A stretch of 64,000 bases of DNA, from the NCBI RefSeq assembly GCF_014174355.1, contig NZ_JABEQF010000002.1, positions 186,001 through 250,000 on the forward strand, in the 5' to 3' direction. A program made the position numbers and the translations under genes. How positions within the stretch are numbered: the first letter of the stretch is position 1; each line of letters starts with the position of its first letter. This document shows, in pieces, positions 1-64,000 of this stretch. The notes beneath the pieces were generated by a model. That model was not told where the DNA came from. It saw only the letters and a program-made list of their open reading frames with translations, and ran no database searches. The DNA is from Gluconacetobacter azotocaptans. Its GTDB lineage: Bacteria > Pseudomonadota > Alphaproteobacteria > Acetobacterales > Acetobacteraceae.

Positions 1-812
1 TGCCCAACCTCGCCTATTTCGCGAACAGCGGCTTTCCGTTCACGCGCATGGCGGATCTGTCGGACACGGTCGTCGTCCTGCCGGACCAGCCCGGGCCGGC
101 GGTGGCGACGGCGTTCCTGGACCTGATGGGGGTGCTGGGCTCCTATACCTGGTTTCCGGCGGAACGGGTGACGATCGAGGGCGCCAGCAGGATCGGCGCC
201 GTCGCCGACCGCGATCTGCTGGTCATGGGCATGGTGCAGAACAGCGGCCCGATCGCCACGCTGCTGGACCAGACCCCTTACCGGATCGAGAACGGACGCC
301 TGCGCGTGGCCGAGCGCAGTATCCTGAACGGCATCCGCTATGCCTTTGCCGACGGGGCCGCGGACGCATTGCGGACGGTAACGGTGAATGGCTCGCTGGG
401 GCTGGAATCGGGCGGCGCGCTGATCGGCGCGCGCTCGCCGTTCGCGGTGCATCGGTCGATGGTGATGATGCTGGCGGGTACACCGCAGGGGCTGGACGAA
501 CTGGTCCATGCCCTGCAGGTTCCCACGCGGCAGCGCGGCATTCAGGGTGATCTGACGGTCATCAACGGCGACAAGATCGTGGCCTCGCGCAACGGGCCGA
601 CCTACACGGTCGGAACGCTGCCCTGGTGGCTGTGGTTCGACTGGTTCCTGCGTGGCCATCCGGTTCGCGTGACGGCATTTGCAGCACTGGGCGCCCTGGT
701 CGCCGGCCTGGCGCTGCACAAGGAGATGTCGCGGCGGGCGGCGCGGCGCAAGGCCTATGTCGACCCGCGTGACGCGCCTGGCCCCGGCAACGGGGATGGA
801 CGCGCGCGGTGA
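1..812 (+). CDS. bcsB: Cellulose synthase regulatory subunit BcsB, C-terminal part (5' end outside window)
   Basis: The frame is open from the first bases of the window and ends with TGA at 810-812, so only the last ~270 residues are present. BcsB is the periplasmic, membrane-anchored partner of the BcsA glycosyltransferase and guides the glucan chain across the periplasm. The fragment opens with a PNLAYFANSGFPFT segment typical of the family. It ends with a Trp-rich amphipathic stretch (WWLWFDWF), one transmembrane helix (about VTAFAALGALVAGLALH) and a short basic cytoplasmic tail, as expected for the BcsB anchor. The bcsC start codon overlaps its stop (GTGA), so the two are translationally coupled. 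Whether bcsA and bcsB are fused, as in some acetic acid bacteria, cannot be seen here. Confidence 0.93.
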   Translation, partial: PNLAYFANSGFPFTRMADLSDTVVVLPDQPGPAVATAFLDLMGVLGSYTWFPAERVTIEGASRIGAVADRDLLVMGMVQNSGPIATLLDQTPYRIENGRLRVAERSILNGIRYAFADGAADALRTVTVNGSLGLESGGALIGARSPFAVHRSMVMMLAGTPQGLDELVHALQVPTRQRGIQGDLTVINGDKIVASRNGPTYTVGTLPWWLWFDWFLRGHPVRVTAFAALGALVAGLALHKEMSRRAARRKAYVDPRDAPGPGNGDGRAR

Positions 813-3800
813 CGAGGGCGCTGGCCGGAACCGGAATCGGATTGCTGCTGCTGGGTGCGTCACCGCTGGCGCTGTCGCCCGGCGCCCGTGCCCAGGTTGC
901 GGGCCCGGTCGCCGATCAGGCGGGCGCCGCGCCGAACCCGAATACCGGGCTGGTCGCGATCCTGGTCGAACGGGCGCGCTATTGGTACGATCACGGCCAG
1001 ATGGACCACGCACAGCAGGCGCTGGCGCAGGCGCGGCAGATCGCGCCGGGCGATACGCGGGTCCTGGCGCTGTCGGGCGAATGGGCGTTGCATGCTGGCG
1101 ACCTGGAGGGTGCGCGCAAGGTGGCGCGGTCTCTGACCGCCATCGCGCCCACGGCGCCCGAGACCCTGCGGCTGAACCAGGTGCTGCAGGTGCAGTCCGT
1201 GCCGGATGCCAGCATCGCGCAGGTTCGCCAACTGGCGCGGGAGGGCCATACGGGCGCCGCCGCCGCCGGATACCGCAAGTTGTTTCCCGATGGGCCGCCG
1301 TCGCAATACGCGGTGGAATATTACGAAACCCTGGCCGGTGCGATAGGCTATCGCGAGGAGGGACGCGCGGGGCTGAAGAAACTGGTCCAGGCCGATCGCA
1401 ACAACATGGCCGCGCAGATCGCCTATGCCCAGGTACTGACCTGGCGTGCGCAGACCCGGGCGGACGGCCTTGCGCGCCTGCAGCAGATGGCGGCGCTGCC
1501 GGACCTGCGTCCCCAGGACCGTGACGCGATCCGCCAGGCCTGGCGCGCCGCGCTGAACTGGTTGCAAGAAGCACCGGAAAGCGTACCGTATTTCGACGCC
1601 TGGCTGGCCTTGAACCCGGGCGATACCGATGTCCAGACCCTGCGGACCAAGGCGCAGGGGGCGCTGTCCGAACAGGCGGTTCTGGAGCGCACGCAGGGCT
1701 ATCAGGCACTGGATGCCGGCGATATCGAAGGGGCCGGGGCGCATTTTGCCGCCGCGCTGACCCATGCGCCCAATGACGGCATTTCGCTGGGCGGGCTGGG
1801 GCTGGTCCGCGTGCGGCAGGGCCGGACGCAGGAGGCGCGCGACCTTCTGGAAAGGGCCGTGCAGGCCGACCCCGAGAACGCGTCCCAGTGGCGCACGGCC
1901 CTGAACGGGGCGAAGGTTGCGCAGGCGTATTCCCAGGTCCGAACCTTGCAGGAGCGGGGGCATCTGGACGAGGCGCTGCGTCTGGCCGACGAGATGCTGG
2001 CGCTGGACCCGTCACAGACCGGGTTACTGGCGATGAAGGCGGATATCGCGCGCCAGCAGGGTCATCAGGCCGGCGCCGAGGATTTGTACCGGCAGGTCCT
2101 GCGCAAGGAGCCGAACAATCAGACCGCGTTGCAGGGCCTGTATCACCTTCTGGTGGGTTCGGGGCGGGAGCAGGAGGCGGCGCCGCTGATGGATCGCCTG
2201 CGCCGGCTCTCGCCGGCATTCGAGCGGCAGATGCAGGCAAGCGACCTGGTGGCGCGGGCCGAACGCACGACGAACCTGGATGAAAAGATCTCGCTGTTGC
2301 GGCAGGGGCTGGAGGCGCAGGGCAGCGATCCGTGGGTTCGGCTGCATCTGGCGCAGGCACTGGTGCAGGCCGGCAACCGCGACGAGGCCCGTGACGTGAT
2401 GGCCCCGCTGCTGGCGGACGATCGGCACCCAAGTACCGCCGCATTGCAGGCCAGTATCTATTTCGCCAATCAGAACAATGACATGCGTACGGTGCGGCAG
2501 CTGCTGGCGCGCCTGCCGCGGGCGGGCATGACGGCCGATATCCGCCGTGTCGCCGATCGGGCGCAGGACCAGGAACTGGTCGAGAACGCGCCCGTCGATC
2601 TGCCGGAGGCCCGGCTGTATTACCTGCAGATCGCCCGCAAGGGGCATGACCCGGACGGCGCGCGGGGGCAGTTGATCGCCAATGCGATGATCGACCGGCA
2701 CGATCCGGCCGGTGCGGCGCTGGTATTGCAGGTGTTTCTCGACACCGCGCCGTCGCCGTCGGTGTCGCAGCGCCTGGCCTATGCCGGGGCGTTCCTGCGC
2801 ATGCAGCAACCGCAAAAGGTCCGCGACCTGCTGGGGAGCATCGGTGAGGCCAGGCTGGACGACCAGCAGGAGCAGATCCGTCGCGACCTGCAGACCGGCG
2901 TGGCCATCATGACGTCGGACCGTCTGAACGCGCAGGGCCGGCAGGCCGATGCCTACGATGTGCTGCAGCCCGCGCTGTCGGCCAGCCAGCCCAGCCCGGC
3001 GGCCCGCCTTGCGCTGGCGCGGCTGTACCAGTCCAGTTCCCGGCCCGGGATGGCGCTGTCGATCAGCAAGGCGGTGGTGGCGCACGACCCGACCGACCTG
3101 GACGCGCGCCTGTCGGTCGTGCGGCTGGCGCTGCAGACCGACGATCCGGACGAGGCCGACAACCAACTGCGCGAGATGACCGAACAGGCCCCGGCCGACC
3201 CGCGCACCTGGCTGGCCTCGGCCGCCATCCACAGGGCCGGCGGCAACTGGGTCGCCAGTCTGGATGATCTGTCGCGCGCCCGCGCGCTGCGCCGCCAGCA
3301 GATCGGCGCCGATCGGGCCGGGGATGGTGTCGAGGGACCGACCGACAACCCGTTCCGCGCGTCCGCACCGGGCGTGCATGCCGCCCAGCCGGGCGAGCAG
3401 GACCCCATCCTGGCCATCATCGACAACGACGTGACCAGCACGGCGCGGGAATTCGCCCCGTTCGTGGATGTCCGCCCGGTATTTCTGGGACGGTCCGGCG
3501 TCGGGTCGAGCAAGCTGACCGAAGGCGATTTGGCGATGACCGGTTCCTTTGCCGTCGGGTTGGGCCGCGTGTCGCTGGGCATCACGCCGACGGTCCTTGC
3601 GTCGGGCACCGACAGCACGGCCGATACCACGACGGGCAGCGCGGTCGGCGTCGCCACCGACGCCGCCTATGCGTGGAATTGGGTAAAAGCCGATGTCGGG
3701 TCGTCCCCGCTGGGTTTCCGTGTCGCGAATGTGCTGGGCGGGGTGGAACTGAGCCCGCAGGTGTCGAACCGGCTGCGCCTGCGGGTCACGGCCGAACGCC

Positions 3801-4447
3801 GCGCGGTGACCGACAGCATCCTGGCCTATGGCGGGATGCGCGATGCGTCGTCCGGCAAGAGCTGGGGCGGGGTCGTGCGCAATCGCGCCCATGGGCAGGT
3901 GGAATATGGCGACGAGATGATGTCGTTCTATGCCGGGGGCGGATTTTCCTACCTGCAGGGCAGCCGCACGCAGGATAATGAGGAATACGAGGCCGGAGCC
4001 GGGGGCAGCGTCTCGGTCTTCCATGACGCGGTGCATGAAGTGCATCTGGGCATTGACTTGGACTGGTTCAAATATAACAATAATCAGTACCTGTTCACTT
4101 TGGGTCATGGCGGATATTTCTCGCCGCAATCTTATTTCGCGCTTCTCGTGCCGGTGCGGTACGCGGGGCATCAGGGCAACTGGAACTGGCAGATCGGCGG
4201 ATCGGCGGGTTACCAGTCCTATTCCCAGCGTGCGGCTCAGGCCGGTCTTACGACCGAGGAGGATCCGGCGTATCTGGCGCGCCCGCGGTCGGCGTCAGGT
4301 GTAGTGGGCAGCGTGGATGCGCTGCTGTCCTACCAGGTCACGCCGACGCTGCGCGTGGGCGGCAATTTCATCTACCAGAAAGCCGGGCCGTGGAGCGAGA
4401 CGACGGCCGGCCTGTCCGTCCATTACGATTTCATGGGTATGCCCTGA
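809..4447 (+). CDS. bcsC: Cellulose synthase outer-membrane export subunit BcsC
   Basis: 1212 residues, starting at GTG inside the bcsB stop. BcsC forms the periplasmic TPR scaffold and outer-membrane channel through which the cellulose chain leaves the cell. A signal peptide covers residues 1-28 (hydrophobic GIGLLLLGASPLAL core, cut after ARA). From about residue 45 to 820 the protein is a series of helical tetratricopeptide repeats. Residues ~880-1212 are the BcsC-type beta-barrel: alternating Gly/aromatic strands ending in a terminal barrel strand (LSVHYDFMGMP). Length is near that of other BcsC proteins (about 1150-1300). It is followed directly by bcsD, which defines a type I-like order bcsB-bcsC-bcsD. 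Confidence 0.95.
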   Translation: MTRALAGTGIGLLLLGASPLALSPGARAQVAGPVADQAGAAPNPNTGLVAILVERARYWYDHGQMDHAQQALAQARQIAPGDTRVLALSGEWALHAGDLEGARKVARSLTAIAPTAPETLRLNQVLQVQSVPDASIAQVRQLAREGHTGAAAAGYRKLFPDGPPSQYAVEYYETLAGAIGYREEGRAGLKKLVQADRNNMAAQIAYAQVLTWRAQTRADGLARLQQMAALPDLRPQDRDAIRQAWRAALNWLQEAPESVPYFDAWLALNPGDTDVQTLRTKAQGALSEQAVLERTQGYQALDAGDIEGAGAHFAAALTHAPNDGISLGGLGLVRVRQGRTQEARDLLERAVQADPENASQWRTALNGAKVAQAYSQVRTLQERGHLDEALRLADEMLALDPSQTGLLAMKADIARQQGHQAGAEDLYRQVLRKEPNNQTALQGLYHLLVGSGREQEAAPLMDRLRRLSPAFERQMQASDLVARAERTTNLDEKISLLRQGLEAQGSDPWVRLHLAQALVQAGNRDEARDVMAPLLADDRHPSTAALQASIYFANQNNDMRTVRQLLARLPRAGMTADIRRVADRAQDQELVENAPVDLPEARLYYLQIARKGHDPDGARGQLIANAMIDRHDPAGAALVLQVFLDTAPSPSVSQRLAYAGAFLRMQQPQKVRDLLGSIGEARLDDQQEQIRRDLQTGVAIMTSDRLNAQGRQADAYDVLQPALSASQPSPAARLALARLYQSSSRPGMALSISKAVVAHDPTDLDARLSVVRLALQTDDPDEADNQLREMTEQAPADPRTWLASAAIHRAGGNWVASLDDLSRARALRRQQIGADRAGDGVEGPTDNPFRASAPGVHAAQPGEQDPILAIIDNDVTSTAREFAPFVDVRPVFLGRSGVGSSKLTEGDLAMTGSFAVGLGRVSLGITPTVLASGTDSTADTTTGSAVGVATDAAYAWNWVKADVGSSPLGFRVANVLGGVELSPQVSNRLRLRVTAERRAVTDSILAYGGMRDASSGKSWGGVVRNRAHGQVEYGDEMMSFYAGGGFSYLQGSRTQDNEEYEAGAGGSVSVFHDAVHEVHLGIDLDWFKYNNNQYLFTLGHGGYFSPQSYFALLVPVRYAGHQGNWNWQIGGSAGYQSYSQRAAQAGLTTEEDPAYLARPRSASGVVGSVDALLSYQVTPTLRVGGNFIYQKAGPWSETTAGLSVHYDFMGMP

Positions 4448-4448
4448 C

Positions 4449-4880
4449 ATGTCTGCTGACCTGACGCTTTTCCTGCGTGAATTCGCCCGCTCGTTCGACG
4501 AACAGGCGGGCGCGCAGGCGCGGGACCGTTTCCTGCGGGCGGTCGGCGCGCGCATGGCCGAGCGACTGACGCTGCCGCCCTGTGCGACGATCGAGGCGAT
4601 GGAGCACGAGATGAACGCCCTGCTGGCGCTGATCGGCTGGGGACAGGTCAGCCTGTCGCTGGACCGGGGGCGACACGTCCTGCAGATCCGCCATGCCGGC
4701 CTGCCCACGCTGGGCGGTCTGGGCGCCCCTGCGGGATACTGGCTGGCCGCATGCCTTGCAGGGGTGTACGAAACATGGATCGGCTGGCAGCCGGATGCGG
4801 CGGGCGGGTGCGCGATTACCTGGCGGCCGGACCAGCCGCGCGAGGGTAACGTGTTCATCATGGAATACGGAAGCGTCTGA
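4449..4880 (+). CDS. bcsD: Cellulose synthase accessory protein BcsD
   Basis: 143 residues from ATG 4449, one base after the bcsC stop, so expression is almost certainly coupled. BcsD is a soluble periplasmic octameric ring-forming protein of cellulose-producing acetobacters and some other proteobacteria; it helps crystallisation or alignment of the glucan chains. The sequence shows the family pattern: an N-terminal helix (LFLREFARSFDEQ), a central helix with EAMEHEMNALLALIGWGQV, a LPTLGGLGAPAGYWLAACLAG segment, and a C-terminal FIMEYGSV ending. It is slightly shorter than the ~156-residue protein of Komagataeibacter xylinus. An upstream in-frame ATG (4317) lies inside bcsC and is not credible as a start. 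Confidence 0.9.
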   Translation: MSADLTLFLREFARSFDEQAGAQARDRFLRAVGARMAERLTLPPCATIEAMEHEMNALLALIGWGQVSLSLDRGRHVLQIRHAGLPTLGGLGAPAGYWLAACLAGVYETWIGWQPDAAGGCAITWRPDQPREGNVFIMEYGSV

Positions 4881-4912
4881 CGTTTCCAGTCTGGAAAAGG
4901 AATAAGGACGGA

Positions 4913-5560
4913 ATGCACCCGTTACTGGTCGGTCTGACCGTACTGCTGATTGGCGATAGCCACATCACGTTCAAGAACTCGCTGCTGGCGACGCTGCCCG
5001 ACGAACTGGCGCGGCAGGGGGCCAAGGTCGTCACCTACGGCCTGTGTTCGTCGAAGCCCGAGGATTGGGTGGATGAAAAGCCTGCGAATGCATGCGGCTA
5101 CACGATGCGCGTCGGGGTTGAACCGATCAAGCTGTTCATGGGCAAGGACCAGGCCCCGCCGAACATGACGGCGCTGGTGGCCCAATGGCATCCCAACGCG
5201 GTGATCGCGGTGTTCGGCGACACGATCGCCGGATACGGGCAGAAGGCCCTGCCCCGCGAATGGATCGACGAGCAGGTGCGCGCCCTGGTGGGCCAGATCG
5301 GGTCCGCGAACTGCATCTGGGTGGGGCCGACCTGGGGGCAGTTCAACCCGCGTTACGGCAAGACCGACCAGCGTGCGACCGAAGCGGCGGCCTTCCTGAA
5401 GCAGGACGTGGCGCCCTGCCATTACATTGATTCGACCACCATGTTCCAGCCGGGCAAGGTCGAGACCGAGGACGGCGTCCATCTGACCGCCGAGTTTTAC
5501 CATACCTGGGGCACCGACCTGTCGAAGGCGATCATTCCCCTGCTGGCGCAGAAGCAATAG
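4913..5560 (+). CDS. SGNH/GDSL-like hydrolase, BcsX-like, at end of cellulose operon
   Basis: 215 residues, ATG 4913 preceded by AAGGAATAAGGA, 32 bp after bcsD on the same strand. The N-terminal GDSH block (Ser16 as the presumed nucleophile) and the C-terminal D-x-x-H motif (Asp187, His190 in DGVHLT) are those of SGNH esterases. The third block reads FGDT rather than a clear G-x-N, so an oxyanion residue may differ. BcsX of the bcsII operons of Komagataeibacter belongs to this hydrolase type and has been proposed to act on acylated cellulose; here a similar protein follows a bcsD instead. No classical signal-peptide cleavage site is evident, so its compartment is uncertain. The 3' end overlaps the convergent MocR gene by 29 bp. 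The assignment to BcsX is by resemblance and context only. Confidence 0.72.
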   Translation: MHPLLVGLTVLLIGDSHITFKNSLLATLPDELARQGAKVVTYGLCSSKPEDWVDEKPANACGYTMRVGVEPIKLFMGKDQAPPNMTALVAQWHPNAVIAVFGDTIAGYGQKALPREWIDEQVRALVGQIGSANCIWVGPTWGQFNPRYGKTDQRATEAAAFLKQDVAPCHYIDSTTMFQPGKVETEDGVHLTAEFYHTWGTDLSKAIIPLLAQKQ

Positions 5561-6944
5561 CGGCATGGGCGGGCTTTGGGTCAGGTACCCCAGCCCGCCC
5601 CATATGGCGGCCAATGGTTTCCAGCGCCCGTGTCAGGTCGGGCAGCCGCGCGCGGCCCAGGCAGAGGCGGATGCCGGTCATGGGGGCGTCCGGCGCGACA
5701 CTGACCACCCCGGGCGCGGTCACCGCGATGCCCTCGGCCGCGGCCGCTTCGGCCAGTCGTTCCGCATCGGGACGGGCCATCGGCAGCCAGACATGGAACC
5801 CGTCGTAACGCGGATAGGTCATGGCCGGGCCCAGCAGTGAGGCCGCCAGGTCGCGCCGCCGCGCGGCTTCCGTCCGGATGGCGGCACGCACTGCCAGCGC
5901 CGTGCCGTCCAGCATCCATTGCGCCATCACGGCATAGGACAGCGGCGCGATCATCAGCGACGTGGTCAGCAGCACGGATTCGGCCGCGTCCAGATGGGCG
6001 GGCGGCACCACCAGCGCCCCGATCCGCAGGCCGGGGCTGAGCGTCTTCGACAGGCTGTTGACATAGAATGTGCGCTCGGGCGCCAGCATGGCCAGCGGCG
6101 GCAGCGGCTGGGGATCGGCGTCGGGTTCGGTGCAGGCATAGACGTCGTCCTCGATGATCGCGACATCGTGGCGGCGGCACAGCGCCACGATGTCGCGGCG
6201 GCGGCCGGCGTCCATGGTGGCCGTCGTCGGATTATGCATCGTGGGCGTGACGTACAGCGCCATGGGTGCCTCCCGGCGGCCCGCCAGCACGCGGTCCAGG
6301 GCGTCGGGCCGCATGCCCTGTGCGTCCATTTCCACCCCCGCGACCGCACGGCCGGTCTGCCGCGCCAGGGTGAGCGCGCCGGGATAGGCGCAGGCTTCCG
6401 TCACGATGGTGCCTCCAGGCGGGCTGGCGACCGCCATCGCGACCGCCAGTGCCTGCTGCGCGCCGTTCGTCAGCAGCAGCCGGTCGGGGGCGGCATCCAT
6501 CCCCAGCCCGGACAGCCAGCGCGCCATCATCCGGCGATGTTCGTCATGCCCGGCCACGGGGGGATAGATGTTGAACAGGTCCGGGTCGATGCTGCGCGAG
6601 ATCCGCGCCAGCGTCCTGGCCAGCGCGCGTTCGCTGATCATCGCGGGCGGCATGTTCACCGACAGGTCGATCACCGGTCCCTGCCGGCCCGGCAGGGCGG
6701 CGACGAAGGTGCCGCGCCCCCGCACGCTGCGTACCAGGCCGCGCCGTTCCAGCATGCCGTACGCCTTCGTCACCGTGCCGACGCCGATGCCGATCCTCCA
6801 GGCCAGGTCGCGATGCGCCGGCAGGCGGGCGCCGGTCGGCAGCCGTGCGGACAGGATGTCGTCGGCCAGGGCCGTCGCCAGCCGTTCGGACGGCGCGGCC
6901 GGGCCGTCGGCCAGCCGGGGCTGCCAGGGGGATTGAAGGCGCAT
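5532..6944 (-). CDS. MocR-type transcriptional regulator (GntR HTH + PLP aminotransferase domain)
   Basis: 470 residues. Residues ~15-85 form a GntR winged helix (LPAHRDLAWRIGIGVGTVTKAYGMLERRGLV), and residues ~95-450 a fold-type I aminotransferase domain. The PLP-binding lysine is in NSLSKTLSPGLRIG, with an upstream Asp in IIEDDVYA that would contact the pyridine nitrogen. MocR proteins bind paired direct repeats and usually control a divergent neighbour in response to PLP or an amino compound. Here the divergent gene is an MFS exporter, and a suitable repeat pair lies in the short gap. The 3' end overlaps the SGNH hydrolase tail-to-tail. Confidence 0.88.
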   Translation of the reverse strand: MRLQSPWQPRLADGPAAPSERLATALADDILSARLPTGARLPAHRDLAWRIGIGVGTVTKAYGMLERRGLVRSVRGRGTFVAALPGRQGPVIDLSVNMPPAMISERALARTLARISRSIDPDLFNIYPPVAGHDEHRRMMARWLSGLGMDAAPDRLLLTNGAQQALAVAMAVASPPGGTIVTEACAYPGALTLARQTGRAVAGVEMDAQGMRPDALDRVLAGRREAPMALYVTPTMHNPTTATMDAGRRRDIVALCRRHDVAIIEDDVYACTEPDADPQPLPPLAMLAPERTFYVNSLSKTLSPGLRIGALVVPPAHLDAAESVLLTTSLMIAPLSYAVMAQWMLDGTALAVRAAIRTEAARRRDLAASLLGPAMTYPRYDGFHVWLPMARPDAERLAEAAAAEGIAVTAPGVVSVAPDAPMTGIRLCLGRARLPDLTRALETIGRHMGRAGVPDPKPAHAAIASAPAGE

Positions 6945-6961
6945 GATGCCGCGAACCCCAA

Positions 6962-7007
6962 AAGTGTCACGTCACACTATTTGGATATGTGACAAGTGTC
7001 ACGTGAC
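6962..7007. promoter_or_regulatory. Probable MocR operator: direct repeat AAGTGTCACGT with palindrome
   Basis: AAGTGTCACGT occurs at 6962-6972 and again at 6994-7004, 32 bp start to start, which is about three helical turns. The first copy is extended into GTGTCACGTCACAC (6964-6977) and the second into the perfect palindrome GTCACGTGAC (6998-7007). The site lies between the divergent MocR gene and MFS gene, 18 bp from the MocR start codon, the expected location for autoregulation plus control of the neighbour. Binding is inferred. Confidence 0.65.
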
Positions 7008-7058
7008 CTATCCTGCTCCGATACTGGTGACATCCGGGCGGAGAGAGTGCGGAACGAC

Positions 7059-8249
7059 ATGAAATTCAATTTTCCCCTGCTAGCTCTGACGGTCGGCGCG
7101 TTCGGCATCGGCACGACGGAATTCGCCCCGATGGGCCTGCTGCCCGTGGTGGCCGCGCATTTCCACGTCGCTATTCCCACGGCGGGCCTGCTGATCAGTT
7201 CCTATGCGTTCGGCGTCATGGGCGGCGCGCCGCTGATGACCATCGGCGCGCGGCACCTGCCCCGCAACCGGGTACTAATCGGGCTGATGGCGATCTTTAC
7301 GCTGGGCAACCTGATGTCCGCCCTGGCGCCGGATTTCGCGGTGCTGGTGGCATCGCGGATGGTGACGGCGCTGGCGCATGGCGCGTTTTTCGGCGTCGGT
7401 TCCATCGTGGCGGCAGCCCTTGTCGCGCCGGACCGGCGGGCCAGCGCGGTGGCGACCATGTTCATGGGCCTGACCCTGGCCGCCATCGTCGGGTCGCCGC
7501 TGAGCACCTGGATCGGCCAGGTCGTCGGCTGGCGGCAGGCCTTTGCCGGCATCGCGCTGCTGGGGCTGGTGGCGATGGTGGCGCTGTGGCGGGCGCTGCC
7601 GAAGATGCCCGCCGAGACACCGGCCGAAATCCGCAGCGAATTCGGCGTTCTGGTCCGTCCGCAGGTGCTGCGCGCCCTGCTGACCACTGTGCTGGGGGCC
7701 GGGGCGATGTTCACCTTGCTGACCTATATCGCCCCCGTCCTGCAACAGGGAATCGGCGCCACTCCGGGCATGGTGACCGCGATGCTGGTATTGATCGGCG
7801 TCGGTTTCACGGTCGGAAACGGACTGGGCGGGCGGTTCGCGGACCGGTCGCTGCGGGGCACGCTGCTGTGTGCGCTGGGGCTTCTGGCGGGGCTGATGCT
7901 GGTACTGCCGCTGGCCATGACCCATGTGCTGGCGGCGGTGGTCGCGATCTTCCTGTGGGGCATGGCGGCATTCGCCATCGTGTCACCGGTGCAGATGCAG
8001 GTGATGACCACGGCGTCCGAAGCCCCGAACCTGGCAGCGTCGGTCAATATCGGCGCCTTCAACCTGGGCAACGCGCTGGGCGCGCTGGTGGGCGGCGCCG
8101 TGATCGGCGCGGGGCTGGATTATGCCTGGGTGTCCGTCGCGGGGGCCGCCGTGGCGCTGGGCGGATTCCTGGTCGTGCTGCCGGGCCGGCAAGACGTGCG
8201 CCAGCCGGCGATGGAGGAGGCGGAAGCCGACGCCCTGCCGGCCAACTGA
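7059..8249 (+). CDS. MFS efflux transporter, DHA1 (AraJ/YdhP-like) family
   Basis: 396 residues from ATG 7059, preceded by GGAGAGAG. A GTG 63 bp upstream is also in frame but falls inside the operator, so it was not chosen. The protein is hydrophobic throughout with about 12 predicted membrane helices. It starts with the DHA1-type sequence LTVGAFGIGTTEFAPMGLLP and has a motif-A-like region after helix 2 (GARHLPRNRVL). Members of this group export sugars, arabinose derivatives, purines or drugs; the substrate cannot be read from the sequence. The divergent MocR regulator probably controls it. Confidence 0.87.
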   Translation: MKFNFPLLALTVGAFGIGTTEFAPMGLLPVVAAHFHVAIPTAGLLISSYAFGVMGGAPLMTIGARHLPRNRVLIGLMAIFTLGNLMSALAPDFAVLVASRMVTALAHGAFFGVGSIVAAALVAPDRRASAVATMFMGLTLAAIVGSPLSTWIGQVVGWRQAFAGIALLGLVAMVALWRALPKMPAETPAEIRSEFGVLVRPQVLRALLTTVLGAGAMFTLLTYIAPVLQQGIGATPGMVTAMLVLIGVGFTVGNGLGGRFADRSLRGTLLCALGLLAGLMLVLPLAMTHVLAAVVAIFLWGMAAFAIVSPVQMQVMTTASEAPNLAASVNIGAFNLGNALGALVGGAVIGAGLDYAWVSVAGAAVALGGFLVVLPGRQDVRQPAMEEAEADALPAN

Positions 8250-8344
8250 AACCCCGGCTCCCGCCTGTCTCCTTCCATGGGGTCAGGACGTGCAGGAGCG
8301 TCCTTATCTGCTGGTCGGCATCGCGGTTACGCCCCGGTGTCCGG

Positions 8345-9973
8345 TCAGCGCTTGCCCTTGCGCCGCTTTTCCTTTGATGCGGCCTGCGACGGGGCGGAGG
8401 TGCCGCCGCGCGCGCGGTCCAGGACGAAGCGCGCGTAATCGTCCATGTCGCCGTCGAACGGCGCCACCGTATTGTCGGCGGCAAGCCACAGCCGGTCCGC
8501 CACCAGTTCCATCAGCGACCGGTCGTGGGTGATCAGGATCACCGCGCCCTCGTAATCATTCAGCGCGTCCAGCAGGGCGCGACGGCTGTCGATGTCCAGG
8601 TGGTTGGTCGGTTCGTCCAAGATCAGCAGGTGCGGGGCGGCCATCGCCACCATGTTCAGCAGCAGCCGCGCGCGTTCGCCGCCCGACAGGGCCTCGACCG
8701 TGGTGCCCTGTTTCTCGAAATGGATGCCGAACTGCGCCAGGCGCGAGCGATGGGACTGGTCGCTGTCGGTCGGGCGGGCGGCGCGGATGATGTCCAGCGG
8801 CGTATCGGACGGGTTCAGGGCCTCGATCTGGTGCTGGTGGAACCAGCCGACTTCCATCCGCCCCGATCGCGTCACCCGTCCGGACCGCGCGGCCAGCGCG
8901 CCGGCGGCCATCTTGGCGAAGGTCGATTTGCCGGCGCCGTTCACCCCCAGCAACCCGATCCGGTCGTCGACGTCCAGCCGCAGGTCCAGCCCCGCCAGGA
9001 CCGGCGCGTCGTCGCCATAGCCGATCTCGACCCCTTCCAGCCGCATCAGCGGCGGGGCCAGCGGGCGCGGCGGCGAGGGCAGGATGAAGGGGGAAACACG
9101 GGCCTCGATCGTGGTGGCGACGGGCTCCAGCTTGGCCAGGCGCTTCATGCGGCTTTGCGCCTGCGCGGCCTTGCTGGCCTTGGCCTTGAAGCGATCGACG
9201 AAGGATTGCAGGTGGGCGCGCTCGGCCTCCTGCTTGGCGCGGGTGGCGCTTTGCAGGCGGATCTTCTCGGCGCGCTGGTGCTCGAACGAATCATAACCGC
9301 CGGTGTACAGTTCCAGCTTGCCTTCGGTGACGTGCAGGGTGAAATCGACCGAATTGTTCAGCAGTTCCCGGTCGTGGCTGATGATCAGCGCGGAATGCGG
9401 GTAGCGCGCCAGCCGGGCCTCGAGCCACAATGCGCCTTCCAGGTCCAGATAGTTCGTCGGCTCGTCCAGCAGCAGCAGGTCGGGCTGCGAAAACAGGGCG
9501 GCGGCCAGCGCCACGCGCATCCGCCATCCGCCCGAGAATTCGGCCATCGGCCGGTCGAGGTCGGCGGTGGAGAAGCCAAGCCCGTTCAGGATTTCGGCCG
9601 CGCGGGCGGGCGCGCTGTCGGCGTCGATCTCGATCAGCCGCGACCAGATGTCGCCCATGCGTTCGGGTTCGGCGGTCTCCAGTTCCGCCATCAGCGCCGC
9701 GCGTTCGGTGTCGGCGGCCAGGATCGTATCGATCACGCTGATGGGCGTGGCGGGATGTTCCTGGTCCACGGCGGCGACCCGGGCGGCCTTGGGGATGGCG
9801 ATCTCGCCGGAATCCGGTTGCAACTCGCCCATGATCAGCTTGAACAGGGTCGATTTGCCGACCCCGTTGCGGCCGACCAGGCTGACCTTCGACGGGTTCG
9901 GCAAGGTCACCGACGCACGGTCGAAGAAGCGCCGCCCCCAGGCGTTGAAGACGAGAGAGTCGATCTGAAGCAT
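8345..9973 (-). CDS. ABC-F family ATP-binding protein (soluble, two ABC domains)
   Basis: 542 residues from ATG 9973; an in-frame GTG 12 bp upstream (9985) is an alternative, and neither has a clear ribosome-binding site. There are two ABC cassettes with no membrane segments. The first has Walker A GRNGVGKST (residues 34-42), signature FSGGWRMRVALA and Walker B LLLLDEPTNYLD. The second has GVNGAGKST, LSGGERARLLL and LLILDEPTNHLD. The region between carries the charged interdomain linker (KAAQAQSRMKRLAKLEP) of ABC-F proteins. A Lys/Arg-rich C-terminus (KEKRRKGKR) may contact rRNA. ABC-F proteins act on ribosomes, relieving stalls or giving antibiotic resistance; the subgroup is not resolved here. 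Confidence 0.9.
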   Translation of the reverse strand: MLQIDSLVFNAWGRRFFDRASVTLPNPSKVSLVGRNGVGKSTLFKLIMGELQPDSGEIAIPKAARVAAVDQEHPATPISVIDTILAADTERAALMAELETAEPERMGDIWSRLIEIDADSAPARAAEILNGLGFSTADLDRPMAEFSGGWRMRVALAAALFSQPDLLLLDEPTNYLDLEGALWLEARLARYPHSALIISHDRELLNNSVDFTLHVTEGKLELYTGGYDSFEHQRAEKIRLQSATRAKQEAERAHLQSFVDRFKAKASKAAQAQSRMKRLAKLEPVATTIEARVSPFILPSPPRPLAPPLMRLEGVEIGYGDDAPVLAGLDLRLDVDDRIGLLGVNGAGKSTFAKMAAGALAARSGRVTRSGRMEVGWFHQHQIEALNPSDTPLDIIRAARPTDSDQSHRSRLAQFGIHFEKQGTTVEALSGGERARLLLNMVAMAAPHLLILDEPTNHLDIDSRRALLDALNDYEGAVILITHDRSLMELVADRLWLAADNTVAPFDGDMDDYARFVLDRARGGTSAPSQAASKEKRRKGKR

Positions 9974-10056
9974 GAGGCAGGCCACACCGTTCGGGACAAG
10001 GAGGACGAGACAGGGCAGGGCGCGTTGCCATGCCCCGCGGGTCTGATGCCCCGGAA

Positions 10057-10104
10057 TTCTAGGGTCTGGAAGTTCTGGGGTCGGGGTGTTCTAGGGGATG
10101 GTCA
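10057..10104. repeat. Degenerate 16-bp tandem repeat, three units
   Basis: TTCTAGGG, TTCTGGGG and TTCTAGGG recur exactly 16 bp apart (10057, 10073, 10089), each followed by a G-rich 8-mer. The block lies in the gap between the divergently placed ABC-F start and the end of the chemoreceptor gene. No function is evident. Confidence 0.5.
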
Positions 10105-10159
10105 CGGGATTGGCGAGGCGCTTTCTATGGAATGCGCCTCGGTGCCGGCCGTTCGATAG

Positions 10160-12400
10160 TCAGCGCCTCTCGGCGGAATTGACGAGTTTTGAGGTTTTCT
10201 CCTGAAAAGGGGACGTCGGGCGAAGGGTCTCCGGCTCGCCGATATGGAACTCCCCGACCAGCCGGGCCAGCACGGCTGCCTCCTTGTTCAGGGAATGAGA
10301 GGCCGCGCTCGACTGTTCGGACATCGCGGCATTCTGCTGGGTCACGCGATCCATCTGGGTCATGGTGGTATTGACCTGGGTCAGCCCTGTTGCCTGGTCT
10401 CGCGCCGCCAATGAAATCCTGGAGATAAATTCGCTGAGCCGCCCGACCTGGCTGACAATCCGGCCGAGCGCGGTGCCCGTTTCGCCCACCAGCTTCACGC
10501 CGCGATTGATCTGCTCGCCGGATGTGGAGATCAGGGCCTTTATCTGCCTGGAGGCCTCCGACGACCGTTCGGACAGCGCCCGCACCTCGGTCGCGACGAT
10601 GGCAAAGCTTCGGCCGGCGTTGCCCGCCCGGGCGGCCTCTACCGCCGCGTTCACCGCCAGAAGATTGGTCTGGAACGCGATTTCATCAATCAGCCCCAGA
10701 ATATGCCGGATTTCACTGACGGCGTCCTTTATTCCGGCCATTGCCGCGACAGTTTCCTTCACCACCACGCCCGAATGCTCGGCATCGGCCGAGGCGCTGC
10801 TGACGAGCGTATCAGCCGCGCTTGCCCCCTCGGCGGTCTTCCGAACGGTGGTCGTGATCTGATTCAGGGCGGCGGTGGTTTCTTCCAGGCTGGCTGCCTG
10901 CTGTTCGGTCCGGCGGGACAGGTCCTCCGAGGCCACGGCGATCTGGGATGAACCGGCGGTCACGCTCCGTGCCGAAAACGCAATGGATGTTACGACCTCC
11001 TGCAGCTTGTCCATCGCGGCATTGAAGTCTTCACGAAGCACCTCGTATTCGGGCGCGAAGCGTTCACGCAGGCGAAACAGCAGGTCGCCCCCGGCCAGAC
11101 GCTCCAGCCCATTGCCCAGTTCCGTGACGACTTTCCTCAATTCGGCGGCTCGGGCGGCTTGCGCGGCCTGGGCTTCGCTGCGCAGCGCCTCGGCCTGGCG
11201 GCGGCTCTCGGCGGCGGCCTCTTCGTTCTGCCGGCTCGTGGCCAGGGCAAGACGGAAACCGTCCAGCGCGATCGCGATGGTGCCGGTTTCGTCGCCTCGG
11301 CCCTGACCCATGACGGGGCGGGCGTAATCGCCCCGACCGAGCGCCTCGACCGAGCCCAGCAGGGATTCCATCGGGCGGCGGACCAGCACGACGACCATGA
11401 CATAGAGCGTGCCCAGGACAAGCAGCACCGTGACGATCCCGCCCAGGATCATCATCCTGACGTCCTGCCAGACCGGCGTCGCGAAGACGTCTTCGGGGAT
11501 ATCCACGATGATGGCCCACGTCGTCTTGAGATCCGGTATGGCGAACGGATAGATCACCCGTTCGATGGTTCCGCCGTGGATTTCGTGCAGGGTGCGGGGC
11601 CGGCCATCGGCGAGGGCGGCGGCGAGTTCCTTGGCACCCTCTCCCGCGTAGGCCGTCATCAGAAGATGCGCATCCGGATTGGTCACCCATGTGCTGTTGC
11701 GGGAAACCAGCATGACACGCCCGCTGCCGAACGGCCGCATGGTCCCCAGCATGTGGGAAAGCCGGTCGAGGGGCGCGTCGATGCCGGTGACGCCGATCGC
11801 CTTGCCGCCGAATTTCACCGGATAGGCGAACGAAACCATCTCGACGCTGCTGCCCTCATCGACATAGGGCTCGGTAATGATGCCCTTGCCCAGGGACATC
11901 GGGAGTGTGTACCACGACTGCGAGTAATGGGCGGGCAATGCCGAGAATTCGAGCGTGCCGTTGCTTTGTCGCAGCCAGTAGGGATTGAAGATCCCGGATG
12001 TGTTGTTTCCTGGCGCCTTCGGGTCGCTCGTCCCGTCAAAGCCCAGCGGGGCCTCTTCCATCCACGAGCCATAGAGATCGGGAAACCGGCGTTCGTTCAT
12101 CCGCAGCATGGCCACGACGAGAGCGCGGTCATGCAGCCCGGCCTCATGCGCGGCCTCCACTGCGCCGCTCATCAGATTTGCCGCCGAATTCTGCTCGGCC
12201 AGTTTTGTCGCGACTTCATTGGCGGCGATCTGTGCCTCGGCCTGCGCCTGAGCATAGACGAAGCGTTCGACGCGTGTCTTGGTGCTCCAGGCCAGCAACG
12301 CGATCGCGCAGCAAAGAATGACGGCGAATGCGGCCCCGGCAGTGCCTATCAACTTCTTGGAAAGGGATACAAAAAACCGTCTCTGCGGGGCAGGCGTCAT
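10160..12400 (-). CDS. Methyl-accepting chemotaxis protein with dCache-type sensor
   Basis: 746 residues. One N-terminal membrane helix (~residues 17-38), a ~270-residue periplasmic region that looks like a double Cache ligand-binding domain (YGSWMEEAPLGF..., SYPVKFGGKAIGVTGIDAPLD-like segment), and a second helix near residue 310-335. A HAMP segment follows (RRPMESLLGSVEALGRGDYA), and then a long cytoplasmic signalling domain. The hairpin tip EIAFQTNLLAVNAAVEAARA is diagnostic of MCPs. It signals through CheA/CheW, none of which are in the window. dCache receptors commonly sense amino acids, organic acids or polyamines; the ligand here is unknown. It is monocistronic. Confidence 0.9.
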   Translation of the reverse strand: MTPAPQRRFFVSLSKKLIGTAGAAFAVILCCAIALLAWSTKTRVERFVYAQAQAEAQIAANEVATKLAEQNSAANLMSGAVEAAHEAGLHDRALVVAMLRMNERRFPDLYGSWMEEAPLGFDGTSDPKAPGNNTSGIFNPYWLRQSNGTLEFSALPAHYSQSWYTLPMSLGKGIITEPYVDEGSSVEMVSFAYPVKFGGKAIGVTGIDAPLDRLSHMLGTMRPFGSGRVMLVSRNSTWVTNPDAHLLMTAYAGEGAKELAAALADGRPRTLHEIHGGTIERVIYPFAIPDLKTTWAIIVDIPEDVFATPVWQDVRMMILGGIVTVLLVLGTLYVMVVVLVRRPMESLLGSVEALGRGDYARPVMGQGRGDETGTIAIALDGFRLALATSRQNEEAAAESRRQAEALRSEAQAAQAARAAELRKVVTELGNGLERLAGGDLLFRLRERFAPEYEVLREDFNAAMDKLQEVVTSIAFSARSVTAGSSQIAVASEDLSRRTEQQAASLEETTAALNQITTTVRKTAEGASAADTLVSSASADAEHSGVVVKETVAAMAGIKDAVSEIRHILGLIDEIAFQTNLLAVNAAVEAARAGNAGRSFAIVATEVRALSERSSEASRQIKALISTSGEQINRGVKLVGETGTALGRIVSQVGRLSEFISRISLAARDQATGLTQVNTTMTQMDRVTQQNAAMSEQSSAASHSLNKEAAVLARLVGEFHIGEPETLRPTSPFQEKTSKLVNSAERR

Positions 12401-12745
12401 GTAGCTGGCTTCTCTTTGTCATGCGAAGAGTTTTAAGGATTCATTTCTGGATAATTCATTTTTGTAAGTCAATGCGTCGGCGCAAAGACCAGTCCTGTCC
12501 TGTCCCGCCCATCCGGCCCCCGGACCGCGTCCTGATGCCGGGCATCCATTCACGGGGAATGACCGCACAAAACAGTGAGGTAATGGGGTAACGTTGCCGG
12601 CGATTCATGACGGGTCGCGTCGGCCGGTCCGCATGCGCTTCTGATCGGAAGGCGCCGCGACACGCGATTCACCGGTCGGATGAACGATCGGCGGCAGAGG
12701 CGCGTTGTCTGGCCTCCAGAAGCCGGACAGGTCGGAGAGGGCACG
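12401..12745. other. Intergenic region between chemoreceptor and peroxidase operon
   Basis: 345 bp between divergent genes. The left third is AT-rich compared with the flanks and carries a direct repeat of ATTCATTT at 12439-12446 and 12454-12461; a TTGACT hexamer on the minus strand nearby could be a -35 element for the chemoreceptor. The rest is ordinary GC-rich sequence with GGAGAGGG just before the peroxidase ATG. An open frame upstream of that ATG (from 12680) is judged to be 5' leader. Confidence 0.5.
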
Positions 12746-13864
12746 ATGACAGAGCCGCGAAGCGGGCCGCCAAAAGGAGGCGGAGCGTCCGGACCCGCGT
12801 CCCTGTTCGATCCGGGGACAATGCTGCGCATGGCGGGGATCGGCGTTGTCATGACGGGCGTGGTGGCCGCCTTCGCCTGGAGCGCCGGGTGGCTGTCGCC
12901 GCATCGGCTGACGCAGGCGCGCATGATGGAGGCCCTGGCGGCGGTGGACGGCGTTCATCCCGGCTTCCGGCGCAACCACGCCAAGGGGGTGTGTGTCGCC
13001 GGCTGGTTCGAGAGCCGCGGCCAGGCCATGCCGTTGTCCAAGGCGGCCGTGTTCCGGCCCGGGCGCTCGATGGTGGTCGGGCGCTTCGCGCTGGCGGGCG
13101 GCATGCCGTTCCAGGCCGATGCTCCGGCCAAGGTGCGCAGCATGGCGTTGCGCATCACGCCCCCGGACGGGGCGGAATGGCGCATGGGGATCAACGACAT
13201 TCCGGTCTTCGTCGCGCGGACGGCGCGGGAATTCCGCGACCTGCTGCTGGCCACCCGTCCCGACCCCGCGACGGGCAAGCCCGACCCGGCGCGGGTGGGG
13301 CCGTTCCTGGCCGGACATCCGGAGGTCGCGCGTGCGCTGGCGCTGGTGGGCGCGCGTCCGGTTTCCTCGGGCTTTGGCGACGATACCTATCGCAGTCTCG
13401 ATACCTTCCACTTCATCAATGCGGATGGCGTCTCCACCCCGGTACGCTGGAACATGGTGCCGTTGCAGCAGGTGGTACCCGCCGGCGCCGGGACCGGCCA
13501 GGATTATCTGTTCGACGATCTGCTCACCGCTTTGGGCCGGCATCCGCTGTCCTGGCGTCTGATGGTGACGATCGGCGCACCGTCCGACCCGACGGCCGAT
13601 CCGACCCTGCCCTGGCCCGCCGATCGCCGGCAGGTCGAAGCCGGAACCCTGACCCTGGACGTCGCCGAGAGCGAGGATGGCGGGCCCTGCACCGGCATCA
13701 CCTACGACCCGCTGGTGCTGCCGCCCGGCATCGTGCCATCGGATGACCCGATCCCTGCCGCGCGATCGGCGGCCTATATGCGCTCGTTCACCCTGCGCGC
13801 GGGTGAGGTCAAGCTGCCCAGCGCCATCACCCCCGCAATGATCGCGGCGAAGGACAGGCCATGA
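12746..13864 (+). CDS. Membrane-anchored catalase-family peroxidase
   Basis: 372 residues from ATG 12746, preceded by GGAGAGGG; an ATG at 12680 is in frame but lacks a good ribosome site. A transmembrane helix at ~residues 28-48 (MLRMAGIGVVMTGVVAAFAWSA) is followed by a short catalase-fold heme domain. Visible family features are GFRRNHAKGVC with the distal His, a MGINDIPVF segment at the distal Asn position, and the SAAYMRSF C-terminal segment. This 'catalase-related peroxidase' group (SrpA-like) uses a catalase fold to oxidise organic donors with H2O2. The following cytochrome b561 gene overlaps by 4 bp, suggesting that the two form a periplasm-facing redox unit fed from the quinone pool (inference). 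Confidence 0.85.
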   Translation: MTEPRSGPPKGGGASGPASLFDPGTMLRMAGIGVVMTGVVAAFAWSAGWLSPHRLTQARMMEALAAVDGVHPGFRRNHAKGVCVAGWFESRGQAMPLSKAAVFRPGRSMVVGRFALAGGMPFQADAPAKVRSMALRITPPDGAEWRMGINDIPVFVARTAREFRDLLLATRPDPATGKPDPARVGPFLAGHPEVARALALVGARPVSSGFGDDTYRSLDTFHFINADGVSTPVRWNMVPLQQVVPAGAGTGQDYLFDDLLTALGRHPLSWRLMVTIGAPSDPTADPTLPWPADRRQVEAGTLTLDVAESEDGGPCTGITYDPLVLPPGIVPSDDPIPAARSAAYMRSFTLRAGEVKLPSAITPAMIAAKDRP

Positions 13865-14415
13865 CCCCCGTTGTCCGCTTTTCCGCCCTGGCGCGGGTGC
13901 TGCACTGGCTGATGGCGGCGATGATCCTGGGCATGCTGTTCGTCGGCGTGTTCATGGCCGCAACCGAGGGGCCGGCCTATGCCACGCTGGTTGCCCTGCA
14001 TCGCCCCATGGGCATCGCGATTTTGCTGCTGGCCGGTGTACGGCTGGCCAACCGCCTGCTGGTGCCCCCGCCGCCGCTGCCGGCCGGCATGCCCCTGGTC
14101 CAGAAGATCGCCGCCATCGGGTCGCACATCATCCTCTACGCGCTGATGTTCGCCATGCCGCTGGTCGGCTGGGGGATGCTGTCGGCGGGGGCCTATCCGG
14201 TCGTGCTGTGGGGGCCGGTGCGGCTGCCGCCGATCCTGCCGCACGATCCGGTGCTGTTCGCGGCACTGCGCCACCTGCACAGTTGGCTGGCCTTTACCCT
14301 GTTCGGCGTGATCGTCGTCCATCTGGGCGCGGCGCTGCTGCATGGACTGATCCTGCGCGACGGGGTTTTCCCGGCGATGGCGTCCTGGCGGCGCCGCCGG
14401 CGGGATATCGCGTGA
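13861..14415 (+). CDS. Cytochrome b561 family di-heme membrane protein
   Basis: 184 residues; its ATG overlaps the peroxidase stop (ATGA), so the pair is translationally coupled. Four hydrophobic helices carry the histidines expected for two b-type hemes: LHWLMAAM in helix 1, ALHRPMG in helix 2, GSHIILYALMFAMPLVGWG in helix 3, and LHSWLAFTLFGVIVVHLGAALLHG in helix 4. It ends with a basic cytoplasmic tail. Bacterial b561 proteins pass electrons between quinol and periplasmic partners; the coupled peroxidase is the likely acceptor. Adjacent catalase-type peroxidase and b561 genes are a recurrent arrangement in proteobacteria. Confidence 0.88.
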   Translation: MTPVVRFSALARVLHWLMAAMILGMLFVGVFMAATEGPAYATLVALHRPMGIAILLLAGVRLANRLLVPPPPLPAGMPLVQKIAAIGSHIILYALMFAMPLVGWGMLSAGAYPVVLWGPVRLPPILPHDPVLFAALRHLHSWLAFTLFGVIVVHLGAALLHGLILRDGVFPAMASWRRRRRDIA

Positions 14416-14446
14416 GATGCCGGTGTGATCGGGGGACGAGGCCGCC

Positions 14447-14833
14447 GTGATTGCCCATTTTTCCGATCATGCCGCCAACGAACGGACATTCCTGGCGTGG
14501 ATCCGCACCGCGCTGGCCGTCATGGCGTTCGGTTTCCTTGTCGAACGGTTCGACCTGTTCCTCCAGGTCGCGGCGGCGTCGCTGGGTGGTCATCGCGTCT
14601 CGATCGGCCGGCACCTGTTCGCCGATTTCGTCGGCCTGCTGCTGGTGCTGCTGGGCGGCGCGATGATGGTGGTCGCGACCCAGCGGTACCGCCGGATGCG
14701 GCGCGGGATCGAGGCGCAGGACATGCAGGCGGACAGCGGCGGCCGGACCGATCTGGTCCTGATCGGGATTCTGCTGCTGCTGGGCGGCGCGCTGTTTATC
14801 TACCTGGCCTATAACGTCCTGGTGTCGCCGTAA
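14447..14833 (+). CDS. DUF202 (YidH-like) inner-membrane protein
   Basis: 128 residues from GTG 14447, 31 bp after the cytochrome gene. It opens with the DUF202 signature NERTFLAWIRTALAVMAFGF and has three membrane helices (about residues 18-38, 58-80, 103-125), the usual architecture. Function of the family is unknown. Its position after the peroxidase and cytochrome suggests membership of the same operon, but a direct role in peroxide metabolism is not shown by the sequence. Confidence 0.82.
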   Translation: MIAHFSDHAANERTFLAWIRTALAVMAFGFLVERFDLFLQVAAASLGGHRVSIGRHLFADFVGLLLVLLGGAMMVVATQRYRRMRRGIEAQDMQADSGGRTDLVLIGILLLLGGALFIYLAYNVLVSP

Positions 14834-15013
14834 GGGCAGGTCGGGACTGTGTTCTGCCGACCATGCCGTTGCGAAATGGGATTGAAAGAAAAATTAAAAC
14901 ATGGTTGCGCGTCGACAAACTGCCCTATGGTGCCCGCATGGCTGGGTGTCGCGTCGCACATGCCTGCCTGACGGGGACGGGGAGGCAAAACGCTGGCGCG
15001 CGGCGGTCGGTCG

Positions 15014-16102
15014 ATGAGGCATGCGGGGCAGGTGGCGGGACCGGCGCCGGGATCGGGGATGTGGCGCTCCATCTGTCTGCTGGTTGGCCTGCTGGCCTTC
15101 TCGTACGCTCCCGGGGCGCGTGCCGTCTCGCTGAACCTGCTGATTTGGGAGTGGGACCTCGATCCCGGCGTGGCAAAGGCCTGGGCCGACACGAGCGGGA
15201 CCGAACTGAACCAGATCATCTTCGACAATGGGGAGCGGCGCGATCTGCTGATTGCCACTGCCGACGCGCCCATCGACATGGCGGTCATCGACAGCGGCCA
15301 TATCGACGCCCTGGGCCAACGCGGGCTGCTGGTCGATCAGGGCAATTATCCCCTGCCCCCCGAGGCGCAGAGCGAGGCGCGGTGGCGGTCGATGTGCGGC
15401 CGGTACGGCGTTCCCTACATCTGGGGCGGCACCGGCATCGTCTATCGTACCGACCGAGTGACCACGCCGCCCGCTTCGTGGGCCGACCTGTTGCGCCCCG
15501 CCCCCGCCCTGGCCGGCCATATCGCGATGACCGACGACGAGGAGGAGATCCTGGCCGCCGCCCTGGGGTTTCTGGGCCGGCCGATGTACACCGGCGATAC
15601 CGAGGACCTGAAGCAGGCGTTCGCGGTCCTGAAGGCGCAGGTTCCGGCCGTGCTGACCTACAGCCTGTCCGTCACCGCGCAGCAGGAGAAAAGCTTTCAC
15701 GACAGGATCTTCATGGGCCTCGCCAATTCGGGCGATCAGCGAACCCTGAACATGACCAGCGACGGGGCGCGGCCATGGCGCTTCGTGACCCCCCGGGACG
15801 GCGCCATGCTGTGGGTCGACTGTCTGGCCGTCCTGAGCCGGTCCCGGCAGCCGGAACTGGCGGAGCGCTTCGTCGCCTTCCTCGCCCGTCCGGACAATGC
15901 CGCCCGGAACGCCATCTTCCTGCAGCAGCCGACAACGAACCTGCATGCCGCCGCCCTGCTGCCGCAGGCAATGCGCGACGACCCGCAGATCTATCCGCCC
16001 GCGGGGATTCCGGTCACGTACCGCAAGCCCGTGCCGACCGACAGCCTGCCGCTCCGTCGCCGGATCCTGAGCGCCCTGGCCGTCATCCATGACGCTCAAT
16101 AA
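15014..16102 (+). CDS. PotD/NspS-like periplasmic polyamine-type binding protein
   Basis: 362 residues from ATG 15014. An ATG at 15059 gives 347 residues starting directly at a signal peptide (WRSICLLVGLLAFSYAPGARA) and may be the true start. The mature protein follows PotD closely: LLIWEWDLDP at the N-terminal Trp site, YGVPYIWGGTGIVYRTD, IAMTDDEEEILAAALGFLG, GAMLWVDCLAV with the Trp and Asp that contact the amine in PotD, and QQPTTNLHAAALLP near the end. No permease or ATPase genes flank it; it overlaps by 14 bp a membrane diguanylate cyclase. That arrangement recalls NspS-MbaA of Vibrio cholerae, in which a PotD-like protein feeds a c-di-GMP enzyme instead of a transporter. Ligand identity is inferred. 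Confidence 0.85.
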   Translation: MRHAGQVAGPAPGSGMWRSICLLVGLLAFSYAPGARAVSLNLLIWEWDLDPGVAKAWADTSGTELNQIIFDNGERRDLLIATADAPIDMAVIDSGHIDALGQRGLLVDQGNYPLPPEAQSEARWRSMCGRYGVPYIWGGTGIVYRTDRVTTPPASWADLLRPAPALAGHIAMTDDEEEILAAALGFLGRPMYTGDTEDLKQAFAVLKAQVPAVLTYSLSVTAQQEKSFHDRIFMGLANSGDQRTLNMTSDGARPWRFVTPRDGAMLWVDCLAVLSRSRQPELAERFVAFLARPDNAARNAIFLQQPTTNLHAAALLPQAMRDDPQIYPPAGIPVTYRKPVPTDSLPLRRRILSALAVIHDAQ

Positions 16103-17657
16103 ACGCGCGTTTTCCCTGATTTTTCCGATCGTCCTGCTGGGATACGTCCTGGCGGGGGGACTGGCCTATTACGGCTACCGGGCGGCGGTGATCGGTCTGC
16201 AGAAGGCGCGGTTGGACCAGGAGGTCTTCCAGCTCAAATCCTCCTACGCCGATTATCTGTCCCTCGGGTCGCGGCTGTTGTACGTAGTGCGCAACAGCAA
16301 CGCCTTCCTGCTGTTCCTCAACGAGACCGACGAGACGTACCGGACGCGCGCGCTGGCCGTCGGCATCCAGGACAGTCTCCAGTCCCTGGACCCGCGGGAC
16401 GATACGTTCGTGTCGTGCAGCATCTTTCAACCCGACGGCCGATTGGTATTCCACTCGGACAATGGCCAGGATCCGTTCAGCACGGCGGGCGAGCGGCAGC
16501 GGGCCTTCGCGCGCGCGGTGATCGCGGACGAGGCGCCGACGCGCTCGGCCCTGATCGTCGAGAATGACGGCCTGTCCTATCTGCTGATGTCCAGCCTGGT
16601 GCAGGCGCGAACCGCCCGCCAGCCCGTCCTGTCGCAGCGAGAGCAGGCGGTGCTGCTGCAGATCGCGATCCGCCCGGTTCATTTCCAGGCTCTCCGGACC
16701 GGGCTGGAGGCCGAGTACAGGACCCGGATCGAAACGTCCGCGACGCCCCTGGCGCCGAACGGCGAATTGTCGGCCGTCGTCCGCCTGGCGCCGGACCTGT
16801 ATGCCCGCCTGACGCCGCCCGGTTCCTACCTGAACGGCCGGTTCCGCAAGATCGCCATCATCTCCGCCGCCATGAGCCTGAGCCTGAGCGTGGCGTCGAT
16901 CGGGGTGCTGATGGTGCTGGTGCGCCGTTTCGTCACCGGCCCGGTCGAAGAACTGGATCGGCAGGTGAGCGGCATCATGACGCAGCAGCGCGAGACCATC
17001 GACGTGCCCGGCACTGGCGAAGTCGGGCGGTTGGCGGCGAATGTCAGGCGCCTGCACTGGGAACTGGACCAGGCGCTGAAGCGGACACAGCGCCTCTATG
17101 AGACGGATCCGGTGACCGGGATCGGCAACCGGATCTATTTCAATGAAATGATGGAGCGCTTTTTCCACGAGGAAAAGACCACCGGGCAGCCGGTCACCAT
17201 GCTGTTCATCGACCTCGATAATTTCAAGATGGTCAACGACGAGTACGGTCATCGTGCCGGCGACGCGCTGCTGGAGGCCGTGGCCCATGCGCTGGTCCTG
17301 GCCCTGAACGAGACCGCCCGCGCCTGCGATGCGGCGCCCGGCATCGCTGCCCGGTTCGCGGGGGACGAATTCGCTGTCCTGGTGCAGGCGGGGCCGCGAA
17401 CCGCCTATGTGCAGGATCTGGTCCGCTCCATCCTCGCGCTGTTCCAGGGGGGATTCAGCGTCGACGGGAGCCGCTATCCGGTCACCGCCAGCATCGGCGT
17501 GGCCTCGGCGCCCGAAGACGCCACCACGACGATGCTGCTGCTGTCCTGCGCGGACCATGCCATGTACCACGCCAAGGGCAGCGGCCGGAACACCGTCGCC
17601 TTCCATGGCGACCTGCCCGCCTTCGCCTGGACCGGAAAGTCTCCCCGGAACCGGTAG
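16089..17657 (+). CDS. Membrane diguanylate cyclase (periplasmic sensor-HAMP-GGDEF)
   Basis: 522 residues, beginning 14 bp inside the end of the binding-protein gene. TM1 at ~7-29, a ~225-residue periplasmic region without an obvious own pocket, TM2 at ~254-278, a HAMP linker (~279-330), then a GGDEF domain from ~338. The catalytic motif is AGDEF (residues 424-428), a form found in active cyclases, with the supporting DPVTGIGNR, FIDLDNFKMVND and GHRAGDALL segments. An RACD tetrad (411-414) lies nine rather than the usual five residues before the motif, so the product-inhibition site may be altered. No EAL domain follows. The product would activate c-di-GMP-dependent targets, which include cellulose synthase BcsA. 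Confidence 0.9.
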   Translation: MTLNKRAFSLIFPIVLLGYVLAGGLAYYGYRAAVIGLQKARLDQEVFQLKSSYADYLSLGSRLLYVVRNSNAFLLFLNETDETYRTRALAVGIQDSLQSLDPRDDTFVSCSIFQPDGRLVFHSDNGQDPFSTAGERQRAFARAVIADEAPTRSALIVENDGLSYLLMSSLVQARTARQPVLSQREQAVLLQIAIRPVHFQALRTGLEAEYRTRIETSATPLAPNGELSAVVRLAPDLYARLTPPGSYLNGRFRKIAIISAAMSLSLSVASIGVLMVLVRRFVTGPVEELDRQVSGIMTQQRETIDVPGTGEVGRLAANVRRLHWELDQALKRTQRLYETDPVTGIGNRIYFNEMMERFFHEEKTTGQPVTMLFIDLDNFKMVNDEYGHRAGDALLEAVAHALVLALNETARACDAAPGIAARFAGDEFAVLVQAGPRTAYVQDLVRSILALFQGGFSVDGSRYPVTASIGVASAPEDATTTMLLLSCADHAMYHAKGSGRNTVAFHGDLPAFAWTGKSPRNR

Positions 17658-17659
17658 GT

Positions 17660-18139
17660 TCAGGCGGGAAGGGTCCGGACCAGGAGAGCGACCACGCCTT
17701 CCAGCAGGGATTGATCGGCGGGCGAGAAGCGGTTTTTGACCGGGCTGTCGATATCCAGCACCCCCACCAGGGTTTCCCCCGCCACGATGGGCACCACGAT
17801 TTCGGACTCGGACGCCGCGTCGCAGGCAATATGGCCCGGGAACAGATGCACGTCGGGAACCACGATCGTGCGGCGCTGCGCCGCGGCGGTGCCGCAGACG
17901 CCCCGGCCCATGGCGATGCGGGTGCAGGCGATCCGCCCCTGGAACGGACCCAGCACCAGTTGCCCGTCCCGCAGGAAATAGAAGCCGGCCCAGTTGAGGG
18001 TGGGCAGCGCCTCGAACAGCAGGGCCGCGATGTTGGCGGTGTTGGCGATCAGGTCCGCCTCGTCCCGCACGACCGCCTCGACGGCGGACAGCAGGTCGGC
18101 GGGCGTGACCCGGTCGGGCGAGGCGGGAGGGTGGCTCAC
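17660..18139 (-). CDS. msrC: Free methionine-(R)-sulfoxide reductase (GAF-domain fRMsr)
   Basis: 159 residues from GTG 18139, preceded by GAAAGGAAC on the minus strand. It is a single GAF domain with all three cysteines of the fRMsr active site: Cys72 (GRIACTRIAMG), Cys82 (GRGVCGTAA) and Cys106 (FPGHIACDAASESEIVVPI), matching the E. coli enzyme in spacing. It reduces free L-methionine-R-sulfoxide with thioredoxin. The open frame continues far upstream, but that part is antisense to the peptide transporter. It is convergent with the diguanylate cyclase (2 bp gap) and follows the transporter gene in the same direction; import of peptides and repair of oxidised methionine would fit together. Confidence 0.92.
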   Translation of the reverse strand: MSHPPASPDRVTPADLLSAVEAVVRDEADLIANTANIAALLFEALPTLNWAGFYFLRDGQLVLGPFQGRIACTRIAMGRGVCGTAAAQRRTIVVPDVHLFPGHIACDAASESEIVVPIVAGETLVGVLDIDSPVKNRFSPADQSLLEGVVALLVRTLPA

Positions 18140-18186
18140 GGGCGGGTTCCTTTCGGGCGCAGGGGGGAAGACGGGCGACACGGGGT

Positions 18187-19695
18187 TCAGGCGCCGGGAA
18201 GGGGATGCGCCACCAGGTGCTGGCGGTCCCATTTCCGCGCCAGCGGCAGCAGCAGCGCGAACAGCACGGTGATGCCTCCCGCCGCCTCGGCCAGGCGCAG
18301 GAACAGGCCGGCATACAACCCCGCCCCCGCCATGGCGCCGGACGCGGCGGCGTTTCCGCCCGCCGCCGCCAGGTTGGCCATCATGCTGCCGACATACATG
18401 GCGACACCTACCGCCAGGAAATACGACCCCATCATGAAGGCGCTGACGGGCGCGGGCACATAACGGGCGATGACCGCCAGCCCCAGCCCGCCGACCAGCA
18501 ATTCGCCCAGCGACAGCGTGCCGTACGCCAGGACCATCACCCAGGGCGTCACCCGCCCCGCGCCGCCGGCCAGCGCCGCCAGCCACCAGATGATGAAGGC
18601 CACGGTCACCAGGCCGAACCCCACGGTGAATTTTTGCGCGATCGACAGGTCGCGCCCGGACTGCGCCAGGCGGTGATAGAGCAAGGCCAGCACCGGGCTG
18701 GCCAGCATGATCCAGATGGGGTTGAGGGCCTGGAACTGCCCGGCGGACATGCTGAACAGCGTCACGCCGCCCAGCGTGAACGCGCCGCGTACGGCGCGCA
18801 GGGCGAACAGGGTCAGCGACGTCGCCATCTGCTGGTAGAAGACGAAATAGGACATGCCCTGGAGGGATAGCAGGTACGCCAGGCGCAGGCCCGGCCGGTC
18901 GGTGGGCGCGGCGCGGAGATACATCATCGTCCAGCACAACAGGACAAGTGCGGCGGCCGCCCAGACGGCGTCCCGTGCCAGGGGGCCATGCTGCAACAGC
19001 AGGCTCAACCCCCCGATCGCGGCGGCGATCCCCAGCAGGACCGCCCCGTACCGCGCCATCGGAACCGGCCTGAAATCGGGCACCGAGCCGACGGACGCCA
19101 GATGCGCCCGGCGCAACGCGTAGAAGCACAGGCCCAGGAAGACCCCGGCCGCGCACGCCCCGAACGCCGCCGCGGGCCCGAACCGGTCCTGCAACCATGG
19201 CGTCAGAAGCGTCGAGACCGTGGAGCCGACATTGACCGCCATGTAGTACAGCGTGAATGCCGCATCCAGTTCGGCGTCGTCGCCGTGATAGATCCGGCGG
19301 ACCAGATTGGCGGCATTGGGCTTGAACAGCCCGTTCGCGGTCGCGATGATCGCCATGGCGAAGGTCAGCAACTCGTGCCGCGTCGTGGCCAGCGCCAGCA
19401 GCGCGTAGCCGCCGGTCAGCGTCATCGCGCCCAGCAGCATCGCGCGGCGCGAGCCCAGGACCCTGTCGCCCAGCCATCCGCCCAGCGCGGGCAGGGCGTA
19501 GGTCATCGCGGCGAACGCCCCCATCAGCAGGTTGGCCTGGGTGTCCTCGACGCCGAGATGCTGCACCATGAACAGCAGCAGGACGGCCTGCATGCCGTAA
19601 TAGCCGAACCGTTCCCACAATTCGATGGCCAGGACGACCGCGAAGGACGCGCGGCGGGAGGTGTGTCGCGACGACGGGGACGTTGAAAGAGCCAT
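18187..19695 (-). CDS. POT/PTR family proton-dependent oligopeptide transporter
   Basis: 502 residues with about 14 predicted membrane helices. The POT signature ExxERFxYYG is present as ELWERFGYYG in helix 1 (residues ~25-34), where the glutamates and arginine couple proton and peptide binding. GDRVLGSRRAMLLGAMTLTGGY gives the MFS motif A, and FALRAVRGAFTLGG-type segments follow. POT proteins import di- and tripeptides; no accessory domain is seen. It sits 47 bp upstream of the methionine sulfoxide reductase gene on the same strand. Confidence 0.92.
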   Translation of the reverse strand: MALSTSPSSRHTSRRASFAVVLAIELWERFGYYGMQAVLLLFMVQHLGVEDTQANLLMGAFAAMTYALPALGGWLGDRVLGSRRAMLLGAMTLTGGYALLALATTRHELLTFAMAIIATANGLFKPNAANLVRRIYHGDDAELDAAFTLYYMAVNVGSTVSTLLTPWLQDRFGPAAAFGACAAGVFLGLCFYALRRAHLASVGSVPDFRPVPMARYGAVLLGIAAAIGGLSLLLQHGPLARDAVWAAAALVLLCWTMMYLRAAPTDRPGLRLAYLLSLQGMSYFVFYQQMATSLTLFALRAVRGAFTLGGVTLFSMSAGQFQALNPIWIMLASPVLALLYHRLAQSGRDLSIAQKFTVGFGLVTVAFIIWWLAALAGGAGRVTPWVMVLAYGTLSLGELLVGGLGLAVIARYVPAPVSAFMMGSYFLAVGVAMYVGSMMANLAAAGGNAAASGAMAGAGLYAGLFLRLAEAAGGITVLFALLLPLARKWDRQHLVAHPLPGA

Positions 19696-19780
19696 GAAGA
19701 TCCTCAGGACAGGGGTCCCGCATGCCTAATGGGCGCGGGGTGTCTGTGCAATCTTCGGTGCGGGATGCCGGGCTCGTCGG

Positions 19781-20746
19781 TCAGATGCGGCTATCGGGAC
19801 GGATGCCCGTACGGGGCGAGAGATGGAGGATATAGGTCGGGTTTCCCATCGGGCCGCCCGGGCCGGTGGCGACGGTGCGGACCCTATGGCTCAGTTCGAT
19901 TTCGTCGTGATGTTCCAGCGCGACCGAAAAGACATGCTGCCGCCACGACAGCGCGGCCTCGAACTGGGACGCCTCCCGCCCGTAGCGCAGGCTCATGCCG
20001 TCCTGCCGGATGATCTGGCCGCCGGCCAGGGCCAGCATCGCGATACCGGCGGCCACCGTCGCGGCATGGCCGATATGGCGGAACAGATGGTCGTGCAGGC
20101 GCGGCAGGATGTGGCGCATCAGCACCGACGACAGGATTGCCGCCATCGCCACCGCCAGCCCGACGGTCATCGCCCGGGGCGTTAACAGCCCGAAGCCGGC
20201 GTACAGGCCCAGCTTCATCAGGTGCAGCAGGATCTCGTTCGCGGCCCGGGTCGCGACGATTTCCTCCTTGCGCAGGCCCAGGCGGCGATAGAACCCGTTG
20301 AAGACCAGCCCCACCGCCCCGGTGAAGCCGGACAGGAACCCGGCCGCCGCCCCCGTTGCGACCAGTCGGGCCAGCCGCATGGGCTGGTGGGAAACCGGTG
20401 CCGGCGCGCGGAACAGAAGCGGCAGGTTGCCCATCAGGAACAGGCCCAGCAGCACATCCAGATAGGCCGGATTCATGCGGCTCAGCCCCCAGGCGCCCAG
20501 CGCTGCGAAGGGCAGGGCGGCGGGGGCGAAACGCCAGACCACCGCCCAGCGGATGGAGCGACGGAACGTGGCGATGCGGGCCAGCGAACTGGCCGCCGTG
20601 CCGATCGACAGGGCGGCGGGTACCTGCGCCCCCGGCACGACCAGCCCCAGCAGCGGCATCAGGATCAGTCCCGCGCCGCCGCCCGATACGGTACTGAGGC
20701 CGAAGGCGAAAACCGAAGCGGCAAGGATCAGGCACCAGATGAGCAT
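19781..20746 (-). CDS. TauE/SafE-family membrane permease with a C-terminal soluble extension
   Basis: 321 residues. The first ~250 are a TauE/SafE (DUF81) permease with eight or so helices: it begins LILAASVFAFGLSTVSGGGAGLILMPLL, the family's Gly-rich first repeat, and the second repeat shows GFLSGFTGAVGLVFNGFYRR. Such proteins export sulfite, sulfoacetate or other small anions. The last ~65 residues, after helix ALAGGQIIRQD, form a non-hydrophobic tail (ASQFEAALSWRQHVFSVALE, HRVRTVATGPGG) not usual in the family. It is divergent from the two-component system at 20973, with a 226-bp gap. Confidence 0.82.
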   Translation of the reverse strand: MLIWCLILAASVFAFGLSTVSGGGAGLILMPLLGLVVPGAQVPAALSIGTAASSLARIATFRRSIRWAVVWRFAPAALPFAALGAWGLSRMNPAYLDVLLGLFLMGNLPLLFRAPAPVSHQPMRLARLVATGAAAGFLSGFTGAVGLVFNGFYRRLGLRKEEIVATRAANEILLHLMKLGLYAGFGLLTPRAMTVGLAVAMAAILSSVLMRHILPRLHDHLFRHIGHAATVAAGIAMLALAGGQIIRQDGMSLRYGREASQFEAALSWRQHVFSVALEHHDEIELSHRVRTVATGPGGPMGNPTYILHLSPRTGIRPDSRI

Positions 20747-20852
20747 GCATCACTTCCGTAGCCGGGCGCATGTCGCGGGGGCGACGGTGGACCGTTGACG
20801 CCATGATGGGGCCCGGTCCTGCGGAAAGCAGGTTAAAACCTCCCAATCTGCC

Positions 20853-20881
20853 GCACCCGCCCTTTCGTGGGGGGCGGGTGC
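20853..20881. promoter_or_regulatory. Inverted repeat GCACCCGCC-N11-GGCGGGTGC in divergent intergenic region
   Basis: Nine-base perfect arms at 20853-20861 and 20873-20881 separated by 11 bases, in the 226-bp gap between the TauE-like gene and the response regulator gene. There is no T-tract on either side and both neighbours point outward, so a terminator is unlikely; an operator or leader hairpin is possible. Confidence 0.4.
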
Positions 20882-20972
20882 CTTCTATCGTCGGCGTCAC
20901 TGTCATGGGCCATGGGCCGTCGGGCCGGCCCCTAATGGAAGGGAGAACCCGGATCGTGTCGGGTGTGAGATC

Positions 20973-21689
20973 ATGACGGGCATCGGTGCAACGACCCGCC
21001 TGCTGCTGGTCGAGGACGATCCCGATACCGCCGCCTATGTCCGCGACGGCCTGGCGCATGAGGGGATCGCCGTCACGATCGCCGACAACGGGACCGATGG
21101 CCTGTCCATGGCCCTCGGCCGGGAATGGGATGTGATCGTGCTGGACCGGATGCTGCCGGGCATGGACGGCCTGTCCATCCTGACCCGCCTGCGCGAAGCC
21201 GGCAGCCGCGCTCCGATCATCTTCCTGACGACGATGGATGGGGTCAGCAGTCGCGTCGGCGGATTGCGCGGCGGGGCCGACGATTATCTGGTCAAGCCGT
21301 TCGCCGTGCGGGAACTGGCGGCGCGCATCGCCGTCCTGCTGCGCCGGGTCGGCCCGATGCGGCATGTGACCGCCCTGCGGGTGGCGGGGATCGTGCTCGA
21401 TCTTCTGAGGCGGGAGGTCACCCGCGATGGCGAGAAGATCCTGCTTCAACCGCAGGAAGTAAAAATTCTCGAATATTTCATGCGAAATCCCGAGACGATC
21501 CTTTCGCGCCAGATGTTGCTGCATTATGCGTGGAACGTGGATTTCCCCGTCCGCACGAATATCGTCGAAACCCATATCAGCCGCCTGCGCGACAAGCTGG
21601 GGCATGACGGCCGGCAATTGATCCAGACCATCCGGGGCGCGGGCTATGTCATGAGGGACAGCGATCTTGGCAGCATTCCCACCGGCTAG
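20973..21689 (+). CDS. OmpR-family response regulator
   Basis: 238 residues. The receiver domain (1-120) has the acidic pocket Asp15/Asp16, phospho-acceptor Asp58 in VIVLDRMLPGMDG, and Lys108 in YLVKPF. The C-terminal winged helix (residues ~135-230) has the family pattern LQPQEVKILEYFMRNPETILSRQMLLHYAWN and THISRLRDKLGHDGRQLIQTIRGAGYVM. The sensor kinase gene overlaps its end. The divergent TauE-like permease is a plausible target (inference). Confidence 0.93.
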   Translation: MTGIGATTRLLLVEDDPDTAAYVRDGLAHEGIAVTIADNGTDGLSMALGREWDVIVLDRMLPGMDGLSILTRLREAGSRAPIIFLTTMDGVSSRVGGLRGGADDYLVKPFAVRELAARIAVLLRRVGPMRHVTALRVAGIVLDLLRREVTRDGEKILLQPQEVKILEYFMRNPETILSRQMLLHYAWNVDFPVRTNIVETHISRLRDKLGHDGRQLIQTIRGAGYVMRDSDLGSIPTG

Positions 21690-23112
21690 GGGGCGGGCCG
21701 CCGCGATCGCCAGGGTCGTTTCCAGTCTCTCGTTCCGGATCGTCATTCTGTTCGCGGGTTTCCTGATGCTGTCGGGCATGCTGGTCATCCTGCTGTCGGG
21801 CCTGCACAGTCAGCGCTCGCTGCAAGGCCAGATCCGCCACGCCGTCACCGCCGAACGGGCGGAGGTCCTGTCGGCGGCCGGGAGGCAGGATATCGGGCAC
21901 ATGCTGCCCGTGATCCGGAACCTGGTCCGGAACGAACCCGCTTTCTTCTATCTGCTGCAAGATGCCTCCGGCGCGATCCTGGCCGGCAACATGCTGCATC
22001 TTCGTCCGGTGTCCGGCGGCCGCTGGCTGTCCTGGGCGCACCGGCTGCCCTTTGGGGCGAACGACATCCCGGTCTATGGCGAAGGGGTCGTGCTGGCGGA
22101 TGGCGGCTATTTCTTCGTGGGCATCGATGCCTCCCCGCTGCGCCGGCTGCGGCACGATATCCGGGCGATCATGATCTGGAGCCTGTGTGGCTTCTGCGTC
22201 CTGGGCATCGGCGGCGGCCTGATCCTGAGCGCCGTGATCCTGCGGCGGATCGAAACGATCAGCGTGACCGCCCGCCGGATCATGAGCGGCGATATCTCGC
22301 AGCGGATTCCCTATCAGGGGACGGACGACGAGTTCGACCATCTCGCCCACAGCCTGAATGCGATGCTTGAACAGAACGAAAGGCTGATCGCCAGCCTGCG
22401 GCAGGTGTCCAACGATATCGCGCACGACATGCGCCGTCCGCTGTCGCACCTGCGCCAGCGGCTGGAGACCGCGTCCCTTGCCGAGCATACGTCCGACGGC
22501 TTTCGCGCGGCGATCGACGATGCGGTCGTCGAGCTCGATCTGGCGCTGGAGATCTTTTCCTCGCTTCTGCGCCTGTCACGGATCGAGGGCGGGATCGCGA
22601 CCGACACGATGGTGCCGGTCGCCCTCGACACCCTGACGGCGCAGGTCGCCGAACTCTATCGCCCGGCGGCCGAGGACCGGCATCAGGCCCTGATCGTCGG
22701 GCCGGTGTCCGGGACGGTCGACGGCGATCCGGTGCTGCTGATGCAGATGCTGTCCAACCTGGTGGAAAATGCCATCAACCACACGCCAAACGGCAGCCGG
22801 ATCACCATTGACGGCGGGGTGGATGGCGACCGGGTGACGCTGGTCGTGGCCGATAACGGGGCCGGCATTCCCGCCGACAGCCGCGAACGGGTCTTCCACC
22901 GTTTCGTACGCCTCGACCGCAGCCGCTCGGTGCCCGGCAGCGGCCTGGGGTTGAGCCTGGTCCGCGCGATCGCGCGCCTGCATGGCGGAACGATCACCCT
23001 GTCGGACAACCGGCCCGGTTTGCGCTGTACGGTCGTTCTGCCGCATATCGCCTTATCCGAGACCCTGCCCGGGGGGATGCGGAACCCGCCAGGGAACAGC
23101 CAGGAAGCATGA
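21667..23112 (+). CDS. Membrane sensor histidine kinase
   Basis: 481 residues from TTG 21667, overlapping the response regulator by 23 bp; a later start is possible but no better-placed ATG precedes the first helix. TM1 ~24-45, a ~120-residue periplasmic sensor, TM2 ~166-190, HAMP (~191-245). The dimerisation domain has the phospho-acceptor His253 in NDIAHDMRRPLSHLRQRLE. The ATPase domain carries the N box (QMLSNLVENAINHTPNGS), G1 (VVADNGAGIP) and G2 (SRSVPGSGLGLSLVRAIARLHGG). It pairs with the upstream regulator; the stimulus is unknown. The next gene, an SDR, starts two bases after the stop. Confidence 0.93.
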   Translation: MAAFPPARGRAAAIARVVSSLSFRIVILFAGFLMLSGMLVILLSGLHSQRSLQGQIRHAVTAERAEVLSAAGRQDIGHMLPVIRNLVRNEPAFFYLLQDASGAILAGNMLHLRPVSGGRWLSWAHRLPFGANDIPVYGEGVVLADGGYFFVGIDASPLRRLRHDIRAIMIWSLCGFCVLGIGGGLILSAVILRRIETISVTARRIMSGDISQRIPYQGTDDEFDHLAHSLNAMLEQNERLIASLRQVSNDIAHDMRRPLSHLRQRLETASLAEHTSDGFRAAIDDAVVELDLALEIFSSLLRLSRIEGGIATDTMVPVALDTLTAQVAELYRPAAEDRHQALIVGPVSGTVDGDPVLLMQMLSNLVENAINHTPNGSRITIDGGVDGDRVTLVVADNGAGIPADSRERVFHRFVRLDRSRSVPGSGLGLSLVRAIARLHGGTITLSDNRPGLRCTVVLPHIALSETLPGGMRNPPGNSQEA

Positions 23113-23113
23113 T

Positions 23114-23953
23114 GTGAGCACCTCTGAACGACCGGAATCGCGCCCTCTGGCTGTCGTGACCGGGGCGACCGGTGGAATCGGGCGCGAAATCGTCGCCCTG
23201 CTGGTGGGGGCCGGCTATCGCGTGACGATCCTGGCGCGCGGGGAAGCCACATCGCCGGGTGTTTCACCCGGCGGCCCCGCGTGGGGCGCGCATGTCGCGA
23301 CCGTAGCTTGCGATCTGACCCGGATGGAGTCCATCGCCCAGGCGGCGGCCGACATCGTGGCGGCCGGCGAGCCGGTCATGCTGCTGATTCATTGCGCGGG
23401 GGTCATCAGCCCGGGCCAGGGTGATGGCCTGTGCGGCGACGGCGTGGCGCGGCAGATCGCCGTGAACCTGACGGCCCCGATCCTGCTGACCTCCCGCCTG
23501 CTGGAAAGCATGCCGCGCGGCGGTCATGTCGTGTTCGTCAATTCCATGGCCGGCGCGATGCCCCTGCAAGGCAGCGGGGTCTATGCCGCGACCAAGTTCG
23601 GGCTGCGCGGCTATGCCCTGTCGCTGGCGCTGGATTTGCGCCCGCGCGGCATCCGCGTGTCGTCCGTCTTCCCCGGGGCGGTCGACACGCCGATGCTGCG
23701 GCGGGAAATGGCGGAAGGCGGGTCCGTCCTCAATTTCGTCAGCCAGCCTGCCGCCCCTGCCGATGTGGCGCGGCGCATCGTCGCGGTCTGCCGCCGGCCC
23801 CGGCGCGAGGTGTTCCTGCCCCCGCTGGACGGCCTGTTCGCCAATCTCTGCCTGCTGCTGCCCGGCGTGCTGCGTCTGTCCCTGCCGCTGCTGACTTTCA
23901 GCGGCCGCCGGGGCTATCGCCGCTTTCAGAAGCGCTGCGGACCTGTGAAATAG
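23114..23953 (+). CDS. Short-chain dehydrogenase/reductase
   Basis: 279 residues from GTG 23114, with AGGAAG just upstream and the kinase stop immediately before it. A Rossmann NAD(P)-binding motif TGATGGIGRE is near the N-terminus (residues ~15-24). The catalytic tetrad is visible as NS-x-AG (VNSMAGAMPL) and YAATKFG (Tyr and Lys). PGAVDTPML follows in the usual cofactor-loop position. The last ~50 residues contain a hydrophobic segment (LFANLCLLLPGVLRLSLPLL) that could attach it to the membrane, as in SDRs acting on lipids. The substrate is not recognised. Coupling to a two-component operon is unusual for an SDR. Confidence 0.85.
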   Translation: MSTSERPESRPLAVVTGATGGIGREIVALLVGAGYRVTILARGEATSPGVSPGGPAWGAHVATVACDLTRMESIAQAAADIVAAGEPVMLLIHCAGVISPGQGDGLCGDGVARQIAVNLTAPILLTSRLLESMPRGGHVVFVNSMAGAMPLQGSGVYAATKFGLRGYALSLALDLRPRGIRVSSVFPGAVDTPMLRREMAEGGSVLNFVSQPAAPADVARRIVAVCRRPRREVFLPPLDGLFANLCLLLPGVLRLSLPLLTFSGRRGYRRFQKRCGPVK

Positions 23954-24019
23954 GGTGGCCGAAGGCCCTGGCGCTGCCGGTTCGGCTTCGGTCTGGAAGC
24001 AAACAATCACGCAGATGGA

Positions 24020-24319
24020 TCAGGTCGGACGGGACTCGCCAACATCATACACGCGCAAGTTGCGATCTCGGATACCGAGGGATGGCCAGGCCGCCCGCCA
24101 TTCCTTGATGTGCCGCGACGCAAAGTGCCGATCAAGTGCAGACTGATCCGTCCATAACTCTTTGACGTGGATCAGCCCCGGATCGAAAACGTCCTCGGCG
24201 TAGCCATATTCAACGCAACCTTCTTCGGCCCGACTTGCTTCCGCCATAAGCCTCATAACGGGACGGGCGGCCACCAGATTTTGTGCGGGAAGACGAACTG
24301 TTCCGAGGATAAGCAGCAT
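24020..24319 (-). CDS. ABM-fold monooxygenase / quinol monooxygenase-like protein
   Basis: 99 residues from ATG 24319 (LLILGTVRLPAQNLVAARPVM...). The frame extends to 24475, but the extra N-terminus has no family resemblance and no ribosome site, so the internal ATG was chosen; its own ribosome site is weak (GAGGG ~20 bp upstream). The ferredoxin-like dimeric alpha-beta barrel signature is seen in EEGCVEYGYAEDVFDPGLIHVKELWTDQSALDRHFAS. Family members oxidise phenols or quinols without metal or flavin cofactor. The gene stands alone between oppositely oriented neighbours in sequence of visibly lower GC content than its surroundings, possibly acquired DNA. Confidence 0.78.
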   Translation of the reverse strand: MLLILGTVRLPAQNLVAARPVMRLMAEASRAEEGCVEYGYAEDVFDPGLIHVKELWTDQSALDRHFASRHIKEWRAAWPSLGIRDRNLRVYDVGESRPT

Positions 24320-24630
24320 AGGCCAAGCATAGAGGCCGCCCTCATAAATGGAAGGTGGCTGTCGGCTTTCAGGAAATGACCAGCACGTGCCGAGGCTTGG
24401 ATTGGGCGACTGATGGTGCACTTGGGTCGTAACTCGCCGTATTTGCAAAGCGTATAATCGCCCGCCAAAGGGCATAGCCCTTTGGAAAATAAGAACTTCA
24501 TAAAACGAATGGGATGCCAGAGCCGAGGCCCTTGCCGGGTTCGGGCGCGGCCCGACCTTTTGCCCTGGCGCGGGTTTCCGCTTTCCTTCCGCTTATTTGT
24601 TCTCTATATGTTCCAATCCCGGAGGGGGAA
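24320..24630. other. Intergenic region with inverted repeat and SOS box
   Basis: 311 bp between the divergent monooxygenase-like gene and imuA. It holds a perfect inverted repeat CCAAAGGGC-ATA-GCCCTTTGG (24465-24485) and the LexA site at 24599-24613. Base composition is more AT-rich than the neighbouring genes up to about 24515. No further coding frame is convincing. Confidence 0.6.
24599..24613. promoter_or_regulatory. LexA-binding SOS box, GTTC-N7-GTTC
   Basis: The sequence GTTCTCTATATGTTC is an exact match to the alphaproteobacterial direct-repeat LexA operator GTTC-N7-GTTC. It lies 17 bp before the imuA start codon, between the probable promoter and GGAGGGGGA, as expected for SOS repression of the imuA-imuB-dnaE2 cassette. 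Confidence 0.9.
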
Positions 24631-25449
24631 ATGACGAGAACGGACCGAACCGACATGCTGGCCCGTCTGCGCGGGCAGATCGCCCGGATGGAGCGGCATA
24701 CTTCCCGCCTTGCGCCCGACGCCGGGTGGGACGCCGGTCCGATACCCTGGGGGCTGGCGGTGCCCGAGATCGACCGGCATCTGCAAGGCGGCCTGCCGCG
24801 CGGCGCGGCGCATGAGGTCATCGGCCAGGGTGGGGACATGGCGCTGGCGGTCCTGCCGGCGCGGTTCGTCGCCCATGTCCTGGGGGTGGGCGGCGGCCCC
24901 GTGGTCTGGATCGGGGCCGGCCTGTTCGACCTGCATGCGGACGGGCTGGTCCGCGCCGGAGTCGATCCCGGTCGTCTGCTGTGCGTCACGGCGGGGCGGG
25001 ACGACGTCCTGGCGGTCTGCGAGGATTCGGTGCGGGCCTGCGGCGTTGCGGCAGTGGTGGCGGAACTGGAGGGCGCGCTGTCGCTGACGGCGTCGCGCCG
25101 CCTGCAACTGGCGGCCGAGGGCTCGGGCGCCACCTGTTTCCTGATCCGCCGGTCGCGGCGGCCGAACGATCGCACCCTGTTCCAGCCGACCGCCAGCGCC
25201 ACCCGCTGGCGCATCGCCGCCCTGCCGTCGCCCGCCCCCATCGCGGGGTCTCCCGGAATGCGGGGCGTAGGCGCGGCGCGTTGGTCGATGGATCTGCTGC
25301 GGTATCGGGGCGGGCGGCCCGGCTCATGGATCGTGGAGGTGGGGGATGCGCCGGATCGTCTCGTTATGGCTGCCGTTCCTGCCGGTCGAGCGGCTGCGGC
25401 GACGGCATGCCCTGTCGCCGGACCGGCCGCTTGTCACGCGGTCGCATGA
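24631..25449 (+). CDS. imuA: SOS mutasome protein ImuA
   Basis: 272 residues from ATG 24631 with a strong GGAGGGGGA site; the longer frame upstream crosses the LexA box and is rejected. ImuA is a RecA/SulA-like protein found with ImuB and DnaE2, needed for damage-induced mutagenesis. Family segments seen are RLRGQIARMERH, LPRGAAHEVIGQG, a predicted P-loop-region replacement (GGGPVVWIG), and RRLQLAAEGSGATCFLIRR. The last ~35 residues are encoded in sequence that also encodes the start of imuB: the two frames overlap by 104 bp. The SOS box upstream indicates LexA control. Confidence 0.92.
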   Translation: MTRTDRTDMLARLRGQIARMERHTSRLAPDAGWDAGPIPWGLAVPEIDRHLQGGLPRGAAHEVIGQGGDMALAVLPARFVAHVLGVGGGPVVWIGAGLFDLHADGLVRAGVDPGRLLCVTAGRDDVLAVCEDSVRACGVAAVVAELEGALSLTASRRLQLAAEGSGATCFLIRRSRRPNDRTLFQPTASATRWRIAALPSPAPIAGSPGMRGVGAARWSMDLLRYRGGRPGSWIVEVGDAPDRLVMAAVPAGRAAAATACPVAGPAACHAVA

Positions 25450-26872
25450 CGGGCGCCGGCAGGTGATCGCCGCCGCCGACCCGGCGGCCCGCGCCCAGGG
25501 GGTCGTGCCCGGCCAGCCCCTGGCGCAGGCGCAGGCGCTGGTCCCCGACCTGCAGGTGCTGGAGGCGCAACCGGATCGGGATGCCGCCGATCTGGCGCGG
25601 CTGGCCGGCAGGTGCCTGTGGATGTCGCCGCTGACCGCGCCCGACGGGGTGGACGGGATCTGGATCGACGCGTCCGGCTGCGCGCACCTGCATGGGGGCG
25701 AGCATGCGATGCTGGGCCGGTTGCTGGACGACCTGGGGCGACTGGGCCTGTCCGGCCGGGTGGCGATCGCCGACACGCCGGGGGCGGCCCATGCCCTGGC
25801 CCGGCACGGTCGGTCGCGCCGGACGGTGCTGCCGGCGGGCGCACCGGAGACGATGTTCGATTCCCTGCCGGTCGAAGCCCTGCGGATTGCGGGCGACACG
25901 GCCGACATGTTGCACCGGCTGGGCCTGGGGCGGATCGGCGCGGTGCGCGCCGCACCCCGCGCGCCGCTGGCCCGCCGGTTCGGGCCGTTGCTGCTGACGC
26001 GGCTGGACCAGATGCTGGGGCGGGTGGCGGAACCGATCCGGCCGGTCCTGGCGCCGGACATCGTCCAGGCCCGGCGCGGCTTTGTCGAACCGATTTCCAC
26101 GCCCGACGCCTTTCGCATGGTGATCGACGCCTTGGTCGCCGAGGTCTGTGCGGCGCTGCATCGGCGGGGCGAGGGCGCGCGGCGGCTGGATCTGGTCTTC
26201 GAACGGGTGGACGGGACGACGCGGTCGGTCCGGGTGGGCACGGCGCGGGCGGTGCACAATCCGGCGCATCTGGGCCGCCTGCTGGCGGAACGGATCGAAA
26301 GCGTGGAACCGGGTTTCGGGGTCGAGGCGATGCGACTGGCCGTCACGGCGGCCGAACGATGCGGGCCGGTCCAGGATGACGGCGCCCGGATGGGGAGCGG
26401 TCACAGAGGGGACGATGCGGACCTGTCGGTGCTGGTCGATCGTCTGGTCAACCGCCTGGGGCCGGAGCGGGTCTTTCGCCTGACCCCCGTGGCGACCCAT
26501 GTGCCCGAACGCCGCCAGCGCCGCATGCCGGCCGACCGTGCCGGCGCGGGCGGGATCTGGTCGGCCGACTGGCCGCGTCCCATCCGCCTGCTGCCGGCGC
26601 CGGAACCGGTGCGGGTGACGGCCCTGCTGCCCGATCATCCGCCGCATGCCTTCACCTGGCGCCGGTCGCGGCACGAGGTCGCGCGGGCCGACGGGCCGGA
26701 ACGGATCCTGGGCGAGTGGTGGCGGCCCGCAACCGACGCCGACAACGACCGGGTGCGCGAGTACTGGATCGTCGAGGACCGCGATGGCCGGCGCTTCTGG
26801 CTGTTCCGCCGGGGAGACGGGCAGCATGCCTGGTCGGGCGATCAGGGCTGGTTCCTGCATGGCTTTTTCTGA
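25346..26872 (+). CDS. imuB: Y-family polymerase-like mutasome protein ImuB
   Basis: 508 residues from ATG 25346, directly after TGGAGGTGGGGG, which fixes the start inside imuA. The N-terminus (RRIVSLWLPFLPVERLRRR) follows the Y-family fold but lacks the catalytic carboxylates of active enzymes such as DinB (no MDAFFASVE), the hallmark of ImuB as a non-catalytic adaptor linking the clamp, ImuA and DnaE2. A WIDASGCAHLHGG segment and the C-terminal WSGDQGWFLHGFF are characteristic of the family. dnaE2 starts 37 bp downstream. Confidence 0.93.
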   Translation: MRRIVSLWLPFLPVERLRRRHALSPDRPLVTRSHDGRRQVIAAADPAARAQGVVPGQPLAQAQALVPDLQVLEAQPDRDAADLARLAGRCLWMSPLTAPDGVDGIWIDASGCAHLHGGEHAMLGRLLDDLGRLGLSGRVAIADTPGAAHALARHGRSRRTVLPAGAPETMFDSLPVEALRIAGDTADMLHRLGLGRIGAVRAAPRAPLARRFGPLLLTRLDQMLGRVAEPIRPVLAPDIVQARRGFVEPISTPDAFRMVIDALVAEVCAALHRRGEGARRLDLVFERVDGTTRSVRVGTARAVHNPAHLGRLLAERIESVEPGFGVEAMRLAVTAAERCGPVQDDGARMGSGHRGDDADLSVLVDRLVNRLGPERVFRLTPVATHVPERRQRRMPADRAGAGGIWSADWPRPIRLLPAPEPVRVTALLPDHPPHAFTWRRSRHEVARADGPERILGEWWRPATDADNDRVREYWIVEDRDGRRFWLFRRGDGQHAWSGDQGWFLHGFF

Positions 26873-26908
26873 AAGCCCGTTTGAGCACGCCTGCTACGGG
26901 GACCGGCC

Positions 26909-29900
26909 GTGACAGGCTATGTCGAATTGCAGGCGATCACGAACTACGCGTTCCTGCGCGGGGCCAGCCATCCCGAGGAACTGTTTGCCCGGGCGAAGAC
27001 GTTGGGATACGCGGCGCTGGGCATTGTGGACCATAACAGCGTGGCCGGCATCGTGCAGGCGTGGACGGCTGCCGAAAAACATGGGGTGCGGCTGGTCGTG
27101 GGATGCCGGCTGGACCTGGTGGATGGGCCGTCGCTGCTGGCCTATCCGACCGATCGCGCCGCGTGGGGACGCCTGTGCCGCCTGCTGACCGAGGCGAAGC
27201 GGGAACGCGACGATCGGGATCCGGGCCTGCGGCGCGCGGATCTGGTCCAGGGAAGCGACGGGCTGATCCTGGTCCTGCTGCCCGACCAGCCGGACGATGC
27301 CCTGGCGCGGGACCTGGCGTGGCTGCACGGCCTCTGCGGCGCCGAGACGACCAACCGGGGCTACATGGCCCTGACCCTGCGCCGACGGCCCGGCGATGCC
27401 GTGCGGCTGCATCGCCTGGTGGACATGGCGCGGGCGGCCGGCGTGTCCGACGTGGTGATGGGCGATGTGCTGTACCATGTGCCCGAACGGTCGGTGTTGC
27501 AGGATGTCCTGACCTGCATCCGTGTGGGCTGCACGGTCGATCTGCTGGGCGGCCGGCGCGAACCCTATGCCGACCAGCACCTGAAATCGCCGGCCGAGAT
27601 GGCGCGGCTGTATGCCGATCATCCCGCAGCACTGGCCCGCACGGCCGAGATCGCGGCGCGCTGCGGGTTCTCGCCGGCCGATCTGCGCTACCAATATCCG
27701 GCGGAAAGCGACGATCCGGCCGAGGCCCCGCAGGACCGGCTGGACCGTCTGGCCCGTGCCGCCCTGCGCGACCGCTATCCCGCCGGCGTGCCGGACGGGG
27801 TGCGGGCGCAGGTGGAATACGAACTGGACCTGATCCGCCGGCTGGAATACGCGCCTTATTTCCTGACGGTGCACACCATTGTCCGCCAGGCGCGCGCGCA
27901 GGGCATCGTCTGCCAGGGGCGGGGATCGGCCGCCAATTCGGCCGTCTGCTATGTGCTGCGCATTACCGAGATCGACCCCGCGACGTCGAACCTGCTGTTC
28001 GAACGCTTCCTGTCGGCCGAACGGCGGGAACCGCCCGATATCGACGTCGATTTCGAAAGCGACCGGCGCGAGGAGGTCATCCAGTGGATCTACCGGCGGT
28101 ATGGCCGCGACCGCGCGGCGCTGTGCGCCACCGTCATGCGCTATCGCGCGCGCGGCGCGCTGCGCGACGTGGGCAAGGTGATGGGCCTGCCCGCCGATGT
28201 CACCGGCCTGCTGTCGACGCATCTGGGCGGCATGTCCTTCGACGAGGGCGCGTTTCATGACCGGGCGCGGGAACTCGGCCTCAACCTGCAGGATCGCCGC
28301 CTGCTGCTGACCCTGCAACTGGCGGGCGAACTGATCGGCTTTCCCCGCCAGTTGGGCACCCATCCGGGCGGGTTCGTGCTGACCCGCGACCGGCTGGACG
28401 ATCTGGTGCCCATCCAGCCGGCGGCGATGGAAGACCGGCAGATCATCGTCTGGGACAAGGACGATATCGACGCGTTGCGCTTCATGAAGGTCGATGTGCT
28501 GGGCCTGGGCATGCTGGGCTGCATGCGCCGCGCGTTCGACCTGCTGGAGGACCATCACGGTTTGCGCCTGAGCCTGGCCGGCATTCCCCATGATGACGCG
28601 CCCACCTATGCGATGATCCGCCGCGCCGACACCATCGGCACCTTCCAGATCGAAAGCCGGGCGCAGATGGCCATGCTGCCGCGCCTCAGGCCTCGGGAAT
28701 TCTACGATCTGGTGGTGCAGGTCGCCATCGTGCGCCCCGGCCCGATCCAGGGGGACATGGTCCACCCCTACCTGCTGCGGCGCGAGGGGAAGGAGAAAGT
28801 GGACTACCCGACCCCGGAGATGGAGAAGATCCTGAAAAAGACGTTGGGTGTCCCGCTGTTCCAGGAACAGGCGATGCAGATCGCCATTGACTGCGCCGGC
28901 TTCACCCCCGGCGAGGCCGACGAACTGCGCCGCGCCATGGGCACCTTCCGGGGCGAGGGCACGGTGTCCTATTTCCGCGAGCGGCTGATTGCCGGCATGA
29001 CGGCGCGGCATTATCCGGCGGAGTTCGCCGAACGTATCTTTCGTCAACTGGAAGGATTCGGATCGTACGGCTTTCCGGAAAGCCATGCGGCGTCCTTCGC
29101 CCTGGTCGCCTATGCCTCATCGTGGGTGAAATGCCATTATCCGGACGTGTTCTGCGCGGCCCTGCTGAACAGCCAGCCGATGGGCTTCTACCGCCCGGCG
29201 CAGATCGTGCGCGACGCGCGGGCGCATGGCGTGTGCATCCGTCCGGTCTGCGTCAATGCGTCGCGCTGGGAGTGTACGCTGGAACGACGGGAAGGCGCGG
29301 CGGGGCTGGCCGTGCGCCTGGGCCTGCGGATGGTCAAGGGCCTGTCCAATCGGGACGCGGCCGATCTGGTAGCCCACCGCATGCCGCCGTACGAGAGCCT
29401 CGACGATGTGTGGCGTCGCGCGGGCCTGCGGCCCGATGCGCTGGAATGCCTGGCCCAGGCCGACGCCTTCCAGGCCCTGGGCCGGGATCGGCGCGCCGCC
29501 CTGTGGGATATCAGGGGGCTGGCGGACACACCCCTGCCGCTGTTCGCGGCGGCGGACAAGGGCCGCAACCGTCCGCTGCCCGAATTCGTCGAGCCCGATG
29601 TCTGGCTGGCGCCGATGACCGAGGGGCAGGACGTCGTCGAGGATTATCACGCCACCGGCCTGACCCTGCGCCGCCATCCCGTCGCGTTCCTGCGCGATGC
29701 GTTGCAGGCGCGCGGCATGGTGGCCTGCGCCGACCTGCGCCGGCTGCGCGACGGATGCCGCGTCGTCGTGGCCGGGCTGGTGCTGATGCGCCAGCGGCCC
29801 GGCACCGCACGGGGCGTGATGTTCATGACGATCGAGGACGAAACCGCGATGGCCAACCTGATCCTGTGGCAGGATCGCATCGCCGCGCAACGCCAGCTTG

Positions 29901-30070
29901 TGCTGTCGGCCCGCCTGGTGGCCTGCCACGGCAAGCTGCAACGCGAAGGGGAGGTGACGCATGTGGTCACCGACCGGTTGGAAGATCTGACGGCGCTGCT
30001 GCGCGACATTGGCCGGACGGATCTGAGGTCGGGTACGCCGCTGGTCATCGCGTCGCGGGATTTCCGGTAG
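26909..30070 (+). CDS. dnaE2: Error-prone DNA polymerase III alpha DnaE2 (ImuC)
   Basis: 1053 residues from GTG 26909. A PHP domain occupies ~1-230 ([31 protein letters not shown]). The C-family polymerase core has the catalytic aspartates in [16 protein letters not shown] and the [12 protein letters not shown]-type segment (here [15 protein letters not shown]). [29 protein letters not shown] is the family's conserved thumb/fingers region. A C-terminal OB-fold lies at ~930-1010. The length is typical of DnaE2, which is shorter than the replicative DnaE1. It performs mutagenic translesion synthesis with ImuA and ImuB, and is the last gene of the SOS operon. Confidence 0.95.
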
Positions 30071-30113
30071 ATCGTCGCCCGGCAAGCGTCGATCACGCCC
30101 CGTTCCATGATTC

Positions 30114-30181
30114 GAAATCGCAACAGTCGTTATCGAAATAGAACTTGCTTTTGCAGCCCGCGACAACGAATGATTTCGATA
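30114..30181. promoter_or_regulatory. Repeated TCGAAAT motifs upstream of the 30-39 kb cluster
   Basis: TCGAAAT occurs at 30114 and 30133 on the plus strand and inverted (ATTTCGA) at 30173-30179. The second and third form the 9-bp inverted pair TATCGAAAT / ATTTCGATA (30131-30139, 30173-30181), 33 bp apart. The surrounding 170 bp are clearly AT-richer than the genes on both sides and lie before the first gene of the cluster, so a regulated promoter is likely. The binding protein is not known. Confidence 0.4.
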
Positions 30182-30247
30182 TCAAAAAAGCACAGGTGTC
30201 AAAATAAATCTGTAGGATTATTTTGTCTGTTTCCGAATGAGGAAGAA

Positions 30248-31426
30248 ATGGATTCAGTAGAAATCCTCGATAAAATAGTATCGTTCAATACGCGAAGTTC
30301 ACTTTCCAACCTCGACCTTATGGCTTTCATCCGTGAGTACGCCATGGCCAACAAGGCGCAGGTGGAAACGTTGCGTCATCCGACCGAGGGCAAGGAAGCC
30401 CTGCGGATCGTGATCGGCGATGTCGAGGCCGGGGGCGGCATCGCCTTCGCCGGACATGTCGATACCGTTCCGGCGGAAGGGCAGGCATGGACGTCCGACC
30501 CGTTCCGGCTTGGACGGATCGGACAGCGCCTTCAGGGGCGGGGGGCGGTGGACATGAAGGGTTTCGTCGCCTGCTGCCTGGCCGCGATTCCTGAAATAAT
30601 AAAACAGAATTTAGATTTTCCGGTTCATATCCTTCTGACCTACGACGAGGAGGTGAACGCCGAGAGCGCCCATCTGCTGATGAAGGACATGGCGGCGCGC
30701 AATTGCCTGCCGGATGTCTGCATCGTCGGGGAACCGACCGGCATGGACGTGGTCATGGCGCAGAAGAGCAAGCTGGTCGCCACCGTCACCATCAGCGGCC
30801 GGTCCGGACATTCCAGCGATCCCGATGGCGGCGTGAACGCGATCAGCGCCGCGTGCCGCGTCGTCTGCTGGCTGGACGACCAGGCAGAGCGGTTGCGGAC
30901 GGCGGAACGTCGCGACGAGGATTTCTCGCCGCCCTTCTCGACGATCAATGTCGGACGCATCAACGGGGGAACCTCGGTCAATATCATCCCCGACCGTGCG
31001 GTGTTCGAGGTCGAATGGCGGGGCATTCCAGGCGACGACCTGCATGCCCGCCTGCGGGACATGCAGCATTTCATCGAAGCCGACCTTATTCCGGGCACCC
31101 GCCGCAACGGCCGGGAATGCGGCGTCGATGTCAGGATCGAGGGCTGGTACCCGACGCTGCAGAATGACGACAATCAGGATCTGGCGGCCTGGATATGCCG
31201 CACGATCGGAACGGCCGCGCGCGGCGGCGTCAGCTACGCGACCGAGGCCGGTGTCTACCAGGGATGCGGTGTCCCGACCGTCATCTGCGGACCGGGAAAC
31301 ATCGCCCAGGCGCACAGGCCCGACGAATGGATCGACATCGACCAGTTGCGAAAATGCGAGAGATCCATTCTGGATATTTGCATGGGATTTGAAAAATCCG
31401 GTGTGGACGGGCGACGGACTTCGTGA
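30248..31426 (+). CDS. M20-family metallohydrolase, acetylornithine deacetylase (ArgE) type
   Basis: 392 residues from ATG 30248 preceded by AGGAAG; longer in-frame starts run through the AT-rich leader and are not credible. The di-zinc ligands of M20 enzymes are present: His70 in AGHVDTVP, Asp102 in GAVDMKG, the catalytic-base Glu134 and Glu135 in YDEEV, a Glu in VGEPTGMD, and a C-terminal His in AQAHRPDEW. The spacing and the GRGAVDMKGFVA block are closest to ArgE, but genes next to it are not for arginine synthesis. It heads a co-directional cluster with a TonB receptor and a molybdenum hydroxylase, so it may deacylate or open an amide of the compound taken up there. Confidence 0.85.
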   Translation: MDSVEILDKIVSFNTRSSLSNLDLMAFIREYAMANKAQVETLRHPTEGKEALRIVIGDVEAGGGIAFAGHVDTVPAEGQAWTSDPFRLGRIGQRLQGRGAVDMKGFVACCLAAIPEIIKQNLDFPVHILLTYDEEVNAESAHLLMKDMAARNCLPDVCIVGEPTGMDVVMAQKSKLVATVTISGRSGHSSDPDGGVNAISAACRVVCWLDDQAERLRTAERRDEDFSPPFSTINVGRINGGTSVNIIPDRAVFEVEWRGIPGDDLHARLRDMQHFIEADLIPGTRRNGRECGVDVRIEGWYPTLQNDDNQDLAAWICRTIGTAARGGVSYATEAGVYQGCGVPTVICGPGNIAQAHRPDEWIDIDQLRKCERSILDICMGFEKSGVDGRRTS

Positions 31427-31447
31427 CGAAGCGACAGGAGCGGCGGC

Positions 31448-31750
31448 ATGCTGTGCGAGAAAAGAACCTATCGCGTAACGACTGGGGGCGCGCAGGATTT
31501 CCTGGCCTTGTACCGGGCCGAGGGATATCCGATCATCAGTCGCTACGCCACCCTGGTCGGGTGCTGGACGCATGAGAGCGGCGTCCTGAATTCGATTCTC
31601 TTCATATGGTCCTACGAGAGCTACCACCACCGCGAACAGCAGCGCGCGAAGCTGGCTGCCGACCCCGCGTGGCAGGCCTTCAACAGGAAGATCGTCGGAC
31701 ATATCACTTTCCAGGAAAGTATTTTTTTGAAATCCGTCGATCTCTCATGA
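31448..31750 (+). CDS. NIPSNAP-family protein
   Basis: 100 residues, 21 bp after the hydrolase stop. It begins CEKRTYRVTTGGAQDFLALY and includes LVGCWTHESGVLNSILFIWSYESYHHREQQRAKL, the dimeric alpha-beta barrel pattern of NIPSNAP/ABM-like proteins (typical length about 100). Family members occur widely beside catabolic operons, and their reaction is mostly unknown. Context suggests a role with the uptake/hydroxylation cluster. Confidence 0.82.
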   Translation: MLCEKRTYRVTTGGAQDFLALYRAEGYPIISRYATLVGCWTHESGVLNSILFIWSYESYHHREQQRAKLAADPAWQAFNRKIVGHITFQESIFLKSVDLS

Positions 31751-31778
31751 TCCGGCGGTGCGGTGGAGGACGAGGCTC

Positions 31779-34193
31779 ATGAAGATATCCAAGGCACAAT
31801 GTTCCGTTATGGGTTCCGTCATGGTGGCGGCGCACCTGGCCGGGTCCACGGCCCTGGCGCAGGGAACCGTCGGCATTGCACCCGCCCCTGCCGCCCGCAA
31901 GCCGACGACCGGCCCGGCGCATGTCTTTCCCGCGCGTGCGATGCCCGCCCGCGGAACACCGGTCCGGTCCCGGGGCGAGGACATTGTCGTCAATGCCGGC
32001 ATCAATAACACGCTGGGCATCACCAACACCACGCCAGGCGGCGGCCTGATGCCGCCGCAGACCGCGGCACGATCGCAAAGCGGGCTGACCCGTGATTATA
32101 TCGCGCGGCAGAGCCCGACCTCGAACACCACCGCGCTATTGGCCAACCTGCCGGGCGTCGTCTCCACCAGTACCGACCCGCTGGGGGCGTCCAGCGACAA
32201 TATCTCGATCCGCGGCCTGAACCAGACCGAGATCGGCGTGGTCTATGAAGGGGTCGCCCTGAATGACTCGCTGACCTACATTCCCTATACCGAAAACGCG
32301 GTCGATACCGAAAACCTGCAATCGGTCACCCTGTCCCAGGGGGCGCCGGACATCACCGCGCCGTTGTATGGCGATGTCGGCGGCCTGATCACCATGAAGC
32401 TGCGCGACCCGGCGGAGCATATGGGCGGCCTGGTCAATCTCAGCTACGGGTCCAAGGCGTTGCAGCGCGAATTCGGCCGCCTGGACAGCGGCTATATCGG
32501 GCATACGGGCGTGAAGGGTTTCGTCTCGTTCTCATCCGCCACGATGGATCAGTGGCGCGGCATGGGCACGCAGTCGAAAATGCATGTCGACGCCAAGGCG
32601 ACCAAGGAATGGGGACGCGACAACAGCGTTTCGGCCATCTTCTCCTACGACAACAACGATACCAATCGCTATCGTCCAGCGACATTGCAGCAATGGAAGG
32701 AATTCGGACCTTCCTTCAATTATGACGGGAAATATAGCCCGGGCGATGTCAATTACTATAAATTCTATACCTATGATCGACGGACATACATGGTCATGGC
32801 GCCGGTGCATCTGCGCCTCAGCAAGGAACTGAGCCTGGACGCGACGCCGTCCTATCTGCATTACCTGGAATATTACGGCGCGGGCACGACGTTCAGCAAC
32901 ACCAACAGCTATTTCGGGTCGCAGCCGGCGGGCAACCTCAACCTGCCTTATACCACAAACGGCATTGCGACGGCGAAATACGTCAATCCGGTGCCGCAGC
33001 GCACGGGAACGCTGTCCACGGTCCTGACATGGACCCATGGCGCCAATACGTTCCGCATCGGGGACGTCTATTCCTACATGTCGATGGAAGAGCCGATCCT
33101 CTACACCTTGGCCGACTATCAGGGGCGCATCCCCAACCAGTGGGGCGCCTATCCGGTCAAGCTGCCGGATGGCCAGACCTACAAGACACTGGACCTGAAT
33201 ATCTGGCAGCAGATGAATGCGGTCTATTTCGACGATACGCTGAAGCTGCTGAACGACAGGCTGACGATCAATGCGGGGTTCAAGGAGATGATGCTGTCGC
33301 GTCACCTGACGAACGCGATCCCTGGTGCGAACTACAAGACCGGGGGCAGCTACGCGCAGCCGCTGCCGCAATTTTCGGTCAGCTACATGATGACGCCGAA
33401 GGACCAGATCTTCATCAACGCCACCACGGCCTATCGCGCGCCGCAATCGCTGCAAGCCTACGCGCAGATGTTCTCGACGGCCAAGCCGGGGCCGACGACC
33501 GTCGTCAACCGCCTGAAGGGCGAATATTCGATCGGCGAGGAAATCGGCTATCGCCATCACGGTCTGGTCAATGTGGCCCTGGCGCTGTTCAACTACAACA
33601 TGGTCAATTACCAGGTTCAGTCGACCACTTTCATCGACCAGGTGCCGATCCCCACGGTGCTGGACGCGGGCGGAAAGACGATTCGCGGCGCCCAGGTCGA
33701 ACTGGGGCTGCGGCCGTGGCATCATTTCAGCCCTTATGTGTCGGCCCAGTATCTGCATGCGACGATGGACAGTGACTACAAAACCGGCGGCGATGTGCTG
33801 CCGACCGCGGGCAAGATCGCGATCCAGAGCCCGAAATTCACCACCGCGGTGGGGCTGACATATGACGATGGCGCCCTGTTCGGGAATTTTACCTTCAATT
33901 ACGTCAGTTCGCAGTACTCGACGTTCATGGACGACCAGAAGATTCCGGCCTACGAGACGGCGAATATCTCCATGGGATACCGTTTCGGAAGCATCGGATT
34001 TGCAAAACATCCTCAACTTCAGCTTAATTTCATGAATATCGGCGCCAATAACTGGCTGTCCGGCCTCTACAGCGTCGGCAGCAACGCCAAGCCGACCATG
34101 GGGCGGCATGGCCAGGTGATCCAGGCGTCGGGGCCGCTTTATACCATCGGGGGCGGATTTGCCGCGGTGGCCTCGGTCACGACCGGTTTCTGA
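31779..34193 (+). CDS. TonB-dependent outer-membrane receptor
   Basis: 804 residues from ATG 31779 with GGAGGACGAGG upstream. A signal peptide (~1-28, MGSVMVAAHLAGSTALAQ) is followed by a ~60-residue Ala/Pro linker, a TonB-box-like segment (EDIVVNAG), a plug domain (SNTTALLANLPGVVSTSTDPLGASSDNISIRGLNQTEIGVVYEG), and a ~600-residue 22-strand-type barrel ending VTTGF with terminal Phe. It lacks iron-siderophore signatures that can be read with confidence. It sits between NIPSNAP and a molybdenum hydroxylase, suggesting import of the hydroxylase substrate or a precursor. Confidence 0.9.
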   Translation: MKISKAQCSVMGSVMVAAHLAGSTALAQGTVGIAPAPAARKPTTGPAHVFPARAMPARGTPVRSRGEDIVVNAGINNTLGITNTTPGGGLMPPQTAARSQSGLTRDYIARQSPTSNTTALLANLPGVVSTSTDPLGASSDNISIRGLNQTEIGVVYEGVALNDSLTYIPYTENAVDTENLQSVTLSQGAPDITAPLYGDVGGLITMKLRDPAEHMGGLVNLSYGSKALQREFGRLDSGYIGHTGVKGFVSFSSATMDQWRGMGTQSKMHVDAKATKEWGRDNSVSAIFSYDNNDTNRYRPATLQQWKEFGPSFNYDGKYSPGDVNYYKFYTYDRRTYMVMAPVHLRLSKELSLDATPSYLHYLEYYGAGTTFSNTNSYFGSQPAGNLNLPYTTNGIATAKYVNPVPQRTGTLSTVLTWTHGANTFRIGDVYSYMSMEEPILYTLADYQGRIPNQWGAYPVKLPDGQTYKTLDLNIWQQMNAVYFDDTLKLLNDRLTINAGFKEMMLSRHLTNAIPGANYKTGGSYAQPLPQFSVSYMMTPKDQIFINATTAYRAPQSLQAYAQMFSTAKPGPTTVVNRLKGEYSIGEEIGYRHHGLVNVALALFNYNMVNYQVQSTTFIDQVPIPTVLDAGGKTIRGAQVELGLRPWHHFSPYVSAQYLHATMDSDYKTGGDVLPTAGKIAIQSPKFTTAVGLTYDDGALFGNFTFNYVSSQYSTFMDDQKIPAYETANISMGYRFGSIGFAKHPQLQLNFMNIGANNWLSGLYSVGSNAKPTMGRHGQVIQASGPLYTIGGGFAAVASVTTGF

Positions 34194-34219
34194 ACGGACG
34201 GATCCGGGTGTACGGTGCG

Positions 34220-34233
34220 GCACGGATCCGTGC
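34220..34233. promoter_or_regulatory. Perfect 14-bp palindrome GCACGGATCCGTGC between receptor and hydroxylase genes
   Basis: GCACGGATCCGTGC is fully self-complementary. Beyond two mismatched pairs, the stem resumes (GTG 34215-34217 with CAC 34236-34238). It lies 27 bp after the receptor stop and 54 bp before the coxM-like start. It could be an mRNA processing or partial termination hairpin separating expression levels, or an operator; there is no T-tract. Confidence 0.4.
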
Positions 34234-34286
34234 GCCACGATGGGGGATGATATGAACGTTGCTGGCAATCCGTTCGGCGGCCCCGG

Positions 34287-35165
34287 ATGAAACCGGCGCC
34301 TTTCGCCTATCACCGGGCGCAGTCCCTGGACCATCTGTTGCGCCTGAAGGCGGACCTGCGCGGTGACGGCGTCATCCTGGCGGGCGGCCAAAGCCTGGTG
34401 CCGATGCTCAACCTGCGTCTGTCGCGGCCGGGAAACCTGATCGATATCAATGATCTGGTTGAACTGGACCATGTCCATGCGCGCGATGGCATGTTGCGGA
34501 TCGGGGCGATGGTGCGTCATCATCGCATCGCCACCCATCCGTTGGTCCGGCGGCACCATCCGCTGGTGGCGGGCATGGCGTCCATGATCGGCTATCACGC
34601 CATCCGCCAGCGCGGGACCATCGGCGGCAGCCTGACGCTGGCGGACCCGTCCGCCCATTTTCCGCTGGCCGCGATGCTGTGCGACGCGACGCTGGTGCTG
34701 CGCTCGACGCGGGGCGAGCGGAGCGTCCCCTATCGCGCATTGTATCTGTCGCCACTCAACTGCGCGCTGGAGGACGACGAGATCGTGCGGTCGGTGCTGT
34801 TTCCGATTCCGCCGCCCGGATGCCGGATGGAGGCCGAGATATTTCACCTCAATCATGGCGGGTTCCCGCTGGCGGCCTGCGCCGTGGCGCTGACGGCGGA
34901 CGCGCGGGGCGGGGTGGCGACCCTCACGCTGGTCATTGCGGCGGGCGGGCTGCGTCCGGTCGTGCTGGATCGCGAACTGGACGGGTTCCTGGGGGCTGGA
35001 CCGGATGCCGGGCTGCCGGCGGCGATTGCCGGGCATGTCGCCGCTATCCTGCCGCTGGAGGATACGGCCAAGGCGCCGGCGGCCTATCTGTCGGCGGTCG
35101 TGCGGCGTTGTGCGACGCTGTGCGTCACCCGCGCGCTGGCGCCCCGGGCAGGAGAACCCGCATGA
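34287..35165 (+). CDS. FAD-binding medium subunit of a molybdenum hydroxylase (CoxM/CutM type)
   Basis: 292 residues. The FAD pocket of the xanthine dehydrogenase family is visible: AGGQSLVPMLNLRLSRPGNLIDIND (pyrophosphate loop) and HHAIRQRGTIGGSL-like (here YHAIRQRGTIGGSLTLADPSAHFPLAAMLCDA). The length matches CoxM (~290). It passes electrons from the Fe-S subunit to an acceptor such as quinone. The next gene overlaps it by four bases. Confidence 0.9.
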   Translation: MKPAPFAYHRAQSLDHLLRLKADLRGDGVILAGGQSLVPMLNLRLSRPGNLIDINDLVELDHVHARDGMLRIGAMVRHHRIATHPLVRRHHPLVAGMASMIGYHAIRQRGTIGGSLTLADPSAHFPLAAMLCDATLVLRSTRGERSVPYRALYLSPLNCALEDDEIVRSVLFPIPPPGCRMEAEIFHLNHGGFPLAACAVALTADARGGVATLTLVIAAGGLRPVVLDRELDGFLGAGPDAGLPAAIAGHVAAILPLEDTAKAPAAYLSAVVRRCATLCVTRALAPRAGEPA

Positions 35166-35635
35166 AGACCCGTGTCACACTTACGGTCAACGGACAGGTG
35201 CACGACGTGGAGATCGCGCCGCATTACCTGCTGTCGGACGTGCTGCGCGATGTCGTGGGGCTGACCGCCACGCATGTCGGCTGCGAACAGGGCGTGTGCG
35301 GCGCCTGCACCGTTCTGGTGGACGACCGGCCGGCGCGCGCCTGCCTGACCTTCGCGATCCAGATGGAGGGGCATGAGATTACGACATTGGAAGGCCTGCG
35401 CGACGATCCGGTGACGCAGGCGCTGCAGCAGGCGTTTCATGAACGGCACGCCCTGCAATGCGGATTCTGCACGCCCGGCTTCCTGGTCACGCTGTCGGCC
35501 TGGCTGAAAGAGGCGACCGACCCCACGCCCGCCGCCGTGCGGGACCTGCTGACGGGGAATCTGTGCCGGTGCACCGGTTATCAGAACATCGTCGAGGCCG
35601 TGCTGTCGGTCGCCGCGACGGAATGCGGACGATGA
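35162..35635 (+). CDS. [2Fe-2S] small subunit of a molybdenum hydroxylase (CoxS/CutS type)
   Basis: 157 residues, ATG overlapping the previous stop (ATGA). There are two [2Fe-2S] sites: a plant-ferredoxin-type cluster in the N-terminal half (GCEQGVCGACTVLVDDRPARAC) and an alpha-helical cluster in the C-terminal half (CGFCTPGFLVTL and LCRCTGYQNIVEAV). This is the complete electron relay of the xanthine oxidase family. The large-subunit gene again overlaps by four bases, so the three are made together. Confidence 0.93.
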   Translation: MKTRVTLTVNGQVHDVEIAPHYLLSDVLRDVVGLTATHVGCEQGVCGACTVLVDDRPARACLTFAIQMEGHEITTLEGLRDDPVTQALQQAFHERHALQCGFCTPGFLVTLSAWLKEATDPTPAAVRDLLTGNLCRCTGYQNIVEAVLSVAATECGR

Positions 35636-37983
35636 CCCGCGATATCCCCGACGGCTATGTCGGACGTCCGATGCTGCGGCGGGAAGATGGGCGCCTGTTG
35701 CAGGGCCGGGGACGATATGTTGATGACATTCGCATGCCCGGTGTGCGCCACGCCGCGTTTGTCCGCTCCCCCCACGCCCATGCGCGGATCGTGTCGATCG
35801 ACGTCCGGGCGGCGCTGGAACTGGCGGGCGTGCATGCGGTCGTGACCGGCGCCGACCTAGTGGGGGAGGTCGCGGATGCGGTCGTCAGCCCGCCCATCCC
35901 CGGACTGGTGCCGACGCGATTCGAGGTGCTGCCGACGCGGAAGATCCGCTTTCAGGGGGATCTGGTAGCCTGCGTCATCGCGGACGACCGATATCTGGCG
36001 GAGGAGGCGGCCGAGCGCGTCGAGGTCGAGTACGAAATCCTGCCGGCCGTTACTGACATGTTCGTGGCGCTGGCCGACGATGCGCCGAAGGTGGACGATC
36101 GCCTGGCGTCCAACCGTGTGGTCCATCGCGTCCATACCCATGGCCGGCCTGACGACCAGGAGCGCGACGCGGCGTTCGTCGTCGAGACCGAATTCCACCA
36201 GCAGCGCCAGTCGCACGTGCCGCTCGAAACCCGGGGCTGCATCGCCAGTTGGGACCAGGGGCGGGAACATCTGACCCTGGTGACGGGGTCGCAGGTGCCC
36301 CATCCGTTGCGCACGCAACTGGTCCGGCGGATGGGTCTGCGGGATGGACAGGTCACGGTCGAATCCCCCGATGTCGGGGGCAGTTTCGGCCAGAAGATCG
36401 CCTTGTACCGCGAGGAACTGATTATCTGCGCCCTGGCGCGCAGGCTGGGCACCCCGATACGCTGGAACGAAGACCGGCTGGAAAACCTCCAGGCCTCCTG
36501 CCACGCGCGGGAACAATGGTGCCGCACCCGGATCATGGCCGACGCCGACGGGCGCATCCTGGCGCTGACGCTGGATATCGTCGAGGATTTCGGGGCCTAT
36601 TGTTTCTATCCCGCCAATTACATCGCCGAGGTGGTGGGCATCATCCTGACGGGACAGTACCGGGTCGATCATTATCGCTATGACCTGACGGTGGCGCTGA
36701 CGAACAAATGCGGTGTCGGGCCGATGCGCGCGCCGATGGCGATCGCAAGCTGGGTGATGGACGGCACGCTGGACGCGCTGGCGCGCGAAAGCGGGCTGGA
36801 CCCGATCGAGATCCGGCGGCGCAACATGCTGTCCGCAGCACAACTGCCCTATGACATGCCGGGCGGAGAAACGCTGCTGGACGTCAATATAGACGAGACG
36901 ATGGAAGCCGCGCTGGAGCATATCGGCCATGCCCGTCTCCGGGCGGATGCGGATACGCTTCATGGCTGCGGCATCTGCAACGTCGTGGAATCCACGACCT
37001 ATGGATCACGGTTCTACAAGAATTCCGGCATTGGCGGATCGGGGCATGAGGCCGCGCGGATCATCGTGGAACCGGACGGGACGGTGACGGGCTCGGTCGG
37101 GTTGGCGGCGTCGGGCCATGGCTATGAAACCGCGTTCGCGCAGGTCGTGGGGGATGGGCTGGGGGTTTCGCCCGACGGGGTGGCGATCCGGCTGGGCCAT
37201 ACCGACGCGGCGCCCTACGGCATGGGCAGCCGGGGGGGACGCGGCGGCACGGCGGGTGGCGGCGCCTTGTACGAATGCGCGCGGATGGGACAGGAACATC
37301 TGTTGCACATCGCGGCGCATATGCTGGGCCTGAATACGGCGCGGAACCTGCGGATGATCGACGGGAGGGTGGAAAAGCTGGTCGACGGCGCCTGGCGGCA
37401 TGCGGGCGTCGGAATCGCCGACATTGCGCGCCTGGCCTATTTCGATCCGCTGGCCCTTCCGGAAGGGACCCGTCCGGGCCTGGAGTTCTACCGCACGTTC
37501 GATCCGCCCCCGATGACGTTTTCCAATTCGACCCATGCATGCCGGGTCGTCATCGACCGTCATACCGGACAGCTCACGATCACCGATTACGTGGTGGTGG
37601 AGAATTGCGGCGCGGTCATCAACCCGCTGATCGTGCGCGGACAGCAGATCGGCGCGGTGGCCATGGGCATCAGCGGGACGGTGCTGGAAAACATGGTGTA
37701 CGACGCGGCGGGGCAGAATCTGTCCAGCACGCTGGGCGACTATGCGATCGCCACCGCCTGCGACATTCCGATGATCCGCATTCACGAAAAGGCGACACCT
37801 GGATCACGCACGCCGCTGGGCCTGAAAGGCATGGCGGAAGGCGGGGTGATGGGGGCCATCGGCGCCGTCGCCAACGCCGTCAACGATGCCCTGGCGCCGC
37901 TGGGCGTCAGGGCCAGCCGACTGCCGCTCAGCCCGGTCTATCTGCATGGGCTGATCCACGGCCATGCCATATCACAGCACTGA
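35632..37983 (+). CDS. Molybdopterin-binding large subunit of a xanthine-oxidase-family hydroxylase (CoxL-like)
   Basis: 783 residues from ATG 35632. Molybdopterin-cytosine-dinucleotide-type family features: LRREDGRLLQGRGRYVDDI at the N-terminus, DVGGSFGQK (residues 247-255), a Gly-rich GMGSRGGRGGTAGGGALYE loop, and the catalytic Glu (~736) in GLKGMAEGGVMGAIGAVANAVNDAL. The CO dehydrogenase loop AYRCSFR is absent: the equivalent segment reads GVGPMRAPMA (361-370). It is therefore not a form I CO dehydrogenase and also departs from the common AYRGAGRPE-type loop. The enzyme probably hydroxylates a carbon in an aromatic heterocycle or an aldehyde; the substrate is unknown. Cofactor-maturation genes (XdhC, CoxD type) are absent from the cluster. 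Confidence 0.9.
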   Translation: MTRDIPDGYVGRPMLRREDGRLLQGRGRYVDDIRMPGVRHAAFVRSPHAHARIVSIDVRAALELAGVHAVVTGADLVGEVADAVVSPPIPGLVPTRFEVLPTRKIRFQGDLVACVIADDRYLAEEAAERVEVEYEILPAVTDMFVALADDAPKVDDRLASNRVVHRVHTHGRPDDQERDAAFVVETEFHQQRQSHVPLETRGCIASWDQGREHLTLVTGSQVPHPLRTQLVRRMGLRDGQVTVESPDVGGSFGQKIALYREELIICALARRLGTPIRWNEDRLENLQASCHAREQWCRTRIMADADGRILALTLDIVEDFGAYCFYPANYIAEVVGIILTGQYRVDHYRYDLTVALTNKCGVGPMRAPMAIASWVMDGTLDALARESGLDPIEIRRRNMLSAAQLPYDMPGGETLLDVNIDETMEAALEHIGHARLRADADTLHGCGICNVVESTTYGSRFYKNSGIGGSGHEAARIIVEPDGTVTGSVGLAASGHGYETAFAQVVGDGLGVSPDGVAIRLGHTDAAPYGMGSRGGRGGTAGGGALYECARMGQEHLLHIAAHMLGLNTARNLRMIDGRVEKLVDGAWRHAGVGIADIARLAYFDPLALPEGTRPGLEFYRTFDPPPMTFSNSTHACRVVIDRHTGQLTITDYVVVENCGAVINPLIVRGQQIGAVAMGISGTVLENMVYDAAGQNLSSTLGDYAIATACDIPMIRIHEKATPGSRTPLGLKGMAEGGVMGAIGAVANAVNDALAPLGVRASRLPLSPVYLHGLIHGHAISQH

Positions 37984-37996
37984 GGATACTGGAAAA

Positions 37997-38890
37997 ATGA
38001 TATCCGAAACGCCCCGGATCGGCTTTATCGGCCTGGGACAGATGGGGTTGCCGATCGCCGGACGGCTGATGGACGGCGCGGTTGCGATGGCGGTGCACAC
38101 ACGCACGCGCGCCGGCGCGGGTCCTCTCCTGGATCGTGGCGCGTCCTGGGCCGACGGCCCCGCGGGCATCGCATCGGCATCCGACATCGTCTTCACGATG
38201 CTCGGCTACCCCGAGGATGTCGAGGCGATCTATCTCGGCCCCGACGGATTGCTTGCCCATGCGCGGCCGGGACAGATCTTCCTGGACCTTACGACCTCCA
38301 GCCCCGACCTTGCCGGACGTATCGCCGCGGTCGGGGCGCAACGCGGCGTGGCGATCCTCGATGCACCGGTTTCCGGTGGCGTGCCGGGGGCGCGGGCGGG
38401 CATGTTGTCGGTCATGGTGGGCGGCGATGTCGCCGCGTTCGACGCAATGCGGGGCCTGCTGTCGCGTATCGGCAGCACGATCGCGCGCTTCGGCGGTCCG
38501 GGTGCTGGCCAGCAGGCCAAGATCTGCAACCAGATTGTCATTGCCGGCACGATGATGGGTGTGTGCGAAGGCCTGTCCGTGGCCGCGCGCGCCGGGCTGG
38601 ACATGGCATGCGTCCTGGACACCCTGGGCGGCGGCGCGGCCGGGGGCTTCCTGCTGAAACATATGGGGCCTCGGATCGTCGCGGGCGATTATGTCGCCGA
38701 TTTCTATGTTCGGCATTTCGTCAAGGATCTGGGCCTGGCCTTGGCCGAGGCCGACAAGCTGGGCATGGATCTGCCGGCCACGGCCCTGGCACGGGGCCTG
38801 TACCGCCGTCTGGCGGCGCAGGGCGCGGAGGGGTTGGGAACCCAGGCGCTGGCGCGGCTGTACCAGCCCGCCGAAGGAGAGAAAGCATGA
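37997..38890 (+). CDS. NAD(P)-dependent beta-hydroxyacid dehydrogenase (3-hydroxyisobutyrate dehydrogenase type)
   Basis: 297 residues from ATG 37997; an earlier ATG at 37964 overlaps the hydroxylase gene and has no ribosome site. The N-terminal Rossmann motif is IGFIGLGQMGLPIAGRL. The substrate-binding DAPVSGGVPGARAGMLSVMVGG block and the catalytic Lys in GAGQQAKICNQIVIAG are those of the HIBADH/tartronate semialdehyde reductase family. It would interconvert a beta-hydroxyacid and a semialdehyde, plausibly a late step for the ring or chain produced by the hydroxylase. coxG follows with a 4-bp overlap. Confidence 0.9.
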   Translation: MISETPRIGFIGLGQMGLPIAGRLMDGAVAMAVHTRTRAGAGPLLDRGASWADGPAGIASASDIVFTMLGYPEDVEAIYLGPDGLLAHARPGQIFLDLTTSSPDLAGRIAAVGAQRGVAILDAPVSGGVPGARAGMLSVMVGGDVAAFDAMRGLLSRIGSTIARFGGPGAGQQAKICNQIVIAGTMMGVCEGLSVAARAGLDMACVLDTLGGGAAGGFLLKHMGPRIVAGDYVADFYVRHFVKDLGLALAEADKLGMDLPATALARGLYRRLAAQGAEGLGTQALARLYQPAEGEKA

Positions 38891-39474
38891 ATCTGCAAGG
38901 GCAGTTCGATGTCCCCGCATCCATGGATGCGGTATGGGCCGGGTTGAACGATCCATCCGTGCTGCTGAAGAGCATTCCGGGATGCACGCTCTTCGAATCC
39001 ACGGGGCCTGACGAGTACGCGGTGGCGGTCGAAGCCAGGGTCGGGCCGATCTTCGCGCGTTTTGGCGGCAAGATCGAGATCAGGGATATCGTGCCGGGCC
39101 GGGGCTATGTCATCTCCGGCCGGGGGCAGGGCGGGGCCGCGGGTTTCGCCCGGGGCGAGACCCGGGTCGAACTGACCCCGAAAGGGGAGCAGACGACACT
39201 GACTTACGAAAGCAATTTCGAAATCGGCGGCAAGATGGCGGTTGTGGGTGGCCGCATCATCAACGGCGTCGCCAGCGAGAAGATCGATGCGTTCTTCGCC
39301 GCCTTCTCGCGCCAGGTCGCCGGGGGCGATGCGGCCGAGGAGGAAAGCGTTACCGCCGCCGCGCCGCGGGGCGTTGCGCTGCCGGGTAACGCAATGGCCG
39401 CAACCGGGATCAGTCTCGTTGCGCTCGTGATGTCCGTCCTGGCGCTGGTCGTGTCGTTCAGGCGCCGGAATTGA
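38887..39474 (+). CDS. CoxG-like SRPBCC protein with C-terminal membrane anchor
   Basis: 195 residues from ATG 38887, overlapping the dehydrogenase stop. The first ~150 residues match the carbon-monoxide-dehydrogenase subunit G family (FDVPASMDAVWAGLNDPSVLLKSIPGC, GRIINGVASEKIDAFFAAFSRQ). An Ala-rich linker leads to one helix (AMAATGISLVALVMSVLALVVSF) and RRRN at the end. In carboxydotrophs CoxG anchors the hydroxylase to the membrane; the same role is inferred here, placing the hydroxylase next to the respiratory chain. The tail overlaps the convergent LysR gene by 17 bp. Confidence 0.9.
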   Translation: MNLQGQFDVPASMDAVWAGLNDPSVLLKSIPGCTLFESTGPDEYAVAVEARVGPIFARFGGKIEIRDIVPGRGYVISGRGQGGAAGFARGETRVELTPKGEQTTLTYESNFEIGGKMAVVGGRIINGVASEKIDAFFAAFSRQVAGGDAAEEESVTAAAPRGVALPGNAMAATGISLVALVMSVLALVVSFRRRN

Positions 39475-40432
39475 GGCGTACCACCTGTTCCCGGAGGCGT
39501 GTCGCCCCCGGGGACAGGGATTCCAGATTATCCTTCATGAAATTGATCAGCCGCCGCATCGTCACGGACATCGTGCGCTGCGACCGCACGAACAGGTGAA
39601 CCGAGGCCTGTTCGCACAGATGGCTTTCGATCGGAATCGCGACCAGGCGGCCCTGGTCGATCTCGGCCCGGACCGCGAAGCGCGGCATGAAGGTGATGCC
39701 ACGCCCGGACATGACGAAGGTCTTCAGAAGTCGGAAGGAATTGGATTCCATCTCGGGAAAGATGTGGATGCCGTGATTCAGCTCTATATTCTTCAGCAGT
39801 TTCCTGATCCCATGACTGGATGTCGGCAACGCCAGCTTGCGGCCCACGATGTCGTCGATCGTCAGGCGGTGGGTGCTGTCGGTGATGTCGCGCGACGACA
39901 GGATGGCGAACAGGGGTTTATGGGTGCTGACGATCGAACTGACCCCGTTGAAATCCTCCATGTTGTAGGACAGGCCGATATCCGACGTGCCGTCGATCAC
40001 CGCCTGCCTGATTTCGTCCGTGCTTCCAACCGTGATGCGGACGCGCGTGTCGGGATGAAGGTCCGAGAAGGGCATCATGACGGTTTCCATCAGATCCTCG
40101 ACGAAACCGTCGCCGCAATGGATGCTGATCTGATTGACGCGGTGGGCCTTGCGGTTCGACAGGTAATCGACGATTTTCTGCGTTTCGTCGATCTGCTGGC
40201 GGGCATATTCCGCGATGGCCAGTCCGGCTTCGGTCGGAATGATCCCGCGCGGCAGGCGCTCGAACAGCGGCACCCCATAGCGGATTTCCACGTCGGAGAT
40301 CCTGCGACTGATCAGCGAGGCCGGAAGGCCGAGCGCACGGGCGGCTTCCCGGACCGATCCGTGACGGATAACCTCGGTCATGCACAGCAGAAACCGGGCA
40401 TCCAGGCCACGATCCAATCTGTTCCTATCCAT
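39458..40432 (-). CDS. LysR-family transcriptional regulator
   Basis: 324 residues. An N-terminal helix-turn-helix (RFLLCMTEVIRHGSVREAARALGLPASLISRRISDVEIRYGVPLFERLPRG, residues ~13-62) is followed by a periplasmic-binding-like effector domain. It lies at the end of the hydroxylase cluster, convergent with coxG and divergent from sdaA (203-bp gap). It may regulate either; the cluster promoter is 10 kb away, the serine dehydratase promoter is next to it. Confidence 0.88.
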   Translation of the reverse strand: MDRNRLDRGLDARFLLCMTEVIRHGSVREAARALGLPASLISRRISDVEIRYGVPLFERLPRGIIPTEAGLAIAEYARQQIDETQKIVDYLSNRKAHRVNQISIHCGDGFVEDLMETVMMPFSDLHPDTRVRITVGSTDEIRQAVIDGTSDIGLSYNMEDFNGVSSIVSTHKPLFAILSSRDITDSTHRLTIDDIVGRKLALPTSSHGIRKLLKNIELNHGIHIFPEMESNSFRLLKTFVMSGRGITFMPRFAVRAEIDQGRLVAIPIESHLCEQASVHLFVRSQRTMSVTMRRLINFMKDNLESLSPGATRLREQVVRLNSGA

Positions 40433-40635
40433 GTGAGGTCTTGAAATCCCTGGGTTTCAGTCCTTACGGAATCGAAGAAACCTAGCAGGTTCGTCCGTCA
40501 CCCACCAGAACGCATTATGCAACGATTGTTCCATCGGCCCGTGTTGCCCTGCGTGAAACGACAGTTGCCGAATCCAATCTTGATTGCGATCGGACGAATG
40601 GGTCTAGCTGGCGCGGGCAGGATGGATCGCATCGC

Positions 40636-42012
40636 ATGTTGCATTTCGAACGGCCGGTCCGGACCGGTCTTTCCGACCTTTTCCGGATCGGCATCGGGCC
40701 GTCAAGCTCACATACGGTGGGCCCCATGATCGCCGCCGCGCGTTTCGTGAAGGAATTGCCTTGTGATTTCATTCCTGCGGGGATACGGGTCCGGCTTATG
40801 GGGTCGCTTGCCCTGACCGGACAGGGACACGCGACGGGCCGCGCGGTGCTGTTGGGGCTGATGGGCCATCTTCCGGATACCGTCGATCCGGATTGCGTAC
40901 CCCAACTGTGCGCGCACGTGGCGGAAACGCATGAACTCGGGCTGCCGGGCGGACATCGGATACCTTTCGATCCCCGGATTGATATCGTGGCCGATCTCGA
41001 TGGGGAATGCCCGCTTCATCCCAACACGCTGGTGTTCGAGGCCTGGGGCGACTGCAGGACGATCCGCCGGACCTATTGCTCGATCGGTGGCGGCACGGTG
41101 ATCGAAGCTGGCCAGCCTGCCGCCGGTGCGCCGGCGGCCGTGCCTTATCCCTTCGGGACAGCGACGGCGCTTCTTGAGATGGGGCATCGGCACGGCCTGA
41201 CGATCGCCCAGATCCAGATGGCGAATGAATGCGCCGACGCCAGTCCGGCCGCGATACAGCAGGTGCTGGACACGATCTGGACGACCATGAAGGCATGCGT
41301 CGCGCGTGGCCTGACGTCGCAGGAGATCGAATTGCCGGGCGGCCTGCGTGTGCGCAGGCGCGCGGCGCAGCTTCATGCGCGGCTGGTCCAGCGATCTCTG
41401 CCGAATGTACCCGATGGCCTGGGCGGCATGGAATGGATCAATCTCTATGCCCTGTCGGTCAGCGAGGAAAATGCCGCTGGGGGCCGGGTGGTCACCGCGC
41501 CGACGAACGGAGCGGCAGGCATCGTGCCCGCCGTTCTGCATTATTATCAACATTTCGTGCCCGATGCCTCGGACGCGGGAGTCGGGGTATTTCTTCTGAC
41601 GGCGGCGGCCATCGGCACGATTATCAAAACCAATGCCTCGATTTCCGGGGCCGAGGTGGGGTGCCAGGGAGAGGTCGGATCGGCGTGCGCCATGGCGGCG
41701 GCGGGGTTCGCGGCAGTATTGGGCGGCAGTAACGCGCAGATCGAGAACGCGGCCGAAATCGCGCTGGAACATCATCTGGGCCTGACCTGCGACCCGGTCG
41801 CGGGCCTGGTGCAGATTCCCTGCATCGAACGCAACGCCCTGGCGGCGGTAAAGGCGGTCAATGCCGCGCGGCTGGCACTCTGCGGCGATGGCGCGCACCG
41901 TGTTTCGTTGGACGATGCCATCCGCACGATGCGCGACACTGGCCGAGACATGATGAGCAAATACAAGGAAACGTCGCTGGGCGGATTGGCGGTGAATGTC
42001 ACCGCATGCTGA
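40636..42012 (+). CDS. sdaA: L-serine dehydratase (Fe-S dependent, single-chain)
   Basis: 458 residues. It converts L-serine to pyruvate and ammonia. The N-terminal [12 protein letters not shown] motif, [12 protein letters not shown]-like central region and [17 protein letters not shown] block are characteristic. Cysteines for the [4Fe-4S] cluster are in [16 protein letters not shown] and [12 protein letters not shown]. The protein ends in Cys458 (GLAVNVTAC), matching the C-terminal cysteine that acts as a fourth ligand in type 2 enzymes. ATG 40636 was chosen although an ideal ribosome site is not visible. Confidence 0.94.
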
Positions 42013-42126
42013 TGGTTGGGTCGGCAGGTCCGAGGGATCAGCCTGGCGGAAGGTCGTCCTTGAGCCGTCTGTCAAATCGGGCATGGCTTTTGGTGGTCAG
42101 CCCGCCCCGGGATCGTCCGATGGCTT

Positions 42127-42147
42127 GCCCCCCTTTTACGGGGGGGC
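42127..42147. terminator. Hairpin between convergent sdaA and beta-lactamase genes
   Basis: GCCCCCC (42127-42133) and GGGGGGC (42141-42147) form a strong stem with a short TTTTACG loop in the 197-bp gap between two convergent genes. Position fits a bidirectional terminator, but neither strand has a T-tract, so efficiency is doubtful. Confidence 0.4.
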
Positions 42148-42209
42148 GCCGTGCTGATGCGCCCGGGCGACGGTGGCGTCGACCATCATGTATTCATTAC
42201 GCGCGTCGC

Positions 42210-43079
42210 CTACCCGGCCCACACGACGATTGCCGCGCCGACCTTCTGCAGAACGGCTTCCTGCTGCGCCTGGCCCAGGCCGGGCGCGTCGTAGTAGCAG
42301 GCCATCATCAGGGGCGATCGTCCGGCGCGCCGGACGATCGCATAGTCATTGCACGAGTCGTTGCCCGTGCCGGTCTTGTCCCCGGCGATCCAGTCTGGCG
42401 GAAATGCGGCGCGCAGGCGGGCCGAACCGGTCCGGCAGGCGACCATCCAGCCTTCGAGCATGGTGCGGGACCGGGGGCTGAGGGCGTGTCCCAGCAAAAT
42501 TGTCCGGGCGGTTTCCACGATCGCGCGGGGCGTGGTGGTATCGAGATCGCCCGATTTGCGGCTGGCCGCCACTTCATAGCGATCGGACCGCGTCGTCCCG
42601 TCGCCCAGCGTTCGCATATAAGCGGTCAACGCCTGCGGTCCGCCGACCCGCGCCAGCAACAGGTTCGCAGCACCGTTGTCGCTGTACAGCACAATGGCCG
42701 CGCAGAGCGTCCCGACGGGTAGGGCGCCCTTCGCTACATGGGCCGCGGAGACCGGGGAGTGGCCGACGATATCCTTTTCGCCATAGGGGACGAGAGCCGA
42801 CAGGCTGTCGCGGCCCGCATCGACACGGGACAATATCAGGGCGGCAAGCACGCCCTTGAAGGTGCTGCACATGAGAAAACGCTCGTCGGCACGATGGGCC
42901 AGAGACCGCCCCGAACCGGTATCGACGGCCCATACCCCAAGCCTGCCGCCATGTCGCCGCTCGATGGCCGCCACGGTGTCGCCCGTGATGTCATGCGCAT
43001 GCGCGGTCCTGGCCGCGATCAGGGCGGGAACGCACAGGCCGAAGCTGCGACGTGTAAGTGTAGAGCGCATGTTTTTCAA
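42210..43079 (-). CDS. Class A (serine) beta-lactamase with Tat signal
   Basis: 289 residues. A twin-arginine signal (TRRSFGL at residues 9-15, then a hydrophobic stretch to AHA-28) indicates folded export to the periplasm. Catalytic motifs: Ser72-x-x-Lys75 (STFK), Ser133-Asp-Asn (SDN), Glu169 in DRYE as the omega-loop base, and Lys235-Thr-Gly (KTG). The residue at the Ambler 170 position is Ser (Ser173) instead of the usual Asn, and the loop reads VAASRKSG instead of the common PELN form. Cys71 precedes the nucleophile as in carbapenemases, but no Cys is at the KTGT+1 position; the next is Cys243. It hydrolyses beta-lactams; spectrum unknown. No regulator of the AmpR type is adjacent. Confidence 0.92.
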   Translation of the reverse strand: MKNMRSTLTRRSFGLCVPALIAARTAHAHDITGDTVAAIERRHGGRLGVWAVDTGSGRSLAHRADERFLMCSTFKGVLAALILSRVDAGRDSLSALVPYGEKDIVGHSPVSAAHVAKGALPVGTLCAAIVLYSDNGAANLLLARVGGPQALTAYMRTLGDGTTRSDRYEVAASRKSGDLDTTTPRAIVETARTILLGHALSPRSRTMLEGWMVACRTGSARLRAAFPPDWIAGDKTGTGNDSCNDYAIVRRAGRSPLMMACYYDAPGLGQAQQEAVLQKVGAAIVVWAG

Positions 43080-43246
43080 AACTGCCTTTAGGTGATGGGG
43101 AGAGGCCGAAGCAAAAACATCGGAAATCGGACAGGAAGATCATGGTCGTTTTATGGTTGCGGTCGGCACAATCGGTCTTGCCGACAGGCTGAAGGAGCCC
43201 TGATGGTAAGGACAGCCTTCATGACGCCATAATCTTCGGCCCGGAT

Positions 43247-44443
43247 ATGTTTCGACCGAATATTGAATCCGAAAGCCGTCCGACGATGCCGCATGTCCTG
43301 TCAGGAACCGACCGCCCTCCAGGACGAAATCCCGGCATCGACCTGATCCGGGGCGTATCGATCGTCCTGGTCGTGGTCCATCATATGGCGCTGCGGATTC
43401 CCTTGCCGAAGACCGGACTGGCCACCGTCTTTCCCCGGCAGCTGCTCATGGCGCTCGGGTTCAGTGGCTACGAGGCGGTCTTCGTATTCTTCGTCATCTC
43501 CGGCTTTCTCATTACAGAAAATGCGATTCGGCGTTGGGGATCGGTCGCGCGGATCGATCTGCGTGCGTTCTATGGGCGGAGGTTTGCCCGCATCGCCCCC
43601 TGCCTTGTCGTGCTGATCGTGATCCTGTCGCTGCTCGACCTGACGCGGGTGCCGGATTACGTGATCGTGCATGCCGGCCAGTCCCTGCCGCGCGCCATCC
43701 TGTCCGCGCTGGGGATGCATCTGAACTGGTATGAAGGGCGGACGGGGTACCTGCCGGGCGGCTGGGACGTGCTGTGGTCGCTTTCGGTCGAGGAGGCCTT
43801 CTATCTCGGCTTTCCCCTGGCCTGCCTGCTGGTCGGGCGGCACGCGGGCGTCAGGGCGGTTTTCTTCGGTGTCCTGGCGCTGTCGCTGCCGCTGGCATTG
43901 AATGCGCTATCCGATGCGCCGGAGGTCTGGCGGGAAAAGGCCTATCTGCCGGGCATGGCGGCGATCGCCATGGGCGTGTGCGCGGCCCTGTTCGCCGCGA
44001 CCGTCCGTGCCCCGCGCAAGGGCCTGACCGCGCTGTCCGGGGCGTGCGGCGCGATACTCCTTTTCTCAATTTTGCTGGACGAGCCATTTTTCCTGCGGCT
44101 GATGGGCAACGCCACGATGTTGATCCTGACGGGAAGTGTCGCGCTGCTGCTGCTGGCGTTTCACTGGGGCTGGGGACGACGTCGTGCCGCGCGGGGCACG
44201 GCGTGGCTGCGCTCCTGCGGGGTGATGAGCTACGAAATCTATCTGACCCACATGTTCGTGGTCTTCCCGCTGGTCGGTCTGTTTCATTGGAGCGGCAGCG
44301 CTCTGCGGTTCGGGTGGCTATGGTTTACCCCCGCCCTTTGCCTGTCCTGGGGCCTGGGATGGGTGGTCGACCGGGTGCTGTCCAGTCCGGCCGACCGGTG
44401 GGTCAGGGCGCGCCTGAAGGCGGCCGCGCCTGTCCCTGCCTGA
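43247..44443 (+). CDS. Acyltransferase family 3 (OafA-like) membrane protein
   Basis: 398 residues from ATG 43247 (an ATG at 43286 is an alternative). It has about ten membrane helices. Family motifs are GIDLIRGVSIVLVVVHHMALR with the His pair in helix 1, FFVISGFLITENAIRR, and FYGRRFARIAPCL. Such enzymes move acetyl or succinyl groups onto extracellular polysaccharides, lipopolysaccharide or lipids. No polysaccharide genes are next to it. The cellulose operon (39 kb away) carries an SGNH hydrolase but no acyltransferase, so a link is possible but speculative. Confidence 0.88.
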   Translation: MFRPNIESESRPTMPHVLSGTDRPPGRNPGIDLIRGVSIVLVVVHHMALRIPLPKTGLATVFPRQLLMALGFSGYEAVFVFFVISGFLITENAIRRWGSVARIDLRAFYGRRFARIAPCLVVLIVILSLLDLTRVPDYVIVHAGQSLPRAILSALGMHLNWYEGRTGYLPGGWDVLWSLSVEEAFYLGFPLACLLVGRHAGVRAVFFGVLALSLPLALNALSDAPEVWREKAYLPGMAAIAMGVCAALFAATVRAPRKGLTALSGACGAILLFSILLDEPFFLRLMGNATMLILTGSVALLLLAFHWGWGRRRAARGTAWLRSCGVMSYEIYLTHMFVVFPLVGLFHWSGSALRFGWLWFTPALCLSWGLGWVVDRVLSSPADRWVRARLKAAAPVPA

Positions 44444-44452
44444 CGATGGGTG

Positions 44453-45256
44453 TCAACGTCCCTCCCATCGGGCGGGGGTGCCGGTTCCGAAGGCTGCGAC
44501 GCCGCGATGGAAATCTTCGCTGCCGTAGCAGCGCCGGATCAGGTCGGAAATTTCGGGCGTCGCCTCGGCGCCCAACCGGCGCAGCGTTTCGCGCGTGACG
44601 TCGATGGTGATCGGCGCATGTTCGCGCGCGCGCCGGCAGAGTTTGGCAATGCTGCCATCCAGGTCCTCGGGGGGGACGATGGCGTGGAAGTAGCCGGTGC
44701 CGGCCAGGTCCTCGGCCGTCGGCAGTTCGGCCAGCAGCGTCATGCGCTTGACCCAGCTGACCCCCAGCGTGCGTTCCAGCCGACCGAGGTTTGCGGCCGA
44801 CAGGCAGTTCCCCAGGGTCCGGGCGATGGGCACGCCGAAGCGCGCGCCCGTCGCCGCGATGCGAAAATCGCAGGTATTGGCGATGGCCAGGCCGCCGCCG
44901 ACCGCCCAGCCCTCGACCACCGCGAGGGTAGGGACTTTGATCCGATCCAGGCGGGCGATGCACTTGTCGATTCCGTGTTCGTATTCGACCCCGTCCTCGC
45001 CCGAATGGAAATCGCGGAACTGCGCGATATCGGTGCCGGCGACGAAGGCCTGGCCTCCGGCGCCGCGCAGGACCGCGATCCGGACGGTCGGGGTGGCGTC
45101 GATCCGTTCGATCGCGGCCCCGAGGTCGCGATACATCTGCCAGGTCATGGCGTTGCGGGCCTGTGGCCGGTCGAAGACGATGAAGGCCACGTCACCGTCG
45201 ATCGCCAGGCGCACCTGTCCGGCGGCGGTATCCTGCTGTGATGACGGGGTGCTCAT
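44453..45256 (-). CDS. Enoyl-CoA hydratase/isomerase-family (crotonase fold) protein
   Basis: 267 residues from ATG 45256, overlapping the CoA-transferase stop by four bases. The crotonase fold is clear: VAFIVFDRPQARNAMTWQMY, the oxyanion-hole segment AFVAGTDIAQF, and VEGWAVGGGLAIANTCDFRIA. The two catalytic glutamates of classical hydratases are not where expected: GVPIARTLGNCL replaces the usual GVPE-type loop, and the later position reads VKRMTLL. It may catalyse a different reaction (isomerisation, decarboxylation, hydrolysis). With the CoA-transferase it recalls CaiB-CaiD of carnitine metabolism. Confidence 0.87.
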   Translation of the reverse strand: MSTPSSQQDTAAGQVRLAIDGDVAFIVFDRPQARNAMTWQMYRDLGAAIERIDATPTVRIAVLRGAGGQAFVAGTDIAQFRDFHSGEDGVEYEHGIDKCIARLDRIKVPTLAVVEGWAVGGGLAIANTCDFRIAATGARFGVPIARTLGNCLSAANLGRLERTLGVSWVKRMTLLAELPTAEDLAGTGYFHAIVPPEDLDGSIAKLCRRAREHAPITIDVTRETLRRLGAEATPEISDLIRRCYGSEDFHRGVAAFGTGTPARWEGR

Positions 45257-46545
45257 GACGCGAACGCTCCGTCGGCCGCGAGACCGGCGATCGCATCGTC
45301 GGACAGGCCGCGCTCGGCCAGGATCTCGTGGGTGTGTTCGCCCAGCAGCGGCGGCGGGCGGCGCACCGTCTGCGGCGTGCCGCGCAGTTTGACCGGGAAA
45401 CCGATATTGGGGATCGTGCCTTCGACCGGATGGGGAATATCCATCTTCATCTCGCGGAATTTGCCGTGATCGCTTTCGAACGCCTCGGGGTAGGTGTTCA
45501 TGCGCCCGGCGGGTATGCCTTTGGCCAGCAGGGTCTCCACCCATTCCTCGGACGGGCGGGTCATGAAAGTCTTTTCCAGTTCCTCGATCAGGACGATCCG
45601 GTTGGCCAGCCGGTCGGAAATCGTGGCGAATCGCGGGTCGTTCAGCAGGTCGTGCCGGTCCAGTTCGGTGCAGAGCAGGATCCATAATTTCTGGTTCGTC
45701 GCCCCCATCACGAAATAGCCGTCGGACGAGCGGACCGCCTGGTAGGGCGCGCTCATGCGGTTGGCGGTTCCAAGCGGTTCGGGGATTGTGCCCTTTCCCC
45801 AATATTCCGAGATGTCCCATATGGAAAACGCCATCGCCGAGTCGAACAGCGACGCGTCGATGAACTGGCCGTGTCCGCTCTTTTCGCAGCCGATATAGGC
45901 GGCCAGGATCGCATAGGTCGCGAACAGCGCGCAGCCGATATCCGCCACCGGTACGCCGGCCTTCACCGGCGGGCCGCCGGGATGTCCGGTCACGCTCATC
46001 ACGCCCGACATGGCCTGCGCCATCAGGTCGAATCCCGGTCGCGCGGCCCACGGTCCGGTCTGGCCGAACCCCGATATGCTGGCATAAACCAGGCGCGGGT
46101 TGATCCGCGACAGGGTCTCGTAATCGATGCCCAGCTTGCGCACTACGCCGGGACGGTAATTTTCCACGACGATATCGGCGGTTTTCACAAGGTCGAGAAA
46201 GATCTGCCGACCCGCCGGGTTCTTGAGGTTCAGCGCAATGCTTCGCTTGTTCCTGTTCATGTTCAGGAACCCCATGCTGTCATCGCCCTTCATGCGAAAG
46301 CCCATGGCTCCGCGCGTCTGGTCGCCGGTGCCTGGCGGTTCGATCTTGATGATGTCGGCGCCAAGATCGCCCAGCAGCATGGTGCAGACCGGACCGGCCA
46401 TGACCTGCGTGACGTCCAGCACCCGGATACCGGCCAGCGGCAGCGGGCGGGCGGCGGCCGGGGTGGGCCGCGTCCCGTCGTCCTTCACCCGGTCTTTTTT
46501 ATCGTGAGGAACAGATGTGTTGTCGGACTGGAGCATGCTGTCCAT
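45253..46545 (-). CDS. CaiB/BaiF family (class III) CoA-transferase
   Basis: 430 residues from ATG 46545, with GGAGGG upstream on the minus strand; a frame start at 46617 has no such site. Class III features are LAGIRVLDVTQVMAGPVCTMLLGDLGADIIKIEPP, NRNKRSIALNLKNPAGR, and the catalytic Asp in RPGFDLMAQAMSGVMSVTG. These enzymes transfer CoA between two carboxylic acids without a lysine-type ping-pong. It is coupled to the crotonase-fold gene and divergent from a transporter/regulator pair, so it probably activates the imported acid. Confidence 0.92.
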   Translation of the reverse strand: MDSMLQSDNTSVPHDKKDRVKDDGTRPTPAAARPLPLAGIRVLDVTQVMAGPVCTMLLGDLGADIIKIEPPGTGDQTRGAMGFRMKGDDSMGFLNMNRNKRSIALNLKNPAGRQIFLDLVKTADIVVENYRPGVVRKLGIDYETLSRINPRLVYASISGFGQTGPWAARPGFDLMAQAMSGVMSVTGHPGGPPVKAGVPVADIGCALFATYAILAAYIGCEKSGHGQFIDASLFDSAMAFSIWDISEYWGKGTIPEPLGTANRMSAPYQAVRSSDGYFVMGATNQKLWILLCTELDRHDLLNDPRFATISDRLANRIVLIEELEKTFMTRPSEEWVETLLAKGIPAGRMNTYPEAFESDHGKFREMKMDIPHPVEGTIPNIGFPVKLRGTPQTVRRPPPLLGEHTHEILAERGLSDDAIAGLAADGAFAS

Positions 46546-46760
46546 TGTCGCGAACCCTCCGTGTTCATCCCGTCTTCGTGATTGAACGGGTATCGGTATT
46601 TTGCATTCATAATTCATAATGCCGGTGTGCTACAAGCATTCCGACAGGGTCGGAGAGAAAGTACTCCGTTCTGTGAGAGGCCAGGAACCGCCGCGTCGGT
46701 CATGCTCCCAGTCGGGACCGACGACGGCGAACTCAAAAAAAACAAGAAATGAGGCCGACA
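46546..46760. promoter_or_regulatory. Divergent promoter region between CoA-transferase and MFS genes
   Basis: 215 bp, AT-rich around 46600-46620, with a direct repeat ATTCATA-ATTCATA inside GCATT...AATGC arms (46603-46622), a plausible site for the GntR regulator encoded two genes downstream. A -10-like TATGAAT on the minus strand falls in the same repeat. No coding frame. Confidence 0.4.
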
Positions 46761-48116
46761 ATGTTCCAAGGCAAAACGATGACGCCGACCGCCTATCTTC
46801 GTCACACCTTTACCACCGCGCCGGGCCGGATCTTCGGCCTGGTCTGCGTGATGTATTTCATCACCTACGTCGATCGCGTGAACATCTCGACTCTGGCGCC
46901 GCTGATGGCGCACGATCTTCATTTGTCGAACGTACAATTGGGGCTGGCGCTGTCGGCCTTCGGCTACCCCTACGCGCTGTTGCAGATCGCGGGCGGCAGC
47001 CTGGCCGACAGCCTGGGCCCCCGCCGGACGCTGGTGATCAGCGGCATCATCTGGGGGGCGGCCACCATCCTTACCGGCCTGGTGGGGGGCCTGTTCTCGC
47101 TGATCGCGATCCGGGTCCTGCTGGGCATCGGCGAGGGCGCGACCTTTCCCGCCGCCACGCGCGCGGTCGCCGCGTGGGTGCCGTCCACCCGGCGCGGCTA
47201 TGCCCAGGGCATGATGCATTCGTCGTCGCGCCTGGCGAACGCCCTGACGCCGCCCCTGACCGTGATGATCGCCCTGTGGCTGGGCTGGCGGGGGGCCTTC
47301 ATGGTGCTGGGCTGCGTCAGCCTGGGCTGGACGCTGGCCTGGGCGTTCATGTTCCGCGACCGTCCCGCCGAACACCCGGCCATTACCGCGGGCGAACTGG
47401 CCGAGCTTCCGGTCATCGATTCGTCCCGGACAGGCGGGCGGGGGGGCGACATACCGTGGCGTGCGCTGGTGCGTGCAATGATGCCGGCGACGCTGATCTA
47501 TTTCTGCTACAACTGGACGTTGTGGCTGTATATCACGTGGCTTCCCACCTTCTTCGTGCAGGCGTACGGGCTGAACCTGAAGCATACCGCCGTTTTTTCA
47601 TTCGGTGTGTTCGCCGCCGGCGTGGTCGGCGACACCTGTGGCGGGTTGTTCACCGACTATCTGTATCGCCGTCACGGCAACCTGCCCCAGGCGCGGCGGC
47701 AGGTCATCATCACCAGCATGATCGGTTCCATGTTCTGTCTGCTACCCGCGCTGTTCGTCCATAATCTGACGGCCATCGGCATTGCGCTGGCGTCGGCCTT
47801 CTTCTTCCTGGAATTGACTGTGGGGCCGATCTGGGCGATCCCGATGGACATGGCTCCCCGATATGCAGGTACCAGCAGCGGAATCATGAATACGGGCTCG
47901 GCGATCGCCGGCATCCTGTCGCCGTTCGCCTTCGGCCTGATCATCGAACTGTCGCATAGCTACAGCCTGCCGTTCTATGGCCCGGTCGTCCTGCTGCTGC
48001 TGGGGGCCGCGCTGGCGTTCCATTACCTGCCTTCGGGACCGGACGCGGCCCCCGGGTCGTCGAACCCTGGGTCGCCCCTGCCTGTGCATACGATCGGCAA
48101 TGCCCATGGTCGCTGA
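46761..48116 (+). CDS. MFS transporter, anion:cation symporter (ACS) family
   Basis: 451 residues from ATG 46761 with GAGG seven bases upstream (an ATG at 46749 is also in frame). Twelve membrane helices. The ACS pattern appears as FITYVDRVNISTLAPLM in helix 1, GYPYALLQIAGGSLADSLGPRRTL (motif A), and GIGEGATFPAATRAVAAWVP. This family imports organic acids such as galactonate, glucarate, phthalate or 4-hydroxyphenylacetate. With the divergent CoA-transferase it probably brings in the acid to be activated. Confidence 0.9.
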   Translation: MFQGKTMTPTAYLRHTFTTAPGRIFGLVCVMYFITYVDRVNISTLAPLMAHDLHLSNVQLGLALSAFGYPYALLQIAGGSLADSLGPRRTLVISGIIWGAATILTGLVGGLFSLIAIRVLLGIGEGATFPAATRAVAAWVPSTRRGYAQGMMHSSSRLANALTPPLTVMIALWLGWRGAFMVLGCVSLGWTLAWAFMFRDRPAEHPAITAGELAELPVIDSSRTGGRGGDIPWRALVRAMMPATLIYFCYNWTLWLYITWLPTFFVQAYGLNLKHTAVFSFGVFAAGVVGDTCGGLFTDYLYRRHGNLPQARRQVIITSMIGSMFCLLPALFVHNLTAIGIALASAFFFLELTVGPIWAIPMDMAPRYAGTSSGIMNTGSAIAGILSPFAFGLIIELSHSYSLPFYGPVVLLLLGAALAFHYLPSGPDAAPGSSNPGSPLPVHTIGNAHGR

Positions 48117-48173
48117 TATCCCCGGCGCGGCACGTCCGCGCCGCCCCCTGACCGGCCGGAGGACCTGCACGTC

Positions 48174-48857
48174 ATGACTGCACCGACGATCGTCCCGCGC
48201 CTGAATCTTCATGACACGGTCATCACCGCGTTGCGCGGCATGATTCTCGACGGTGTGCTGACGCCGGGCGAAAAGATTGCCGAGCGCGCCCTGTGCGAAC
48301 GGTTCGGCATTTCGCGGACCCCGTTGCGCGAGGCGCTGAAGGTCCTGGCGTCCGAAGGGCTGATCGAGTTGCTGCCGCGGCGCGGCGCGATCGTCGCGCA
48401 GATTACCGAGGCCGATATCCGGGACCTGTTCCCGATCATGGGCGCGCTGGAAGGCCTGGCCGGCGAACTGGCCTGCGCGCGGGTCGATGCGCGCGACATC
48501 ACGCACCTGCACGAGCTGCACGACCAGATGATGGACAGCTACGCACGGCGTGACGAGCATCGCTACCTGCGCCAGAACAGGAAGATCCACGAGACCATCT
48601 TCGCGCTGGCCCGCAATCCGGCCTTGTCCGAGATGTACCAGCAGGTCCTGACGCGCATCCATGCCTGCCGTTTCATCCTGAAGAAGTGCGACCGCGATTG
48701 GGCCGCCGCGGTCGCGGAACATGCCGAAATCATGGACGCCCTGACCCGGCGCGACGGGGCGCGCCTGTCACAACTGATGCGCGATCACATCGCCGGGACC
48801 AGCGCACGGATCGCGCTGGCCTCGCTGGACGAGAAGGAGGAACGAGATGCTGTTTGA
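48174..48857 (+). CDS. GntR-family regulator, FadR subfamily (FCD domain)
   Basis: 227 residues. A winged helix at ~10-75 (EKIAERALCERFGISRTPLREALKVLASEGLIELLPRRGAIVA) is followed by the all-helical FCD effector domain. The metal-binding histidines are visible in KIHETIF, AEHAEIMDAL and RDHIAGT. FCD regulators sense carboxylates or CoA esters. It lies in the transporter operon and presumably controls the divergent promoter region. The next gene overlaps by 11 bp. Confidence 0.9.
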   Translation: MTAPTIVPRLNLHDTVITALRGMILDGVLTPGEKIAERALCERFGISRTPLREALKVLASEGLIELLPRRGAIVAQITEADIRDLFPIMGALEGLAGELACARVDARDITHLHELHDQMMDSYARRDEHRYLRQNRKIHETIFALARNPALSEMYQQVLTRIHACRFILKKCDRDWAAAVAEHAEIMDALTRRDGARLSQLMRDHIAGTSARIALASLDEKEERDAV

Positions 48858-49368
48858 ATTCGACGGCCGGACACCCGATCTGTCGGCCGAAACCGGCTAT
48901 GTGGCGCCGAACGCCACCCTGATCGGCGCGATCACCCTGGGGGCGGAAGCCAGCGTCTGGTTCGGCGCCGTTCTGCGCGGCGATTCCGAACGCATCGCCA
49001 TCGGCGCCGGCAGCAATGTGCAGGACAATTCCGTCCTGCATACCGACCCGGGATTTCCCCTGGAGGTCGCCGAGAATGTGACCATCGGGCACATGGTGGT
49101 CCTGCATGGCTGCCGGATCGGTGCCGGATCGCTGATCGGCATGGGATCGGTCATCATGAACGGCGCACAGATCGGTCGGAATTGCCTGGTCGCCGCGGGC
49201 AGCCTGATCCCGGAAGGCAAGATATTTCCGGACGGGTCGGTGATACGCGGCCGCCCGGGCACGATCGTCGGGCCCGTCACCCCGGAGCACGAGGCCATGA
49301 TGCAGCGCGCCAGCCTGTCCTATCGGGATCGCGCGCGCCGCTATCGGGATGCGCTGCACCCGGCATGA
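48847..49368 (+). CDS. Gamma-carbonic-anhydrase-like hexapeptide-repeat protein
   Basis: 173 residues. Left-handed beta-helix repeats (IGAITLGAEASVWFGAVLRGD, IGAGSNVQDNSVLHTD, IGHMVVLHGCRIGAGSLIGMGSVIMNGAQIG) carry the three expected metal-ligand histidines (VLHTD, GHMVVLHG). The family includes carbonic anhydrases and CaiE/PaaY-type proteins, the latter associated with CoA-ester metabolism; PaaY is a thioesterase. Given the CoA-transferase and crotonase divergent to it, a CaiE/PaaY-like role is more likely than CO2 hydration (inference). Confidence 0.88.
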   Translation: MLFEFDGRTPDLSAETGYVAPNATLIGAITLGAEASVWFGAVLRGDSERIAIGAGSNVQDNSVLHTDPGFPLEVAENVTIGHMVVLHGCRIGAGSLIGMGSVIMNGAQIGRNCLVAAGSLIPEGKIFPDGSVIRGRPGTIVGPVTPEHEAMMQRASLSYRDRARRYRDALHPA

Positions 49369-49682
49369 GTCCGGGCGTTGCCTCGTTCCTCAATCGGGAG
49401 CGAGGCCGCGGCCGCTGCGGTCGCGATATATTTGAAAGATCATTTCTAATTAATGAAGCTTGCTGAATCAGATCAATCGGCAGGAGAGAACGGCGAAAAC
49501 GTAATAGATCTTGGCTCGGCGTTCGCATCGGGTAGAGAGAGAAAAAAACCGCAAGAACAGACGCGCATTCTCATTGCGGCGCGTTTTTTCTTCGCCTCGA
49601 AATAATAATTTAAAAAACTCTCCAGAATCACCAGAAACATGGTGAATACATCACGGGCATCTATAAGAACAGGAAAACTGTC
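49369..49682. other. AT-rich leader region of the porin gene
   Basis: 314 bp without a gene. Base composition is distinctly AT-rich from ~49420. It contains the hairpin described at 49561-49589 and A/T runs around 49600-49620. It probably holds the oprB promoter and a leader terminator or the terminator of the upstream operon. Confidence 0.5.
49561..49589 (+). terminator. Intrinsic terminator-like hairpin
   Basis: ACGCGC (49561-49566) and GCGCGT (49579-49584) form a stem with a 12-base loop, followed directly by a run of T (49584-49589). An overlapping alternative stem CCGCAA (49549-49554) / TTGCGG (49574-49579) exists. It lies 190 bp after the hexapeptide gene and 94 bp before oprB, so it could end the upstream operon or attenuate the porin transcript. 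Confidence 0.55.
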
Positions 49683-51137
49683 GTGTCCATTTCATCCCTT
49701 CTTTCCCGTATCGGGAAGAGGAAGACGTCCCTCGTCGTCGCGAGTCTCTTCCTTTTTCTATGTCAGAACCCCGGCGTGGCTGCCCCGTCGTCGCCATACA
49801 CGGGCCTGTCTTCCCCCAGCGGTCCATCCTCTTTTCTGGATAGCCCGGCATCTTATGACAACACGCCTTTCACGCCCAATACCGAACATGCGTTCGGAAC
49901 CTGGAATGGCCTGCTGCCCGCATTGGCAAAGAAGGGAATAGGTCTGGGGGTGGATTATGTCGGTGAAAGCGGCATCATCCTGAATGGCGGCCGGACCGAT
50001 GTGACCGGTTCGGCGGGCTATGCGCATCAGGTCGCCGTGCAGGTTAATCTGAACTGGCAAAAACTTATTGGCTGGAAAGGATTTATGACGCACACCGCCT
50101 TCGTCAATCGTGCCGGCCACAATCTTTCGACGGATGCCGGTGACCGCTCGGTAACAAATGTCCAGGAAATCTACGGCGGTGGGGGGAATGTCGTCGTTCA
50201 CCTGGTCTATACGTACGGCACGCAGGATTTCATGAACCAACGCATGCAACTGGCCTTCGGTTACATGCCGGTCAATATCGATTTCTCGACATCTCCCCTG
50301 TATTGCACGTTCATGAATAATTCCATGTGCGGAAACCCAAAAACGGAAACCAAGGGCTCCGCAGGCTATTCCAATACCCCCAATGCCGTCTACGCGGCCC
50401 GGCTGCGTGTATGGCCTCTTCATGGATTATATCTGCAAAGCGGCGTGTACGGCGTCAATCGCGGCATAGGGCAGCCGAAATATACCCGGACCGGCTTTGA
50501 ATTCAATACCAATACCTATACCGGCGTCTATATTCCCTTTGAAATCGGCTTGATTCCCGTCTTTGGACCACATGCGCTGATTGGCCATTACAAGATGGCT
50601 GCGGCCTACGATTCGTCACCGTACCCCTATTATTACGAGGATATCCACGGCAATCCGCTGCCGCTGACCGGATTGCCCGCGCGAACAGGCCGCGGCAAGA
50701 TCCAGGTATGGGCCACGATGGACCAGATGATATTTCGGCATGGACGTGGTCTCTATGACGGGCTGTATCTCATGGCGGGATACGTGCATAACACGCCGCA
50801 CAACTCGCCTTACGAACATCAGTATTATCTGGGCCTGTCCGACCGTGGCATGATTCCCGGCCGGCCGGGTGACGTTTTTGGCGTCGTGGTCAACCATGTC
50901 GTCGCCAGTTCGGCGCTCGTCGCGACACAGAAGCTCTATTACCAGCGCGGAAAGAGCCTTCCTGCAAACGCGCTTTCTCCACAAAGTTCCGCGACGGTCG
51001 TCGAGGGAACGTATAACTTTCATGTCTATCAGGGCGTATGGATACAGCCGGATTTTCAATACATCATTAATCCGAACCTGGAAAAGAAAGTCAAAAATCT
51101 CAGCGTATTTGGACTGCGGCTTCGCGTTATATTTTAA
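49683..51137 (+). CDS. OprB-type carbohydrate-selective porin
   Basis: 484 residues from GTG 49683. A signal peptide occupies ~1-34 (basic KRKTS, then LVVASLFLFL, ending GVAA). The mature part is an outer-membrane barrel with the OprB features: an N-terminal segment on a 'LFGTWNGLLPAL' pattern (here AFGTWNGLLPALAKKGIGLGVDYVGE), a Gly/aromatic alternating strand series, and a terminal Phe in RLRVIF. OprB channels pass glucose and other sugars across the outer membrane, important in acetic acid bacteria that oxidise sugars in the periplasm. It has its own AT-rich leader and seems monocistronic. Confidence 0.88.
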   Translation: MSISSLLSRIGKRKTSLVVASLFLFLCQNPGVAAPSSPYTGLSSPSGPSSFLDSPASYDNTPFTPNTEHAFGTWNGLLPALAKKGIGLGVDYVGESGIILNGGRTDVTGSAGYAHQVAVQVNLNWQKLIGWKGFMTHTAFVNRAGHNLSTDAGDRSVTNVQEIYGGGGNVVVHLVYTYGTQDFMNQRMQLAFGYMPVNIDFSTSPLYCTFMNNSMCGNPKTETKGSAGYSNTPNAVYAARLRVWPLHGLYLQSGVYGVNRGIGQPKYTRTGFEFNTNTYTGVYIPFEIGLIPVFGPHALIGHYKMAAAYDSSPYPYYYEDIHGNPLPLTGLPARTGRGKIQVWATMDQMIFRHGRGLYDGLYLMAGYVHNTPHNSPYEHQYYLGLSDRGMIPGRPGDVFGVVVNHVVASSALVATQKLYYQRGKSLPANALSPQSSATVVEGTYNFHVYQGVWIQPDFQYIINPNLEKKVKNLSVFGLRLRVIF

Positions 51138-51337
51138 GATGGATCTGCGGCCCTTGAGACGATGCGAAACTCAATCGCAGTCTGCCCGTTTTGCGCCGCC
51201 AACAGGCTCTGACGTGTTCCTTGTACCAGGGTGTTGCGGGTCCTGGTCCGAACCCCGATATATCCCCCGATTTCGGAATAGACCATGGAACCTGACGCAG
51301 CCGCGTCCCTTACCGTCATGCCCGAGGGAGAGCGCCG

Positions 51338-51526
51338 ATGAGCCCGTCCGACCCTGCTGATGCCCCCAAGTCGCCGCCGGCCGCGCCACCCGTGCCCGAT
51401 CGGGTGCCGCCCGGCGTCGATCCGCACAAGCCGGCAGGGCCATCACCGCCCCCGCACGAGCACGAACCCCCGCTGGAGCCCGACCCCTACACCCGGACGG
51501 AGGTGCGTCCGGAACGGGGCGGATAG
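51338..51526 (+). CDS. Small proline-rich hypothetical protein
   Basis: 62 residues from ATG 51338, preceded by GAGGGAGAG at a good distance. About a third of the residues are proline, with few hydrophobic ones (PKSPPAAPPVPDRVPPGVDP; HEHEPPLEPDPYTRTEV), so it is predicted disordered and cytoplasmic; no signal peptide. No family was recognised. It is the first of three tandem tiny genes with similar character. Confidence 0.6.
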   Translation: MSPSDPADAPKSPPAAPPVPDRVPPGVDPHKPAGPSPPPHEHEPPLEPDPYTRTEVRPERGG

Positions 51527-51608
51527 GATCAGGCGCCTGTCGATTTTCTCCGCCCGCCCCCTACCAACGGGCCGGATATTCTCCATGTGCCTGAAAGGGG
51601 AGGGTGTC

Positions 51609-51779
51609 ATGAGAGCAGGCAAGAAGAAGGATCTGTCGGCCGGGGAGTCCAGGAACATCCATCGGCGGGCGGCGCACAAGACGGGCGGCCATCGCGCCGA
51701 TGACCATCCCGCCCGGGACCCGAAGGAGCCACCGCTGCCCGACCAGCCGCCGCGCTGGAACGGCGGTCGCACCAAGTAG
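51609..51779 (+). CDS. Small basic hypothetical protein
   Basis: 56 residues from ATG 51609, following AAAGGGGAGGG. It is strongly basic and His/Arg-rich (RAGKKKDLSAG, RNIHRRAAHKTGGHRADDH), with a proline-rich end (EPPLPDQPPRWNGGRTK). No membrane segment and no recognised domain. The frame is open further upstream but the strong ribosome site marks this ATG. It might bind nucleic acid or the acidic protein encoded next (speculation). Confidence 0.6.
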   Translation: MRAGKKKDLSAGESRNIHRRAAHKTGGHRADDHPARDPKEPPLPDQPPRWNGGRTK

Positions 51780-51805
51780 CGAAGCACTGGCAGGAGCGAG
51801 ACGCG

Positions 51806-51988
51806 ATGCCGTACGTCCCGGCGTTTCAAGGTGGCCCCCGTCCCGAACCTCCGGTGCCGGTGCCGCCTTGGCCCGTGCCGCCCCCGGGCGACATGCCCAG
51901 CCCACGTCCGGACGAGGAGGAGGAGGACGAAGAAGACGAAGAAGACGACGAAGAAGACGAGACCCGGCCCGGGCCGCTGAACCCGTAG
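51806..51988 (+). CDS. Small acidic hypothetical protein with Asp/Glu run
   Basis: 60 residues from ATG 51806, with AGGAG 10 bp upstream and 26 bp after the previous stop. The first half is Pro-rich (GPRPEPPVPVPPWPVPPPGD); residues ~35-52 are an almost uninterrupted Asp/Glu run encoded by GAG/GAC/GAA/GAC triplets; the end is RPGPLNP. It is disordered by composition. No family was recognised. Confidence 0.55.
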   Translation: MPYVPAFQGGPRPEPPVPVPPWPVPPPGDMPSPRPDEEEEDEEDEEDDEEDETRPGPLNP

Positions 51989-52158
51989 CGGCAGGGGCGA
52001 TTGCAGCAGGAAGGCATGCCTGGGTGGTGGCGTGATCTGACATGCGTGCGACCACTGACCGCCGGTGAACTGACGGTTGATGTTTCCTCGTATGACAGGG
52101 CCGTACGCCTTTTCTAAGGATGGATCTGCAAATATCCATCTGGGAGGAGGGCTGCGTC

Positions 52159-53247
52159 GTGCCGGTGAACTTCATAGGCTATATCGGTTTCAACAATAGG
52201 TCGGAAATCCATGCAGGCGTTCGCGGGCGTTCGCTGGACCGCGATTATGTGAACGAGGCGCTTCGGGTCCAGGAAGAGGGCGGGTTCGACCGCGTGCTGA
52301 TTCCGTTCGGCTCCAATTCGCCGGAGAGCCAGATTGTCGCGGCGTATGGCGCGGCCCGTACAAGCCGGCTCGGCTTTCTGGTGGCGCACCGGCCCGGCTT
52401 TACGCAACCCACGCTGGCGGCCCGCCAGTTTGCGACGCTGGACCAGCTTTCGCAGGGGCGTGTCGCGGTGCATATCATCACCGGCGGCGCCGACGAGGAG
52501 ATGGCGCGTGACGGCGATGTCGGCACGACGAAGGCCGAGCGCTATGCGCGGAGCGACGAATATCTGGGCATTCTTCGCCAGGAATGGTCGGCGACGAAGC
52601 CGTTCGATCACGACGGCGCATTCTATCATATCCGCCAGGCCACCAGCGACGTGCGGCCCGACAATTTGCCGGTGTTTTTCGGAGGGACCTCGGCCGAGGC
52701 GATCGACGTGGCGGGGCGGCATGCCGATGTCTACGCGACCTGGGGCGAGACGCTGGATGCGACGCGGGAGATCATTTCGCGCGCCCGTGCCTCGGCAGCG
52801 CGCCATGGCCGTACCATCGGTTTTTCCCTGTCCCTGCGCCCCGTCATCGCCGACACCGAGGGCGCGGCGTGGAAGCGCGCGGACGAGATCGTGGAGCAGG
52901 TTCGGGCCAACCGGGAGAAGGCGGGACTGCCGACGAGCGGGCACCGGCCGCCCAATGACGGGTCGCGACGTCTTCTGGACACCGCCTCGGCCCTGCGGCG
53001 GGATGCGCGGCTGTGGACGGGCGTCGCCCAGTTGACCGGGGCGGCGGGCAATTCCACCGGCCTGGTCGGTACCCCCGAGCAGGTCGCAGATGCCCTGGTG
53101 GAATATTACAAGCTGGGAATAGGAAATTTCCTCATCCGGGGTTTCGATCCGCTGGCTGACGCCGAAGTGTACGGCCGCGACCTGATCCCGCTGGTGCGCG
53201 AACGCGTTGCCGCCCTGGACGCGCAACGGCCGGCGGTGGCCGGGTAA
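52159..53247 (+). CDS. LLM-class flavin-dependent monooxygenase, alkanesulfonate (SsuD) type
   Basis: 362 residues from GTG 52159, preceded by GGAGGAGGG; a frame ATG at 52120 gives an odd N-terminus and was rejected. Bacterial luciferase-like fold: FIGYIGFNNRSE at the N-terminus, GFDRVLIPFGSNSPES, LGFLVAHRPGFTQPTLAARQFATLDQLSQGRVAVHIITGG, and TKAERYARSDEYL are the SsuD-type flavin and sulfonate regions. It would oxidise a sulfonate to aldehyde and sulfite with FMNH2. It is a paralogue of the gene starting at 63544. Convergent with the next monooxygenase. Confidence 0.9.
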   Translation: MPVNFIGYIGFNNRSEIHAGVRGRSLDRDYVNEALRVQEEGGFDRVLIPFGSNSPESQIVAAYGAARTSRLGFLVAHRPGFTQPTLAARQFATLDQLSQGRVAVHIITGGADEEMARDGDVGTTKAERYARSDEYLGILRQEWSATKPFDHDGAFYHIRQATSDVRPDNLPVFFGGTSAEAIDVAGRHADVYATWGETLDATREIISRARASAARHGRTIGFSLSLRPVIADTEGAAWKRADEIVEQVRANREKAGLPTSGHRPPNDGSRRLLDTASALRRDARLWTGVAQLTGAAGNSTGLVGTPEQVADALVEYYKLGIGNFLIRGFDPLADAEVYGRDLIPLVRERVAALDAQRPAVAG

Positions 53248-53272
53248 GGCGGCGACGCGTCCGGATATTTCT

Positions 53273-53292
53273 CGCCCGGCGCAAGCCGGGCG
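53273..53292. terminator. Bidirectional hairpin with GCAA tetraloop between convergent monooxygenase genes
   Basis: CGCCCGGC (53273-53280), loop GCAA, GCCGGGCG (53285-53292): an 8-bp perfect GC stem closed by a GNRA tetraloop, located between two convergent stop codons. Placement suits a terminator for both genes. There is no long T-tract; the minus side is followed by GAGAAATAT. Confidence 0.5.
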
Positions 53293-53299
53293 GGGCTGA

Positions 53300-54628
53300 T
53301 CAGGCCGGCGCGGCAGGGTCGGGCAGGCCCAGATTCTCGCGGAGGGTCCGCCCGGTATAATCGGTGCGCAGCAGGTCGCGGCGCTGCAGTTCGGGAACCA
53401 CCAGATCCACGAAATCGCGTATGCCGCCGGGTGACGACGTGAACATGATGTTGAACCCATCGGCCGCCCCGGTGCGAAACCAATCCTCGATGTCGTCGAC
53501 GATGGCGCGCGGGGTTCCTACCACGATCCTGTGCCCGCCGCGCGTAAACCGGCGCAGCACGTCGCGTACGAACGGCCGTTCGCGGCGGATCCAGTTGACG
53601 ATGAGCGACTGGCGGCTCTTGTGGCTGTTCGTCTCCGCGATCGGGCCAAGGTCGATCGGACGGTCTTCGGGCCACGCGGACAGATCGACGCCCAGGCTGG
53701 CATAGGAGGAAAAGCCGCGCAGGCACTCGTCTTTGTCGAGGTAGCGCTGATAGGTTTCGAACTTCTCGCGGGCCTCGGCCTCGCTGCGCCCCACGAACGG
53801 GGCCAGGCCGGGAAGGATGCGCAGATGATCGGCGGTGCGGCCGTACCGGGCCGCGCGCGCCAGCACCTCGGCGCGATAATCCCGGCCCGCCGCCTGGTCG
53901 TACTCGGCGGTATAGATCACCTCGCCGATCCGCGCGGCCAGTTCCTTGCCTGCCCCGGATGCGCCGGCCTGGGCCAGAACGGGCCGTGCCTGCACCGTGG
54001 GCGGCGCGTTCAGCGGGCCGGCCACCTGGTAGAAGCGGCCCTGATGGTTCAGGGGACGGACTTTCGCGGGGTCGAGCCAGCGGCCGGTTTCGCGGTCGCG
54101 CAGGTAGGCGCCGGGGGCGATGCTGTCCCACAGGCCGGTGACCACATCGACGAATTCATGGGCGCGGGCGTACCGCTCGGCATGGTCGGTGTGCGCGGCG
54201 AGGTTGAAATTCTCGCCACCCCCGGTCGCCGTGACCACGTTCCATCCCGCGCGGCCGCCGCTGAGGCGGTCCAGCGAGGCGACGCGGCGCGCGATGTTGT
54301 AGGGTTCGTTGAACGTGGTGCTGGCGGTGCCGATCAGGCCGATATGGCGCGACGTGACGGCCAGGGCCGCGAGCAGCGTGAACGTATCCCAGCGCGGCAG
54401 GGCCGGCGTGTCCGCCACGGCGGCCGGGTCGGGGACGGGCAGCACGTTGTCGTAGAAAAAGACGCTGTCGAAGCGCCCCCGTTCCAGAAGCTGGACGTAG
54501 TCGCGATAGCGCCCGAAATCGATATCGGCGTCGATATCCTCGCCCGGCGCGCGCCATGCGTCGCCGTTTGTGGCCGATCCGGTCAGGTAGGCGCCAAGTG
54601 CGATATGCTGGCGGCCGGGTGTGCTCAT
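53300..54628 (-). CDS. NtaA/SnaA/DszA-family FMN-dependent monooxygenase
   Basis: 442 residues. The family start is HIALGAYLTGSATNGDAWR. Other features are FDSVFFYDNVLP, LAALAVTSRHIGLIGTASTTFNEPYNIARRVASLDRLSGGRAGWNVVTA and the N-acyl region ARPVLAQAGASGAGKELAAR. The length fits the group (about 440-460), which includes dibenzothiophene sulfone monooxygenase and nitrilotriacetate monooxygenase. Reduced FMN would come from the flavin reductase encoded at 61158. It is the last gene of a minus-strand operon, 16 bp after the binding-protein gene. Confidence 0.9.
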   Translation of the reverse strand: MSTPGRQHIALGAYLTGSATNGDAWRAPGEDIDADIDFGRYRDYVQLLERGRFDSVFFYDNVLPVPDPAAVADTPALPRWDTFTLLAALAVTSRHIGLIGTASTTFNEPYNIARRVASLDRLSGGRAGWNVVTATGGGENFNLAAHTDHAERYARAHEFVDVVTGLWDSIAPGAYLRDRETGRWLDPAKVRPLNHQGRFYQVAGPLNAPPTVQARPVLAQAGASGAGKELAARIGEVIYTAEYDQAAGRDYRAEVLARAARYGRTADHLRILPGLAPFVGRSEAEAREKFETYQRYLDKDECLRGFSSYASLGVDLSAWPEDRPIDLGPIAETNSHKSRQSLIVNWIRRERPFVRDVLRRFTRGGHRIVVGTPRAIVDDIEDWFRTGAADGFNIMFTSSPGGIRDFVDLVVPELQRRDLLRTDYTGRTLRENLGLPDPAAPA

Positions 54629-54644
54629 GACGCTGCCCTTCGGG

Positions 54645-55587
54645 TCAGAACGTGAAACGGGTATCCATCACGGCCGTGGCCGCGAGGCGGCGAGGGATCA
54701 TGCGGGTGTCGAACATGAAGTCGGAGACAGCCTGCTGCTTGCGCACGACGTCCGGCCCCAGCGGCACGACCGTGCCCTGCGTCGCGCGGACGACGTCCTT
54801 CGCGACGGCCAGCGGCAACCCGACATCCGCAGCCCATACGGCGGCGTACTCGTCCAGATGCGTGTGCATCCAGTCGTGGCCGGCGCGCAGCCTGCGCACG
54901 TAGTCGGCCACGGCGTCCCTGCGGGTGCGCAGGGCGCTTTCCGTCGCCACCACGTAGCTCAGTCCGCTCATCAACCGGCCGCCGTTGACGATCTCGCGCG
55001 CGCCGTCGGCGACCTTCGCATCCGAAATATACGGCCCCCAGGTGGCCCAGGCGTCCACCGCGCCCGTTTGCAGGGCCAGCTTGGCCGAGACCGGGGGAAT
55101 GAAGACGAAATGGACGTCATCGTCATGCAGCCCGGCCTCGCGCAACGCCGCCAGGGCCAGGTAATGGCCGGTCTGGGCACGCAGGGTGGCGACCGAGCGC
55201 CCCTTGAGGTCCCGGACGCTGCGGATGGGGCTGTCGTGCCGCACCACGATGGCGGTCATGGTGCCATCGGTCTGGATGCCCGCCACCGCACGGATCGTAT
55301 CGGCGCCGTCCTGCGCGAAGACCAGCGGCGCGTCGCCGATGACCCCGGTGTCGATCGCATCGGCCGCCAGCGCCTGGATCAGCATCGGCGCCCCCGCGAA
55401 CAGGCTCCATTGCAGGGGGTAGTCCGGCACATGGTCCTGTCCCGCCGCCGCCAGAAGCGAGCGCGCGCCGCCTTTCTGGTCGCCCACGCGCAGGGGCACG
55501 GGCGCGGCAAGGGCAGGCCCGGCCGCAGCCAGCGTGCCGCCGGCGAGTAGGCCCCGTACCAGCCCGCGCCGGGTCAGCGACGCCGTG

Positions 55588-55613
<26 letters not shown>
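54645..55613 (-). CDS. ABC transporter periplasmic binding protein, aliphatic sulfonate (SsuA) type
   Basis: 322 residues from ATG 55613, with AAGGGGG upstream; a start at 55637 is possible. A Tat-like signal (TRRGLVRGLLAGGTLAAAGPALA) precedes the binding domain. SsuA-family features are LRVGDQKGG, QWSLFAGAPMLIQALAADAIDTGVIGDAPLVFAQ, and LKGRSVATLRAQTGHYLALAALREAGL. It would capture a sulfonate or related organosulfur anion. Its start overlaps the end of the TonB receptor gene (26 bp). Confidence 0.88.
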
Positions 55614-58188
<2,575 letters not shown>

Positions 58189-58324
58189 CGACCGGGATAA
58201 AAGGAAAAATAACGTATGGAAAACGAGTTATAAAAAAATGCGTCATGAGAATGTGGAATGTATTGACGCTTGCGGCGGGCTGCCCCTATCGCACGCTCAG
58301 GGGCAGCGCGTTCTCCCGTCGCGA

Positions 58325-59089
58325 TCACCAGTCCTCGCTGTGCCCCAGCCGGACCAGGATCTCGCGGCGCAGGGCAAGCAGGCGCGGATCGTCACGATGG
58401 CGGTGATAGGGCAGGTCGATCGAAACGTCCGAGATCACGCGGGCGGGGCGCGTGCTGAACGTGACCACGCGGGTGGCGAGCAGCAGCGCTTCCTCGACGT
58501 CATGCGTGACCATGATGACGGTAAAGCCACGCTTCTGCCACAGGCGCAGCAGTTCGGTCTGCATCGTCAGCCGCGTCAGGCTGTCCAGCTTGCCCAGTGG
58601 CTCGTCCAGGATCAGCAGCCGCGGTTCGTTGACCAGGGCGCGGGCAAGGGCCGCGCGCTGCGCCATGCCGCCCGAAAGCTGGTGCGGCCAGGCGCGTTCG
58701 AAACCTTTCAGTCCCACCATGGCAATCGCGGCATCGACGGCCGCGTCGTCGCGCCGGCCCGCGATGTCCCGGCTGAGGGCCACGTTGGCGCGCACGGTGC
58801 GCCAGGGATAGAGCGTGGGGTCCTGAAACATCACGATGCGGTCGGGGCCGGGGCCCGAGACCGGCACGCCGCCGGCCAGAACCTGCCCGGCATGCGGCGG
58901 CTCCAGCCCCGCGACCAGGCGCAGCAGGGTCGATTTGCCGCAGCCTGACGGGCCGAGCAGCGCCACGAACTCGCCCGGGGCGATATCCAGGCTGACATCT
59001 TCGATCACCGGCGTGAAGGTGCCGCCGATCGGGTAACCGTGGTGAATGCCGCGAAGCTGGATATCCATCGGGGCCGGATGCGTCACCAT
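58325..59089 (-). CDS. ABC transporter ATPase, SsuB/TauB/NrtD type
   Basis: 254 residues from ATG 59089, overlapping the permease end by 7 bp. ABC signatures: Walker [11 protein letters not shown]-loop [28 protein letters not shown], Walker [13 protein letters not shown], and H-loop VTHDVEEAL. This subfamily energises uptake of sulfonates, taurine, nitrate or thiamine precursors. It belongs with the permease and binding protein just upstream. Confidence 0.92.
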
Positions 59090-60075
59090 TTCAGCCCGTC
59101 CTTCTGCCAGCCGAGAATGCGGTCCCGCACCTTGAACAGGATCGTGATCAGGCCGGTGCACATCAGCGACATGACCAGAAGGGCGGCATACATGTTGGGA
59201 TAGGCCGCCCATCCCTGCGCCCATTGCATGTAAAAGCCGAGGCCGGATTTCACGCCCAGCATTTCGGCGATCACCAGCATCACGAAGGACATGCCCAGCC
59301 CCATGAACAGCCCGACGAAGATCTGCGGCATGGCGGCGGGCAGCGCGACGCGCAGGACGAGGAAACGGTCCCGCGCGCCCATGGTGCGGGCGACGTCATA
59401 ATAGGCCGGGTCGACCGCGGCGACGCCCGACCAGGTGAGGATGGTGACGGGAAAGCCGGAGCCCAGTGCCATCAGTGCCTCGCTGGCCAGCCAGTTGGAG
59501 GGAATGAGCACCATGGCCAGGGGCAGCAGGGACACCGGGGGCAGCGGGCCGATCAGGCGGACGATCGGCAGCGCCCAGTAGCGGAAGCGCTGCGACCGGC
59601 CGAGGCCGACGCCGGTTGCGATGCCCAGGATGGACCCGGCCGTGTAGCCCACCACCAGCAGGCCGAGCGAATGCAGCAGGCTGTCGCCCAGCCTTTTCCA
59701 GTCGGTCAGGAAAACATCCAGAAGGTCCTGCGGCGTTCCGAAGAACGGGCGCGGCAGCAGCAGCAGCTTGGCCTGCACGAGTTCCCATGCGGCGAAGCCG
59801 AGGCCGAGCGCGATCATCCACGGCGCGCGCGCCGACAGCCGGCGCAGCGCCGCCGCCGACAGCAGGGCGACGCCGATACCGGCAAACAGGCCGGCTAGAG
59901 TGGTCGTGTCCGGAAAATCGTCGGCGTCCGGCCAGCGCCACGTGACGAGGGCCGCGACGAACCACGCCGGCCCGGCCGCCCAGGGCAGCAGGGCGCGCAG
60001 CGGCGGCCGCGACCGCGCGCGCGTCTGCGGCGTCCCGACGGGCGCGATCGCCTGTGTCGTCCCCACGCCGCTCAT
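59083..60075 (-). CDS. ABC transporter permease, SsuC/TauC type
   Basis: 330 residues from ATG 60075. An N-terminal extension with two extra helices (LLPWAAGPAWFVAALVTW, LAGLFAGIGVALLSAAAL) precedes the standard six-helix BPD-transp region (DSLLHSLGLLVVGYTAGSILGIATGVGLG). The EAA loop interacting with the ATPase reads YYDVARTMGARDRFLVLRVALPAAMP. It overlaps the binding-protein gene by 4 bp and the ATPase gene by 7 bp, so the three are coupled. Confidence 0.92.
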   Translation of the reverse strand: MSGVGTTQAIAPVGTPQTRARSRPPLRALLPWAAGPAWFVAALVTWRWPDADDFPDTTTLAGLFAGIGVALLSAAALRRLSARAPWMIALGLGFAAWELVQAKLLLLPRPFFGTPQDLLDVFLTDWKRLGDSLLHSLGLLVVGYTAGSILGIATGVGLGRSQRFRYWALPIVRLIGPLPPVSLLPLAMVLIPSNWLASEALMALGSGFPVTILTWSGVAAVDPAYYDVARTMGARDRFLVLRVALPAAMPQIFVGLFMGLGMSFVMLVIAEMLGVKSGLGFYMQWAQGWAAYPNMYAALLVMSLMCTGLITILFKVRDRILGWQKDGLKW

Positions 60076-61139
60076 GCGGTGAACAGGTCCTGCGTGACGC
60101 GCGTGGCGTAACGGGCGGTGTCGAACGACGGACGGAACACGCCGATGTCCTTCAAGGCGCGGGCGTAGAGCGCGATCTCGTCGCGGAACGTCCCGCCCCG
60201 CGTCTGGTGATGGTGGCCCTGGATACGGATCATGGTGGCGATGTCCTCGGCCGAGGCCTTGGGCGCGTAGGGCTTGAAGATGCGGCCGGCTTCGTCCGGA
60301 TTGCAGGCCAGCCACGCGCCGGCATCGAGGATGGCGCGCGTGACCGCGATGGCGACCTGCGGCTCGTTGCGGATCAGGCTGCCGCGCAGGCCGATCACGC
60401 AACAGGCGATGTGCGCCCAGTCGCCGTGCATGTTGCTGTCGATCTCGACCAGGCCGAACTGGCGTTTCTGCAGATAGCTGAACGGATCGCCATCCGTGAT
60501 CGCCTGCACGTCGCCGCGCTGCAGCGCGATGGGCAGCAGGTCGGGGGGATATTGCCGCCACTGCACTTCGGTTTCCGGGTCGATGCCGATTTCCTTGAGG
60601 CGAATCCCGAAGAAATTGCGGTCGGGACCGCCCATATCGGTGACGCCGACCGTCTTGCCGCGCAGGTCGGACAACTGCGTGATGCTGCTTTTGGGCGGGG
60701 CGAGCAGATACATGCAGCCCGCGTGAAGGCCCGCGACCAGCTTCACGTCGAACCCCTGTTGCAGCGGCTTGAGCCAGCGCAGCGCCATGCCGGGGGCGCC
60801 GTCGGCCTTGCCGGTCGACAGCGCTTCGAGCAACTGGTCGGTGGCGCCGGCGAAATTCACATAGTCGATGTCGAGATTGTGCCGCGCAAAGAACCCCTTT
60901 TCCTTCGCGACCGGTACCGCCGCGGTGCAGACCGCGGTCTCGTTCCATGCGATGGTGAGCTTGCGCGGCGGCCCGGGCAGCGGGGTGACGGCGCCGGCCG
61001 CAGTACCCGTGCAACTCGTCTCGCCGCCCATGCCGGCCATGCCGTCGGCCGCGCCGGCGCGCCCCGCGCCGATGAACGGAAGGGCGAGGCCGGCGGTGGC
61101 CAGCGCCGCGCGACGGGAAAGACGGCGAGAGTCGGACAT
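60072..61139 (-). CDS. ABC transporter periplasmic binding protein (NrtA/SsuA-like)
   Basis: 355 residues. A Tat-like signal (SRRLSRRAALATAGLALPFIGAG) is followed by a Gly/Met-rich stretch and the binding domain: KLTIAWNETAVCTAAVPVAKEKGFFARHNLDIDYVNFAGATDQLLEALSTGKADGAPGMALRWLKPL, resembling SsuA/TauA/NrtA proteins. It is directly coupled to the permease, so it is the primary receptor; the second binding protein at 54645 may extend the substrate range. Confidence 0.9.
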   Translation of the reverse strand: MSDSRRLSRRAALATAGLALPFIGAGRAGAADGMAGMGGETSCTGTAAGAVTPLPGPPRKLTIAWNETAVCTAAVPVAKEKGFFARHNLDIDYVNFAGATDQLLEALSTGKADGAPGMALRWLKPLQQGFDVKLVAGLHAGCMYLLAPPKSSITQLSDLRGKTVGVTDMGGPDRNFFGIRLKEIGIDPETEVQWRQYPPDLLPIALQRGDVQAITDGDPFSYLQKRQFGLVEIDSNMHGDWAHIACCVIGLRGSLIRNEPQVAIAVTRAILDAGAWLACNPDEAGRIFKPYAPKASAEDIATMIRIQGHHHQTRGGTFRDEIALYARALKDIGVFRPSFDTARYATRVTQDLFTA

Positions 61140-61157
61140 GATGCTACCCTGACGGAT

Positions 61158-61694
61158 CTAGCTGCGCCCCGGACCGGCCGGAAGCTGGTGAAAGCGGCGG
61201 TCGAACCACGCCAGCCCGGTCCCGCCCGCAGGATGGATGCGGATGGACTGGACCGCGCAGAACAGCACGTCGTGGCTGCCCGCGGCATGGATGGCGCCGA
61301 TGGTGCAATCGAGCGTGGCCAGCGCGTCGTCGAACAAGGGCGCGCCGGTTACGTCCGTGCGCCATGTGCCGGCCGCGAATTTTTCCTCGGTGCTGCGCCG
61401 GCTGCTGGCGAAACCGGTCGCGAAATCTTCATGACCGCCCGACAGAAGGCTGATGCCCAGCACGCCGTTGCCCAGAAAGGCCGCGTGCGAGCGGTTCGTC
61501 CGGTTGAGGCAGACCAGAACCGTCGGCGGCGCGTCGCTGACGCTGGTGACGGCGGAGGCCGTCAGCCCGTGACGCCCCGCAGCCCCGTCGGTCGTGACCA
61601 GCGTGACGGGCGCGCCCAGCCGGCTCATCGCGTCGCGAAACAGCTCGGCCGCGACCTGCGGCGGCCGTAGGTCCAGCAGGGTATCAGGCGGCAT
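61158..61694 (-). CDS. Flavin reductase-like protein (FMN-binding split barrel)
   Basis: 178 residues from ATG 61694; the frame continues upstream but overlaps the peroxiredoxin gene in another frame. The split-barrel pattern is seen in FRDAMSRLGAPVTLVTTDGAAGRHGLTASAVTSVSDAPPTVLVCLNRTNRSHAAFLGNGVLGISLLS and HDVLFCAVQSIRI. It supplies reduced FMN for the two-component monooxygenases of this locus (SsuE/DszD/HpaC role). It overlaps the preceding gene by 11 bp. Confidence 0.9.
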   Translation of the reverse strand: MPPDTLLDLRPPQVAAELFRDAMSRLGAPVTLVTTDGAAGRHGLTASAVTSVSDAPPTVLVCLNRTNRSHAAFLGNGVLGISLLSGGHEDFATGFASSRRSTEEKFAAGTWRTDVTGAPLFDDALATLDCTIGAIHAAGSHDVLFCAVQSIRIHPAGGTGLAWFDRRFHQLPAGPGRS

Positions 61695-62397
61695 GGTGCC
61701 GTTCCTTCGCGGATGCGGCGTGGGAGGCGGAATCGAGCGCGGCCAGGATGGCGGGCGTTTCCGTGCGGTCCATCCAGTCCGGCGAGATATCGGCAAAACG
61801 CACGACGCGGCCAGGGCCGATCACGATGACCGACGGCTTGGGCAGTTCCCACGACGCGGTGCCGTTCAGGGCCTCGCTCGTCCCGCCCTTCGCCTCGGCG
61901 GCGTCGCGCGAGGGCGCGTCGAAGATATAGGTCAGCCCCAGTGCCCGCGACAGCGCCAGATCTGTGTCGGACAGCACGGGAAACGGCAGGTGGTGCCGCG
62001 TCGCGATTTCGCCCAATGCGGCGATGGGTTGCGGTGAAATGGCGACCAGCGGAATTTGCGCATCTTTCAGGGCAGGCCACAAGGTGTCGCGATAGTACGG
62101 CAGCGCGATGTTGCAGGCGGGACAGTTCGCGAAGCGGAAGAAGACCAGCACGGCCGGACCGTTGGCGACAAGCGCGTCGAGTGCTGCCGGCTGCCCGTCG
62201 GTGCGCGTGAGCGTGGCGGCGGGCAGCACGTCTCCGACGCCGACATGCGGCTGGTTGCCATGCTCGCGCACCAGTTGCGCGCGCTGGTTGGCGTTGATGG
62301 CCAGGGCATCCGGCGCCCACGAGCGTCTGCGTTCGTCTTCCAGTGCCTGGAAGCGCGCGCGCAGGGACGGGCCGGTGACGTTCTGTTCTGTACTCAT
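61684..62397 (-). CDS. Peroxiredoxin-like AhpC/TSA-family protein
   Basis: 237 residues. A thioredoxin fold with the redox motif FANCPACN in LVFFRFANCPACNIALPYYRDT, preceded by VGVGDVLPAATLTRTDGQPAALDALVANGPA. It may remove peroxide formed by uncoupled flavin monooxygenases or protect thiols. First gene of the minus-strand operon that extends to 53300. A 12-bp palindrome lies just upstream. Confidence 0.87.
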   Translation of the reverse strand: MSTEQNVTGPSLRARFQALEDERRRSWAPDALAINANQRAQLVREHGNQPHVGVGDVLPAATLTRTDGQPAALDALVANGPAVLVFFRFANCPACNIALPYYRDTLWPALKDAQIPLVAISPQPIAALGEIATRHHLPFPVLSDTDLALSRALGLTYIFDAPSRDAAEAKGGTSEALNGTASWELPKPSVIVIGPGRVVRFADISPDWMDRTETPAILAALDSASHAASAKERHHAA

Positions 62398-62418
62398 GCT
62401 TGGGGGTCCCCGAAAAGG

Positions 62419-62430
62419 TCGAGGCCTCGA
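62419..62430. promoter_or_regulatory. Palindrome TCGAGGCCTCGA upstream of the organosulfur operon
   Basis: A perfect 12-bp palindrome, 22-33 bp before the peroxiredoxin start codon on the minus strand, in the 95-bp gap after the LysR gene. Location suits an operator or overlapping promoter element. Confidence 0.4.
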
Positions 62431-62492
62431 TTATGGGAGAGAAGTCCCTGTTTCGACTAAGGAGTTTCGCTCAAGCATGACCTTGGCGTTGC

Positions 62493-63350
62493 TCATTGAC
62501 CGTCGGCGGCCTGCGCCAGAAGATCGCCCAGATCCTGCGCGACATCCGACAATCCGTTGCGCCGCACGAGGATTGTTTCGATTTCCGGAACCGTGGGCAG
62601 GGCGCCCTGGGCGATGATCGGCAGGCCTTCCGCCACGGCGAAGCGCCGCGTGCGGCAACTGACGCCAAGCCCGCCCCGGACCCCCGCGCGCATGGCGGGC
62701 AGGTTCGGGGTTTCCAGCACGATGCGGTATTCGCGCCGGTCCTGGCCCAGCACCCGCAGGGCGGCGTCGCGAAAGCGGCAGGGTGGTTCGAGAAGAACCA
62801 GAGGCAGTTCGCTGCGTTCGGTGTTCGCCGGGTCGCCCAGCCAGGCCATCCGATCCGCGCCCACCACCTTCCATGTCGCATCGGCCCTGTCGCCGTGCTG
62901 GCCCAGGCAGAGGACCAGGTCGAGGCGCGCGCGGTCGAACATGTCGAGCAGTTCGGCCGAACCGCCGACGCGCACGATCAGCCGCGCACGCGGATGTTCC
63001 AGCCTGAAGCGCCCGAGCACATCGGGCAGGATGGTATCGGCGAAGTCCTGGACCATGCCCACGGTGATGGGGTCGTGATCCTGGTCCTGGCCCAGGTTCT
63101 GGACGATCCGGTCGTTCAGGGCGAGCAACTGCCGGGCGTAGGCGACCAGTTCCTCGCCCGCCGCGCTGAGCAGAAGCCGCCGGCCGTCGCGGCGGAACAG
63201 TTTCTGCTGAAGCACGTCTTCCAGCCGCTTCATCTGCAGGCTGAGGGCCGACTGGGTGAGGAAGATGGTTTCGGTGGCCTGCGCCATGGAGCCGGCCTCG
63301 ACGATCGCCACGAAGGAACGCAGCAGTTCCGTCGGCACGTTCCGGGCCAT
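62493..63350 (-). CDS. LysR-family regulator of the organosulfur cluster
   Basis: 285 residues from ATG 63350; the frame runs to a TTG at 63419 but the family start (NVPTELLRSFVAIVEAGSMAQATETIFLTQSALSLQMKRLEDVLQQKLFRR) begins at the chosen ATG. The helix-turn-helix occupies ~4-60, the rest is a substrate-binding effector domain (PITVGMVQDFADTILPDVLGRFRLEHP). It lies between the operon it probably controls and a divergent monooxygenase gene, resembling CbI/SsuR/CysB-type control of sulfur-starvation genes (inference). Confidence 0.87.
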   Translation of the reverse strand: MARNVPTELLRSFVAIVEAGSMAQATETIFLTQSALSLQMKRLEDVLQQKLFRRDGRRLLLSAAGEELVAYARQLLALNDRIVQNLGQDQDHDPITVGMVQDFADTILPDVLGRFRLEHPRARLIVRVGGSAELLDMFDRARLDLVLCLGQHGDRADATWKVVGADRMAWLGDPANTERSELPLVLLEPPCRFRDAALRVLGQDRREYRIVLETPNLPAMRAGVRGGLGVSCRTRRFAVAEGLPIIAQGALPTVPEIETILVRRNGLSDVAQDLGDLLAQAADGQ

Positions 63351-63429
63351 TCTCTGCGGGAGGCCGGGGGAGAGCGTTTGTGACACGACGGCAGGGCTCC
63401 GGACCAATGAGGACTCCAAAAGTCCATAT

Positions 63430-63521
63430 TAACGAACTTAAATCGTTATATGATTATTTTTGTCTTGTTCTCACGGGATGCGCAAGTGTTAAATTGTCGA
63501 ATTGACGCTAACGTATCGTTA
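63430..63521. promoter_or_regulatory. AT-rich divergent promoter with two TAACG/CGTTA inverted repeats
   Basis: TAACGA-N7-TCGTTA at 63430-63448 and TAACG-TAT-CGTTA at 63509-63521 use the same half-site. The region is markedly AT-rich and lies between the LysR gene and the divergent monooxygenase gene, the standard place for a LysR-type operator pair. The second repeat ends 22 bp before the monooxygenase ATG. Confidence 0.55.
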
Positions 63522-63543
63522 AATATAGATCGGAGGATAAGGG

Positions 63544-64000
63544 ATGTCCGTGGAATTCATCGGCTTTATCGGCAGCCGCAATCAATCCGAGACCATCCCG
63601 CCCTCGGGTCCGGTCATCGACCTCGGCCATATCGAGGCGTCGGCGAAGATCCATGAGAACGGCGGCTTCGACCGGACGTTGATCGCCTTTCATTCCAATT
63701 CGCCCGAAAGTATCCTGCTGGCCCAGCACGCAGCGTCCGTGACCCGCGACCTCGGCCTGCTGATCGCCCATCGGCCGGGCTTCAACGCGCCCACCATCGC
63801 GGCGCGCCAGCTTGCGACGCTCGATCACCTCACGCGCGGGCGGGTGGCCGTGCACATCATCACCGGCGGCAGCGACGTCGAACTTCAGGCCGACGGCGAC
63901 CACACCACCAAGGCCGAGCGCTATGCGCGGACGAGCGAGTATCTGGACATCGTGCGGAACGAATGGGCCAGCCCGGCGCCCTTCGATTACACCGGGCGGT
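63544..64000 (+). CDS. LLM-class flavin monooxygenase, SsuD type (3' end outside window)
   Basis: 152 residues visible from ATG 63544, preceded by CGGAGGATAAGG; the frame is still open at the window end. Luciferase-like family features are FIGFIGSRNQSE, GFDRTLIAFHSNSPESILLAQHA, LIAHRPGFNAPTIAARQLATLDHLTRGRVAVHIITGGSD and TKAERYARTSEYLDIV. It is clearly paralogous to the monooxygenase at 52159, about half identical over the shared part. It would use FMNH2 from the reductase at 61158. Confidence 0.9.
   Translation, partial: MSVEFIGFIGSRNQSETIPPSGPVIDLGHIEASAKIHENGGFDRTLIAFHSNSPESILLAQHAASVTRDLGLLIAHRPGFNAPTIAARQLATLDHLTRGRVAVHIITGGSDVELQADGDHTTKAERYARTSEYLDIVRNEWASPAPFDYTGR

Follow-up and report, generated by a model that had tools for sequence, protein, structure and literature searches.

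The closest described systems are the NspS-MbaA pairs. In Vibrio cholerae, the PotD-like sensor NspS is encoded by a gene that overlaps the gene of MbaA, a receptor with two transmembrane (TM) helices, a degenerate (S/A)GDEF cyclase domain and an EAL domain, and the action of MbaA on c-di-GMP has been reported both ways (PMC8967002). According to the same article, the unbound receptor degrades c-di-GMP and ligand-closed NspS is its main activator, and models of this receptor center on its capacity for both synthesis and breakdown of the messenger, for which an extracellular signal is known. The same kind of pair occurs in the alphaproteobacterium Sinorhizobium meliloti, whose MbaA carries a canonical EAL motif (PMC9993111). 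The survey in that article lists NspS-MbaA with a 13-bp overlap in Gluconacetobacter diazotrophicus PA1 5, so the view of an earlier note that such a pair was not described for acetic acid bacteria has to be withdrawn; in its main text the genus is mentioned only there and the absence of EAL is not stated. The PotD and PotF proteins of polyamine importers belong to the same sequence family and share several amine-contact residues with the binding protein studied here, which differs from them in having no adjoining permease and in having NspS proteins as the closest relatives found.

Results

We analyzed a window of 64,000 nucleotides of Gluconacetobacter azotocaptans (contig NZ_JABEQF010000002.1 of assembly GCF_014174355.1, positions 186,001 to 250,000, forward strand), in which the open reading frames and Pfam matches confirmed a PotD-like gene overlapping the gene of a two-TM GGDEF protein without EAL (Table 1). 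The binding protein matched SBP_bac_8 (E = 6.1e-23) and the receptor matched GGDEF (E = 3.5e-35), with no EAL match in the latter at E ≤ 1. The best NCBIfam match of the binding protein was PotD (4.4e-25), at 88.3 bits far under the PotD cut-off of 582 bits. The earlier description of the receptor as a HAMP-GGDEF protein holds for its GGDEF part; HAMP was not called by Pfam in the window receptor and was matched at E ≤ 0.01 by 6 of 36 aligned relatives, so that this label is used by homology. The AGDEF motif had been described as of the active type, and the GGDEF catalytic residues are intact in the alignment. Hydropathy peaks of the receptor lie at about residues 6-29 and 254-286.

Table 1. 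Positions of the gene pair and its parts in the window
Feature	Position	Strand	Basis
NspS-type periplasmic solute-binding protein, 362 aa	15014..16102	+	ORF list, profile matches, alignment with 80 named relatives
Putative N-terminal secretion signal, residues 1-37, cut probably after ARA	15014..15124	+	read from sequence
Codon for Ile136, place of NspS Phe131	15419..15421	+	alignment
Codon for Asn238, aligned with Tyr233 of V. cholerae NspS (a predicted amine contact)	15725..15727	+	alignment
Gene overlap, 14 nt	16089..16102	+	identical in 12/12 pairs of the genus
Predicted EAL-less MbaA, a membrane diguanylate cyclase, 522 aa	16089..17657	+	ORF list, profile matches
TM segment 1, about residues 7-28	16107..16172	+	hydropathy
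Periplasmic domain of MbaA type (about residues 29-254), where the binding protein presumably docks	16173..16850	+	hydropathy; profile A3 (residues 1-280) finds NspS-MbaA pairs
TM segment 2, about residues 255-280	16851..16928	+	hydropathy
HAMP-like linker	16929..17102	+	homology
GGDEF domain (residues 339-501) that retains its catalytic residues and lacks an RxxD site	17103..17591	+	profile match, alignment
AGDEF signature, residues 424-428	17358..17372	+	sequence, alignment

The parallel with NspS and MbaA drawn in the earlier note proved to be one of real homology, as profile and contig searches returned GGDEF-EAL MbaA pairs. Profile A3, built on the first 280 residues of the receptor, was run against 398 genomes from the phylum and matched 8, namely its own and seven others, whose receptors (774 to 792 aa) all have an aligned EAL domain and whose binding-protein gene overlapped the receptor gene by 14 or 17 nt in six of the seven loci. 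Such counts depend on the genera drawn and on the profile, since A3 matched its own genome alone among 385 in a class-level draw and profile A8 matched 50 of 394 genomes in a Rhizobium-family draw. A scan of named relatives, which was built on one peptide pattern and may favor NspS, kept 80 of 123 (70 from outside Gluconacetobacter and 10 from within), and MbaA lay downstream in all 70 of the former. The nearest relatives found for the binding protein were thus NspS proteins, encoded beside MbaA and not beside transporters, and the receptor has the two TM helices and a periplasmic domain homologous to that of MbaA. Judged by the homology of both proteins, the pair is a relative of NspS-MbaA.

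Both genes occur together in 12 of 14 Gluconacetobacter genomes and are both missing in the other two, one of which (G304) is fragmented and 87% complete. The comparative search proposed with the earlier note found the binding-protein gene adjoining the cyclase gene in every carrier, always with the same 14-nt overlap, and internal stops were found in none of the 12. Across six species pairs, dN/dS was 0.16 to 0.32 for the cyclase gene and 0.13 to 0.29 for the binding-protein gene; the constant overlap and the low ratios of both genes argue that the pair is more than chance. In the three species pairs examined by part, the GGDEF portion gave 0.14 to 0.25, and by these ratios the remaining GGDEF domain is under purifying selection. 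PotD-like matches were found in 143 of 299 genomes of the family in all, the distant ones among the matches listed being at most 33% identical, and these distant proteins may well be importer components.

The partner had been described as a stand-alone cyclase without EAL, and this is borne out well beyond the window protein. The EAL motif is present in all 70 named receptors from outside Gluconacetobacter and in none of the 10 from within (among the 80 of 123 relatives kept). No EAL remnant was matched at E ≤ 10 in positions 15001 to 25000 of the window or in locus L168 (see below), and the best EAL match among seven other Gluconacetobacter flank stretches had an E value of 0.022. An EAL domain encoded as a separate neighboring gene was not seen either, the nearest one lying 12.6 kb from the pair (G301) in a search of six genomes, four of them pair-bearing. 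A separate EAL-less pair, with a receptor of 512 aa and likewise a 14-nt overlap, was found in a single genome from the Rhizobium family (G1126, locus L168), and EAL was probably lost twice (AU p = 0.006). From the trees we infer that one loss fell on the Gluconacetobacter stem, which is long in each of the two trees (1.08 and 1.14 changes per column).

All 11 Gluconacetobacter rows retain the GGDEF catalytic residues, and the RxxD site is found in none of 81 rows. The GGDEF domain is 43 to 48% identical to that of Rhizobiales MbaA versus 29 to 37% to the three further Gluconacetobacter GGDEF domains compared (from G305, G000 and G123), identities that do not support a domain swapped in from another cyclase. 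The Rhizobiales and Stutzerimonas rows, together with the full-length alignment, are the basis for calling the domain MbaA's own, because GGDEF domains of the Pseudomonas oryzihabitans-type MbaA score no better in most rows (84 to 95 bits) than the best other Gluconacetobacter GGDEF (93 bits).

Eight norspermidine contacts have been predicted for NspS (Young et al. 2021, as quoted in PMC9993111), and six of them are kept or conservatively changed in the window protein (W45, E74, D93, D241, W267 and D269). Five of these, W45, D93, D241, W267 and D269, are identical in all 11 Gluconacetobacter rows, position 93 being variable among EAL-type rows too. NspS D70 aligns with E74, given the spacing in Vibrio anguillarum and Vibrio tubiashii, and position 74 is Asp in 8 of the 11 rows. 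The pocket differs from that of V. cholerae NspS, whose sequences were not among the aligned rows, at positions 131 and 233. The Tyr233 equivalent is Asn, Gly or Ala in 11 of 11 Gluconacetobacter rows and Tyr in 70 of 70 others; the Phe131 equivalent is Ile in three and Ser in eight of the 11, and Leu, Val or Phe in the 70. As a tyrosine constant in all other rows has gone from the pocket, the protein probably binds a ligand other than norspermidine, or binds with another affinity. Loss of the tyrosine is not coupled to loss of EAL: the G1126 pair has lost EAL, and its binding protein keeps the Tyr.

Discussion

We propose that the locus encodes an NspS-MbaA pair with an EAL-less receptor, acting as a one-way ON switch with a general c-di-GMP output, a reading to which we give a probability of roughly 0.7. 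By analogy with V. cholerae, the binding protein would close on an extracellular amine and dock, in this closed form, on the periplasmic domain of the receptor, and docking would turn the cytoplasmic GGDEF domain on. As the EAL half is gone, the pair is probably able only to switch c-di-GMP on; the unbound receptor would simply idle, and push-pull control would give way to a one-way switch. The pair probably serves c-di-GMP control in general (biofilm, exopolysaccharide, motility). More tentatively, and at less than an even chance, a push-pull receptor may have been reduced on at least two occasions to an amine-gated cyclase that works one way, with the Gluconacetobacter pocket re-tuned to a different amine, perhaps from plants or fermenting fruit.

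The changed equivalents of Tyr233 and Phe131 could also point to a ligand outside the polyamines or to a loss of ligand control. Sensing of another amine or of an amino-acid-like compound would agree with these replacements in all 11 rows and with the long Gluconacetobacter stem, and we consider it somewhat unlikely given the five contact residues that stay identical, although position 93 varies in EAL-type rows as well. The sign of the response could be inverted, the empty binding protein activating the cyclase and the ligand releasing it, so that an amine would lower c-di-GMP. A strain whose output was raised even without norspermidine has been taken to show that apo-NspS binds MbaA and stimulates its cyclase, and spermidine is reported to favor the open form of NspS (PMC8967002); given the changed pocket, a common polyamine could be no more than a brake. 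We hold this inversion to be distinctly unlikely, as ligand-closed NspS is the main activator in V. cholerae and nothing in the sequence favors the opposite sign. That the receptor is a decaying, truncated remnant without function might be read from the missing EAL domain and from the two genomes without the pair, one of them incomplete; the low dN/dS of the gene and of its GGDEF part, the catalytic residues kept in every row and the absence of internal stops make this hardly credible.

Two further explanations concern the neighborhood. The claim that the binding protein has no transporter genes held for a binding-protein-dependent permease, none being found among the 20 neighboring window ORFs scanned; the same ORFs include an ABC-domain ATPase gene, an MFS transporter and a POT transporter. 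The PotABCD arrangement, in which the binding-protein gene is flanked by genes for a permease and an ATPase, was not seen among them. The protein might serve an importer encoded elsewhere, with the cyclase as a mere neighbor, since PotA-like ATPases exist in the genus and one of them, encoded in the own genome close to a permease gene, barely passes TIGR01187 (357.7 versus 355.6 bits). This is very improbable: each of the 12 carriers has one match of the window protein at E ≤ 1e-5, beside the cyclase with the same overlap, the own genome has one match even at E ≤ 10, and a different SBP_bac_8 protein on its contig 6 is accompanied by a permease and a PotA-like ATPase of its own (the ORFs around the TIGR01187-passing ATPase were scanned in part).

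Cellulose synthase is a c-di-GMP target, and the end of bcsB (48-812) and bcsC (809-4447) open the window 10.6 kb upstream of the pair, in agreement with the distance of about 10 kb given in the earlier note; in G123 and G303, bcsC lies on the contig of the pair within 9 to 17 kb. The cyclase could accordingly feed BcsA of the nearby bcs cluster as a dedicated cellulose switch, as had been suggested, and the distribution of the genes does not support this specific link. CelA is over the cut-off in 10 of 14 genomes and the pair in 12, three carriers lack CelA over the cut-off (G215, G247 and G299), and in G305 CelA is present and the pair absent. By species, CelA does not reach the cut-off in G. 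diazotrophicus and is carried by G. liquefaciens. Proximity of bcsC to the pair is seen only in G000, G123 and G303, bcsC lying on another contig in the remaining six bcsC-bearing carriers, and a second CelA gene of the own genome lies downstream of the pair, at a distance of about 68 kb. A cellulose-specific role is rejected as a general explanation, and a dedicated switch of this kind is improbable.

Our literature search turned up neither a description of the EAL loss in the Gluconacetobacter pair nor, beyond the survey listing of PMC9993111, a report of a polyamine-type signal feeding into c-di-GMP in acetic acid bacteria associated with plants. A natural form that has only the cyclase arm lets one ask what the degrading arm adds to a receptor of the NspS-MbaA type, and the pair offers a testable polyamine-type input to c-di-GMP in these plant-associated bacteria.

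An NspS-MbaA-like pair without EAL

The binding-protein and cyclase genes of the pair share 14 nt in the window according to the ORF listing, and no EAL domain figures among the Pfam matches of the 522-aa cyclase; the 14-bp overlap and the EAL-less cyclase described in an earlier note are thus borne out by ORF coordinates and Pfam. Hydropathy places two membrane helices in the cyclase, at approximately residues 6 to 29 and 254 to 286, separated by ~225 residues. A convergent GAF-domain gene has its 3' end 2 bp past the cyclase stop (open frame ending at 17660), leaving, therefore, no EAL leftover between the two genes. Further along the window, the two polymerase genes resemble a mutagenesis cassette.

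Coordinates of the pair and of other genes in the window
Feature	Position	Strand	Evidence
Catalase-family protein gene and cytochrome b561 gene (4-nt overlap), then DUF202 gene	12680-14415		
PotD-like periplasmic binding protein, 362 aa	15014-16102	+	Pfam SBP_bac_8, 6.1e-23
Membrane GGDEF protein, 522 aa	16089-17657	+	Pfam GGDEF, 3.5e-35
impB/mucB/samB-family polymerase gene, then DNA polymerase III alpha gene	25346-30070		

Among 398 genomes of the phylum, eight were matched at E<=1e-8 by a profile of the first 280 receptor residues (A3): the own genome and seven others. The latter encode MbaA-like proteins of 774 to 792 aa with EAL domains visible in the alignment; in six, a binding-protein gene overlaps the MbaA-like gene by 14 or 17 nt, and in the seventh (genome G370) a similar candidate ORF ends 242 bp upstream of the receptor gene. 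These matches to overlapping MbaA pairs uphold the parallel previously drawn with NspS-MbaA. Named genomes were also scanned with the binding-protein alignment and one peptide pattern, and the best 80 of 123 relatives were analyzed: 10 from Gluconacetobacter and 70 from elsewhere, including Shinella, Rhizobium, Mycoplana, Xaviernesmea, Stutzerimonas, Pseudomonas, and Vibrio. Among these best 80, the EAL motif occurs in the receptor at 70/70 non-Gluconacetobacter loci (768 to 798 aa) and at 0/10 Gluconacetobacter loci, the latter overlapping largely with the genomes compared below, so that the counts are not independent. Gluconacetobacter receptors measure 522 to 551 aa with the longest start and 522 to 545 aa with an ATG in the overlap. 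In Vibrio maerlii (locus L123, 5977-8111), two binding-protein-like ORFs stand in tandem before mbaA, the second overlapping it by 17 nt.

The earlier note regarded the signaling pair as not described for acetic acid bacteria, which does not hold, as the G. diazotrophicus pair is already in print as a hit in the survey part of PMC9993111. The pair is of the known NspS-MbaA kind, and its missing EAL domain is the part for which no report was found in the literature covered, most subscription journals being outside the scope.

A conserved unit within Gluconacetobacter

With thresholds of E<=1e-5 for the binding protein and E<=1e-30 for the cyclase, both genes are present in 12 of 14 Gluconacetobacter genomes and neither in G304 (87% complete, ~1310 contigs) and G305 (single contig). 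The 14-nt overlap is found in 12/12 pairs. Among 299 family genomes drawn, the cyclase matched in 7 at E<=1e-40, all Gluconacetobacter, and the binding protein in 143 at E<=1e-10, with at most 33% identity outside the genus among the matches listed. In six species pairs, dN/dS was 0.16 to 0.32 for the cyclase gene and 0.13 to 0.29 for the binding-protein gene. Altogether, the two genes form a unit in the genus and both are under purifying selection. Among seven relatives examined, only G. johannae and G. tumulisoli share the upstream neighbors with the window, and the downstream GAF gene is present in six. The catalase-family, cytochrome b561, and DUF202 genes also adjoin the pair in these two species.

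In the own genome, the window binding protein has no match besides itself, even at E<=10. A PotA-like ATPase barely exceeds the TIGR01187 cutoff (357.7 versus 355.6 bits), and the five other ORFs scanned beside it comprise a permease, an oxidoreductase, a hydrolase, and two without Pfam match; on contig 6, a permease and another PotA-like ATPase accompany a different SBP_bac_8 protein. Hence, the own genome has ABC importers of this broad type, and none was seen there using a close relative of the window binding protein.

Origin of the short receptor

In receptor and sensor trees, both built on 53 of the 81 aligned rows (the window, the 10 named Gluconacetobacter, and the 70 others), Gluconacetobacter forms a single clade among EAL-bearing pairs, with a long branch leading to it (1.08 and 1.14 changes per column). 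Its placement was unresolved in one receptor tree and weakly beside Pseudomonas (84/76) in another, and it adjoins Rhizobiales (93) in the sensor tree; given these differing placements, we make no claim on the donor lineage. The GGDEF domain of the Gluconacetobacter pair shares 43 to 48% identity with that of Rhizobiales MbaA versus 29 to 37% with three further GGDEF domains from the genus, the best of which is not outscored by most P. oryzihabitans-type MbaA GGDEF domains.

Of 394 genomes drawn from the family to which G610 belongs, taken to be Rhizobiaceae, 50 gave matches: 49 in open frames of 796 to 1046 residues and one, G1126, in 540. The EAL motif is present in G610 and in all three of the 49 that were inspected (G1264, G1065, and G1046). 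G1126 (stretch L168, 2983-5551) encodes a 512-aa receptor without EAL and a 347-aa binding protein, overlapping by 14 nt. Since it groups with EAL-bearing G1264 (100/99), and its joint grouping with Gluconacetobacter is rejected (p-AU 0.006, with the caution that long branches meet there), the EAL domain was, on these trees, probably lost at least twice.

Sensor pocket, enzyme, and proposed mechanism

PMC9993111 quotes eight residues of V. cholerae NspS predicted to contact norspermidine. As this protein lies outside the 81 rows, they were mapped via other NspS sequences: NspS of V. anguillarum and of V. tubiashii shows exactly their spacing, and V. furnissii and Shinella granuli are offset by one or two residues, with the same residue kinds in the aligned columns except at 93 (N) and 136 (L) in S. 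granuli. By alignment, the contacts correspond to window residues 45, 74, 93, 136, 238, 241, 267, and 269. W45, D241, W267, and D269 are identical in 81/81 rows; D93 occurs in 11/11 Gluconacetobacter rows but in only 33/70 others, and all 11 carry D or E at position 74. At position 238 (Tyr233), 70/70 others have Tyr and 11/11 Gluconacetobacter rows have N, G, or A; at position 136 (Phe131), the 70 have L, V, or F and the 11 have I or S. Coupling of the change at position 238 to EAL loss as such is ruled out by the EAL-less G1126 pair, which retains this Tyr.

In the receptor, 11/11 Gluconacetobacter rows retain Asp375, Asp377, Lys380, Asn383, Asp384, His388, Asp392, Arg422, Lys496, and the GDEF residues, and RxxD occurs in none of the 81 rows. 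Three of the 11 have the signature AGDEF and eight have SGDEF, the latter type being shared with V. cholerae MbaA, reported to have both activities (PMC8967002). There, norspermidine-bound NspS is thought to join MbaA, favoring the cyclase, while MbaA otherwise degrades c-di-GMP (PMC8967002). By homology, the closed binding protein would dock on receptor residues 29 to 254 and activate the GGDEF domain; with EAL gone, inactivity would be the sole possible low state. G. diazotrophicus encodes SpeD and SpeE of the spermidine pathway (PMC10385936), and a self-made amine is thus a possible signal.

Relation to cellulose

The bcsC gene lies 10.6 kb upstream of the pair in the window, and a switch for cellulose had been suggested. 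CelA (TIGR03030) is over the cutoff in 10/14 Gluconacetobacter genomes, that is, in nine of the 12 pair carriers, not in the other three (G215, G247, and G299), and in G305, which lacks the pair. bcsC shares the pair's contig, within 9 to 17 kb, only in the own genome (G000), G123, and G303; the remaining six pair carriers that possess bcsC have it on a different contig. Two CelA genes stand on the window's contig (G000:C2:182187-184196, just before the window, and 271518-273557), and the bcsC match of G303 (C2:91987-95757) is in two pieces within one long open frame. The pair is not tied to cellulose synthase; where this enzyme is present, c-di-GMP from the pair may reach it.
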